Below, piece after piece: positions 1 to 64,000 of a stretch of DNA of 64,000 nucleotides (positions are counted from its first letter, which is position 1; the number at the start of each line of letters is the position of its first letter). The notes beneath the pieces are model-generated. The model was given only the letters and a program-made list of their open reading frames with translations. It ran no database searches and was not told the origin of the DNA. The DNA is from Jimgerdemannia flammicorona (taxonomy: Eukaryota > Mucoromycota > Endogonomycetes > Endogonales > Endogonaceae), in assembly GCA_003990745.1 (NCBI GenBank), contig RBNI01000009.1, forward strand, positions 1-64,000, read 5' to 3'. The position numbers and the translations under genes are program-made.

Positions 1-58
1 GGGGACGTGAAGTTAGACGTTATGTTCAAAATACCGGATACAATGGCACAATGCGTAC

Positions 59-2962
59 CCATGAAACGCAAGGATTTCCTCCTTGAGCTCCTCCACGTCC
101 TCTACCTGCCGGTAGGGCAGAACCGAGTAGCATAGGTAGTACAAAACCATGCCCAACGACCACATGTCGGATTTTGGCGAGAAGTCGCGCAGGTACTTTC
201 CGCGTTCGTCCACTAGCGGAGGGGGTCTCGTTTTAGCAAGCCAAATGGCGATACATGATAAAAAATAAAAATATTGCAGAAAGGAAGAGCCCAAGAGACG
301 CACCCTTGACGAGTTCGGGTGCCATGAACTCAAGCGTCCCAGTCGCACCCGTCCGGTCCCGGTCCGTCAGCTCGTCCAGCACCTCGCACTCGCCGAAATC
401 AGAGATAAGGACACGCGGTCTGTGCGATTCAGAATCCAAAGCAAACGCCCAATCGCATCAGAATCACGCAACAACCAACAGCCTTCCATAATTCTCCCTC
501 CAAAACCTACAAGTCCCCGCACTTACGTCCTCCCCAGCCTAATCCCGTCCTCCCAGTTCAGCAACAAATTTGGCGGCTTGAGGTCCCGATGCACGATGTT
601 GTGCCGGTGCAAGTGAGCCAGCCCCTCGCATGTGTCCAGGAACAGTGACCACACCTCGCCCAGCGCGAGCCAGCGCCGGTCCACCCTGAGCGACGCCGCC
701 GGCGAAGGCGCGTCTTGACGCCGGAGGAGTCGCGCTCTGTTCTTAGCTCGGAACTCGGGTGGGACGGAAGAGGTCGTGGGGGTGGAAGTGGCGGTGGGGA
801 TAGTGATGGGAGGGGTTTCGATATATTCTTCGAGGTTACCGCCGTTGGCGCATTCCTTTTGAGATGGGAGGTGAGTCATGAGTTCCTTGAGATATCTCCA
901 TCGATACTTAGCGGATAAAGCTTACCATGAGGATAAACAGGCAAGGTACCTGTGGACCTATCATTCCAATAAAATAATTATTCGCGCATGAATACACTTC
1001 GCAGAATCTACCTTCACGACTCACCTCCACCTCCCATCCTTGCAAAACCAGACTCACCAAACTGCGTCAGCTTATGCTCTTCGAGCCACGCGTGCTTATA
1101 GTCGACGATGTTGGGATGGTGCAGCTTCTCGAGCAGGTGCACTTCACGCAGCATGCGCACGAGCCAGGCATGGTTATCGCCTGCGTGGAATCGGAGCCGT
1201 GAGAATAGATGGATAGGTGGCGGAGTAAGTATTTCGCAAAGAATGTCGCAATAATGACAATATAAAACGGGGAGGAAATATTCGGTCGACCTACCCACTG
1301 CAACCTTCTTGATAGCGTATTCGCCGAGGTAGACTTGATCTAGTATGTGCTGTGTAAGATTTCATATTAATAGGTTGATCGGGAGTGAGCTTCGTCCGGT
1401 ATTCAACCCCACCATCCCAATTGTAACGTAACAACAAACCCATCACTACCAAGCCCCAATCCCAGCCCACCTGACACAAGAACACCGACCCACGGAACCC
1501 CCTGCCCAGCTTCCTCCCCTCGACGAAAAACCGTTCGTAGTAACCCTGGTTCAGAGCCTTCACGTTCAAGTGCGCCCTAAACCCGCCGGATGCCGTCGAG
1601 CTCGCAGGAGTGGCGCTCGTCGGAACGCTGGAAGTTGGGGTGGATGGTCGAGTCGAACCTGTGGGTGAGGTGGAGCGGGAGGGGAGGGGAGAGCTAGTGG
1701 GTGAAGTGGAGCGGGAGGGGACGGGAGAACTAGTGGGCGAGATGGGATTGAAGTGGGATGGTGAGGAAAGAATGAATGAAACGACGGGGTTGAGAGAAAG
1801 GAGTGCGTACTGGGTCACGTGGGCGAGAAGACGGAAGTAGTTGACGTCCATGAAGGTGGGCTGCGAGGACTTTGGCGGGTAGTGGTAAGACGGAGGTCCA
1901 TTATTTTAGTCAATGGCATAGAGAATCGGCCGAGAAGAAAAAAAAAAAACCCCCCTTTCGCCATCGTGTCTCGGTGCATTCGCAAGCCTCCCCATCTCAC
2001 CAAGCCCCAAAGCTGTGAACTCAAAGCTACGCATGAGAAAAATTGAGATCACTTACTTCTGCATTATTAGAGGCATCAAAAGGGCGACGGCATAGTAGGC
2101 AAATGTCGGGATTGGACATCTGCTGCAAAATGGGGTGTTTCAACATTACGAATAAAATCGCTACGATCAAGTAAGGAAATTCTGACAATGACAAACGAAG
2201 GCGAGACAGCTCAATACCAACGTGCATGTGTGTTCTCCGCGGCATCCTCTGCACGGATACGGCGCGGCTTTCGGCGTTGTACAGGACGAGCTCGCCCTTG
2301 GAATCGTTGCGCCTATTCGAAACAGTGACGGAATGTCAACAGGCGTGGAAAACACACAGGCTCATAGTGAACTACTCAGTAAAAATTCGTCACCCCCTTA
2401 CAACTCACAGAATGACTGTCCATTCGTTCGAATACGGCACCAGCTCGAAATGCTCCGCGGACATCCCTGCATCGCCGTCTGGGTTCATCCGCTCAGACCC
2501 CATCATATTTCCAGTCCTAGCACGCCTCCCACGCCCATCAAGCCTATCATCGTACGATCTCGATCTTGCCCTCGACATTGTTGTCACCGTCATGGCGCTA
2601 TTCGTGTCGCGCAGATCCACAACGTCATCCGTCACCATCTGCCGGCCAGGCTCGGCGTACACGGAGTCGTACTGTGAGCACGGGTTGTCGAAATCGGCGG
2701 CGTTGAAGGGGAGCGGGATAGCCGCCTTGCGCCTGAGCCGCGGTGGGAGGTAGGTCGAGGTGTCGAGGGTGGTGGGCGCGGAAATGGAGATCGAGGGTGA
2801 GGGTTGGGAGGAGGAAGTGGAGATGGCAGTGTCAGAGGTCGAGCGGGTCGGGTAACGGTGATAGCGCTTGGCGGGAATCAGAACTGTTGTGGAGGTGGAG
2901 GTCGAGGATGAGGGGTTGGAGGAAGATTGAGAGGATTCGGGCGTTCGATGGTGGTCCTCCAT
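59..2962 (-). CDS. IKS1: IKS1-type serine/threonine protein kinase, 3' end outside the window
   Basis: Protein kinase of the fungal IKS1 group; its cellular role is poorly known. Ten exons on the minus strand join with consistent phase: 2962-2409, 2312-2222, 2122-2057, 1869-1471, 1349-1295, 1180-1058, 957-926, 855-527, 419-304 and 212-59. They give about 640 residues, and a donor at 58 shows the gene continues past the window. Seen in the translation: a Ser/Thr-rich low-complexity start, then ELVPYSNEWTVIL and a CLLCRRPF zinc-ribbon-like motif typical of IKS1 amino termini; a glycine loop (LGRGFRGSVFL); the VAIK-type lysine in EYAIKKVAVG; the catalytic HRDLKPPN; the magnesium-binding DFGECE; MAPE; and MWSLGM. 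The start is the ATG at 2962; an upstream GTG at 3013 in the same frame is not a plausible eukaryotic start. The acceptor of exon 4 is the least certain. The gene looks intact, unlike the AT-rich DNA just upstream. Confidence 0.85.
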
Positions 2963-3013
2963 GGCGACGTTGGAGAAGGGAAAAGACAGTGGCGGTGGGC
3001 GAAATGCAGTCAC

Positions 3014-3507
3014 TGCATTACATTCACCACCGTCACATGACGTAATTCATATAAAGTAGTAATTAGTACTCTCTTACATATTCACATGTTTCGCTTTTAC
3101 ACGTTAACATCTACATCTTTGTATATTATCTTTCATCTTAGATTAATTGATCAAAATTTGAGCTCTAGAGAAAATTTTTAATTTAGTTTCAATTTATTAA
3201 TAAGATTAATAAATAATAATTCTTTTTTATTTATATTTATAAATAAAAATATAAAGTTTTAGTTTAATATAATCTGTTAAAAATATATCTTATATAATCA
3301 TTAGAAATATATTATTATAATATTTAAAAATATTATCTTTTAGTTCTAATATTAGATAAATATAAATAATATATTTGACTCTATTAATATAAATATAAAA
3401 ATATTATACTAGAAGTTATACTATAGAGTATAACTTTATAACTTAGTAAAGTAGAGTAAACTTTCTAGTTAAAGCAATCTTTACTACAAAATTTATTCTG
3501 CAAATTA
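3014..3507. other. Intergenic step from normal to AT-rich DNA
   Basis: The first hundred bases are the upstream region of the kinase gene. From about 3120 the composition drops sharply to AT-rich sequence with no reading frame I can support. This is the left edge of the AT-rich block that ends near 48890. Confidence 0.6.
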
Positions 3508-3715
3508 CAGTGTATTCCAAAACTGAATCAATATTTTATTAAATTTTATATTTTAATTATTTTAAATATAAATAATAGATAAATATATATATTATTATAC
3601 TATATTATAGTCCTATATCAGAGATATTCAAGATATCAAATTTAGTTAAATTAAGATTCATTTAATCTTAAAAAAAAAATTCCAAAAAAAAAAAAATTAT
3701 TAGTTCAATTTTATT
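3508..3715 (+). repeat. Left terminal inverted repeat of the Tc1-like element
   Basis: Matches the reverse complement of 47845-48042 across about 200 bases, including a shared AT-rich core (TTTTATTAAATTTTATATTT). The differences between arms are mainly C/T and G/A. Confidence 0.75.
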
Positions 3716-3717
3716 TT

Positions 3718-4200
3718 TATTTTATGAACTCAGAGTCTTATAGATTTTATTAAAAGAGAACCTAGATTATATAGGCCAAAACCCTCTCCTACCACCTACC
3801 AGACATTATCCCTCCATTAACCTAGGTTACTAAATTATCTTATAGTTCTACTATTTCTACTATATACATATATCAGATATACTGACTCCCACTATATAAA
3901 CTAAACTTATGTATCTATTTATTAGAGCTGGATCATTATGACTACATATAAGAGCATATCTATATATCAAATCTAGTAATACTGAGACTGAATAAGGAAT
4001 AGTCTCCTAAACTTCAAACAAAGATCTGAGATAAAGAAAAGCCCCCAACTAGTCAATAGAAGATAGAATAGATTCAGAGTAGGTGAGTAAAGAACTTATA
4101 TACAGGGCTCTCTCGAAAGGACTAATATATGAACTAAGGCTTGAAAAAGCCCCACTTCTACTCTCCAAGCCTATAGGTCTTGATCATATTACTGTGAATA
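3718..4200 (-). repeat. Degraded retroposon-like insertion in the left Tc1 arm
   Basis: Positions about 3722-3800 match 59024-59101 (ACTCAGAGTC, GGGAACCTAAACTATATAGG and GGCCAAAACCCTC blocks), but with many C-to-T and G-to-A changes. Homology to the other Tc1 arm stops just before this stretch, and transposase-like sequence resumes after about 4200, so an insertion fits. An A-rich tail on the minus strand precedes the match. The right border and any target duplication could not be read. Confidence 0.4.
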
Positions 4201-4409
4201 TTATTATTAATCAATATTCTTTAAATAGTAAATTACTATAAAATTAATATATATATCTAAAACATTGTCTAATTATTCTTTAAATACTTCTTTATCTCTT
4301 TGTACAGTTTATTTCCTTTTAAAAAAATATAAAGAAACTCTCTTTAGATATATAATACTATTATCAATATACTAAATTCTAATATAATAATATGAAAAAT
4401 TATAAAAGA

Positions 4410-4690
4410 GACTAGTATTAGCTTAATATCTATCATCTGATTAGATTTCTGTTGAAAGAGGCTGATTTTAAAACTACTATTAAGCAAAAAAAGCTAAGAT
4501 TATTATATCAGTATATTAATTTTACATATAAGTATAAAAACTGAATAATTTGATAACTAAAGATAAAGATTAATTATTTTAAATCTAATAGACAAGATAA
4601 AGATCAATTATTTTAGATCTGATAAATGAGATAAAGATCAATCATTTTGAGTTTAATAGATGATAAAAAGTATAGAAAATATAGTCTGAC
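4410..4690 (+). pseudogene. Tc1-type transposase, middle fragment
   Basis: One frame reads RFLLKEADFKTTIKQKKLRL followed by a YKYKN segment and stops where W-T-I-D-D-W is expected. This is the standard Tc1 segment leading to the second catalytic aspartate. A block of about 33-50 bases coding a DETKINxF-like motif then repeats three times in tandem (about 4560-4670). Numerous stops; not functional. The remainder of the gene lies beyond the O insertion, at 47540-47870. Confidence 0.6.
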
Positions 4691-5077
4691 ATATAGTTTG
4701 AGTACTTATAGTCAGTTTGCTATCTTTTTAGAGTAATTTTGAGACTCTTAATAATATATCTACCTTGTTACTAGTTATTTAACAAATAAGCTATAATTTA
4801 TTATAAGTTAAGATTAATATTGTAACAGTGATCTCAGAATAATGACATCAGCACAGAAGACAGTCTTTCCTTATAAGCCACTAGATCAGAGCATAAGAAG
4901 ATCATACAGTATGACTCATCTAGGCTATAAGATGAGCAATGATGACTAATTATGAGTCATTGGAACCATAAGACAGATATCTCAAGAAATATAAAAGAAA
5001 GATTAAGGAACCACAGTAGTAGCAACTCAATAAGACCTACTAATTCTGAAATAGCTCAAAGACTTACTACAAATAAA

Positions 5078-5881
5078 ATGCCTGCTGCTTGCCAAATCTC
5101 AAGATCAAGAAATCACTAAGATCTCTCAGTCTAGAAAAAGATATTTCAAGACATCTGAAGAGCCATAAAGACCTATACCACAAGGACTCCTAGTGTCAAC
5201 TTAGATACTGATAACTCTTATTATTATATCCCCTACTGCTATGAGATGGAAATAAGAATCACCATTACTACTAAATACCTCCAGATATAGTAAGAATATG
5301 AAATAGAAAATCTCTTCTATCAGGAATTTCCTCAAGCCAGCCCTCAAGAGCTATAAGATATCACTCTTATGGATATATGTAAAATAAGAACAGTTAAGAA
5401 GATTCATCAGATCTTCAGACATATATTATGGTCAATCTCTAACTTAGAGTATATCAGAGTCTCAGACTTCAGAGATCTGTCAACCTACTATATCAATGTA
5501 CTAGAAGTCATAGTAGCTATAGAAGCTCAGTCCACTATCACCTTCAATAGTAATGAGATAGAAGAGTTCTGATATCTCATCCTCCAGAACAACTCAGATT
5601 AATTCCTGCAAGAATTGATCTCAATATTTCAAGACCCAAGCATCCAGATTAGATCTCTCCAAGACCCCATATTTGTCTCTTATTTTGTAGAAGAGGACCT
5701 CATAGATTGGAGAGCCCCTGATCTCCTTACTCTCTCTGCTGTTAAATGTGATGATGTTATCAGCAATAATATCACCCTATATGATGAAGCATATAAAATA
5801 GATGAAATATTTATAGATCTCATCTCCTTTAAGGACAGTGATAAGAATAAAGCCCCTATGGTCCTGAACTTTCTACTCTAA
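5078..5881 (+). pseudogene. LTR-embedded 267-codon reading frame of element O (5' copy)
   Basis: Function not recognised. From an ATG 235 bases into the LTR, one frame runs 268 codons to TAA, broken only by stops of the kind made by C-to-T decay (TAG/TAA/TGA where W, Q or R would fit). The other LTR carries the same frame at the same offset, end to end, with no indel. The product would be acidic, with segments such as NLEYIRVSDFRDLS and EEDLIDWRAPDLL. It lies wholly upstream of the TATA box, so it would be expressed from the 3' LTR part of the genomic RNA. No signal peptide or membrane segment stands out. Confidence 0.6.
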
Positions 5882-6148
5882 TCTTGGTGATACTGAATTC
5901 TGTCAGCATTCTTTTTCATGTAACAGTTAATCCTTCCACTGGCATTCTGATTTTGTGTGACTCAGAATTCTTCCAGCATTCTTTTTCTGTATTACTGAAA
6001 TTCTACCAGTACTCTGAACTTGTACAAGCATCTGTACCAATACTGGAATCTATACTGACAACTGTAGTTTTCTGTATTTTAGTATTTTATTTGGTTATTG
6101 AAATTTGTATTTAGCTTTATATCTTAGTAACTATTGAATTATATTTTG

Positions 6149-6181
6149 TATAAATACCTCTTTTATTTTCTTCAAAATAAA
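6149..6181 (+). promoter_or_regulatory. TATA box and polyadenylation signal in O LTR
   Basis: TATAAATA at 6149-6156 is followed by AATAAA at 6176-6181. The second LTR has the same pair (TATA at 46921). This sets the U3/R region of the LTR. Confidence 0.55.
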
Positions 6182-6390
6182 GTTAGTTTCTCTCAGTATA
6201 ATATATATAATTCCTTACAAGTAATCTAAAGAGATAATAAGATAGTTTAAAGATAAGAAGTTTGAGGACTATAAGATCTTAAGAAGGTACTCTAATAAGA
6301 ACTTGCTTATAACAAACTTGAGTTAGTCTAAGAGATATACCTTGAAGAGAATCTGACATATTTGAAGGACTCAGCAACTACTATGTGATA

Positions 6391-6415
6391 ACTTGGTGTC
6401 TATTGGCTGGTGATT
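6391..6415 (+). other. Probable primer-binding site of O
   Basis: Directly after the LTR: ACTTGGTGTCTATTGG. The TGG would pair with a tRNA 3' CCA. The tRNA was not identified. Confidence 0.35.
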
Positions 6416-6479
6416 CAAGACAAATCTCTCACTTTTAAGCTAAAAAACAAACAACTATCACAACAACTACTCTGACTAC

Positions 6480-8640
6480 AAGAGTCACTCCTGCAAGAAT
6501 TCAAGATAAGATGAAAATGTATCTCTCTATATTCTATAGATATATTACTGAAGAGCTAATCCTGATCTTCATTGAAGACTTTGAACAATTTGCTGCTGTA
6601 TAAGTCCTCAGCATAGATGTACAATTGGCTCTTCTACTAGTTAACCTCAGAGGACCTGCTAGAGATAAGTTCAATATAGCCACTATTGCTAATATTAGTG
6701 CAGCCAAACTTGTTAATATGAAGATCTTCCTCAGAACTATATACTATATTGAAGAGATCAAGTAAGCTCTCAAGGATCAACTCAATACTTTCTGCTAGAG
6801 ACTTAGTGAAGATTCCAACTCATTTTATATCTGAATCTACCACTAAATTATCTTGGCTAACTATAATGATATCCTCAAGGAACAAATAGCAGATTCAATC
6901 TTCCTCAAAAGAGTTCACCCTGAAATTGCTCTAGCAATCTGGTCTACCTCAGCCACTCTGACCCTTGATTAGAAAGTAGTCTTTATATAGAGATATTGGA
7001 CTGCCAGACACTCTACTGAATACTCAATAGAGAAAATAACTAGTATCAAGATAGAGCCATCAAAGCCAACCGGTATCATACTAACCATAGTTATAAACAG
7101 ACAACCATCCTCATCTATCTCAAGACAACCAAAGCTGATCTAGTGGATGAACTTATCAAGCAGTTTACTATGATAACTACATCTTGATAATATTATTAAA
7201 GAAGTCTGAAGCACTAATAGAAGACTAGTACAGAGATTTGCAGTTACTATAGAAGAATACAATATTATATACTTTAGATGTGGAGAAGAAGGCCACTATA
7301 CAAAGAGTTGTATAACTGAAATAAGATGCAAAGTCTAACTAAGTAATGCTACCAAAACCAGAGAACAAATCAATATAGTAGTTATCAAGGAGATTGGCAA
7401 TACTGATGATGAAGAATACTATAAAGAGTCTGAATTCTACCTTATTACTAAAGGTACCAGAACCTGGTCCAAGCTTTATAATAAGAAGAGTAACAGCAAG
7501 CTAGTTGGAAGACCAAAGAAGACCCCAGTTATCACTATTCAAAGTAAAACCCAACCCAAGGAGATTAATTAAGACATGGAGTTAGATAAAGCTGCCTATC
7601 AAATTATTGAAGGCACTACTCTAGTCTCAGAAGAAAGTAAAAGTAAGAAGGAACAAAAGCTATGCAAGACCAAGATCCACTAGTATGATATCTATAAGAA
7701 CCTCAAGGAATAGAAGGTTAATACTACTTTTGGACAATTAGTCAAAGTCTCTATCTTCAGATAGTAGTTGAGAGTAGAACTTGCAACCACTATCAAGAAC
7801 CAAGAGTACAAAATTATAAAAGCTCATAATGCACAAGAAGATGATTAAGAAGACTCAGACAAAGAATCTAAAGATTAGTGCAAAATATCAGTCTATACTC
7901 TATATCAGATCAAAGATTGTATCTTTGATACTATTATTGATATTAGTGCTGGAGGATATCTTATGAGTAAGAAGACAATTGACTGCCTAGGCTGAAATAT
8001 TGAAGAGTTCACCAAGATAGTCTATATTACAGCAGATAGTATATAAGCTATCCCCCTAGGTAAGATCCAAAAAGTATCTATCAAGATTGGAGGAGCTACT
8101 ATTCTAGTAAATATGATTGTTACAAGTGCCACTAACTATGATATCCTCATTGGCAACCAATGGCTTCACAAGGCCAAGGCCATCATTGACCTCAATACCT
8201 AGAAGATACAGATCAACTATAAAGGAAGAAAGGTATGAGTCTCTATCAATATCCACAAAGAAGTACTACTAGATATAGAGAAAGAAGATGAAGAGGATAC
8301 AGAAGTCTTTATATACTTAGTAAATAAGAACAAGAACAAGACACCCAAGCTCACAGATGAGCAGTGGTACAATAAAATTATTGATAGCTATACTTCTCAA
8401 AGAAGATGCTCCCATGGTACTAGGATGTACTGTTCTGAACACCTGAATAACTGCTGGTTCTATATCAGTGAAGTCAGGAAAATCTACCAACAAAAGCATA
8501 AGCAAAAAGCTACTAAAGCAAAAAAGAAAGCTGAAGAAAATGACCAGCCCCCAGAGCTTCAAGCTGATAGTAATAATGAGGAGGAATAAGAACCAGACAT
8601 CACTCTCAAAGTCAAGAAGTTTCACCCCAAAGCCAAGATC
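6480..8640 (+). pseudogene. O gag and protease, degenerate
   Basis: Gag-like segments read through stops from about 6500 (EELILIFIEDFEQFAA, LRGPARDKF, LNTFCxRLSEDSNSF). A CCHC zinc knuckle, YFRCGEEGHYTKSC, follows at about 7260-7310. The aspartic protease lies at about 7915-8230: an active-site region read as IDISAGGYLMSKKTIDCLG, where DTGA/DSGA would be expected, and the flap-distal NYDILIGNQWLHKAKAIIDL. Frames shift and stops are frequent, so no product is expected. The dUTPase follows immediately, an order different from that in elements A and B. Confidence 0.7.
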
Positions 8641-9815
8641 TCAGAATATGTATAAGACTGAAGGAGCCATAGGAATAGACCTTACCAGCATTCAAGATAC
8701 TACTCTCAAACTATAGACCACCACTCTACTTAGTACTGGAATTAGAGTCAAGTTACCAGAGAACTATGCCAGAATTATCAAGACCAGGAGTTAGTGCTTC
8801 TAACAAGTCAATTTAATCTGGATGGAATTCAGATTGATTCAGATTGAATCCCATCTGGATCAACTCAGATGGGATTTGAATTCCATCTGGATGAATTTCG
8901 AATTAATGATTATTTTGATTTCCAAATTAGACAATTAAATGTTTACATTAATAACTCGATGAATAATTATCCAAATTTGATAATATTGATGTCATTTGAA
9001 AGCCCTTAATAAGGCCTATCTAATGATATCAAGAACATTGAAATCGGATCATACGTTGCTGAGTTATGAAGGAAACTGTCTGAATTGCCAATTTTGGAAA
9101 TTATTTGATTTGCTGATTTTGGAAATTTCATCAAATAGAATGGTTTCCTTAATATCTCGGCAATATGTAATCCAATTTTAATGTTCTTAGTATTATTAGA
9201 AAGGCCTTATTAAGGGCTTTCAAATGATATCAAGATCATCAAATTTGGATAATTATTCATTGAGTTATTTATGTAAAAATTTAATTGTCTAATTTGGAAA
9301 TTAAAACAATTATTGATTTGAATCCATCCAGATGGGATTTGAATCCCATCCAGATTGACTTATTCAGAGCACTACCAGGAGTGGTCTGGCCAAAAGTGAA
9401 ATCTCAGTTAAAGGAAGAGTAATTGACCTTAATTATACTGATGAGATCTTCCTCATAGTTAGAAATCACAATCCCACCACCCCATTCAAAGTCAAGAAGT
9501 ATGACAGGATTGGCCAGATACTGATTCATGAAGTCAATTAGCCCAAGATCACTGAAGCCATTAAACTTATTAAGACTAAGAGAGGAGAACAAGGCTTTGG
9601 ATCTACTGGAAGAGGAGCCTATGCTACTATCAAGATTACTAAACTTGAGTATAAGAAAGACAAGAACCAGAATAAGCACACATATACCATTGGAAATAAC
9701 TTTTCTCTAGAAGAACAACTTCTCAAGATCCTGCACCAGAATAAAGGAATATGCACTACAGACTTCAGAGATATCTATAATCAAGAATTCAAGTACTACT
9801 ATGAAGTTGACACTA
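8640..9815 (+). pseudogene. dUTPase domain of O, split by a MITE
   Basis: Trimeric-type dUTPase, which hydrolyses dUTP to dUMP and pyrophosphate. All five motifs can be placed. Motif 1 is EGAIGIDLTS (8660s), followed by TGIRVKLPENYARIIKTRS. After the MITE come motif 2, TRSGLAKSEISV, and motif 3, RVIDLNYTDEI; then motif 4, YDRIGQILIHEV, and motif 5, RGEQGFGSTGRG, at about 9585-9615. It lies between protease and RT in O. The MITE at 8792-9374 interrupts motif 2, and removing it with one copy of its 8-base duplication restores the motif. Stops elsewhere show general decay. After motif 5 the frame runs on toward RT (YNQEFKYYYEVDTSN), where B has inserted. Confidence 0.8.
8792..9374. mobile_element. 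hAT-type MITE with long inverted arms
   Basis: 583 bases flanked by the 8-base direct repeat CCAGGAGT (8784-8791 and 9375-9382). The ends are inverted: TAGTGCTTCTAACAAGTCAA on the left, and TAGTGCTCTGAATAAGTCAA on the right when reverse-complemented. An 8-base duplication and TAGTG-type ends are hAT features. The inverted similarity continues inward for most of each arm (8920-9030 matches 9190-9300 inverted, including GCCCTTAATAAGGCC), so the element could fold on itself. It encodes no protein. Confidence 0.85.
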
Positions 9816-9819
9816 GTAA

Positions 9820-11113
9820 TGTAAAAGGATTACTTATTAGAGTAACTATTATATAGTTCTAGAAGAGTTTTCTAGAAGTTCTGGAAGACTATTTTCTTAA
9901 GATCAAGATCAATTTTATATAGAGTATGTCCTCTATACTTATTGATTTCAAGATTTCAATCAAAGTCCTTATTTGGACTATTTCTAGATATTTAGGATTT
10001 TCCATATTTCAGAAAGTTCAAGAAACTAAGACCAGCTTAGTTGAATTGACATATTACTATAAACAATATCCAATTAGGAAATTTTGTAATGGGGTTAGGA
10101 GTAGGACCTAATGGGGAGTAGATTTACTTAAGAGTAGTTTGTGGGTTATTAAATAGGTTTATTCACTATTCATGATATTACTATACTAAGAGTAGTTATG
10201 TGAAGGGATATTGTGAGGAAGTGTTCAGAAATATTCTTGTATATTCAAGTCTGCCATTCTGAGGTCTGGGGGAGGGGATATTTATACTAGTAAGAAACTA
10301 TCTAGACTATACTAGATATGGATATAATACTTAGTATTTTGCTGAGTCAGAATATAGTCATATAGTATAAGTATGATCTAATATATCAAGAGATCATCTG
10401 ACTGCTGAGTCAGTTTACAGTTACATTATATAAGGCTAATCTAACTATACTATAACTACTAAGCTATCTATAGATTTAGATGCTATCTGAGTAGTCTTTA
10501 ATGACATCACTATCAATGAAGTAGTTGTCTAGAAAGAGTTATTCGCAGATTAATTCTCCTTATTTACTAAGGTAATAATATATTAGAACTTTATCACTAT
10601 CCCATAGAATAGCATCATCTGTCTCATATGCTAGATAAGATATTAGTGGGCAAAGAAGGGGTACATCATCTTTACTTTCATTGGATTTGCTGTCTGCATA
10701 CCTTCTATAAGTTATGGTACTATGAGTTGCTGGGTTATAGTAAGCTAGTAGCTGTAGTTCATATTGCTTATACTCGAGTGGTAAAGTTGTTGGTTTGATC
10801 TTGAGAGTTGTCTGGAGATATAGATTGTATTTTCTGGTCTCTTCATTGTAGTTAAAGTAATTAGGAGTGAATGTAGATTAGTACTCATACCAGTGATCAT
10901 TGTCCCAATAAGTCTCATATGTAGTTATAAACTGTTATAAATTTATTGGCAAGGTTGGTAAAGTGATCAGGGTTGATAGGGATCCTTGGCTGGAGGTCAT
11001 GTCAGTATCAGAGGGATCATTGTCTTCTGCTTTATCTTTATTAAATTAGATTATATCATAGACATCCTTCATAGTATATCCAACTTGAGGTATTTGCAGG
11101 ATATGATCATTAG
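9820..11113 (-). repeat. Element B left LTR, first part
   Basis: Reverse complement of the family LTR from its 3' end (TGTAAAAGGATTACTT, matching the end of the A LTR) to inside the embedded reading frame. It resumes at 21772 after A. The last five bases, ATTAG, are the left copy of A's target duplication. Confidence 0.85.
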
Positions 11114-11401
11114 TGTAAGTGCACAACCTCTAAGCCACAGAAATCACACATCACCCTCTTAACAAGCCACTGAAATCACATGCGACCTCTGAACAAATCT
11201 GGAAATCACCTGCATGATCACGAAGCTGAGTCAAACAGAAGTCACAGTGCATAAAGCTGAGTCAATACAAAGTCATGGAACATAAGGTTCACACAAACAG
11301 AATCTTACCAATTAAGAACAGATATATATATACTGAGCCCTGAGATATGTTGAAATAGAGAACCAAAACAAATAATAACCATAACTTCCAAATACACAAA
11401 T

Positions 11402-12499
11402 ATGACCACCGAGATCTACAACCGCATCTGCGCTGACATTTGGAATGCCATTGTCAACCAAGCCACACCCCCTCTGCCCCTTATGAATATCCATAGCCTC
11501 GCACCCCTCTACTTCATGGAAGCTTGATGGAATGCCCTGAACATACTTAACGAGGCCCACCAGATCAGACAAATCTCAAGCTACTACCAGATCGGCCACC
11601 TCTTGGAAGACATGATCGAACACCACTATGATACAGACATTACCCAGATGTCTCAACATCAGAAACTCATTGTCCGCAAATACCGAGAACTCTTCTATAA
11701 GTACAGTACCTTTATTCTCTGCCTCCGAGTTACTACCAGCGAAATGGTTGCTACTCTGTCCTACGGCCAAATCGATGACATGATACAAGAACTCAACCAC
11801 AAGTATCTTGAGTATGTTCAGACTACTGACAGAACCTTCCCACACTCTGACAACTACATCCTGCAAATGCCCCAAGTTGGATATGCCATAAAGGACATCT
11901 ATGATATAATTAACTTCGATGAAGACAAAGCAGAAGACAATGATCCCTCTGATGCTGACATGACCTCAAGTCAAGGATCTCTACCAATCCTGATCATACC
12001 GCCAACCTTGCCAATGAACTTACAACAGTTTATAACCACATACGAGACTTATTAGGACAATGATCACTAGCATGAATACTAACCTGCATTTACCCCCGAT
12101 TACTTCAACTACAATGAAGAGACCGGAGAACACAACCTGTACCTTCAGACAACCCTCGAGATCGAACCAACAACTCCACCACCTGAGTATGAGCGACATG
12201 AACCACAGCTGCCAGCTTACTACAACCCTATAACTCATAGTGCTGTAATCTATAGAAGGTACGCAGATAGCGAATCTGATGAAAGCGAAGACAATATACC
12301 CCTCCTTCGCCCACCAACACCTTATCTAGCATACGAGACAGACGATGCTATCCTGTGGGATAGAGACGAAGTCCCAATATATTATTACCTCAGCCAACAA
12401 GGAGAAGTAATCCGTGAACCATTCTTCCTAGATGACTACTTCTTCAGAGATGATGCAATCGATGGTGATGTTATCGAAGACTACCCAGACAGTGTGTAA
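11402..12499 (+). pseudogene. LTR-embedded 365-codon reading frame of family A/B (A 5' copy)
   Basis: Not a family I recognise. An ATG 288 bases into the LTR opens a frame of 366 codons ending in TAA. This copy has four internal stops (one TGA near codon 42 and three near codons 219-227); the 3' LTR copy reads Q or W at those places, except where it has its own different stops. The protein would have a mixed helical first half (LAPLYFMEA, ITQMSQHQKLIVRKYRELF, MVATLSYGQIDDM), then an acidic, Pro/Tyr-rich second half (ADSESDESEDN, IYYYLSQQGEVIREPFFLDD). It lies in U3, upstream of the TATA box. No transmembrane segment or zinc motif is seen. It is the same length in both A LTRs and recognisable in both B LTRs. 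Confidence 0.75.
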
Positions 12500-12688
12500 A
12501 CCTATAAATAGCCTAACAGTCATAGTATAATTAGATTAGTCTTATACGATGTAATGGTGAACTGACTCAGCAGTCAGATGATCTCTTGACATGTCAGATC
12601 ACACTTGTACTACGTGACTGCATTCTGACTCAGCAAAGCACTTAGTGCTACATCCATATCTAGTATAGTCCAGATAGCCCCTCACTAG

Positions 12689-12819
12689 TATAAATACCCC
12701 CTTCCCCAGACCTCAGAATCTCAGACCTGAACAATTCGAACACAACTCCTGAGCACTTCCTCACAATATCTCTTCACATAACTATTCCTAGTATAGCCAT
12801 ATCATGAATAGTGAATAAA
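12689..12819 (+). promoter_or_regulatory. TATA box and polyadenylation signal in A 5' LTR
   Basis: TATAAATACCCCC at 12689, then AATAAA at 12814-12819. They place the transcription start downstream of the embedded reading frame, leaving U3 about 1600 bases long. Confidence 0.6.
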
Positions 12820-13177
12820 CCTATTTAATAATCCACAAACCACTCTTAAGTAAATCTGCTCCCCATTAGGTCCTACTCCTAACCCCATCACAAAATTTCC
12901 TAATTGAGTATTGTCTGCAGCGATACGCTGATTCAACTAAGCTAGTCTTAGTTTCTTGAACTTCCTGAAATATGGAAAATCCTGAACATCCAGAACTAGT
13001 CTGAAAAAGGACTTTGGTTGAGATGTCAACCCGATCTTGAAATCAATAAGCATAGAGGATGTACTCCATATGAAATTGATCTTGATCATAAGAAAACAGT
13101 CTTCCAGAATATCCAGAACTTCTAGAAAACTCTTCCAGAACTATATAATGGTTACCCTAAAAAGCAACCCTCTTATA

Positions 13178-13200
13178 ACTTAGTAGCAGCGGTTTATAAT
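13178..13200 (+). other. Primer-binding site of element A
   Basis: The LTR is followed by ACTTAGTAGCAGCGG here and by ACTTGATAGCAGTAG in B. Undoing the G-to-A changes gives TGGTAGCAGCGG, close to the complement of a eukaryotic initiator tRNA-Met 3' end. Confidence 0.5.
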
Positions 13201-15204
13201 CCAATTCTACTTCAAGACACTTCCTCACTCCACTATAAACCCTTCTGTAAATTCCTACAAGTTGGTATAAAGCCCAACCTCTGAACTGGAATTTATTCTG
13301 AACTATCTGACAATCTGGAGAGAATTGAACCTGACATACAAGGACAATTTGACCTTCACACCTGCAACAAGTGGGACAAACTTCATTCAAAAAAAGAAGT
13401 ACTCCGATTAAATCAACAAATAGGCGAACACCTATTCACTGAACTCCTTGCACTACACCCAGTAAGTCAAGATGAAGAAGGTCTTATAGAAGCCTTCTTT
13501 ACTCTTCTCAACAAGAGTTTTGTCAGCTCTACAAATCTGAGCAACCTAGGATAACCAGCAGCAGTCTTTCTAGCCTTAGTTCCTTATGAAGCCCAAGCCT
13601 CTATAGCCAAGTGGCTCAACTCTACTGACTTTCACCATACCAGAACTAAGACCGCATTATACTACCAATTCCAGAATAGCAAGGCCGGCCATATTCTTAA
13701 GGAAGAAGCAAGAGAAACCCTTCATCAACTACCTGATCCTGAACCTGAAGCAGGCCCTGCTACAGCCCTACCTGAATCTGAAACCAATACCAAACCAGAA
13801 CTTGACTTTGAATTAAGTCTATCTGAAATCAGATATACAACTGATTCTGTCTACTTTGATGCCGAGCAAACCCAAGTACACAGAGACCAAACCCAAGAGG
13901 AGGAGGAGTATCTCAGTGAATTCGATCCCAGATATACCACCGAAGGAGATGTACCTCCATCAGGACAGAATACATCTACACAGCAACAGACAGCCATCTA
14001 TCAAGCCCTTACTCCAGACCCACAACTATTACTCCAGCAACTTACACAGACTCAAAGAACTCCATCACACTCTGCACTAGTATCTCAAGTAGTACCAGTA
14101 ATACCACTACCAGTAGTTCAACTGTCTCCAGTAAACAACATGGCAAACCAACAGATTCTAGACCTTACAGCCCAGGTAGCCATAATGGTAGCAACCATTA
14201 CTGCCTTAGCTGAACAGATCTGACCTACAAAAAATCTGAGTCTACCTACCTTCTATGGTACTGCACAAGAAGTCCAAAGCTTCATTAGTGTAGTTGACAC
14301 TAACTTTGAAGCCAATCAATAGACCAATGAGCAAGTTGCTGACCACATTCTAACAAACAACCAAGACCACACTCTGGAACAACTCTTTGCTACCACTACC
14401 GCCTATGTCCGCCAAGTTGTTATATTCTTCCAAGGACCTGCTGAAGAATGGTGGTGAACCCTTCTCGAAAAACCCCTCATATGGGACACCTGACCTGCAG
14501 TAGTTGCTCAGAATACAGCAAATAATGCCCCAGGATATGGAGACCATCCTGCAGCCCCTAGACTTAAACAACTCATGATTGCTCAATATCACAGTGAAAC
14601 CATGATCACTGAATCCCAAGTAAAACTCTGCAACCTCAAATTCGATGTATATGGTAAGGAGGAATTCGAAACCTTCTGTACAAAACTCGAGTCACTCCTG
14701 AACACTGTTGGCCTAGGATATATTGCCAATGACGAAGCATGAAATGGTATCAGAGCAGATCATCTATTTGATGCCCTGCCTGAATGGCTTACTAGAAAAA
14801 TCTGAGAACAAGGACGCCCAGTTGGTTGTGACCACCAACAATGGTGCCTAGCAAGAATCAAGACTATGGTCAAGTGGATCCTAACAGCTGGACCCATTCT
14901 GCCCTGAAGACAATTCAACAACAAGGAAAAGACTTGGACCAAGAAAGAAGAACCCAAGCATGAAGCATCCCGAGCTCCCTCAACATCCACTTTGTGAACA
15001 CCCAGAAATCATGAACCCACCCAGCCGAGTACCTTCAAGAAACTCACTGAAGGCAAAAGGAATGAACTTAGAAGAAGCAGAGCATGCTTCTATTGCCAAA
15101 AGACAGGACACATGACCAGTGCCTGCCCTAACCGAAAACCCTGAATGGCAACATGAGCAACTGTTACCACCCTGCACCACCTCAACAATCTGACTACCAG
15201 AATA

Positions 15205-15640
15205 CTAGACTTTGTCAAGTTAAGACAAACTGCTAAGGCCCCAACTAAAGAAAGTCAAAAAGTGGCTGAATATGACTTGTATGCAGCTGAAGAAGCTACA
15301 GTCTCCAACCGAGAAGTCAAGCAAGTCTACACAGGAATCAGCATCCAAATCCCTGAAGGACATGTTGGAAGAATATACTGTTACAGCAGCCTAGTATTGA
15401 AAGGACTCTCAGTAGAAGGAGGAGTCATTGACGAAGATTACACAGGCAAAATTATTGTCCTCATCTGAAACCACAGTTGGACACCCTTCAAAATTCCCAT
15501 TGGATTCTGTATTACCCAGATCCTATTCGAAAAAATCAAGTCAACCCTGACAGTCAAGGAAGTCCCAGAACTACTGCCCACCATCAGAGGATCTAAAGGA
15601 TTTGGCTCATCAAACAAGGTCCCAGTCCAACCTACCATAA
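15205..15640 (+). pseudogene. dUTPase domain of element A
   Basis: Part of the Gag-Pol frame, between the CCHC knuckle and protease. Motif 1 is AEYDLYAAEEATV and the beta core TGISIQIPEGHVGRI. The motif 2 region is YSSLVLKGLSV, motif 3 GVIDEDYTGKIIVLI, motif 4 IPIGFCITQILFEKI, and motif 5 RGSKGFGSSN. The catalytic aspartate of motif 3 is present. Element B has the same domain on the minus strand at about 27006-26560. The arginine usual in motif 2 is not obvious, so activity of the parent enzyme is uncertain. Confidence 0.8.
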
Positions 15641-18600
15641 ACAAAGAAGAACAATTCTACAAGAAAATTGAAGATGGATATGTACCAAGTGGCTGATGCC
15701 TCCATGGCATTGGAATGTACTCTTCCCGAATGATTGATGATTGCTTCTCTTGTGTCAATGAACTGGCTCAAAGAAGAACCAACCGAAGGAAAGCTCCTAC
15801 AACTGAAATTACTACCATTGGATCAGACAAACTGCTTACACTTAAAGCTTTTATCAATCGAACACTTGTCAAGATCATGATAGACAGTAGTGTCTCAGGC
15901 AACTTCATCAACAAAGAAACAGCCAACAGACTCAAGGTCTTCACCTCTCTGGTACAACAAACTCAAGCAGTTGCTACAGCTGATGGAATCTCACATGTCA
16001 TTAGCAAGGAAGTCTGCAATCTACCCTTCCGAATTGGTGACTACCAAGTACATGTTACCTTCTAGATTGTACCACTTCCTGACAACGAAATCATCCTTGG
16101 AACTCCATGGTTGAAACAAGAGAACCCCATGATCGATTGGGTAAACCATTCTCTGACCATCAAGAAAGGATGCCATAACTTCAAACTGTAAGGCAAAAAG
16201 GACCCACTCAACTCTAGTGACCCTGGACCAAAGATCACCCACATTAATAAGCTACAACTCAAGAAATTGGCCAAGAAATGCCCTCTCTTTGCTATCTCCA
16301 TTTGTTCATCCAAAGGAGAACCTGAGAACTCTGAAGAAGACTTTTCCAAAGTTGACAGCCATGTCAGACTACTACTCCAGAAATTCTGAGACATATTTCC
16401 TAAGAAACTCCCAAAAGGCCTACCTCTCAAATAAGCAGTGGACCATGCCATCAAGACTATTCCAGATGCCAAGCCAGCCTTCAAGTCAATCTACCACATA
16501 TCCCTGAGAGAAATTGATGCACTTAAGAAAGAAATTGACAAACTTCTGGAACAAGGATTCATCAGACCCAGTATATTACCTTATGGTGCACCAGTTCTCT
16601 TTGTTGTCAAGAAAGGAGGAGACCTGCGAATGTGTATTGATTACTGCAACCTCAATAAACAGACTATCAAGAACTATTGCCTGCTACCCAGAATCGATGA
16701 AATATTCGATAGACTTACCAATCCACAATTCATGAGCTCTTTTGACCTGCGAAATAGGTACTGGCAAATTGCTATGAAAGAAGAAGACATCTACAAGACA
16801 GCCTTCTGAACCTGCTATGGACATTTCGAATTCCTGATTATGCCCTTTGGCTTAACTAATGCTCCTGCAACCTTTCAGACACTGATGAATACCATTTTGC
16901 ACTCATACTTGGACAAATTTGTTGTTATCTACATTGACAATATTCTAGTCTTCAGCAAAACCCTGGAGGAACATCTTGAATACCTTAAGCTAGTACTACT
17001 GAAACTCTGAGAGAACAGACTCTTCACAAAACTCAGCAAGTGCAAATTTCTCCTGAAAGAAATCCAATTCCTTGGACATATTGTCACACCAAATGGAATT
17101 AAAGTGGACCCCAGCAAAATCTCCACAATCAAAGATTGGCCCAGACCCAAGAAGCTGAAAGACCTCTAGTCATTCCTAGGACTAGCAAACTATTACAGAC
17201 GATTTGTTGCCAACTTCGCCAAAATCGCCACTGCCCTTACCCAAATGACCAAGCACAGCAAGAAAGAAGAACAACCCTGGACTATGAAACAAGAGAAAGA
17301 CTTCAACAATCTTGCAAATTGGGGACCCGAACAAGATACAGCCTTTTAAGCATTGAAAGATACTTTGATAATCACTCTAGTACTTTAAGCAGCAAATCCT
17401 GCCCTACCATATAAAGTTACCACCGATGCCTCTGACCTAGCTCTTGGAGCAGTACTCATGTAAGAAGGACACCCTGTAGCCTATCACTCCCACAAGTTCA
17501 ATGATGCTGAAATCAACTATGCAACTCATGAGAAGGAAATATTAGCCATCATAGACACTCTGATCAAATGGCGACTATACCTAGAAGGAGCACACTTCAC
17601 TGTATTGACTGACCACAAGTTATTAGTCAACATCAAGACCCAGGCTACCCTTTCTCGAAAGCAAGCCAGATGGATGAAAGTTCTCACCAACTTTGACTAT
17701 GAAATCCAATACCGCCCTGGCAAGGAAAACATTGTTGCCAATGCAATCTCCAGACCACCCATTGAAGAAGTTATCCAAACTCTCATCCTGGTTACAAACT
17801 CCATCATGGAACAAATTATTACAACATGTGCTGATGATAAGGAAGCTCAAGCACTCTGAGAAATCCTGAACAGTGATGATGCTGACAAGCGTACCCAGTA
17901 CAACCAATATCAACTCAAAGATAATGCTATCTACTACAAGGACAGATTGTATGTCCCAAACAACTGAGACCTCTGAAGGACTATCCTATTCGAATGTCAT
18001 AATGCCCCTACAGCCAGACACTTAGGATTTGATAAATGCTATGAAGTTATCTCTCAAAACTTCTATTGGCCCTGAATGACAGATCAACTCAAGACCTACA
18101 TCACTTCCTGTAATGTCTGCCAACACAACAAGTCCTCAACACTAGCAAAACCTAGTCTACTCCACTCTATCCCAGTACCATCTGCTAATTGGGAACAAGT
18201 CTCTGTGGACTTCATTGTGCAACTACCCCGAACCAAGAACAGGAAAGATGCAATTGTTATCTTTGTGGACTATCTCAGCAAACAAGCTCATTTTATACCA
18301 ACCACTACCACTGCAATAGCACCAGACATAGCTATACTCTTGTTTGACAACATCTTCCGCTATCATAGTCTTCCTAAGATCATTGTTAGTGACCGAGACC
18401 CGAAATTCACCAGCCATTTTTGGAAAGCCCTCCATGTGCACCTTGGAACAAAACTTGCACTATCTACAGTATTTCACCCCAAAACTGATGGCTAAACTGA
18501 AAGGATGAACCAAACTCTGGAATAAATACTAAGAAACTATGTCTTCTACAGACAAGATGATTGGTATGAACATCTTACTACAGTCAAGTTTGCTTATAAC

Positions 18601-19074
18601 AACAGCAAGCAAGCCTCTCTTGGAATGACTCCATTCTTCGCCAATACTGGACAAAACCCAAACACTCCTCTGACACTCATCCAAACTACTAAAGAACCCT
18701 CCACAGTCAAAGCTGTTGAAGAATTCTTACTCCGAATGCATAATCTAAGCCAGATTACAATTGAGAATTTATCGTGAGCTCAAGAACAATAGTCATAGTA
18801 TATTAACCAACACTATCGAGAAGAAACCTTCAATATTGGAGAAAAAGTTCTATTAGACATCCGAGGATACCGAGTTGACAACCTCAAGCACAGACCATCT
18901 ACAAAGCTGAACAGCAAGTTCATTGGACCATTTGAAGTTATTTCACAAGTCTCTCTGACCTCCTACAAATTGGCACTACCAGACACCATTAAGATTCACC
19001 CAGTCTTCAATGTCTAATGTCTCAAGCAATACAATGACAATGATGATGAACTATTCCTGAACTGAACTACAAAA

Positions 19075-19262
19075 CCACCTGCACCTGTCATTATAAATGA
19101 CCAAGAAGAATATGAAGTTGAACAAATCCTCAACAGATGTGGCCACAAGAACCACCCAGAGTATCTCATTAAATAGAAAGGATATCCAATCCATGATACA
19201 ACATGGGAACCCAAGACCAATCTCCAGAATGCTACTGACTTAGTTCAGGAATATGATTTCTT
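19075..19262 (+). pseudogene. Chromodomain at the end of element A Pol
   Basis: After the integrase the frame reads EYEVEQILNRCGHKNHPEY, L-I-K, a stop in place of W, KGYPIHDTTWEPKTNLQNAT. This is the three-strand-plus-helix chromodomain pattern with its WEP motif, marking the family as chromovirus. Such domains can steer integration to methylated histone marks, which would fit insertion into existing transposons. B has the same domain at about 23120-22950. Confidence 0.75.
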
Positions 19263-19689
19263 GAACAACTGAATACTGAATACTCCTACACCTATCAGTA
19301 CATAATATATATTACCCTTCTGAATATTATAATTATCACGAACCTAATCAAGAACTCAGCAAGACAGAACAAAAGAATACTGACCCTCTGGAAAAATAGC
19401 AAAACTGAAAGCCAGCCTATTCTCCTCATACCACTGGTGGGAAACGAGGTGTAGACATTTAAGAAGATTCCTTAGAGGAAATTCTCCAGCAGTGAATGAT
19501 ATCAGAATCACTTCCGGCATACGGCATTGAATATACAACCCTTTAATGTGTGAATCCAATGCGTTAGACAACTGTACTACAAGCATGCCACTTTCTGAAA
19601 AAATGGACTTTACTGAACTTTTGATCTCCCAAACAGTGTAACAACACTAGAACAAAATTAGAAGGCCCCGACGAGGATGTCGAAAGCTA

Positions 19690-19701
19690 AGAAGGGGAGA
19701 G
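19690..19701 (+). other. Polypurine tract of element A
   Basis: AGAAGGGGAGAG directly before the 3' LTR; it primes plus-strand DNA synthesis in LTR elements. B has its complement at about 22513-22525. Confidence 0.6.
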
Positions 19702-19702
19702 T

Positions 19703-21766
19703 TGTAAGCGCACAACCTCCAAGCCACAGAAATCACACATCACCCTCTTAACAAGCTACTGAAATCACATGTGACCTCTGAACAAATCTGGAAATCACCT
19801 GTATGATCATGAAGCTGAGTCAAACAGAAGTCACAGCGCATAAAGCTGAGTCAATACGAAGTCACAGAACATAAGGTTCATACAAACGGAATCTTACCAA
19901 TCAAGAACAGATACATATATACTGAGCCCTGAGATGCGTCGAAACAGAGAACCAAAACAAATAATAACCACAACTTCCAAACACACAAACATGACCACCG
20001 AGATCTACAACCACATCCATGCTGACATTTGGAATGCCATTGTCAACCGAGCCACACCCCCTCTGCCCCTCATGAATATCTATAGCCTCGCACCCCTCTA
20101 CTTTGTGGAAGCTCAATGGAATGCCCTGAACATACTTAATGAGGCCCACTGGATTGGACAAATCTCAAGCTACTACCAGATCAGCTGCCTCTTGGAAGAT
20201 ATGGTCAAACACCACCATGATACAGACATTACCCAGATGTCTCAACATCAGAAACTCATTGCCCGCAAATACCGAGAACTCTTCTATGAGTATAGCACCT
20301 TTATTCCCCACCTCCAAGTTACTATCAGCAAAATGGTTGCTACCCTGTCCTACGGCCAAATTGATGACATGATATAAGAACTCAACCACAAGTATCTCGA
20401 GTATGTTCAGACTACTGACAGAACCTTCCTGCATCCCGATAACTACATCCTGCAAATGCCCCAAGTTGAATACGCCATGAAGGACATCTACGATATAATC
20501 AACTTCGATGAAGATGAAGCAGAAGACAATGATCCCTCTGATACTGATATGATCTCAAGCCAAGGATCTCTACCAACCCTGATCACACTGCCAACCTTGC
20601 CGATGAACTTACAACAGTTCATAACTACATACGAGACTTATTGGGACAATGATTACTGGTATGAATACCAATCTGCATTCACCCCCGATTACTTCAACTA
20701 TAATGAAGAGACTAGAGAACACAACCTGTACCTTCAGACAACTCTCAAGATCGAACCAACAACTCCACCACCTGAGTATGAGTGATATAAACCACAGCTG
20801 CCAGCTTACTACAACTCTGTGACTCATAGTGCTATAACCTATAGAAGGTACGCAGATAGTGAATCTGATGAAAGCGAAGACAATATACCCCTCCTTTGCC
20901 CACCAATATCTTATCCAGTATATGAGACAGATGATGCTATCCTGTGAGATGGAGATGAAGTCCCAATATATTATTACCTCAGCTAACAAGGAGAAGTAAT
21001 CCACGAACCACTCTTCCTAGATAACTACTTCTTCAGAGATGATGCAATCGATGGTGATATCATTGAAGACTACCCAGACAGTATGTAAACCTATAAATAG
21101 TCTAACAGTCATAGTATAATTAGATTAGCCTTGTATGATGTGATGGTGAACTGACTCAGCAGTCAGACGATCTCTTGACATGTCAGATCACACTTGTACT
21201 ACATGACTACATTCCGACTCAGCAAAGTACTTAGTGCTACATCTATATCTAGTATAGTCTAGATAGCCCCTCACTAGTATAAATACCCCCTTCCCCAGAC
21301 CTCAGAATCTCAGACCTGAATAATTCGAACACAACTCCTGAGCACTTCCCCACAATATCCCTTCACATAACTACTCCTAGTATAGCTATATCATAAATAG
21401 TGAATAAACCTATTTAATAACCCACAAACCACTCTTAAGTAAATCTGCTCCCCGTTAGGTCCTACTCCTAACCCCATTACAAAATTTCCTAATTGGGTAT
21501 TGTCTGCAGCGATACGCCGATTCAACTAAGCTGGTCTTAGTTTCTTGAACTTCCTGAAATACGGAAAATCCTGAATATTCAGAACTAGTCCAAAAAAGGA
21601 CTTTGGTTGAGACATCAACCCGATCTTGAAATCAATAAGCGTAGAGGACGTACTCCATACGAAATTGATCTTGACCATAAGAAAACAGTCTTCCAGAATA
21701 TCCAAAACTTCTAGAAAACCCTTTCAGAACTACGTAATGGTTACCCTAAAAAGCAACCCTCTTACA
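19703..21766 (+). repeat. 3' LTR of element A
   Basis: 2064 bases, same length as the 5' LTR. TATAAATA at 21278-21285 and AATAAA at 21403-21408 lie at the same offsets as in the 5' copy. Confidence 0.9.
19991..21088 (+). pseudogene. LTR-embedded reading frame of family A/B (A 3' copy)
   Basis: The same 366-codon frame as in the 5' LTR, 288 bases into the LTR, ending at TAA 21086-21088. It has a few stops of its own (TAA for CAA near codon 129, TGA where the 5' copy has CGA, TGA for TGG), but none of the other copy's four. Together the two copies imply an uninterrupted 365-residue ancestor. This 3' copy is the one the genomic RNA would carry, downstream of pol. Confidence 0.75.
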
Positions 21767-21771
21767 ATTGG

Positions 21772-22511
21772 AGTGTAGGAAGGTTCTATCTATGGTCTGA
21801 ATATACTCAAGGTACTTATGGTTGAGTTCTTATATTATGTTATCTATTTGGCCATAGGATAGAATAGTGAGCATTTCAGCAGTAGTAACTTAGAGACAGA
21901 GAATAACAGTACTATACTCATAGAAGAGTTCTTGATATTTATAGACAATGAGTTTCTGGTATTGAGATATCTGAGTAATATCTATATTATAGTAGTGTTT
22001 GACCATATCTTCTAGGAGGTAGCTGATCTGGTAGTAGCTTGAGATTTGTCTGATTTAGTGGGCCTCACTAAGCATATTCAGGGCATTCTATTGAGCTTTT
22101 ACAAAGTAGAGGAGTGCTAAGCTATGGATATTCATAAGAGGTAGAGGAGGTATGGCTCAGTTGACAATGGCATTCCTAATATCAGCATGGATATGGTTGT
22201 AGATCTTGGTGGTTATATTTGTGTATATTCAGGAGTTAAGATTGTTTGTTTAGTTTATTTTGGTTCTCTGTTTCAATATATCTTAGTGCTTGGTATATAT
22301 GCATTTGGTTCTGATTAGTAAGATTCTGTTTGTATGAATCTTATATTCCATGACTTCAAGTTGACTCAGCTTTGTGTGCTGTAACTTTGGTTTAACTCAG
22401 CTTCATAATCTTGCAGGTAATTTCCAGATTTGTTCAGAGGTCATATGTGATTTTGGTGACTTGTTCTAAGAGTGATATGTGATTCAGTGGCTTAGAGATT
22501 GTATGCTTACA
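21772..22511 (-). repeat. Element B left LTR, second part
   Basis: Continues the LTR begun at 9820 once A is removed. It covers the first part of the embedded frame and the LTR 5' end, finishing ...GCTTACA, with the complement of the polypurine tract next. Confidence 0.85.
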
Positions 22512-22929
22512 ACTCTCCCCTTTTTAGCTTTCGATGTCCTCATCAAGACCTTCTAATTTTGTTCTAGTATTATTATACTATTTGAGAGGTCAAAAGTCTA
22601 ATAAGGTCCATTTTTCTCAGAAAGTGACATACTTATAGTACAGTTACCTAATATATTGGATTTATATATTAAAGGGTTGTGTGTTCAATGCTGTATGCCA
22701 GAAGTGATTCTGACATCATTCACTGCTGGAGAATTTCCTCTAAGAAATCTTCTTAAATATCTATGTCTCATTTCCTACCAGTAGTATGAGGAGAATAGGC
22801 TTGCTTTCAGTTTTGTTAATTTTCTGAGAGTTGGTATTCTTTTATCTTAACTTGCTGAGTTCTTGATTTTGTTTATAATAATTATAATGTTTAGAAGAGT
22901 AATATATAGTATATACTGATAGGTATCAG

Positions 22930-25900
22930 GTATTCAGTTTTAGTTATTCAAGGAATCATATTCTGAACTAAGTTAGTGGTATTCTGAAGATTGATCTTGG
23001 GTTCCTAGGTTGCATCATGGATCAGGTAACCTTTCTATTTAACAAGGTACTCAGGATGGTTCTTATGGCTATATTTGTTGAGGATTTGTTCAACTTCATA
23101 TTCTTTGTGGTTATTAATAATAATAGGTACAGGTGGTTCTGTGGTTTGGTTTGGGAATAGCTCATCATCATTTTTATTGTATCACTTGAGATATTGGACA
23201 TTAAAGACTGAGTGAATCTTAATAGTATCTGGTAGTACCAATTTGTAAGAAATAGGAGAGACTTATATAATGACTTCAAATGGTCTAATAAACTTACTAT
23301 TTAGCTTTGTAGATAATCTGTGCTTAAGGTTGTTAACTCGGTATCCTCAGATGTCTAGTAGAACTTTTTCTCTGATATCAAAAGTTTCTTCTCAGCAGTG
23401 TTGATTAATATACTGTGACTGTTGTTCTTGAGCTCATGATAAATTCTTAATTACAATCTAGCTTAGATTGTGTATTTGGAGCAAGAATTCTTCAACAGCT
23501 TCAACTGTAGAAGGTTTATCAGTAGTTTGGATAAGTGTCAGAGAAGTGTTTGGGTTTTGTCCTATATTGGTAAAGAATAGAGTCATTCCAAGAGAGACTT
23601 GCTTACTGTTGTTGTAAGTAAACTCAATTATAGTAAGATGTTTATGCCAATTATCTTGTCTGTAAGAAACATAGTTCCTTAGCATTTGTTTCAGAGTTTG
23701 GTTCATTCTTTCAGTTTGGCCATCAGTTTTAAGGTGAAAGGCTGTAGATAGTACAAGTTTTATTCCAAGGTATACATGGAGGACTTTCCAAAAATGGCTG
23801 GTAAATTTTGGGTCCTGGTCACTAACAATGATCTTAGGAAGACCATGATAGTAGAAGATGTTGTCAAACAAGAGAGTGGCTATATCTAATACTGTTGCAG
23901 TAGTAGTAGTTAGTACAAAGTAGGCTTATTTGCTAAAGTAGTCTATAAAGACAATAATTACATCTTTCTCATTCTTAGTTTGAGGTAGTTGTATAATAAA
24001 ATATATAGAGATTTGTTTCCAATTAGTGGATGATACTGAGATGGGGTAGAGTAGACCAGGTTTTGCTAGTGTTGAGGACTTATTATATTGGCAGGTATCA
24101 TAGGAAGTGATATAGGTCTTTAGCTGATCTGCCATATGGGACCAATAGAAGTTTTAGGAAATAACTTCATAGTACTTGTCAAATCCTAAATATCCAGCTA
24201 TAGGGGCATTATGACATTCAAATAGGATAGTCCTTCAGAGGTCTTAGTTGTTTGGAATATACAATCTATCTTTATAGTAGATTGTATTATCCTTCAGTTA
24301 GTATTGATGGTACTGGGTGTACTTATTAGCATCATTACTACTTAGGATTTCTTGGAGTGCTTGAGCTTTCTTATCATCAGTACATGCTATAATAATTTAT
24401 TCCATAATAGAGTTTATAACCAGGGTGAGGGTTTGGATAACTTCTTTGATTGGTAGTCTGAATATTACATCAGTAATAATATTTTCCTTACCAGAGCAAT
24501 ACTGGATTTCATAGTCAAAGTTGGTGAGGACTTTCATCCATCTGGCTTGCTTTTGAGAAAGAGTAGCCTAGATCTTGATATTGACTAATAACTTATAGTT
24601 AGTTAATACAGTGAAGTATACTCCTTTTAGATATAGTCACTATTTGATCAGAGTATCTACAATGGCTATTATTTTCTTCTCATAGATTGTATAGTTGATT
24701 TCTATATCATTGAACTTGCAAGAATGATAGGCCATGAGATGTCCTTCTTATATAAGTACTGCTCCAAGAGCTAGGTCAGAGGTATTAGTGGTAACTTTAT
24801 ATAGTAGGGCAGGATTTGCCACTTAAAGTACTGAAGTAGTTATCAAGGCATCTTTTAGCACTTGAAAGGCTATATCTTGTTCAGGTCTCTAATTTATAAG
24901 GTTGTTAAAGTCTTTCTCTTATTTTATGGTCCAGAGCTGTTCTTCTTTCTTATTGTGCTTGGTTATTTGGGTAAGAGTAGTAGCGATCTTGACAAAGTTT
25001 GTAATAAATCATCAGTAATAGTTTGCTAGTCCTAGGAATAACTAGAGATCTTTTAGCTTCTTGAGTCTGGGCCAATCCTTGATTGTGGAGATTTTGCTGG
25101 AGTCTACTTTGATTCTATTCAGCATGATAATATGTTCAAGGAATTGAATTTCTTTCAGGAGAAATTTGCATTTGCTAAGTTTTACAAAGAGTCAGTTTTC
25201 TCAGAGTTTCAGTAGTACTAGTTCAAGGTGTTCAAGATGTTCCTCCAGGGTTTTGCTGAAGACTAGAATGTCATCAATATAAACAATAACAAATTTGTCC
25301 AGATATAGGTACAGGATAGTATTCATCAGAGTCTAGAAGATTGCTAGAGTATTAGTTAAGCCAAAGGGTATAACCAGAAACTCAAAGTGTCCATAGCAAG
25401 TTCAGAAGGCTATCTTGTAGATATCTTCTTCTTTCATAGCAATTTGCCAGTAACTATTTCATAGGTCAAAAGAGCTCATGAATTGCAGATTAGTAAGTCT
25501 ATTAAATATTTCATCAATTCTGAGTAGTGGGTAATAGTTCTTGATGGTCTGTTTATTGAGGTTATGGTAATCAATATACATTTATAGATCTTCTCCTTTT
25601 TTCACAATAAAGAGAACTGGTATACCATAAGGTGATACACTGGGTCTGATGAATCCTTATTCTAGGAGTTCATTGATTTCTTTCTTAAGTGCATCGATTT
25701 CTCTTGGAGATATGTAGTAGATTAACTTGAAGGCTGGCTTGACATCTGGGATGGTCTTGATGGTATGGTCTACTGCTCATTTAGAAGGTAGGTCTTTCAG
25801 AAGTTTCTTTAGGAATATGTCTTGAAATTTCTGAAGTAGGGGTCTAACATGGCTGTCAACTTTGAAAAAGTCTTCTTCAGAGTTCTCGGGTTCTTCTTTG

Positions 25901-28900
25901 GATGGGCAGATAGAGATGGCAAAGAGAGGGCATTTCTTGGCCAATTTCTTGAGCTGTAGCTTGTTGATGTAAGTGATCTTTAGTCCAGGGTCACTGGAAC
26001 TAAGTGGGTCCTTTTTATCTTGTAGTTTGAAGTTATGGCATCCTTTCTTGATGGTCAGAGAATGGTTTACCCAATCAATCATGAGGTTCTCTTGTTTCAA
26101 CTATGAGGTTCCAAGAATGATTTCATTATCAGGAAGTAGTACAATCTAGAGGATAATATATACTTAGTAGTTACTAATTCAGAAGAGCAGGTTGTGGACT
26201 TCCTTACTAATTACATGAGATATTTCATCAGCTGTAGCAACTGCTTGAGTTTGTTATACTGGAGATATCAGGACCTTGAGTCTGTTGGCTGTTTCTTTAT
26301 TAATAAAGTTACCTAAGACACCACTATCTATTATAATCTTAACAGGTGCTCAGTTGATAAAAGCTTGAAGTATAAGTAGTTTATCTGATCCAATGATGAT
26401 AATTTTGATTATAAGAGCTTTTCTTTTGTTGATTCTTCTTTGAGCCAGTTCATTGATATAAGAGAAGCAATCATTGATCATTCAAGAAGAGTATATTCCA
26501 ATACTATAGGAGTATCAGCCACTTGGTATATATTCATCCTCAATTTTCTTATAGAATTGTTCTTCTTTATTTATGGTAGGTTGGGCTGGGGCCTTGTTTG
26601 ATGAGCCAAATCCTTTAGATCCTCAGATAGTGGGTAGTAGTTCAGGGACTTCCTTGATTGTTAGAGTTGATTCAATTTTCTCAAATAGGATCTGTATGAT
26701 ATAGAAACCAATGGAGATCTTGAAGAGTATCCAACTATGGTTTCAGATGAAGATAATAATTTCACCTATATAATCTTCATCAATGACTCCTTCTTCTACT
26801 GAGAGTCCTTTCAATGCTAGGCTATTGTGACAGCATATTCTTCCAATATATTTTTCAGAGATTTGGATACTGATTCCTATATAGACTTGCTTGACTTCTT
26901 GGTTAGAAATTGTAGCTTCTTTAGCTATATATAGATTATATCTAGCTACCTTTTGACTTCCTTTGATTAGAGCCTTGGCAGTTTGCCTTAACTTGACAAA
27001 GTTCAATATTTTAGTAATCAGATTGTTGAGGTAGTGCAGAGTAGTAACAGTTGCTCATGTTGCTGTTTGGAATTTTTAGTTGGATAGACACTAGCTATGT
27101 GTCCTGTCTTTCGGCAATAGAAGTATGCTCTGCTTCTTTGAAGTTTATTTCTTTCTTCTTCAGTAAGTTTTTTGAAGGTACTTAACTGAGTGAGTTTATG
27201 ATTTCAGAGTATCCAAGAGGTGGATATGGAGAGAGCTTGGGATGCTTCATGCTTGGGTTCTTTATTCTTAGTCTAAGTCTTTTCCTTATTGTTGAATTGT
27301 CTTTGGGGCAGAATTGGTCCAGCTATCAGAATTTGCTTGACTATAGTCTTGATTCTTGCCAAGTATTATTATTGGTAATCACAACTAACTGGATGTCCTT
27401 GTTCTTGGATTTTCCTTGTAAGCCATTCAGGTAGTGTATCAAATAGATGGTCTGCTCTTGTACCATTTCACATTTCATCATTGGCAATATATCCTAAGCC
27501 AATAGTATTCAGGAGTGACTTGAGTTTTGTACAGAAGGGTTTGAATTCTTCCTTATCATGTATATCAAATTTGAGGTTATAGAGTTTGACTCGAGATTTG
27601 GCAATCATGGTTTTGCTATAATATTGAGCAATTATAAGTTGTTTGAGTCCAGGAGCTGCAGAATAGACTCTATATCCTGAGGTATTATTTGCTGTATTCT
27701 GGGCAATTACTATAGGTCAGGTATTCTATATAAGGGGTTTTTCAGAAAGGGTTCACCACCATTCTTCAGTGGGTCCTCAGAAGAATGTAACAACTTGATA
27801 GACATAGGCTGTAGTAGTAGTAAAGAGTTGTTCCAGAGTATGGTCTTGATTATTTGTCAGAAGATGGTCAGTAACTTACTCATTAGTCTATTAATTGGCT
27901 TCAAAGTTGATGTCAACTATATATACTAATGAAGCTTTGGACTTCTTATACAGTATCATTAAAGATAGGTAGGCTCAGATTTTTGGTAGGTTAGGTCTGT
28001 TCAGCTAAGGCAGTAATGGTTGCTACCATTATTGCTATCTGGGCTGTAAGGTCTAGAATCTGTTGGTTTGCCATATTGTTTGCTAGAGGCAGTTAGACTG
28101 CTAGTAGTAGTGTTACTGATACTACTTGAGGTACTGGTGCAGAATGTGAGAGTGTTCTTTAAGTCTGTGTAAGTTGCTAGAGTAGTAATTGTAGGTCTGG
28201 AGTGAGGGCTTGATAAATAGCTATTTGTTACTGTGTAGGTATATTCTGTCCTGATGAAGATATGTCTCCTTCAGTAGTATATCCAGGATCAGATTCACTG
28301 AGATACTCCTTCTTCTCTTTAGCTTGGTCTCTATATAGTTGGGTTTGCTCAGTATCAAAGTAGATAAAATCAGTTATATATCTGATTTCAGATGGACTTA
28401 ATTCAAAGTCAAGTTCTGGTTTGGCATTGGTTTCAGGTTTAGGTAGAGCTATAGCAAGACCTACTTCTGGTTTGGGGTTAGATTGTTGACAAAGAGTTTC
28501 TCTTACTTTTTCCTTAAGAATATAGTGGACCTTACTATTCTGGAATCAATAGTATAATACAGTCTTGGTTCTGATATGGTGAAAGTCAATAGAGTTGAGC
28601 CACTTGACTACAGAGGCTTAGACTTCATGAGGAACTAAGGCTAGAAAAACTGCTGCTGGTTGTCCTAGGTTACTCAGATTTGTGGAGCTGACAAAACTCT
28701 TATTGAGAAGAGTAAAGAAGGCTTCTATAAGACCTCTTTATCTTGACTTGTAGGGTGTAGAGTAAGGAGTTCAGTATATAGAGTTTCACCTATCTATTGA
28801 TTTAATTAGAGTACTTCTTTCTTTGAATGAAGTTTGTCTCACTTGTTATAGGTGTGGAGGTCAAATTGTTCTTGTACATCAGGTTCAATTCTCTTCAGAT

Positions 28901-28956
28901 TGTCAGATAGTTTGGGATAAATTCCAGTTCAGAGGTTGGGCTTTATACCAACTTGT
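22930..28956 (-). pseudogene. Gag-Pol of element B, minus strand, degenerate
   Basis: Homologous throughout to A's Gag-Pol. Reading down the minus strand: gag (28900-27160), CCHC knuckle (about 27130), dUTPase (27006-26560, with GVIDEDYIGEI), protease (about 26330, DSG intact), RT (about 25750-25050, YIDD at about 25280), RNase H (about 24830-24500), integrase (about 24140-23450; SDQDPKFTSHFW) and chromodomain (about 23120-22950). It has more stops and higher AT content than A. The start of its leader is separated by L1 and continues at 40731-40794. Confidence 0.85.
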
Positions 28957-29056
28957 AAGAATTCTCAGAGGCATCTCTTTCCAGTACTATTCAGGTTACA
29001 CAACCTTTGGAGAGTACTTACAATATCGTTTTTGGAGAAAAGAGACTAATAACATA

Positions 29057-30239
29057 GTGACCGACAGGCAACCTGAAGTGCATACTGGGCAGGGTGGCCC
29101 AAGCGCTTTCGACTGGCAACAGGTGGGGAGGGGTCCAGGCCTAGGGGGGGGTATGAGGGGGCTGCTGGCAGGTGGACATGGAAGGGGTGGAGGAGGTGGC
29201 AGAGGTTCAGGATCTGGGAGGGCGAGCTTCATGGAGATGGTGAAGGGGAGACAGCAGGCATCAGGGCTGGAGGGCTAGCTGAGGAAGGGCAAGGAGAATG
29301 AGAAGGGGACAGTGCAGCCCTTGGAAGGGGGAGCAGTAGAGCTGGAGGAGTAGTGGCTGGGGGGAGTATGACTACTGATGGTGATGGGACTGTCAATCTG
29401 GAAAAAAATCTAGATGTGACGACTGATGGTGAGGCTGAGCAGCTGAGGCTTAGAAGACAAGAGGACTTGGCAGATGGTGTAACAGGTCTGGCAGTGGCCC
29501 TGTTGCTCAAAAAATCGATTTCGGCATTCACAGTCACACTGTGCTTCTAGGGCCTAGCAGTGACAGTGAAAATGGTACTGGGGCTCATCACTAAGCAGGT
29601 GGCCAGAGCTGCATCAGTGAAGTTTTTGAAGGGACTAAAGGGAGTGGAGGTGGGTTTTGAGGAGGCAGTGCCATTGGAGGAGGCTCTGAAGATTGGATTA
29701 GTGGTTGGAGAGGTGTGTGTTCTAATGGCACATTGTCTGAAGTGGGATCCCAGAGTGGTCCAATTGCTGGTGAAAGGAGTGCTGATGGTGACAGTGATGG
29801 AGATGAGAAAGAGGGTTGAGGATTTTATGGCAGAATATGGAGAGGTGGTGGATATCGGATTCCAGGTCTGGGAAGGGACCTCACTCAGAACTGGTGATGT
29901 GGATGTGAGGATTCGGCTGGCTGGGAAGGAAGCTACTGGGAAGGTGAGGGACTGGCCTTCAGCAATGGTCTGGGGAGTGATTTTATATAAGGTGACAAGG
30001 GTGAAGAGAAGTGAGGAGGAGGAGGAGGATTTATTGGAAGTGCTGGAAGAGTTGGATGATACTGTAGAGAGGCGGGCGAAGGCTTGGGCAGCTTTCGTAG
30101 AGTCAATGCACTTGGAGGTGGTGGATGGAAAGTAGATTCGAGTGACCAAGGAGTAGTGGGAAAGGGTTCAGGAACATAAGAGACAGAAAGAGCTGCTGGC
30201 CAAACTGGATAACAGACCACTGGGAAATGTAAGCAAGGT
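29057..30239 (+). pseudogene. L1 ORF1, first part
   Basis: Gly-rich amino terminus, then a Gag-like region ending ...LDNRPLGN, where L2 entered. It aligns with L2 ORF1 (30327-31520), with several stops. The frame resumes after L2 at 36136-36964. Confidence 0.7.
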
Positions 30240-30308
30240 ATCATCTCTTTTCAGTACTATTTGGGTTACACAACCTTTGAAAAGCACTTACAACATCGTT
30301 TTTGGTGA

Positions 30309-32354
30309 AAAGAGACTAACAATATAGTGACCGACAAGCAACCTGAGGTACGTACTGGGCAGGGTGGCCTAAGCGCTTTCGACTGGCAGCAGGTGGGGCG
30401 GGGTCCAGGCCTGGGGGGGGGCATGAGGGAGCTGCTGGCCGGTGGATGTGGAAGGGGTGGAGGAGGTGGCGGAGGCTTTGGATCTGGGAGGGCAAGCTTT
30501 GCGGAGACAATAAAGGAGAGACAACAGGCGTCGGGACTGGAGGGCTGACTGAGGAAGGGCAGGGAGACCAAGAAGGAGAAGGTGCCGATGCAGAGGGGAG
30601 CAGCCCTTGGAAGAGGGGGCAGTAGAGCTGGGGGAGTAGCAGCTGGGGGGAGTGTGACTGCTGATGGCAGTGGGACTGTCGATCTGGAAAAAAATCTAGA
30701 TGTGACGGTTGATAGCGAGGCTGAGCGGTTGAGGCTTAGATAACAATGGGACTTGGCTGATGGTGTAACGGGTCTGGCGGTGGCCCCGTTACTCAAGAAA
30801 TCGATCTCGGCATTCGCAGTTACACTGTGCTTCCAGGGCCTAGTGGTGATGGCGAAAATGGTGTTGGGGCTCATCACTAAGCAGGTGGCAGGGGCTGCAT
30901 CCATGAAGTTTTTGAAGGGCCTAGAGAGAGTGGAGGTTGGTTTTGAGGAGGTGGCTCTATTGGAGGAGGTGTTGAAGGTTGGATTGGTGGTTGGAGAGGT
31001 GTGTGTTCTGATGGCATGCTGTCTGAAGTGGGATCCGAGGGTGGTCCAACTGCTGGTAAAAGGAGTGCTGACAGTGACCATGATGGAGATGAGAAAGAGG
31101 GTTGAGGACTTCATGGCAGAATATGGAGAGGTGGTAGATGTCAGATTTCGGGTCTGGGAAGGGACTACGCTCAGGACTGGGGATGTGGATGTGTGGATTA
31201 GGCTGGCTGGAAAGGAAGCTACTGGAAAGGCAAGGGACTGGCCTTTGGCGATGGTCTGGGGAGTGATTTTGTGTAAGGTGACAAGGGTGAAGGGAAGTGA
31301 AGAGGAGGAGGAGGATTTGTTGGAAGCACTTGAAGAGTTGGAGGGTGCTGTAGAGAAGCGGGCGAAGGCTTGGGCAGCCTTTGAGGAGGCAATGCACTTA
31401 GAGGTGGTGGACGGAAAGTGGATTCGAGTGAACAAGAAGCAGTGGGAAAGGGATCAGGGGTGTAGGAGACAGAAAGAGTTGCTGGTCAAGCTGGACAACA
31501 GGCCACTGGGGAATGCGAGTGAGGGGAAGGGCATCAGGGGTGCCGGAGCGAGTATCTGGACTGGCAAGGAAGAGGGAAAGGACAAGAAGGCCAAAGGAGA
31601 GGATGGGGAGAAGACTAGTAAGGATCTCTTTGCTGATAGCATGCTGGAGGTTTGGGAGGAGGATTGGGAGGGCTCCCCTACTCCTACCCCCCTTATTAGG
31701 CATGGCCCGGCTTCCCGAAACAGGGTAGTAGAGGATGTGCAGATGCGAGGGGCCCAGAGGGTGCAATTCGGGGTTCCAGAGGTAGTGTATGGTGGACAGG
31801 TAGTGGCTACTAGTGAGGAGGAACTGGTGGATGTCCCAGAGGTATGGGATGAGTCTGTGAGTGTCGGGGCTGACACCACTATGTTGGATGGAGGGAGGCC
31901 AGCGACTCCGGGGGGGAAGGAGGTGGGGAACTTGATTTGGATGTAGTGGATGATGAATGACCTGGTGGCAGAAGAGTTGGGGGAGGTGGACTTGCGGGTG
32001 ATGAGTGATGAGCACTGGGCTGGAATACTGCAGGGGGATAGAGTGACGAAGGCATTGATGGCAGAAATTCTTGCGGTGTACCTAGTGGAGGAAGGGTATA
32101 AGGTGGATAAGGAGAGAGAGGTGGAGATGGCAGTCGTTGTGGGGGAGAGGGCTGAATACTGCTGGAACGAGCGATATGGACTGCGGCTCTGGCAGGAAGC
32201 ATGCATCGAATATCAGGAGGAGTTCGAGGAGAAGGCCGATGATGAGATAAATGAACTGCTGGCAGGATTGGAGGCCCAGAGGAGAGAAGAGGAGGAGGTG
32301 GCTGCAGAACACAATCTGGACACGGCGCAGGAGGAGATGAGCATGGAGCAGTAG
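30309..32354 (+). pseudogene. L2 ORF1 (Gag-like), about 680 codons with three stops
   Basis: One frame from 30309 to TAG at 32352-32354, interrupted by TGA (30546), TAA (about 30741) and TAG (31944). No ATG precedes the one at 30423, so the start is unclear. The first ~75 codons are Gly/Arg-rich. The middle contains the helical segment LLKKSISAFAVTLCFQGL and an EEEEEDLLEALEELEGAVE stretch. The end is strongly acidic and helical (EEFEEKADDEINELLAGLEA). I see no CCHC zinc knuckle, unlike many LINE ORF1 proteins. The presumed role is RNA binding in the retrotransposition particle, by position only. Confidence 0.65.
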
Positions 32355-32384
32355 AGATCAATTGACGACATATCATATATCATT

Positions 32385-35300
32385 ATGAACAGTACAACCA
32401 ACATTTTTTCTTTAAATGTGAATGGGCTATGGGAGGCTACTCGATATAGAAACATTTTTTCTTGGATGAAGGGATTGGAGGCCGATCTCTTCCTGCTGCA
32501 GGATGTTAGATGTGAGGATGATTTCGATAAGAAGGAGTAGACAAGGGAATGGAGAGGTGCCGCGATTTGGAAGGACAAGGTTGGAATTTTGGTTTGGAGG
32601 GGTAGAGGGGAGATACAGGATATGAGATGCTGGGGGGAGAGACTAGTCTGGGGAGAGTGGATTCGTACAGGTTGGGAGCCAGTTACTGTTGGCTTCTGCT
32701 ACTGTCCTGTAGTATAGGGTGAGCAGGTAGATTGGATGACAGGTTTACTGGAGAGCGGGAACTTTGTAGAGGCTGGAGTGGATGTGCTTGGGGGTGACTT
32801 CAATATGGTTTGGGACACACTATTGGATAGAACGGATAGAGGACGAGGTGCTGAGAGCAGGTGTGGAGAACTAGTAGCTTGGGAAGAGATCGAGAGACTA
32901 AGTGTACTGGTAGACACTGGGAGAGAGTGCTGGGGGAATAGGAGGGTTTATACATATTGGGCAGGGGGTCTGGGGATGAGAATCAACTGGATACTGATAG
33001 CTAGCTGCTGGGGCCTAGATGTTTGGAAGTCATTGGAGGTAGAATGGTGTCTATGGTCGGACCACTGGGGGCTGTTGGGACAGGGGTGCTTTGGGGGAAA
33101 GGGGGATGGGCCTGGACATTGGCGCCTCAATTCCTCTTTGTTAGATGATAAGACCCGGTGGGATGGGTGGGCTACAGACATTCAGCAGAGGGTAGAGAAT
33201 TGGCAGCAGGAGGGTGTCTCCATGGGAGTTCGGTGGATAAGGTTGAAGGAGATGGCCAAGATTTATTGGAGCGAGGCTGGCAAGGAGGTGGGGAAGCAGA
33301 GGAGACATAGAGTGCATTGGGCTTCTACTAGACTAACTAAGCTACTAGAGGAGTGGGCAAGGTTAAAAATGTTGGTGGGAGAAGAGGACTGGAGGTTAAT
33401 GAGGGTGAAAATGGAGGTCAGAGAGCTACAACAGGTGCTGCGGGAAGAAGAGGAACTGAGGGTATGGGGTTTGGTGGCACGTCTCTGCTGGCAGGATTTG
33501 GAGGAAGGGGAGAGGCCTTCCAAGTTTCTTACAAGGGCTCTTAGGGCGAGACGGGTACAGCAGCGGTGGGAAGGGGTGCTGGATTCCGAGGGTGTTCTGG
33601 TGTATGGAGTACAGGACATTCTTGGATCGCTGAAGGAGAGATGGAGTGGATTGTGGAGTGAGGAGGAGGGTGGGGCAGATGCCATGACTATTGGCCAAGC
33701 GTTGGAGGATTGGCACCCACTACAAGTTGAGGGGCTAGATGACCTGGTGATGCCAGTACAGGAAGAGGAGATCTACCAGGTTCTCACCACGACAATGCCA
33801 GGTATGGCACCTGGAGAGGATGGTCTGCCCTGGGACTTTTGGAAGCGAATGGTGGGAGTCCCAGGGGTGATAGGAGAGATGACAGCATTGTGTGACTCCA
33901 TTCTACAGATGGGGAGGTGGGTGGGGGAGCAAGACCTTGGGCTGGTGATGCTACTATATAAAAACAAAGGAAGGCAGAAGAATTGGAAGAACTGGCAGCC
34001 GATAATGTTGCTTGATATGGACAGGAAGTTGGTGACCAAGGTGGTGGTGGCGAGATTATAGAAGGTGGCCCAGCAAGTTGTGGGTATGGAGCAGAGGGGA
34101 TTTGTAGGTGGTCGGCTCATCAGGGATGGCACTGCATAGGTACATGGAGTTATTGAAGGGGCAAGAGCCTGTGGACTGGATGGGTGACTAGTCTTCTTGG
34201 ACCAGGAGAAGGCTTATGACTGGGTGCGCAGAGTCTAGCTGGTGAAAGTTTTAGATAGGATGGGGGTTCCATCCCAATTCTGGTCAGCGATGATCAGCCT
34301 ACTGGAAGGGAGTAGGGCTGTGCTCATGTGTAATGGTCATCGAGGGGTAGCATTCCCCTTGGGCAGGGGGGTGCCCCAGGGGGACCCACTGTCCCCCATT
34401 TTGTACACTCTTTCTCTGGAACCCCTTATGGATAGAATTCAGCAGAAGATAGAAGGACTCTCTGTTTTTGGCATAGGATGGAAAGTTGGGGCCTTCACAG
34501 ATGACATGGTGGTTAGTTTGGGTTCGATTGCTGATGTTGAAGAACTCAAGAAGACTGTGGAGTGGTATGAGGAGCACTCAGGAGCGAAGTTGAATTGGTA
34601 TAAGTGTGAAACAATGGTGCTTGGCAATGGTTTGGTGGGAGGGGAGGTTATAGGAACAATCATCCCCACTGGTGAGACAGTGCGGTACTTGGGCATCTAT
34701 CTGTCTGTCTATGGGTCAGTGCTGCCCAGGCTGTGGTGGGAGCAGAGGATTGGAATCTGGGAGGAGGCCCTGCAGAGTTGGGGGGGTAGATATTTTTCTC
34801 TGGCAGGGAGGGTCTTGATTTTGAATGTCTACTGGCTGCCGAAGTTGTGGTACCTGGCTTATCATCTGGACTTCCCAGCTTGGGTGGTGAAGCAATTGGT
34901 GAAGTCAGCAAAAGGTTGGATCTGGGCTGGAAGATGGAGTCAGATCGATTGGGAGACCTTGTCCCTACCTGTGGCAAGAGGTGGTCTGGGGCTGGTTGAC
35001 TTCCCAAAATGACTATGCTGCTTGAGGGCATGGTGGCTAAAGAGAGCAGTAGAATTGGGAGGAAGTAGTTGGGTTCCTCTGCTACAGAAACTCTGGGAGA
35101 GGCGGACATCACCAAGGGGTGCAACTGGGGACCTCCTTGCATTAGTTGGACTTTAGGATACTAAGCGACTGCATTATAGGGGATTTTGGTAGGGGATAGC
35201 AGAGGGGGCGCACCGCATTGGAATTCATTGGCAGGGGAATGAAGGGGAGGAGGATTGGGGCCCAGTGATGTGGAGATGGGATCGTGTATTGCTGGGTGGT

Positions 35301-36041
35301 GTCCCTTTAGTTGAGTTCGATATTGGTGATGGAATGGAATGCCAGAGGGGACCAGGCCAGGATCTGTGGCCTAGCAGTTGGCAAGGAGTCGGAATCAGCA
35401 AAGAGTGGAACTGGCATAGTGTCTGGACTTAGAGTGCTGCAGTAAAAAAGTGGATGCCGCCAAAGTACTGGGTGGTCTGGTGGCACATGCTGTGGAGGAA
35501 TGTGATGCTCAACTTTCGCTCAGGGCACCTCATCATAGGGGGGTGCTTTGACTGTGAAGAGTGCCATAATATAGGACAGGAAGAGGGTTGGGTGCAGATG
35601 CCTGAACATTGGCTAGGAGAGTGTGAGGTGTTGGGGGAATTTTGGTGCACGATTGGGGAATGCTTGGGAGTACGGCATAGGGGAGGTGAGATACGAGAGA
35701 GGTGGGAGGACTTGAGGGAATGATTGGTAGGGGGGATAGGGAAGGAGTAGATTACTTTGGGCTGGGCATTGGCTATTTGGGTAGGACTGGCCAGTCATTG
35801 GCTATTTGTCTTTGAGGGTGGGAGCAGGCAGGGCTTGGGGGACCGGTTGGTGAGGTAGCGCTGGCTGATGGAAGATATCTTAACAGGTTGGTGGCTTGGT
35901 TGGAGGTTGCAGGGTGGTCGGAGACGCCGCTTAGTGGAGAAAATTTGTGGCAAGAGTGGGGAGAGAGTTGGTATGGTAGATGATAGGGTAATCTTCATTT
36001 GGAAGGAGGTGGAGAGGAGCCCCCCTATGGGGATTGGGTAG
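32385..36041 (+). pseudogene. L2 ORF2: endonuclease and reverse transcriptase, 1218 codons with stops
   Basis: ATG at 32385, 30 bases after ORF1. The AP-type endonuclease shows SLNVNGLWEATRYRN, then LLQDVRCED where QE is usual, GDFNMVWD and WSDHWG. RT blocks follow: YKNKGRQKNWKNWQPIMLL, RGFVGGRLI, FLDQEKAYDWVRRV, RGVPQGDPLSPILY, FTDDMVV (L1 has FADD), KLNWYKCETM and YLGIYL. The carboxy end holds a CCHC-like CFDCEECHN...H...C motif near 35550-35630. About nine stops interrupt it, mostly TAG. Both LINE copies are exactly 1219 codons from ATG to final TAG, so substitutions rather than indels caused the damage. Confidence 0.85.
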
Positions 36042-36135
36042 TGGGTGGTGATGTTGTATACTTATTCATAGACTGGTAATAAAGGCGGAGTCCAAGTGAC
36101 TATAAAAAAAAAAAAAAAGGAAATGCAAGCAAGGT

Positions 36136-36964
36136 GAAGAGCACTGGGGGTGCTGAAGTGAGTGTCTGGGCTAGCAAGGGAGAGGGGAAGGACAAGAAGG
36201 AGGCAGGGAAGGACAAGGAGAAGGCTAGTAAGGATCTATTTGCTGATGGTATACTCGAGGTTTGGGAGGAGAACTGGGAGGGCTCCCCTACTCCTACCCC
36301 ACTTATCAGGTGTGGCCCGGCTTCCCGAAACAGGGCAGAAGAAGATGTGCCAATGCGAGGGGCCTAGAGGATACAATTCAGAGTTCTGGAGATAGTGTAT
36401 GGAGGACTAGGGGTGGCGGCTGGTGAGGAGGAACTGGTGGATGTCCTAGAGGTATAGGATGAGTCTGTGAGCACTGGAGCTGACACCACGATATTGGAGG
36501 GAGGGAGGCCAGCAACTTCGGGGGGGAAGGAGGTGGGGAACTTACTTTGGATGTGTTGGATGATGAATAACTTGGTAGCGAAAGAGTTGGGGGAGGTGGA
36601 CTTGTGAGTGATGAGTGATGAGCATTGGGCAGGGATACTGCAGGGGGATGGAGTAATGAAGGCATTGAAGGCAGAAATTCTGGCAGTGTATCTAGAGGAG
36701 GAGGGATATGAGGTGGATAAGGAGAGGGAGGCAGAGATGGCAGTTGTTGCTGGAGAGAGAGTGGAATACTGTTGGAACAAGCATCATAGACTGCAGCTCT
36801 GGCAGGAGGCATGCATAGAATACCGAGAGGAGTTCGAGGAGAAGGCAGATGGAGAGATGAATGAACTGCTGACTGGATTGGAGGCTCAGAGGGCAGAAGA
36901 GGAAGAGGTGGCTGCAGAACACAATCTGGATATGGTGCAGGAGGAGATGAATATAGAGCAGTAG
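36136..36964 (+). pseudogene. L1 ORF1, second part
   Basis: Continues L1 ORF1 after L2 and ends at TAG 36962-36964, with the same acidic helical ending as L2. Confidence 0.7.
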
Positions 36965-36994
36965 AGATCGATTGACAACATACCATATTTCATT

Positions 36995-39900
36995 ATGAAC
37001 AGTACAACTAACATTTTTTCTCTAAATGTGAATGGGTTATGGGGTGCTGCTCGATGTAGAAACATTTTTACTTGGATGAAGAGATTGGAGGCCAATCTCT
37101 TCCTCTTGCAGGATGTTAGGTGTGAGGATGATTCTGATAAGATAGAGTAGATGAAGGAATGGAGAGGTGTGGTGATCTGGAAGGGCAAGGTTGGGATTTT
37201 GATTCGGAAAGGCAGAGGGGAGATACAGGATGTGAGAAGCTGGGGGGAAAGACTAGTCTGGGGTGAGTAGATTCAGGCAGGCTGGGAGCTAGTTACAGTT
37301 GGCTCCTACTACTGTCCTGTAGTACAGAGCGAGCGGATAGATTGGGTGAAAGGTCTGCAGGAGAGTAAGAGCCTTGTAGAGGCTGGGGTGGATATGCTTG
37401 GGAGAGATTTCAATATGGTACGGGATACACTATTGGATAGAATAGATGGAGGATGAGGTGCTGAGAGCAGGAGTAGAGGACTGATGGCATGGGAGGAGGT
37501 CAAAAGGCTAAGTGCGCTAATAGACACTGGTCAGGAGTACTGGGGGAATAAGAGGGTATATACACATTGGGCAGGGGGTCTGGGGATAAGAATCAACTAA
37601 ATTTTGACTGCCAGCTGCTGGGGCCTAGATGTTTGGAAGTCACTAGAGGTAGAATGGTGTCCATGGTTGGATCACTGAGGGCTTTTGGAACAGGAGTGCT
37701 TTGGGGGAAGTGGGGATGGGCCTGGACATTGGCACCTCAATTCCTCTTTGTTAGATGACAAGACCTAGTGGGATGAGTGGGCTAAGGACATTCAGCTGAG
37801 GGTGGAGAATTGGCAGCAGGAGGGTGCCTCAGTTGGGGTTCGGTGGTTGAAGATGAAGAAGATGGCCAAGATTTACTGGAGTGAGGCTGGCAAGGAGGCA
37901 GGGAAGCAGAGGAGGCATCAAGTACATTGAGCTTCTACTAGATTGACTAAGCTCCTGGAGGAGTGGGCGAGAGTGAAGATGTTGGAGGAAGAAGAAGATT
38001 GGAGGTTGATGAGAGCGAAAATGGAGGTTGGGGAACTACAACAGATGCTGTGGGAAGAGGAAGAGGCAAGGGTACAGAGCTTGGCAGCATGGCTCTGCTG
38101 GCAGGATTTGGAGGAAGGGGAGAGGCCTTCCAAGTTTCTTACAAGGGCTCTTAGGGCAAGGCAGGTACAACAATGGTGAGAAGAGGTGTTGGACTCAGAT
38201 GGTATACTGGTGTATGGGGTACAGGACATTCTTGGATTACTGAAGGAGAGATGGAGTGGATTGTGGAGTGAGGAGGAGGGTGGGGCAGATACCGCATCTA
38301 TTGACAGAATATTGGAGGATTGGCACCTGCCACAAGTAGAGAGGCTAGGAGACCTGGTGATGCCTGTACAGAAAAATGAGATCCACCAGATTTTTGCCAT
38401 GACAATGTCAGGTATGGCTCCTAGAGAAGATGGTCTGCCCTGGGACTTTTGGAAGTGAATGGTTGGAGTCCCAGGGGTGATGGGAGAGATGACAGCAATG
38501 TGCGACTTCATTCTATAGACTGGGAGATGGGTGGGAGAGCAGGATCTTGGGCTGGTGATGCTGCTCTATAAAAACAAAAGAAGGCAGGAGGATTGGAAGA
38601 ACTGGCAGCCAATAATGTTGCTAGATATGGACAGAAAGTTGGTGACTAAGGTGGTGGTGGCCAGACTACAGAAGGTGGCCCAGTAAGTCATGAGTGTTGA
38701 GCAGAGGGGATTTGTGGGTGGTCGGCTCATTAAGGATGGTACTGCCTGGATACATGGAGTTATTGAAGGGGCAAGGGCCTGTGGACTGGATGGGCATCTA
38801 GTCTTCTTGGATCAGGAGAAGGCCTATAACCAGGTGCGAAGAGTCTGGCTGGCAAAAGTTTTGGATAGGATGGGGGTTCTATTCCAATTTCAGTCAGCAA
38901 TAATCAGCCTACTGGAAGAGAGTAGGGCTGCACTCATGTGTAATGGTCATAGAGAGGTGGTGTTCCCCTTGGGTAGGGGGGTGCCCCAGGGGGACCCACT
39001 GTCCTCCATTTTGTATGCTCTTTTCCTGGAACCCCTTATGGATAGAATTAGGCGAAGGATAGGAGGACTCTCTATCTTTGGCATAGGATGAAAAGTTGGG
39101 GCCTTTGCAGATGACATGGTGGTTGGTTTGGATTCAATTGCGGATGTTGAAGAGCTTAAGAAGACTGTAGAGTGGTATGAGGAGAACTCTGGAGCGAAGT
39201 TGAATTGGCATAAGTGTGAAACAATGATGCTCAGCAATGGCCTGATGGGAGGGAAGGTCATAGGAACAATTGTCCCCACTGGTGAAGCAGTATGGTACTT
39301 GGGTATCTATTTGTCAGTCTATGGATCAGTTCTGTCCAGGCTTTGGTGGGAGCAGAGGATTGGAATCTGGGAGGAGGCCCTGCAGAGTTGGGGGGGAAGG
39401 CAATTTTCTCTGGCAGGAAGGGTCTCAATTTTGAATGTCTACTGGCTGCTAAAGTTGTGGTACCTGGCATATCATCTAGACTTCCTAGCCTGGGTGGTGA
39501 AGAGATTAGTGAAGACAGCAAAGAGATGGATCTGGGCTGGAGGGCAGAGTCAGATTAGTTGGGAGATCTTGTCCCTACCAGTGGCAAGAGGTGGTCTGGG
39601 GCTAGTTGACTTTCCAAAAAGGTTACACTGCTTGCGGGCATGGTGGCTGAAGAGGGCTATAGAATTGAGAGGAGGTGGTTGGGTTCCTCTACTACAGAAG
39701 ATCTGGGAGAGGTGGTCATTGTCAAGGGGCTCAACTGGCGATCTCCTCTCATTAGTTGGGCTTCAGAACACTAAACAACTACGATATAAAGGATTTTGGT
39801 AGGGGATAGCAGAGGGGGTGCACTGTATTGGAATTTGTTGGCAGGGAAATGAAGGAGAGGAGGATTGAGACCTGGCGATGTAGAGATAGGATTGCATACT

Positions 39901-40651
39901 GCTGAGTGGTATTCCTTTAATTGAGTTTGACATTAGTGATGGAATGGAATGCCAAAGGAGACCAGGCTAGGATCTGTGGCCTAGCAGTTGGCAAGGAGTT
40001 GGAATTGGCGAAGAGTGGAACTGGCATGGTGTCTGGATCTGGAGTGCTGCAGTGCGAAAGTAGATACTGCCAAAGTACTGAGTGGTCTGGTGACATATAC
40101 TGCAGAGGAATGTTATGCTCAACTTTTGCTCAGAACACCTTATAGTAGGGGGTTGCTTCGAATGTGAGGAGTGCCACAATGTAGGGCAGGAGGGGGGTTG
40201 TATACAGATACCTGAACATTGGCTTGGAGAGTGTAAGGTGTTGGGGGACTTTTGGCAGACAATTGGGGAATGCTTGGAGGTATGATGTAGGAGAGATGAA
40301 GTATGGGGGAGGTGGAAGGACTTGAGGGATAGATTGGTAGGAGGGATAAGGAAGGAGTAGATTACTTTGAGCTGGGCATTAGCTATTTGGATAGGGCTGG
40401 CCAGTCACTGGCTATTTATTTTTGAGGACAGGAGTAGACAGGGCTTGAGGGACCGGTTGTTGTAGTGGTGTGGGCTTATGGAAGATATCTTAACAGGCTG
40501 GTGGCTTGGTTGGGGGCTGCAGAGTGGTCAGAGATGCTGCTTAGTAGAGAAAATTTGTGGACAGAGTGGGGGGAGAGTGGGTATAGTTGGTGAAAGGGTG
40601 ATCTTTATCCATAAGGGGGTAGAGAGGAGCCCCCCTATGGGGATTGTGTAG
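36995..40651 (+). pseudogene. L1 ORF2: endonuclease and reverse transcriptase, degenerate
   Basis: ATG at 36995 and final TAG at 40649-40651: the same 1219-codon span as L2. Motifs present include LLQDVRCED, RDFNMV (GDFN altered), FLDQEKAYNQVRRVWL (a D-to-N change in the first RT aspartate block), RGVPQGDPLSSILY and FADDMVV. It has more stops than L2, as expected for the older insertion. Confidence 0.8.
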
Positions 40652-40794
40652 TGAGTGGTGATGATGTATACTTATTTATAGACTGGTAATAAAGGCAGAG
40701 TCCAAGTGACTATAAAAGAATTCTCAGAGGTATTTGTAGTAGGGTGAGGAAGTATCTTGAAGTGGAATTGAATTGTAAACTACTGCTATCAAGT

Positions 40795-42839
40795 TATAAG
40801 AGGGTTATTTGTTAGGGTAACTATTACATAGTTCTAGAAGAGTTTTCTGGAAGTTCTGGAAGACCATTTTCTTAAGATTAAGATCAATTTTATATAGAGT
40901 ATATCCTCTATACTTATTGATTTTAAGATTGGGTTGACATCTCAACCAAAGTCCTTATTTGGACTATTTCTGGATGTTCAGAATTTTCTATATTTCAGGA
41001 AGTTCAAGAAACTAAGACCAGCTTAGTTGAATTGGCATATTACTGTAGACAATACCCAATTAGGAAATTTCATGATGAAGTTAGGAGTAGGACCTAATGG
41101 AGAGCAGATTTACTTAAGAGTAGTTTGTGGGTTATTAAATAGGTTTATTTGCTATTTATGATATTGCTATACTAGAAGTAGTTGTAAGAAGAGATATTGT
41201 GGGAAAGTATTCAGGAATGTTCTTATATATTTGAGTCTGTCATTCTGAAGTCTGGGGGAGGGGGTATTTATACTAGTGAGGGGCTATCTGGACTATACTG
41301 GATATGGATATAGTACTTAGTACTTTGCTAAGTCAGAATATAGTCATATAGTATAAGTATGATCTGACATATCAAGAGATCATCTGATTGCTGAGTCAGT
41401 TCACAGTCATATCATACAAGACTAATCTAACTATACTATGACTGCTAAGCTATCTATAGATTTAGATGCTATCTGGGTAGTCTTCAATAATATTACTATC
41501 AATGAAGTAGTCATCTAGAAAGAGTTGTTCACAGATTAATTTTTTTTGTTTGCTGAGGTAATAATATATTGAGACTTTGTCACCATTCTATAGAATAGTA
41601 TCATCTGTCTCATATACTGGATAAGGTATTAGTAGGCAAAGGAGGGATACATCATCTTCACTTTCATTGGATTTGCTATCTGTATATCTTCTATAAGTTA
41701 CAGCACTATGAGTTGCTGGGTTGTAGTAAGCTGGTGGCTGTGATTTATATTACTCATACTCAGATAGTAGAGTTGTTGATTCAATCTTAAGAGTTGTTTA
41801 GAGGTACAAGTTATATTCTCCAGTCTCTTTATTATAGTTGAAGTAATTAGAAGTGAATGTGGATTAGTACTTATGCCAGTGGTCATTGTCTCAATAAGTC
41901 TCATATATAGTTATGAACTATTGTAAGTTCATTGGTAAGGTTGGCGGAGTGATCAGGGTTGGTAGAGATCTTTGGCTAGAGGTCATGTTAGTATCAGAGG
42001 AATCATTGTCTTCTGCTTCATCTTTATCAAATCAGATTATATTATAGATGTTCTTTATGGTATATCTGACTTGAGGCATTTGCAGGATATAGTCATTGGG
42101 GTGCAGAAAGGTTCTCTCTGTAGTCTGAATATACTCAAGATACTTATAGTTAAGTTCTTGTATCATATCATCTATTTGGCCATAGGATAGAGTAGTGACC
42201 ATTTCAGTAGTAGTAACTCAGAGGCAGAAAATAACAGTGCTATACTTGTAGAAGAGTTCTTGATGTTTGTGAGCAATGAGTTTCTGGTGTTGAGACATCT
42301 GAGTAATATCTATATTATGGTAGTATTTGACTATGTCTTTTAGGAGGCAGCCAATCTGGTAGTAGCTTGAGATTTATCTGATTTGGTGGACCTTGCTAAG
42401 CATGTTCAGGGCATTCTATCAGGCTTCTATGAAGTAGAGGGGTGCTAAGCTATGGATATTCATAAGGAGCAGAGGGAGTGTAGCTTAGTTAGTAATGGTA
42501 TTCCAAATGTCAGTACAGATACAGTTATAGATCTCAGTGGTCATGTTTGTGTATATTCAGGAGTTAGAGTTGTTTATTTGGTTTTTTTTAGTTCTCTGTT
42601 TCAATATGTCTCAGTACTTAGTATATATGCATTTGGTCTTGATTGATAAGATTCTGTTTGTATGAATCTTGTATTCTGTGACTTTGAGTTGACTCAGCTT
42701 TAAGTGCTGTGACTTTGGTTTAACTCAGCTTTATGATCTTACAGGTGATTTCCAGATTTGTTCAGGGGTCATGTGTAATTTCAGTGGCTTGTTCAAAGGG
42801 CAATGTGTGATTTAGTGGCTTGAAGGTTGTATGCTTACA
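40795..42839 (-). repeat. Element B right LTR (its 5' LTR)
   Basis: About 2045 bases, reverse complement of the A LTR. Starts TATAAGAGGG (consensus TGTAAGAGGG), ends GCTTACA. It carries the embedded reading frame on the minus strand (about 42552 to 41440), heavily decayed but collinear. The B leader with its primer-binding site lies just outside, at 40770-40794. Confidence 0.85.
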
Positions 42840-45600
42840 AGCAATACCAAGCCTATCTATCAGAAAGTCAGACCTATATTATCTGTCTACAGAGAATGGC
42901 TATAAGCAGAACTCAAGGAAATAGAAGAAGCCAGAATCATCAAACAAGCTATCAGCTCCTGAGCTTTACCTATTATCCTCACCCCAAAGAAAAGAAGTAA
43001 GCTTAGAGAGTTTACCTTAAGACTTTATATTAATTATAGGAAACTCAATATAATCACCAATAGCCCTTGCCAAATATTCAAGAAATCCTTACCACTCTTA
43101 GAAGTAAAGCCAAATACTATACCACCTTGGATCTGTTCTCAGGCTTCTATCAGATTGGTCTCACTCAAGATGTCAGTGAGAAATCAGCTTTTATTATATC
43201 TGATACTACCTATATCTACCTGTGAATATCATTTAGAATATGTAATACCTCAGTAAGCTTTCAGTAAATAATGAATAGAGTCTTCAGCAATGAGATTGGA
43301 AAATAGCTCTTTGTCTATATTAATGATGTAATCATCTTTAGCAATACTGCATGGAAATATGTCAACTACATACAGCTAGCTCTCAAGAAGCTCAAGGAGT
43401 ATGGTCTCTACATCAAGTCCAAGAAGTGTAAGTTTGTAGCTCAGGAAATCACCTACCTAGAACACATCATCAATCAGACCAGAATTCACATGGACCCTAT
43501 AAAAATTGAGGCTATTGCAGCCTACCCAAGACTCAGAATAACTATAGAAGTCTATGCCTTCCTTGGACTAGCCTCTTACTACAGAAGATTCATCAAAGAA
43601 TACTCCAACATCATAGCATCTATCTATGAGCTACTGAAGAAGGAAACCAAATTTGAATGGACTAAAGAATACTAAGAAATTTTCAATGAACTCAAGACCA
43701 GGTTAACCCAAGCATCCATCCTCAGAAGACCAGATTGGAACCTAGAGTTCATCTTGTAGACAGATGCAAGTACTATAGGACTTAGAGTAGTTCTAGCTCA
43801 GAAAAAAGATGGACATGAATATGTCATCTTCTATGTAAGCCAAGGTACCTGTAGAGTAGAACAGAACTATAAGTTATACAAGCTTGAATGCTTAGCAGTA
43901 GTTTGGACAGTAGACAAGTTCCACTACTATCTAGCTGAAAAACACTTCACTATTCAAACAGACCATTCCACTCTTGTCTGACTATTCCACACTCTGAACT
44001 CTAAAGAAATATATGCCAGATAGATCTATAGGCTATAAGAGTATAACTGTACTATCAAGCACTGCTCAGGAAGAACTAATGCCAATGCTGATATACTCTC
44101 AAGAATATCCCAAAACACTCTCATCAAGACTATTCAACATGAATAAGAAGCTATACTATAGATTAATCAGCTATCTTGGACAGCAGAAGATACTCAACCA
44201 CCTCAAACCCTAGACTATTACTATCATCAACTGGACTTAGAAACAGTTTGAACTAGACAATACTATACTCAGAAAAGGAGGAGAGCTTATAATATCTGAA
44301 TATAAGAAGTATCAAGTAATGAAGGAAGTACATAAATAAGGATACCTAAAAGGAATCAATACATACAATAAGGTAAGAAGAACTATGTGGTAGCCTAAGA
44401 TAGAAGAAGATCTATGCCAATTTGTCAAAGAGTGTAACAAGTGCCAAAAACAGAAATAAGATCAGCAAGACTAGGTATCCAGGTCATCAAGAATTGAGCC
44501 TATCCCCTTCCACTATATTACAATAGATATCATTAGACTACTATCAGTGATACTATCAGAAAACTACTATATTATAGTTATTGTAGACCTCTTTACTAAA
44601 TAGATAGAAGCAGGAGTATTACAAGTCAATGTCCTCTCTATAGTCAACTTCCTGCACTAAGAAATCATCTGCTACTACAAGATACTAAAGCAAATTACTA
44701 CAGACTATAGTATAGAATTTATCAATAGATTCTATGAGATAATGTATCAGAAATACAAGATTTAGCATATCAAGACTACCACATATTACTCTCAAGGGAA
44801 TGGATAGACAGAGAGAACCAACAAAACTCTCAAGAACATCCTGGCAAAGATCTTAGATGTATATGACAATTGGGATAACTACCTCCCAACTATCTTCTCT
44901 GTCTTATGAGATATATGATCATAGAGTATATACTTTATTCCAAAAGAACTACTCTTTAGAGAAAAATATTCCAATGGAACCTCAGTCATAAATCTAGACC
45001 TAACTTGGAGATGGGTTGACTCAGAAATCCAGAGACTATACCAAATTAGAAAGAAGGCTGAAGATTATATCATCAAGTCACAAGTACTGATAAAAAAGAA
45101 TGTATAAAAGAAATACAAGACCCTAGAACTCATCCAAATCAGAGAAAAGATCCTACTGTATTAAAATATAGTAGAAGTCTCATAGTTGTAAAAACTAGAG
45201 CCCAAATGAGAAAGACTCTTCTATATACAAGATATCAAGAAAACTATCTTCTGGCTTAGAAAACTCTCAGAGACCATACTATCTACCATAGTATATAGGA
45301 ATAGACTCAAGAAGTACTATGAACCTATACAAGAGAAGCAAAATGTGATGACTACCTGCAAGGTTCTAGTCTGTGAATTATAACAGTATGTCTCATAATC
45401 AGTAGATAATCTGTCTGGACCATTCTCTAAGAGATATAGTACCAGCAACTACTCATTCATGAGACTTTCAAAGCTAGAGGAGTTCGAACTATCAACTGAT
45501 TAATCAAGATTAGAATCAGGCCCTTGCTCTATATGAAGAGAGTGACTCTTTACCATTATACCAAAATATATAGAGAAGATACTAGCCTATAAATACTACT
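42840..45600 (+). pseudogene. O RT, RNase H and integrase, after the B insertion
   Basis: Continues the O frame as NTKPIYQKVRPILSVYREW. RT spans about 42850-43650, with ALPIILTPKKRSKL, FVYINDVIIF (YIDD altered to YIND) and AFLGLASYYRRFIKEYSN. RNase H has TDASTIGLRVVLAQKKDG (about 43760) and IQTDHSTLV. Integrase follows with CNKCQKQK (about 44430), ITIDIIRL, VDLFTK, ITTDYSIEFINRFYEIMY and QGNGxTERTNKTLK. Many stops and shifts. No chromodomain could be read between about 45100 and the LTR. Confidence 0.8.
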
Positions 45601-45610
45601 TTTTGACCAA

Positions 45611-47162
45611 TGATATCAGCATAGGAGATAGCCTTTCCTTATAAGCCACCAGATTAGAGCACAAGAAGATCATATGACATAACTCATCCAGGTTACAAGA
45701 TGAGCAATAATGATCAACTGTGAGTCATTGGGACCATAAGACAGACATCTCAAGAAATATAAAAGAAGGATCAAGAAACCACAGTAGTAGTAACTCAACA
45801 AGACCTACTAATTCTGAAATAGCTCAAAGACTTACTATAAACAAAATATCTACTGCTTACTAAACCTCAAGGTCAAGAAACCACCAAGGCCCCTCAGTCC
45901 AGAAAAGGATATTCTAAGACATCTGAAGAGCCATAAGGACCTATACCACAAGGACTCCTAGTGTCAACCTGAGTACTAGTGGCCTTTATCATTATATCCT
46001 CTACTACTATAAGATGAAAATAAGAATCACTATTACTACCAAATATCTCCAGATATAGTAAGAATATAAAATAAGAAACCTCCTCTACTGGGAATTCCCT
46101 CAAGCCAACCCTTAAGAGCTACAAGATATCACTCCTATATATATATATGAAATAAGAATAGCCAAGAAGATTTATCAGATCTTCAGACATATACTATAAT
46201 TGATCTCTAACTTAGAGTATACTAGAGTCTCAAACTTCAGAGATCTGTCAGTCTGCCATATCAATATACTAGAAGCCATGGTGGCTACAGAAGCCCAGTC
46301 CACTATTACTCTCAATAGTGATGAGATAGAAGAGTTCTGGTATTCCATTCTCCAGAACAACTCAGATCAATTTCTACAAGAATTGATCTCAGTATTCTAA
46401 GACCCAAGTATCCAGATTAGACCTCTCCAAGACCTCATATTTGTCCCTTATTTTGTAGAAGAGGACCTTATAGACTAGAGAGCCCCTGATCTCCTTGCTC
46501 TCTCTACTGTCAAATATGATGATATTATCAGCAATGACATCACCCCATATGATGAAACATATGAAATGAATGAAATATTCACAGACCTCATCTCTTTTGA
46601 GAACAGTAACAAGAATGAAGCCTCCATAGTTCTAAACTTTCTGCTCTGATCTTGGTGATACCAAATTCTGCCAGTATCCTTTTCCTATATATGTAATAGT
46701 TAATCCTTTTACTGACATTCTGATCTTGTGTGACTCAGAATTCTTCTAGCATTCTTTTCCTATATTACTAAATTCTATCAGTACTCTGAACTTATGTAAC
46801 TATCTATACTAATACTGGAATCTGTACTGACAACTATAGTTTTCTATATTCTAGTATTTTATTTAGTTATTAAAATTTATATTTAGCTTTATATCTTAGC
46901 AACTATTGAATTATATTTTGTATAAATACCCCTCTTATTTTCTTTAAAATAAAGTCAGTTTCTCTCAGTATAATATACACAATTCTTTGTAAGTAATCTA
47001 AAGAGATAACAAGACAGTTTAAAGATAAGAAGTTTGAGGACTATAAGATCTTAGAAAGATACTCCAATAAGAACCTGCTTATAACAAACTTGAGTTAGTC
47101 TAAGAGATATATCTTGAAGAGAATCTAACATATTTGAAGGACTCAGTGACTATTATATAACA
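45611..47162 (+). repeat. 3' LTR of element O
   Basis: 1552 bases, matching 4843-6390. TATAAATA at 46921-46928. Confidence 0.8.
45846..46649 (+). pseudogene. LTR-embedded reading frame of element O (3' copy)
   Basis: The same 268-codon span and offset (235 bases) as in the 5' LTR. The start codon is now ATA and the last stop is TGA in place of TAA. Segments such as NLEYTRVSNFRDLS and VEEDLID are shared. Internal stops differ between copies. No indel separates the two over 804 bases. Confidence 0.6.
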
Positions 47163-47539
47163 ATATATAACTAATATTATTATTCAATTACTTAAAGAAA
47201 ACCATATAATACTGATGATAAAATTTGCAAGTGAATTAATTATGATTTAGAGCAGTATAAATTACCCATATAGGGCTATCTACTCAGAAAGATAGTATTA
47301 TTCTTATATGGGAGTCATATTAATCTTCTTTATATTATTCTAATTTTTTCAAGTATCAATAGTCTCAAAGAACTTAATGATAGTATGAATTACTATAGTA
47401 TTGAATATATATAAGATCAATAGAAGAATAAATGCCAAACTGATCTTGATAAAAATTGAAAAAAAAATCAATTAAATATTTCAAGATTAGTCAGAGATAA
47501 ATATTTTAACAAAATAATAATTTTAAGCATTTTAAGCAT

Positions 47540-47870
47540 ATATCACATACTGCCAAGAAATAGTTCAAAAAACACATACTTCATCTTTTAAACTGATCAG
47601 TACAATTATCCAATCTTAATCTTATTGAGTATTTATAGATATATATGTATCAAGAGATAGCTCAATATATACATGTATAAGGAATATCTAAAGGAAATAT
47701 ATGAACTCTGAGATAGAATAAAGAATAAATGAAATACTATTCTGAATGATATTTATAAGAATTTAGTTAAGAGTATACTGAGATATATCTAAATAGTATA
47801 TAAAGCAAAAGAGAGCTATATGAAATACTAAAATATTTATAAAATATCTATAGTTATAAAACTAAACCAA
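47540..47870 (+). pseudogene. Tc1-type transposase, carboxy-terminal fragment
   Basis: One frame reads HTAKKxFKKHILHLLNxSVQ, then LSNLNLIEYL, the decayed form of the SPDLNPIE(N/H)LW motif that holds the last catalytic acidic residue of Tc1 enzymes. The match continues through the YMNSEIE-like tail. Stops sit where tryptophan is expected. The Tc1 right inverted repeat follows. Confidence 0.65.
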
Positions 47871-48042
47871 TAAATTTTTTTCTAAAAAATTTCTTTTTAA
47901 GGTTAAATAAATCTTAATTTAACTAAATTTAGTATCTTAGATATCTCTGATATAGATATATTTATTTATATAAGATATTTATATTTAAAATAATTAAAAT
48001 ATAAAATTTAATAAAACATTAATTTAGTTTTGAAACATACTA
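47845..48042 (-). repeat. Right terminal inverted repeat of the Tc1-like element
   Basis: Inverted match to 3508-3715. TA follows at 48043-48044. Confidence 0.75.
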
Positions 48043-49154
48043 TATCTCTTTATTTATATTTTCAGAAAAGTCAATTTATATATACTATATAACTCATCTC
48101 ATTATTATCTTTATTTTAATAACTCTTAGTAAAAGATAAGCATATAGATTTATTATGAAAATAATTATTAATAGTTTAGTAATTATAGTATTTCAAGTAG
48201 TTATATCTATAAAAAAACTTTACCTAGAATATTATTCTTTGAGTTTCAGATTTATATTCATAATTATCATATCTTACTCTATTTTTACTTTCTTCAAAAT
48301 AAGTAAAGTTTGAATCTAAATAAATTATTACTAAGATTTCTTGAGAGAGTATATATAAGTATAATTTTAATAAACTAGTTTATTAAGTAATTAGAAGAAT
48401 ATATGATCTAAAAGAAAGATTCAAAAGGATCTGAGAAAAGAAGAGAAAAGCTAAGAAATAGATTCTCAGCAAAAATAACTAATAGAATTCTATAATATTT
48501 TAAAAGATTCTATAACTAGTTAAGACAAGATACTTAGTACTGAGAAAAGACAAGAATGTTCTAGTAATGTCTTAGTGCTAAGAGAAAATTCTAAGTATTT
48601 AGAAAGTGCTGGAACATAGTAGAATATTCAAGAAAAGACAGGAAAGAATTAGTAAAAAGATACAAAAAAGTACTAAGATTAAGATATAACTGTGAAATTT
48701 TTATACTAAATTATAATAATTAATAATATGAGAATTAATTAAAATTTACATAGAAAAGTATATTGATAATATTCTTACTAATAAAAAAATCAGTTTCATC
48801 TATATTATAGATTCAGGTAAGTGATAAGCTATATACTTATTAGTTAATTATAGTTTAATATATATATTATTAAACTATTAAACTATCATGTACACAGTGC
48901 AATACATATTTTAGATTACCACTGGGTCCGATTCTTTTAACCACTAGGCTAGAGATCACCGCCGAAGAACCAAACAAAGTTTTTAAGGTCAAGACGCTTC
49001 GCTCCAGCAATACATACAAATGAGGCCAAAGAAGAATGATTATATATATACGTCATCATTATAATTATAGCGGTCACAAGTTCCTGAACGTAACATCATT
49101 GTCACCTTTGATTGAGGTGTTCCAATTCTTCTGTACACCTCTACCTCCCTCACA
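48043..49154. other. AT-rich remainder, then promoter of the LRR gene
   Basis: 48043-48890 is AT-rich with no recognisable gene. At about 48905-48965 the minus strand contains TAGCCTAGTGGTTAA, which looks like a tRNA A box, but no partner B box is clear, so a SINE fragment is only a guess. Composition returns to normal near 48890. 48960-49154 is the upstream region of the next gene. Confidence 0.45.
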
Positions 49155-52100
49155 ATGTCCGCCGAAGAACTTCCAACCCCCTCACTTGACGAAATCAGGT
49201 CCTGGACTGAACACAGAGTCTTTGAGCACCTTCAACACCCGGCTCTCCTTTTGAACCTCAATGATGTAGAGACCTTGCATGGTCAGGCAATAGACGGAGC
49301 CGCTCTCATTCTACTCACCCAAAATGATCTATTGAGTGCTCCGTATAACTTACGAGGGGGGCCTGTGAAGAAAATTATGAACGAGATTGCCCGATTGAAA
49401 GGTAGCTATCGTCAGATAGATTATTCCGAGTAACTGTTGTCGAGGGATTTCAAAATTTCGTCGTCTATGCCTACGTTTATGAACATTTCAATGCATTTAC
49501 CAACTGAAACGAGAACGTTACTTTTTGGATACAATTAGAACCAGAGGGTCAACAGGCATCTACCAAAGGTGTGAGATTCCCCTCTCTTGATATTTATTGT
49601 CTCGGCGCAACATACAACTCTGTTATCTGGGATCATATTATAACTTGTGTTTTTAATTTTTGATAGCTATTTCTCAGAGCACCTGGGAAGCTAGAATTAA
49701 GAACGTTGAACTCGAGATTAAACTGGTGACAAAGAGGATCGAATTGACAACAGACGAGAAGGAGAAAGATCAGCTTCATAAAGAACGAACAGAACTTCAT
49801 GAAAAGGAGTGCAAACTTCTTGATATTGTGAAAGAGCAACTCCGAGGTAAGTGGCTTATGCGGTTTTAATATGCAATCATTCAAATAGATGGAATTTAGG
49901 AATATTCACAAAATGCGAGCGAGGTTTTACTGATTATAATAATATATACTTATCATCCTAGCGCCGTCTTCCGAACTGGCATCGGTTAGTAGTGTTCGAT
50001 ATTTTGTGTTGTCGAATTGTCCTGATATGACATTTATGGTCTTTTTCCACATGTCATAGATCGTATAAGTCATAAAGCATAATACAAAAGACATAAAGGA
50101 CATAATGAACGACACGGGAGATTTAAAAATCGACACGAGAAATATTCTCAGCAGCCTCGACGAACTTCATGGCAAGGTTGACAGTCTGCCCAAGCTTATG
50201 CTTGATTTGCACGAGGATACGGTCCCGCGACTTTTCTTTATCTTTCCCGAGGATGGTCATTGGTTTGGCGACCTCTTCAACAAAACATTCCGTCTATGCT
50301 TTCTCTGCGAGCACGAGACCATCGAAAATGGTAGGACGAAGAAACAGTTCCATCTGGCATATCATGCCGGCTACCGTGTTACCCGACCACGCGAGGTAAG
50401 TAATTTGATATTCGCTATTGACATTCCCTCCAGCTGTCACAATCTGGGTGCCATTTTTCTGCTTAACATATCTCTACTTGGATGTATTTTAGTTTGTAGC
50501 TAGATATGGGCCATACATACGTACGGTATGTCGTCTGTTTGAGCTTGGATGCCCGAACTCTCCACGCTATCTAACATTTCACAAATTAGATTATGCCCTG
50601 TCTAACACTGGCTGTACGATTGGGAGGACGCCTACTGGAATGTGTGCCTGGAGGGAAAGCGGCAGCAGAGGTTCTACGGGTTGGTGGTGGCGTTAGTTCA
50701 ATGATATCCAGTGCAAGAGGATTGTCGATCTTTACCGACCACGAACTTGAGTTCTGCGCACAGTCTGAGAAATATTTTAAGACGGTTGGATACAACAACG
50801 AGGCTACTGATAACCAGGTCGGGAAATATATCAGTGATACTCCGTCGTCAGTTCAGAAGCAAGGAGGATCACCGGGATTGATACAAAGACCTGATCTACG
50901 GGAACTTCAAGGTGCAACGATAAAATAATTATATTTTTCTCTGTGTAAATGTGCATACACTAATTTCTATATATGCTCATAATTTCTTTTCGAAATTCGA
51001 TATATAGCCTATCTTACGGACTTGGATAATGCCAATCGATTCGGGAATCTGCAGCGCGTGCTCCGTCGTGGGGGAAATGGTAGCATAACAGTGCGATGGG
51101 TGTGTGAAAATCATGCCTTGGAATGGGAGACGACAAACGCTGTTCGGAGTATTCATACAGCCATCAAGAGCAGTTCCATCGATGGCAGCGTTAAGTTTGA
51201 CGACGAGACTTGGGAGTTGACGTTTGCATTATTTCCTAATATCTAATGTTCAAATTTATGTTTTTCATATCTATGCTGTTGTTATGCTTATGTTAGTTTT
51301 ATTTCAATATCAGGATCGAAGGCTTGTCAAAGGGTTCTTTGCGTTCATTTCGAAATTCTGTGACACGTGAGCTACCGGGTGTCCCACTGCGGAAAATCAG
51401 GTATTGAGTTTGACTTTGTCTTTTCTGCCTATCTAGAATAACTAATAAGTGATCAAACTGTAGCTTTGTAGCTTGTGAAGGAGCTTATTCAGAAGATATA
51501 GAGGCTCTTATTAATGCTGCGACCACTATTGAAATATTTGTGTATGTTATTTGTTAATATTTACATTTTATTTAAAAACTTAATATAATAAAAGCTAACC
51601 TACTTTGCTTATCTAGATTAAAACAGATGACGAATGTGCAGTGCGATTATCATCTTTATCTGATATATAGATTATTTGATGATAAAAAATCTTCATAATA
51701 ATATTTGTTAATGAAATCAATTTTTGCTGTTTTTAGGATTCAAAACATTCTTCAGAAGTATCTTCAACTTCGTGAATTATATCTTTCAGGTAAATTATAA
51801 TAACTAAAGTATCTTTATCTGTCAAAATTTTATATGCAGAAAATTAAAAGTCAGTACTCTAGTGAAAGTAGTCCAAATAAGATGAATCTTCACAGTTTAA
51901 TAGTTTAACTATATCACTATATTGTCTTTTCCTTGGTTCCTAATTATCAGATGTATATAGCTATTTTATTTGGAGTTCTGTTGATATTATGATAGCCAAC
52001 ACACTGGCCGAAACTCTGAAAATGAACACACGTCTACAAAATTTGAATCTTAAAAGTATGTAGGAACGACGCTTGTTACATTTTTTACATCCATCTGTTT

Positions 52101-55100
52101 GCGTTATGTCTGATAGCCGCGTGTGTGCAATTTGCATGTCTTTCTATAGGTAATTCCATTGGCGATGGGGGAGCCAGCACACTAGCCGAAGCACTGAAAA
52201 CGAACACAATCCTGCAAAACCTGAATCTACAATGTAGGAATGAAATCCATCACATTTTTGCATCCATCTGTTTGTGTTCTGACTGACAACCATGTGTACA
52301 TATTTTATCGTTTATCTGTAGGTAATGCTATTGGAGAGAAGGGGGCCAGTGCACTAGCCGAAGCACTGAAAACGAACACAATCCTGCAAAACCTGAATCT
52401 ACAAAGTATGTAGGAATGAAATCCATCACATTTTTGCATCCATCTGTTTGTGTTCTGACTGACAACCATGTGTACATATTTTATCGTTTATCTGTAGGTA
52501 ATGCTATTGGGGAGAAGGGGGCCAGTGCACTAGCCGAAGCACTGAAAACGAACACAATCCTGCAAAACTTGAATCTACAGAGTATGTAGGAATGAAACCC
52601 ATCTCATTTTTGCATCCGTTTGTTTGTGGTCCGGCTGGCAGCCACGCGTACATATTTTACTGTTTCTCTGTAGGTAATGCTATTAATGAGAACGGAGCCA
52701 GCGCACTAGCCGAAGCACTGAAAACGAACACAATTTTGCAAAACCTGGATCTACAAAGTATGTAGGAATGAAGACCATTCTATTTTTAGCATTGGTTGGT
52801 TTGTGTTTTGGCTGACAGCCACGCATACACATTTTATGTGTTTCTCTATAGACAATGCTATTGGTGAGAAGGGAGCCAGTGCACTAGCTGAAGCGTTGAA
52901 AACGAACACAGTCCTACAAAACCTGAATCTGCAAAGTATGTAGGAATGAAGCTGATTACATTTTTAGCATCCATCTATTTGTGTTCTGGCTGACAGCCAC
53001 ACGTACATATTTTACGTGTTCCTCTGTAGGCAATGCCATTGGGGAGAAGGGAGCCTGCGCATTAGCCGAAGCATTGAAAACGAACACAATCCTGCAAAAA
53101 CTGAATCTACAAAGTATGTGGGAATGCATCCCATTATATTTTTGACATCCGTCTGTTTATATTCTGTCTAACAGCCACGCGTACACATTTTACGTATTCC
53201 TCCGTAGGCAATGTCATTGGTGAGAAAGGAGCCAGCGCACTAATTGAAGCCTTGGTAATTAACACGAACCTGAAAACCCTGAAGTTGAAAGGTATGTAGG
53301 AATGAAGCTTATTACTTTTTTTTTTGCATCCATCTGTTTTTGTTCGGGTTAACAGCCATGTGTATACATTTTATTTGTTCCTCCATAGGCAATGCCATTA
53401 GCGAGAAGGGAGCCAGCGCACTAATAGAAAGAGTGCTGACGAACGCGAGCTTTCGAACTCGGGATCTAAAAAGTATGTATGAGGGTGTTACATTTTTTTC
53501 ATCCATCTATTCGGTGTTCTGGCTGACGGCCACACGTGTACATTTTATGTGTTCCTCCGTTGACGATGGCATTAGCGATCTGCGCAGCGCACTAGCGGAA
53601 TCACTGATAACGAACGCGGGCCTGCAAAACCTTGATCTAGAGAGTATGTAGGAATGAAGCGCGTTACGTTTTTATGCGTCCATTTATTTTGTGTTCTGGC
53701 TCACGGCCACTATATATAAATCACGTGTTCCTCTTTAGACAAGGGTATTGGCGATGAGGGAGCTAGCGCACTAGCCAAAGCACTGAAAACAAACACAATC
53801 CTGCCAAACTTGAATCTACAAAGTATGTAGGGATGAAGCCCATTACATTTTTTATCTGTGTTTGCGTTCTGACTGACAGCCACGCGTACACATTTTACGT
53901 GTTTTTCCATAGGCAATGGCATTGGTGAGAAAGGAGCCAGCGCACTAATTGAAGCCTTGGTAATTAACACGAGCCTGAAAACCCTGAAGCTGAAAGGTAT
54001 GTAGGAATGAAACGCGTTAATTTTTTTTTTTTTTGTGTCCATCTGTTTGTGTTCTGGCTGACGGCCACGCGTGTACATTTTATGTGCTCCTCCGTAGATA
54101 ATGATATTAGCCATGTGCGCCGTGCACTAGCAGAAGCACTGGCAACGAAGTCGGGCCTGAGAACCCTATATCTATCGAGTATGTGGGAATGAATGAATCA
54201 TACTACATCTTTTGCATTTATCTGTTTGGCCTTCTGGCTGATAACGACATGCGTGCATTCACATTTTGTGTTTTCCTGCAGATAAGGGCATTGCCGATGA
54301 GGGAGCCAGCATACTAGCCGAAGCACTGAAAACGAACATAGGCTTGCAAACCCTGGATCTCTTTAGTGTGTAGGAAATGAATGTAGCATGTCACATCGTT
54401 TGCATTCATCTGTTAGGCGTTTTGGCTGACAACCACGCACACGCGTATACATTTTATGTGTTTCTCTGCAGAAAATGGCATTGGCGAGAAGGGAGCCAGC
54501 GCACTAGCCGAAGCACTGAAAACGAACACGAACTTGCAAAACCTGCGTCTATTCGGTATGTAGAAATGAATGAAGTAACACCTTTTGCATTCATCTGTTA
54601 GGCGTTCTGGCCGACGACCACACGCGCGCATATACATTTTCTGCGTTCCTCTGCAGAAAATGTCATTGGCGAGAAGGGAGCCAGTGCACTAGCCGAAGCA
54701 CTGAAAACGAACACGGACCTGAAAACCCTGGATCTAAGTCGTATGTAGGAATAAATGAGGCGCATTTGTATTCATCTGTTTGGCGTTCTGGTTGACAACT
54801 GTGCACGCGCATATATATTTTGTGTGTTACTCTGCAGGAAATGGCATCGGTGAGAAGGGAGGCAGAGCACTAGCCGAAGCACTGAAAACGAACGCGGGCC
54901 TGCAAAGCCTGCATCTATTCGGTATGCAGGAATGAATGATGCACGTTACATCCTTTGCATTCATCTGTTTGGCGTTCTGGCTGACAACCACGCGCGCGCT
55001 ACACATTTCGTGTGCTCCTCTGCAGATAATAACATTGGCGATCCGGGAGCCAGTGCATTAGCCAAAGCACTGAAAACGAACACTGGCCTGCAAACCCTGA

Positions 55101-55491
55101 ATCTATGGTGTAAGAATGAATGAAGTGTGATACATCGTTTGCATTCATCTGTTTGGCGTTCTGGCTGACAATCGCGCGCGCGCCTATACATTTTATGTGT
55201 TCCTCTGCAGATAATGACATTGGCGATCCGGGAGCCAGCGCACTAGCCAAAGCACTGAAAACGAACACGCGCCTGCAAAAACTGAACCTTCAGGGTATGT
55301 AGGAATGAATGAAACGCATTACGTCTTTTGCATTTATCTGTTTGGCGTTCTGGCTGACAACCACGCGCGTGTCTATACATTTTGTATGTTCCTCTGTAGA
55401 CAATCGCATTGACGAGGAGGGAGCCAGCGCACTAGCCGAATTGCAGAAAGCGAACACTAGTCTCACAGTCAATATCTACGAAAAATATTGA
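49155..55491 (+). CDS. SAM-like/coiled-coil LRR protein with one LRR per exon
   Basis: Proposed single gene of about 30 exons and 1080 residues. Exons: 49155-49401, 49667-49846, 49962-49984, 50099(or 50078)-50395, 50493-50525, 50590-50911, 51008-51221, 51314-51400, 51464-51541, 51737-51789, 51951-52055, then 84-base LRR exons from 52150 and a last exon 55400-55491 (TGA). Phase is consistent at every junction. Residues about 8-80 look like a SAM domain (SLDEIRSWTEHRVFEHL...), 85-140 a charged coiled coil. A middle domain (PRLFFIFPEDGHWFGDLF, FRLCFLCEHE, VARYGPYIRT, GNLQRVLRR...VRWVCENH) resembles LRR proteins I associate with Mucoromycota. I see no P-loop, so this is not a NACHT or NB-ARC protein. 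The weakest junction is the donor at 51222; without it the first part would stop at 51246 as a separate protein. Function unknown; ligand or protein recognition is inferred from the LRRs. Confidence 0.65.
52150..55491 (+). repeat. Tandem array of about 19 exon-intron LRR units
   Basis: Units of about 175-190 bases, each an 84-base exon (28-residue LRR, consensus like GNAIGEKGASALAEALKTNT) plus an intron of about 90-105 bases with conserved GTATGTAGGAATGAA at its start. Exon starts: 52150, 52322, 52498, 52674, 52852, 53030, 53208, 53389, 53563 (acceptor lost), 53739, 53913, 54098, 54282, 54472, 54657, 54838, 55026, 55211, 55400. All are phase 1 on both sides, so units can be gained, lost or skipped in frame. 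Confidence 0.85.
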
Positions 55492-56400
55492 AATGGTACA
55501 CATTTTTTGCATTCGCCCGTTTAGTTTCTACCCGCCAAATAATAATTGGCGGAAGGGAGTTGAAATGAGCTGCCTATTATCAAGGCAAGATTTTAGTATA
55601 GGTATATACATAATTATACAGGTTAGCTCATAAAATTACCATACCTATTGCTGTCTGTTTGTCATCCACAACCTTGTACCTATAAAAATATCGTGGAAAT
55701 ATCGAATCCATCGTAGACGTCGTCATCGACAACATCCGTTGCATGATGTCAATGGCTGACAAGCAATAGATATCCATGGATTCGGCGGTTGCTGCGCCGA
55801 ACTTCACCTCCGGTACTATCTCTTGCTAAAACATCGAAGTCGAGCCAAATAATCCTAAAGATAGCACGATTACTCATATCGACATCAAGACTTGGACCCA
55901 AAATATCAACAGTCAGAAGTGCTTTGGAAGTTGGATGGCGAGGAGACTATTTTGTTGTATCTCGATGACATGGAAGATGTCAAACACGCAACCTACAATG
56001 ACGATTTTTCAAACTACTGCCAGTCAAGATTATTATGGCAACTTCGAGAATTGCATTAGAATGGCCTAACGAAGTTGGATGGTTTGACACCACATGACAG
56101 TATTGCAGAATGAAGCTTTGTCAACTTGTACATGAACGCTCGTTGTCTCTTCGTCTAATTGGAGGCGTGGTCAACAACTGCAAGGAATGCTTCGAAAATA
56201 TATCCACAACATTGGGCTTCCGAAAGCCACAGATTTCTATACAATCAATGTCTGCATCCAATATTATCTAGATATTGCTCGGAAGTCATTACTCGGGAAG
56301 TTGAAGGTTCCATTTCAAAGAGAGCACTGGGTGATGCTAACACATTGTCAATCTCATACAGTAAATGCTTGTAACTTTGTTTAATATATAATTGGCAGAA
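55492..56400. other. Degenerate, coding-like sequence of unknown origin
   Basis: Normal base composition. Frame fragments such as LLYLDDMEDVKHATYNDDF (about 55950) and LGKLKVPFQREHWVMLTH (56187-56384) look protein-like but are broken by stops and shifts, and I do not recognise them. Possibly a pseudogene or a transposon relic. Confidence 0.35.
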
Positions 56401-57735
56401 CTATAATAATAATAATAATGTACAATCATTCTATTTATTTTTATTTTTTATGGAAATTCATCACCAATATAATTAAGTTAATCAAACTATAAATGTTGTT
56501 TGCTATAATACATTCACTGTGGTGTTAAACAAAAAAAAAAAAAACGCGAAGGCTCTGACGTGACACACTATATTATTTAATTATCGTTATCGCCAAGTAA
56601 TGTACTGACTGTCACATTTCATCTCCAACACTTTGACGCTTTTGCTCAAAACAAAAATTCATCGCCACACTATTCACTCGGCAATGAGAACGCGAACTGG
56701 CCTCAATAAAATTGAAATACCCCACCATTTGGAATACTGGCCATATATTGTGGTAAATTAGCACATTATTCGGCACGACTGAAGTTGCTGCGTGATCCCA
56801 CTCCAATCGTTAGGTGAGGGTCGAATAACCGCTATCTCGTCATCATCACAAGGAAATGACACGCGCAAGACAAATGGCCGCATGTGCTCCAACCTGCAAC
56901 ATGGCATATGTCATCCTATTGAGTCTGAAAATGAGTGCAGTATACAAACTGTGAATTGCATGCAATCATTCTCAGCAACAGCAGTAACTAGATCCAACAA
57001 GTTAAACAGGTCTATAGTTTTAATAATATTAATATATATATAATTATAAATAATTGTAAAAAGAGTTTTTTTTTTTAATTTTATATATAATGTAAGAGAA
57101 TAATTTCTTAGAGTATTGAATGAGTTTTCAGATATTTATTTTTTAGATTGTATTACAGATATATATCTGCAAAATTTTTAATACTTATATTTTAGCTAAT
57201 ATTTATTTATATTAAATTTTAAATTATAATTTTACTTACTAAAATAATTATATTTTCATTTATAATTATAATATACTAAATTTGAAAATTATTTTTTTAT
57301 ATTTATTATAATTTTTTATATATAAATTACTTAAGAGTATTACCTATTAAGAACTTTGATTAAAATATCAATTTAAACTTAAATTTAATTTCATAGAGAG
57401 TATACTCTTATTTTTTTTAGTTATAAGAGAAAATAAATATTATACTAAACTAAATATATTAATATATTTTTTATTTTAATAATATTTTAATTGATATGTC
57501 TATTATTTAAGCAAATAAACAATAGTTTAATTAGGTCAAACATTTGGACTAAAGCGAAGTCTAATAAAAGCAACAGTGATACATATTAATAATCTGATTA
57601 ATTTTATTTTGCAACAATTACTGAGCCAAGACCATTGAATATTGACTGCATGCAACATATAGCTATTTATATATTTTTTTATCTGTTTATTTATTTATCT
57701 TTTATTTTTGGCAATAGTATCTGACTTGAATGGTT
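56401..57735. other. AT-rich intergenic stretch
   Basis: Short A and T runs, an A15 run near 56529, and an AT-rich block at 57000-57550. The better-composed part at 56600-57000 has only short frames on both strands. I see no gene. Confidence 0.4.
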
Positions 57736-58041
57736 GCATCATAAAGAAGATAAAGGAACATGAACTGTCAAATGTTCAAAGAGACTGAGCACATGATCGC
57801 TCTGGAGCTCACAGGATCGGGTAATCCCAAACTTTACCCGCAGAGCTGCGAAAGTGGGGATGATCGGCTGAGGATTTAACGTTTGACAAAAGGAACGGAT
57901 ATCCGTTGAAAAAGGCAACGAACGACTGTTCGCAGAACGAACGATTGATACCACCGAGTTTGATGGGGGGTCGTATCGTTGTTCTGCGTCGTATCGTCCT
58001 GGCGGGCGGTCAATTGTCGTCCTGCGATTCCGATCCGATCC
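57736..58041. other. Intergenic sequence ahead of a tandem repeat
   Basis: Short simple repeats such as GATCCGATCCGATGCC at its end; no gene seen. Confidence 0.35.
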
Positions 58042-58700
58042 GATGCCTTAGTTTTGTTTCTAGATAAAGAAGCTGCTACCCTAGTCTCGCTAGATAACGT
58101 CGATCGGTGCGAGTTTCAAAAATGGTATGATCACAAAGAACAAAAGAAAAATTTATTTCAGAACAATATGGCCCAAGGAAGGTTAGGGAGTTGAGTGAAT
58201 GGTACCTCGTATTTCAACCCGGAGAGGGGGGCCCTCATAACGGGAGGGGGCGCAAACGAACTCAATTGTTGTCCTCCGATGCCTTAAACAAGAGGGGTTT
58301 TGTTTCCAGATAAAGAATCTGCTACCCTAGTCTCGCTAGATAACGTCAATCGGTGCGACTTTCAAAAATGGCATGATTACAAAGAACCAAAGAAAAAGAA
58401 AAAGAAATTTCGGAACAATATGGCCCAAAGTTGAGTGAATGGTACCTTTGGGGATAATTCGTATCTCAACCCGGAAAGGGGGGACGGGGCGTACCGTCAG
58501 CTAGTGTATCGGGGGGGCGCAAACGAACTCAATTGTCGTCCTTAAGCAGGAGGGGTGCGACTTTCAAAAATGGTACTATCACCTAAGAAATTTTTTTTTT
58601 TTTTTCAGAACAATATGGCCCAAGGAAGCTTAGGAAGTTGAGTGAGTGGTACCTTTGGGGATAATTCGTATCTCAACCTGGCGGGGCGTATCGTCGGCTA
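58042..58700. repeat. Three-unit tandem repeat
   Basis: Units start at about 58042, 58278 and 58541. Shared blocks are CTGCTACCCTAGTCTCGCTA, TTTCAAAAATGG, GAACAATATGGCCCAA, GAGTGAATGGTACCT and GGGGGCGCAAACGAACTCAA. The third unit lacks the CTGCTACCC block. A-tract length differs between units. Units 1 and 2 share a short frame (ATLVSLDNV...FQKW), but I see no larger gene. Confidence 0.7.
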
Positions 58701-59000
58701 TGTAACGCGAGAGGCCCACCACTCGCAGTCACCCGATGGAGTGATGCAGATAGGTTTTCAGCTTAGATAGGTCCATGCATTCGGCGCATTCGGTACACCG
58801 CCTTCCCTCTACCTAATTATGTTACATTCCTTCCATAAGCAGCATAAGCAGCATAAGCGGTAAGGCTGTCCTCCACCCTAAGATTGACGAAAAAAAAAAA
58901 AAAAAAAAACAGTCATAGGTAGCGGGAAAAAATACCGGCTAACGGTATTATCACTTAGTGGACCGGGCCCGGGAAGCTACCACGCGGTGCAAAACATTGT
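58701..59000. other. Intergenic, with an A20 run
   Basis: Contains AGCAGCATAAGCAGCATAAG and an A run near 58890. No gene seen. Confidence 0.35.
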
Positions 59001-59016
59001 CTAATAATCCGGCATT

Positions 59017-59101
59017 TTTTTTGTTTAACGGACTCAGAGTCCCGCGGATTTTTATTGGAAGGGAACCTAAACTATATAGGCCAAAACCCTCCCCCACCCC
59101 A
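59017..59101 (-). mobile_element. 85-base retroposon fragment with a 16-base target duplication
   Basis: Flanked by CTAATAATCCGGCATT (59001-59016) and CTAATAATCTGGCATT (59102-59117). On the minus strand it ends in an A run after CTCTGAGTCCGTTAAAC, so it is a short 3' piece of a LINE or SINE. A decayed relative lies at about 3722-3800. Confidence 0.75.
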
Positions 59102-59117
59102 CTAATAATCTGGCATT

Positions 59118-59723
59118 GTGATGTTAGACAGTTTGTCATGTAAAAAAGTATAGAACTTTCTATCTCAGGAATTAAAATAGACCACGTCAAGACACATTTG
59201 TAGTAGGAAGCGCGTAGACCATCCATCTGTCTATATCGTCAAAGGGCTTGACACAAGCACCAAACAACCAAACATGAATATCGAGGAATTCGTGTTTATG
59301 TTTCCCTATTGTTTATACATTTCCAGAAGAGGGAAAAGAGTAGGATTACATGGGGAAACCGTATTACGTATATAGATGTTTATGGGGGGGGGGGGGGGGG
59401 GGGGGGGGTCGCAGAGTGGCACCCCCCCGCTGCGAATTCCTGGGTTGGTATAATTACAGTGGAGGAAAACGTACAAAAAAAGAATAGGTAAAGTCATGCA
59501 AAACAAACAAGCAAGCAAAAAGTTCACAGGAAAGGTAGAATACACCGTTACTGCTTTTATGTAGGTTGCATGTTTGGGTCAAAGTGTCCAAATGCACCCG
59601 CCGCATGTATATATATTAACGCCGACCAGAGGTCGGTCGGGAGAAGGGGGTCGATAAAGGGGGAGGAGGTTGGGTGAAATAAGTGTCCGTAGAATCGGAT
59701 TTTGATCTGCGAAGGACATCCGT
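59118..59723. other. Downstream flank of the transporter gene, with a 25-G tract
   Basis: A run of 25 G at 59384-59408, followed by GGCACCCCCCCGC. A short hairpin (CCGACC AGA GGTCGG) lies at 59622-59636. Presumed 3' untranslated region of the transporter at its right end. No gene seen. Confidence 0.5.
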
Positions 59724-61334
59724 TTAAACATTGTTGAGCTGGGTAGTATCGTTAACCCTGTTGGTCGGGATTTCGTGGATCTGCTCGATCAGCTTGGGTT
59801 CGTGGGTCTGTTTGACCATTGGGGGGATAATGAGAAAGGGCGTTAGAGATATGAATCGAAACCCCCGAGTCCATCAACACAAAAACCACTATACTACCAT
59901 CCCCACTTTATACATCCATCCCCACTGTGTACATATAAGAAGCTCAATTTACCTTGGGATCAACCATGACAATCTTGTCGACATGGTAGTAAGCCAGCTC
60001 GCCAATCTCACCAGCATCCAAACCCTTGATCTCGGTCTCGGCATCGACACGGAGGGAAAAGCCGGGGATCTTGTCCATGACAAAGAGGATGAAGTAGGTG
60101 ACACCGAAGGAGTAGGACATCCCAGCGCAACCGTCAGCGAGCTGGTACCCGACCTGGATAAAGTTACCGTTGAGCCACCCACCGTTGATCACAGTGGAAC
60201 CATCAAGGGCAGCGATGTAGGACTCAGCGAAAATGCCGGTGAGGATGTCACCAACGAGACCACCAACACCGTGGACGGCAAAGACGTCGAGGGCGTCGTC
60301 GTAGTTGAAAGCATGCTTCAGCTTGCAGGCGAGGTTACAGATGATGGCACCGACGAAACCGAAAGCGACGGCGGAGGCGGGGCCAACAAAGCCGGAAGCG
60401 GGGGTGATGGCAACGAGGCCGACAACAGCGCCGGAGCAGAAACCGAGGGCGGAGAACTTGTGCTCGAGGCGGTAGTCCATGAGCATCCAGGTGAGACCAC
60501 CGACGGAAGCAGCGAGGTTTGTGACGACGCAGGCCATAGCGGCGCGGATGTTGCCGGCGACGGCGGAACCACCGTTGAAGCCGAACCAGCCGAACCAAAG
60601 GAAGGCGGTGCCAAGGACGACGTTGGCCATGTTGTGGGGCTTGAACTCCTCCGTACCGTGACCCTGGCGCTTACCGAGGACGAGGGCATAGGCTAGCGAA
60701 GCAGCGCCGGAGCTGATGTGGACGGGAGTACCACCGGCGAAGTCAAGGCCACCGAGCTTGGCGGACCAACCGCTGACGTTCCAGGTCCAGTAAGCGATCG
60801 GATCGTAGACAACTGTGGTCCAGACGAAGATGAAGAAGATCATGGGCATGATGCGGCCACGCTCGGCGGCGGAGCCGATGGCGAGAGCGGGAGTGATGGC
60901 AGCGAACATGCATTGGTAGATAGCGAAGACGATGTCGGGGACCTTGGCGTTGCCCATGGAGGGATTCACGTTGACACCACGGAAGAAGGCGTTGGTGAGG
61001 TCGCCGATATAAGGGTTGGTAGACGTCTTGGAGAATGTCAAACTAAATCCCCACACAAACCACTGTAGTTATAAGAAAAAACCATTAGACATCTGATTCA
61101 TCATGGTTCAATAGCATATCATCGGGGAGTTGATGAGATATTTACCTGGAAGGAAACAATGGCGACGGAGAGGACACTGAGCATGATCAGTGAGAGAGCG
61201 TTCTTGCTCCGGGACATGCCGGAGTAGAAGTAACCTACGCCGGGAATCATAAGCCATACGAGCGCGGTGGAGGTCAAGACCCAGCTAATATCACCGGCAT
61301 CGTAGACGGGAATTGTAGAAGTGGTGGTAGACAT
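59724..61334 (-). CDS. Ammonium transporter (Mep/Amt family), three exons
   Basis: Membrane transporter for ammonium uptake, 460 residues, full length for the family. Exons on the minus strand: 61334-61146, 61062-59953 and 59807-59724 (TAA at 59724), with clean GT-AG introns of 83 and 145 bases, both in phase 0. About eleven hydrophobic segments start at TSTALVWLMIPGVGYFYSGM. Family signatures: DFAGGTPVHISSGAASLAYA, with the conserved Asp and the first pore histidine; FGFNGGSA; and the second pore histidine in FAVHGVGGLVGDILTG. The cytosolic tail GLDAGEIGELAYY matches the conserved regulatory tail of Amt proteins. Nothing is broken. It is probably expressed under nitrogen limitation (see the upstream motifs). 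Which MEP paralogue it is cannot be told from the sequence alone. Confidence 0.95.
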
Positions 61335-61600
61335 TGGGTGTTATAAAGCTAAATTTGTCACTATGATTCAGCCCAGGAGCTCGATTGAATCGTTTGCTGA
61401 GTGGAAAGAGTGTAAGGGAGGGGGGTACGAAGGTTTATATAGTGTTTGTTCCGAGGTCAGGCCACTCAAAATAGTGCGTACTGACGAAAACTTAGATGGC
61501 CGTAAGCCGAATGTAAAGGGGTTTCAGCCACCTGAGGCTCTGGCAGTCACGCACACCAGATAACAGGACCGCCCAATCAGCTCCCCACAGATAACAGGTC
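61335..61600 (-). promoter_or_regulatory. Upstream region of the ammonium transporter, with GATA motifs
   Basis: TATATAAA on the minus strand at 61441-61434, about 100 bases before the ATG. Two copies of CAGATAACAGG at about 61558 and 61589, each with a GATAA core, lie some 230-260 bases upstream, with CCAAT at 61573-61577 between them. Fungal GATA factors of the AreA/Gln3 type bind such sites in nitrogen-regulated genes; that role is inferred. Confidence 0.55.
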
Positions 61601-64000
61601 ATTATTCCTTGACCGCTGATATGCCTAAACTGGATTCCTTCCCCAAGGAAACTGGCTTTTGTCGAGCCAGGTGAACGTGTCCACCCACTGTATCCCGCCA
61701 GATCTGCTCTGTGCTTATATTTTGTGTCATCGCCAAACAAGCCGGGCCACTGCCACAGAATTCTGGAGAACTTCTGCATGAGTTCCACGAACCGCTTCGT
61801 GCTTCTCCATGCTCATATGGAGAACTGCAATTTGATCATCCATCTCAAACATCGCAATTATTACAATCACCACCCCCTCCCACCCTCCCACCCTCCCACC
61901 CTATGCCCAGTCAGCCGGTGAGCTACATATCAATCCGTTCAATACTTGGTGTAGTCATTCTCCGAGCATGTGCGATAATGTCATGGAGCAATTTTGACAT
62001 TTCATTTCCGCGACGATGAGATAGAGATAAAATTGATGGAAGATATCAGCCCTACTAAACAGGTTTTGATCGGATCAGCGATGACTAATGCCCGAACTGT
62101 GGCTCGATCTCGATGCTGTGCTGACCCATTGAGCCGTTTGCCAAACCACCTTCATCGAGATCCCGCGTGTCCCATGATGTTTTCGCGCTTAACCGTGTAT
62201 TGCAATATGCATCAAGACAAATCCGCGGGATTGTTTTGATTCGATCAATCTGATGGATAAAATGTCATGCAAAACGGGTTCAACCCGCGATCACCGTAAT
62301 GTTCTATTATTGTTGATGCCAAACATTCACGTCTGTGGGGTCAATCCGGAAAGCCGAACGGCACTTCCATCAAAAAAGAGAGAAGCATCTCATAGATATT
62401 CCCAGGTTTGTGACGATCTCAATGACTCAATGTTGTTTACTTGTCAGTTGCCACGCCCATCCATTCAAAGTAAGCATTCGCGAGAAACCAGCCCCGCATA
62501 CCCTCCTCTCCCCTTCCCAAGAATATGTATGCATACTCATCATCAGACGGCTCGCGCCTATTATGCTCCCAAGGTTAAATTATGTCGACAGTCCACAATG
62601 GTTGTGTAAGCCTCGGAGAATAACGCTACGTGTCATATACCTCTACTACCACATATATCTAGGGATTTTCGTCGCTACAGATATGTTATACTCACATTTT
62701 TCGCGTTATCATTGCCTAAAATGGGCCTGAACTGTCTAATGTGACGCATCAACAGGCACACGACCCTGTTTTTCGGTAAACTGGCCGGTGTACGGCGGAA
62801 AGCGGCTATGATAAGCCCGAATTGGAAGGATACAAATCCCGGGAGCCTATTGTAAAGCGCATCTCGGAAGAATCTGCACGTGGTGTGTTACCATAGGAAG
62901 AGTATCACATGATTGAGGATTCGCGTCGTTTCGAACCGCGGGTATCAAAGTTGTGGCCACGCTGATATTCTCGGACGTTCACCTGATTTCTATAACAAGG
63001 TTAGTAGCGTTTGCAACCTGCCGGCAATCGGGTCCTATGAGATAAATTTTTCCAACCCAGATAGGCTATAATAAACTTCGCGCCGCAGTGCGAAGACTAC
63101 GTTATAACATTCCGACAGTTTCTAGAGAAATGGCTGGCATCAGCCTCAATCGAGCGATGAGGAAATGGACAAAAATCGAGAAAACCACTTTTCATCTGCC
63201 TGGGCTATTTTCTTCACGGAACAACATGAAAGCATTGCATACTTTCACGGTGGTAGCTGAGACCCGCAGCCTGGTCGTCCCGACAGGTTGCCTTGAAAAG
63301 TACCCAAACCTAGGCGATGATATGGTGATATTCGAGAAATTTATTGGTGGTTTGGAATGGTATGTTATTTGTAGAGAGAGATGCATTAAAGAGAATATGC
63401 ACTGATAGGTTATAAAAAGTAATACAACTTAAAAACAGATCTGAAGCTGTACCTTGTCGGGTGGGGATATAAGAAGCCAAATGGTATGAGAGCCTCTGGT
63501 TGGATGAATGAGCGCTGCTCAGGAGACACGCTAGTGCAACCAAAGCAAGTGCATTATATCTGGGTAAAGAGTCATCAAAACATATCGGAGATGACAATGT
63601 TTGTAGTGTAGAGGGTGTCCAGAAAACGAAAATGGCCAACGATACTACTCTAGCTTCAGGTCTAATGTGAACAAAGAAATAAATAGATGGGTATAAGCCG
63701 ATCCCATGGCTTCTCACGTACTTGTACTATGATGTGCACCCTGACTGTGGTATCGCCGTCATCGAGCCTTTGCTAATCATGGCACTACGTGATATATTAC
63801 GTAAACAGATAATACCTGTAATCGAACAGAAGTTGGGGTAGTTAAATAGTCACAACTCGGCGGTGCCGAATTATTTTTAGATTGGCCACACATTTCTCCA
63901 TTTGGCTCTGTTATCGTGTTCTATGTAAAGTGCATAGTTTGGCTGAGCCATGTGCGGTTTCCTGTATAGTAAGCTTCACTGTATAGTTTGGCTGAGAACT
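61601..64000. other. Intergenic or unassigned sequence
   Basis: Normal composition but no gene I can support. The longest plus-strand frame at 63088-63405 (105 codons; GLFSSRNNMKALHTFTVVAE, GCLEKYPNLGDDMVIFEKF) may be an exon or a relic of unknown origin. A CCCTCCCACCCTCCCACCC microsatellite lies near 61880. The word ATAGTTTGGCTGAG occurs at 63934 and 63983. A tRNA-like stretch near 62085-62165 (minus) is too weak to call. Confidence 0.35.

What the first reader, a model, noticed from the sequence alone, without database searches (positions are those of the whole stretch)
11402..12499. A 365-codon protein frame inside the LTR of Gypsy family A/B
LTRs normally carry no genes. Here all four LTR copies (two in A, two in B) hold the same frame in U3, upstream of the TATA box. 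Both A copies are exactly 2064 bases long with the frame at offset 288, and their stops mostly fall at different codons. That pattern implies a coding ancestor. The protein would be read from the 3' end of the genomic RNA, after pol, like an accessory gene.
Basis: partly seen in the sequence, partly recalled or inferred. Interest (0 to 1): 0.9.

Follow-up and report, generated by a model that had tools for sequence, protein, structure and literature searches.

The report
Hidden gene inside a retrotransposon's LTR
The repeated ends of an abundant mobile element, apparently in a fungal genome, which normally hold only switches and no genes, contain what looks like a real 365-codon protein gene that natural selection has kept intact, most likely with its own start switch.

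Summary
The frame (11402-12499) lies in U3 of a Ty3/gypsy chromovirus LTR (11114-13177, partner 19703-21766, TSD ATTAG/ATTGG). The 134.8-Mb genome gives about 2,800-3,300 first-look candidates (unverified). Of 57 distinct copies read, 44 have no indel in the frame and two are fully open. Post-insertion C-to-T decay is nearly neutral (nonsyn/syn 0.98; 0.85 for variants in four or more copies), so raw dN/dS would mislead. The other variants, which trace the active source elements, show strong codon periodicity: 0.09 for T-to-C/A-to-G changes and 0.15 for transversions, against 0.7-1.4 for the first class in flanking LTR and 0.04/0 in this family's RT-RNaseH. One relative (65% identity over 251 aa) turned up among 5.8 billion proteins. 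No known domain was found, and structure models were unusable.

I read it as a genuine LTR-encoded accessory gene. The nearest precedent in organisation is MMTV sag; no homology was found. The protein's function is inferred only. Ten open-access searches showed no LTR-retrotransposon precedent.

The parts
11114..13177 (+). 5' LTR of element A (2064 bp, TGTAAG...CTTATA); U3 judged to run to about 12720, start of R not mapped
   Evidence: direct repeat with 19703-21766, 92.2% identical; ATTAG at 11109-11113 and ATTGG at 21767-21771
11325..11333 (+). TATA-like box 1 (TATATATAC), 77 nt upstream of the ATG; proposed promoter of the LTR gene
   Evidence: core ATATATAC in 55 of 57 gap-free rows, one copy being in twice; its modal 9-mer is not exceptional in the LTR (80th percentile), so conservation is only suggestive
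11350..11401 (+). A/C-rich proposed 5' leader ending ACAAAYATG in most copies
   Evidence: sequence; ATG in 51 of 55 gap-free rows, ATA in 4
11402..12499 (+). LTR gene: 365-codon frame plus TAA, copy in A 5' LTR (4 internal stops)
12689..12696 (+). TATA box 2 (TATAAATA), presumed promoter of the genomic RNA
   Evidence: TATAAATA in 51 of 52 gap-free rows
13178..19702 (+). internal region of A: gag-pol in one frame (36 stops up to the middle of the chromodomain); CCHC, dUTPase, PR, RT, RNase H, integrase, SH3-like, chromodomain; ends in a purine-rich tract
   Evidence: Pfam on open pieces; stop count; tract before 19703
19703..21766 (+). 3' LTR of element A (ends CTTACA)
19991..21088 (+). LTR gene, copy in A 3' LTR (4 internal stops, ends TAA)
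40795..42839 (-). 5' LTR of element B
   Evidence: 82% identical to the A LTR
41462..42544 (-). LTR gene, copy in B 5' LTR (15-base in-frame deletion, 12 internal stops)
21771..22511 (-). B 3' LTR, first part (split by the insertion of A; start codon place reads ATA)
9822..11102 (-). B 3' LTR, second part

Best explanation
The LTR of this chromodomain Ty3/gypsy element contains a real protein gene in U3. It encodes an acidic protein of 43 kDa (pI 4.3) with a long acidic, proline- and tyrosine-rich tail. Shown by comparison: the frame was under purifying selection in the replicating source elements. Inferred: it is transcribed from its own TATA-like promoter about 70-77 nt upstream of the ATG, and the short mRNA ends at the poly(A) site of the same LTR, so either LTR, and any solo LTR, could express it without the genomic RNA. 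Inferred with low confidence: the protein is a trans-acting accessory or regulatory factor (an acidic transactivator or anti-silencing factor is my first choice, about 35%; a Gag-particle helper next, about 25%) rather than an envelope or an enzyme.
For: Variants other than C-to-T/G-to-A decay, minor allele in at least 2 of 46 rows: T-to-C/A-to-G nonsyn 14.3/397.7 and syn 64.7/168.3 sites, ratio 0.094, p=1e-25; transversions 0.149, p=1e-8. The same classes give 0.111/0.213 with any variant and 0.110/0.157 with at least 4 rows. Decay variants: 0.983 (any), 0.936 (at least 2), 0.847 (at least 4, p=0.035). RT-RNaseH positive control at least 2: 0.039 and 0. By codon position: 10/158, 5/237 and 64/171 columns. 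Ratio 0.99 over the 47 codons upstream of the ATG and 0.02-0.29 in six blocks of the frame. Few indels. A relative at 65% identity over 251 aa that ends alike. TATA-like boxes upstream of the ATG and, separately, at 12689. Acidic composition and no membrane-like stretch, highest 19-residue hydropathy 1.02.
Against: No RNA or protein data were available. TATA box 1 lies in an AT-rich stretch and its modal 9-mer is only at the 80th percentile of conservation in the LTR. One flank control, transversions in upstream frame 1, also gave a low ratio (0.20, p=0.002). One antisense frame gives 0.12; I take it as the shadow of shared third positions because that frame has 22-38 stops in each of 44 rows. 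Decay is not perfectly flat: at CpC, CpT and CpG the third position is higher, and in RT the decay class is below 1 (0.77, p=0.016), so the split between decay and source variants is not clean. Both structure models are unusable (pLDDT 38 and 32), so the role of the protein rests on composition alone.
Confidence: 0.62

Rival explanations
1. The gene is real but is translated from the 3' end of genomic RNA or from a spliced RNA that joins the 5' leader to the U3 of the 3' LTR; TATA box 1 is an accident of AT-rich sequence.
For: The genomic RNA must carry this U3 at its 3' end. TATA box 2 at 12689 is the better conserved one (99th against 80th percentile). MMTV sag transcripts are reported from the 5' LTR U3/R junction and env as well as from U3 (PMC4667437 passage).
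Against: Core ATATATAC in 55 of 57 gap-free rows at a promoter-like distance from the ATG, with an A/C-rich leader. The frame would lie more than 6 kb downstream of the gag start on that RNA. Splice sites were not tested.
Confidence: 0.25
2. A host gene fragment was captured into one LTR and is being carried along; it served the host, not the element.
For: Elements can capture genes (established knowledge); the protein resembles no recognised element protein, the three gag pieces tested included (hhalign probability 0.2 each).
Against: Selection is seen in the amplifying lineage itself, though somewhat weaker than in RT. The scored matches in the genome (41, 150, 40, 150) were not seen to include a single-copy host gene, but only the best-scoring candidates were listed and most were not read.
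Confidence: 0.05
3. The frame is an artefact: a chance open stretch or a shadow of an antisense gene or of local composition.
For: The antisense frame that shares third positions shows a ratio of 0.12. A 129-aa antisense ORF exists in both A copies; by its coordinates it lies in the other, codon-aligned antisense frame, whose ratio is 2.2.
Against: The antisense frame with the low ratio has at least 22 stops in each of 44 rows while the sense frame has 0-14. Transversions favour sense (0.149 against 0.302). The two other sense frames give 2.8 and 3.4 (T-to-C class) and 0.8 and 1.6 (transversions); flanks 0.69-1.39 for the T-to-C class.
Confidence: 0.03
4. The frame encodes an envelope-like protein, making the element retrovirus-like.
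For: Position after pol in the genomic RNA, where env-like genes usually lie (established knowledge).
Against: No hydrophobic segment (highest 19-residue mean 1.02), no Pfam match for the open copy, highly acidic tail.
Confidence: 0.03

Closest known systems
MMTV superantigen gene (sag) in the U3 of betaretroviral LTRs
   Same: Coding frame lying mostly in U3, hence also in solo LTRs; one of its reported promoters lies inside U3; purifying selection (0.289) detectable among mostly dead copies (PMC4667437, passages seen).
   Different: No sequence similarity found (no Pfam match; no PDB match). MMTV is a vertebrate retrovirus with env, and sag acts on a vertebrate immune system (recalled); this element is a chromovirus with no env recognised, apparently of a fungus.
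Additional ORFs (aORFs) of plant LTR retrotransposons, e.g. Retand/Grande antisense ORFs, Retrosat2 ORF0
   Same: Extra gene beyond gag-pol, in some families kept in most copies, role unknown or thought regulatory (PMC11963269, abstract and background read; Retrosat2 ORF0 only from the start of the abstract of PMC3485330 in a listing).
   Different: PMC11963269 describes aORFs as lying in the internal region. In PMC7264820 the phrases 'in the LTR', 'inside the LTR' and 'LTR region' had no hit (paper not read through). The place of Retrosat2 ORF0 was not seen.
dUTPase-bearing fungal chromoviruses (Phanerochaete, Postia; Tmt1 of Tuber melanosporum)
   Same: Chromodomain gypsy elements of fungi with a dUTPase domain (PMC2864245, one section read).
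   Different: No gene in the LTR is mentioned in that section; its figure 3 legend names an 'additional ORF' whose position I could not see. The Tmt1 paper was not held.
crapaud chromovirus of Podospora anserina
   Same: Fungal chromovirus whose U3 varies unlike the rest of the LTR; its authors suspect non-neutral evolution (PMC10787394, passages seen).
   Different: Its LTRs are 339-443 bp and its divergent U3 under 200 bp, too short for such a gene.

Membership tests
LTR (long terminal repeat) of an LTR retrotransposon | Direct repeat at both ends of one element, with short inverted ends and target-site duplication | tested here: met
   11114-13177 and 19703-21766, 92.2% identical; TGTAAG start, CTTATA/CTTACA ends; ATTAG/ATTGG flanks, one base different
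Ty3/gypsy chromovirus | Order PR-RT-RNase H-integrase | tested here: met
   Pfam on open pieces, in order along 15697-18492. RT and RNase H pieces pass the Pfam cut-off; the PR and integrase pieces match only below it
Ty3/gypsy chromovirus | Chromodomain C-terminal to integrase | tested here: met
   PF00385, 19177-19269 above cut-off, 19066-19173 below it
Ty3/gypsy chromovirus | RT phylogeny places it within chromoviruses | not tested
   no tree was made
Protein-coding gene | Codon periodicity and purifying selection | tested here: met
Protein-coding gene | Transcript and protein | not testable with these tools
   no RNA or proteome data
MMTV sag family | Sequence homology to Sag | tested here: not met
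   no Pfam family for the open copy at E<=1; no PDB chain at E<=1. Sag itself was not compared directly
MMTV-like organisation (works like) | Gene within U3 with a promoter of its own in U3 | tested here: inconclusive
   gene in U3 shown by selection; promoter only a conserved TATA-like motif
env-like gene | Membrane segment or signal peptide | tested here: not met
   highest 19-residue hydropathy 1.02; no dedicated signal-peptide predictor was available

The most novel reading that the evidence does not exclude
A non-retroviral LTR retrotransposon, apparently fungal, has made its LTR a gene-carrying promoter cassette: a selected accessory gene with its own U3 promoter, independent of but parallel to MMTV sag, so that every LTR, solo LTRs included, can be an expression unit for a protein acting in trans on the family.
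Probability: 0.55. Interest if true: 0.82.

Novelty: new variant of a known kind. Interest (0 to 1): 0.73.

Why it matters
LTRs are treated as non-coding in annotation, dating and repeat masking. A selected gene in U3 breaks the neutral-LTR assumption used for dating, and means that solo LTRs and 5' LTRs might make protein. In retroviruses the best-known comparable case, sag, matters for the viral life cycle (recalled). If general, a class of accessory genes in LTR retrotransposons may have been masked away. The dUTPase in the same element is a second point of resemblance to betaretroviruses, whose dUTPase one paper likens to that of fungal chromoviruses (PMC2774666, passage seen).

Tried and rejected
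Homology: Pfam, NCBIfam, PHROGs and PDB gave nothing for the open copy; the two-sequence profile against PDB gave two chance-level matches (E 0.58). A weak DUF6827 match for window pieces (E 0.0015 and 0.13, both below cut-off) was not seen with the open copy. The protein database gave one relative, and a second, profile search found only it again. Scans of viral and prokaryote contigs confirmed none (records near this genome may be left out there).

Origin from gag: no similarity found. Envelope: rejected. Antisense gene: rejected. AlphaFold models of open window pieces plus P0002 were unusable, so no fold search was made.

A search for diverged subfamilies with synonym-shifted patterns found 94 and 10 matches; the 16 read were the same family, best stretches 82-90% identical. 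Host identity: a 5.8S-like locus reads to me as a fungus, probably a filamentous ascomycete; that is recall, and the copy looks decayed.

The statement that no LTR-retrotransposon precedent was seen rests on the listings of searches (some listings show only the best of more papers) and on passages of the papers cited; most subscription papers, the Tmt1 paper among them, were not readable.

Full report
What is there. Element A is a complete but decayed Ty3/gypsy element on the plus strand: LTRs at 11114-13177 and 19703-21766, 92.2% identical, flanked by ATTAG and ATTGG. Pfam on open pieces finds a CCHC knuckle, a dUTPase, reverse transcriptase, RNase H, a Tf2-1-like SH3 domain and a chromodomain above cut-off in at least one piece, and protease and integrase below it, so it is a chromovirus by domain content; no RT tree was made. 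A lies inside the 3' LTR of element B, which runs on the minus strand (42839 to 9822). The window belongs to a 134.8-Mb genome of 7754 contigs. First-look candidate counts there are 2763 for an N-terminal piece of the frame, 2994 for the B frame, 3317 for the distant relative, 1555 for RT and 1865 for a gag piece. These are unverified candidates, of which only 40 to 150 were scored per search; a ratio of about two LTR frames per RT is what mostly full-length elements would give.

The frame. It runs from ATG 11402 to TAA 12499, between two TATA-like boxes (11325 and 12689). Copies read: 20 of the 39 matches outside the window, 20 of the 39 outside the window, 8 of 94, 8 of 10, and three window copies; the split B copy was left out. 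Of these 59 rows one does not cover the start of the frame (L064) and one copy is in twice (L037 and L050 are the same place), which leaves 57 distinct copies for the tally. 44 of 57 have no indel in the frame, 46 of 57 have a length divisible by three, and 2 of 57 have no internal stop. Copies with no stop in the first 128 codons are also common among the 150 scored, but that list is ranked by protein score and so biased.

Decay and selection separated. The 20 A-like copies each have a nearest neighbour at 92-94% and are 90-92% identical to the window copy, save one truncated copy lower; the 20 B-like copies are lower still. In the frame 528 of 569 variable columns among 37 rows are transitions. 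C-to-T change on either strand is most frequent at CpG, then CpA, CpC and CpT. At CpA it hardly depends on codon position (0.187, 0.155, 0.190) or on lying in the frame (0.207 and 0.174 in the flanks). At CpC, CpG and CpT the third position is higher (for CpC 0.080, 0.074, 0.133), but not among CpC variants seen in fewer than five rows (0.037, 0.036, 0.031), which fits a mixture of neutral decay and older source variants. For the codon tests 12 rows whose frame length is not a multiple of three and L064 were dropped, leaving 46 of 59. Decay variants give a nonsyn/syn ratio of 0.98 (any), 0.94 (seen at least twice) and 0.85 (at least four times, p=0.035). The other changes tell another story. 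T-to-C/A-to-G variants seen at least twice occur in 10 of 158, 5 of 237 and 64 of 171 columns at positions 1, 2 and 3, a ratio of 0.094 (p=1e-25); transversions give 0.149 (p=1e-8). The other two sense frames give 2.8 and 3.4 for the first class and 0.8 and 1.6 for transversions. Six flank controls give 0.69-1.39 for the first class, none significant; of six transversion flank controls (0.20-1.32) one is low (0.20, p=0.002) and is not explained. RT-RNaseH of the same family, 30 copies, gives 0.039 and 0 at this threshold, 0.13 and 0.11 with any variant, and 0.77 (p=0.016) for its decay class (all). Along the LTR the ratio is 0.99 over the 47 codons before the ATG, then 0.19, 0.13, 0.10, 0.02, 0.06 and 0.29 in six blocks to the stop, then 0.40 and 1.28 after it (the 0.40 rests on 11 variants, and the first 30 codons hold only two). 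Indels per kb are 0.27 in the frame against 4.5 upstream, 0.8 just downstream and 2.8 in R-U5 (shared indels are counted in each copy, so these are not independent events). The one competing frame, antisense with shared third positions, has a ratio of 0.12 but 22-38 stops in each of 44 rows.

Relatives. One protein among 5.8 billion, P0002, from a 998-base public contig, aligns at 65% identity and 82% similarity over 251 residues and ends alike. A profile search found no more. Its DNA and context could not be fetched, so whether it also sits in an LTR is unknown. The 150 scored matches to it in this genome are 65-70% identical, so this genome seems to hold one lineage and P0002 another.

The protein. 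The naturally open copy L023 encodes 365 aa, 43 kDa, pI 4.28; the last 55 residues carry a net charge of -14; no stretch is hydrophobic enough for a usual membrane helix. The block with the lowest ratio is codons 181-240. No family or structure is recognised, and the models are too poor to search with. No similarity to Gag of the element was found.

How it probably works. Because reverse transcription copies U3 from the 3' end of the RNA into both LTRs, selection on the gene in the RNA keeps it in both (established knowledge). The ATG has an upstream TATATATAC/CATATATAC in 55 of 57 gap-free rows and an A/C-rich leader; TATAAATA lies after the stop, in 51 of 52. The simplest reading is a two-promoter LTR: box 1 makes a short mRNA for the accessory protein that ends at the LTR poly(A) site, and box 2 makes genomic RNA. 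This is inference, and the extra conservation of box 1 is weak. The acidic, aromatic-rich tail would suit an activator or a chromatin-acting factor, but composition is poor evidence.

Place among known things. U3-located sag of MMTV, one of whose promoters lies in U3, is the nearest in organisation (PMC4667437, passages); no homology was found by these tests. Accessory ORFs of LTR retrotransposons are known but described as internal (PMC11963269 abstract and background; PMC7264820 passages). dUTPase-bearing fungal chromoviruses are known, including one from Tuber melanosporum (PMC2864245 section); that element's paper was not held, and a prior mention of a U3 frame there cannot be excluded. 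I therefore rate the finding a new variant of a known kind.

Noticed in passing
window 15157-15693 (+): dUTPase domain between gag and protease of element A (PF00692, E 9.4e-18 and 2.5e-5 on the two open pieces); known in some fungal chromoviruses and in betaretroviruses.
   Followed up: partly
window 13180-14220 (+): Long N-terminal part of gag with no recognised domain and an acidic tail; not similar to the LTR protein.
   Followed up: partly
window 28969-40720: Nested repeats inside element B near its 5' end: 28972-30229 repeated at 30242-31515, and a 4.6-kb LINE-like unit 31509-36110 repeated at 36119-40720 (both about 85%; RVT_1 matches).
   Followed up: no
window 51994-55457: Tandem array with units of about 176-185 bp, listed copies 61-98% alike (extent); satellite-like.
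   Followed up: no
window 59947-61068 (-): Ammonium transporter gene piece (PF00909, E 1.5e-105), a host gene beside the repeats.
   Followed up: no
window 4841-6384 and 45609-47156: Another dispersed repeat pair, 86% identical, not identified.
   Followed up: no
L009-L064 (LTR copies): C-to-T decay is strongest at CpG, then CpA, a pattern between classical RIP and methylation-linked deamination.
   Followed up: partly
L095: The only full-length 5.8S-like match found in the genome looks decayed to me (judged from recall).
   Followed up: no
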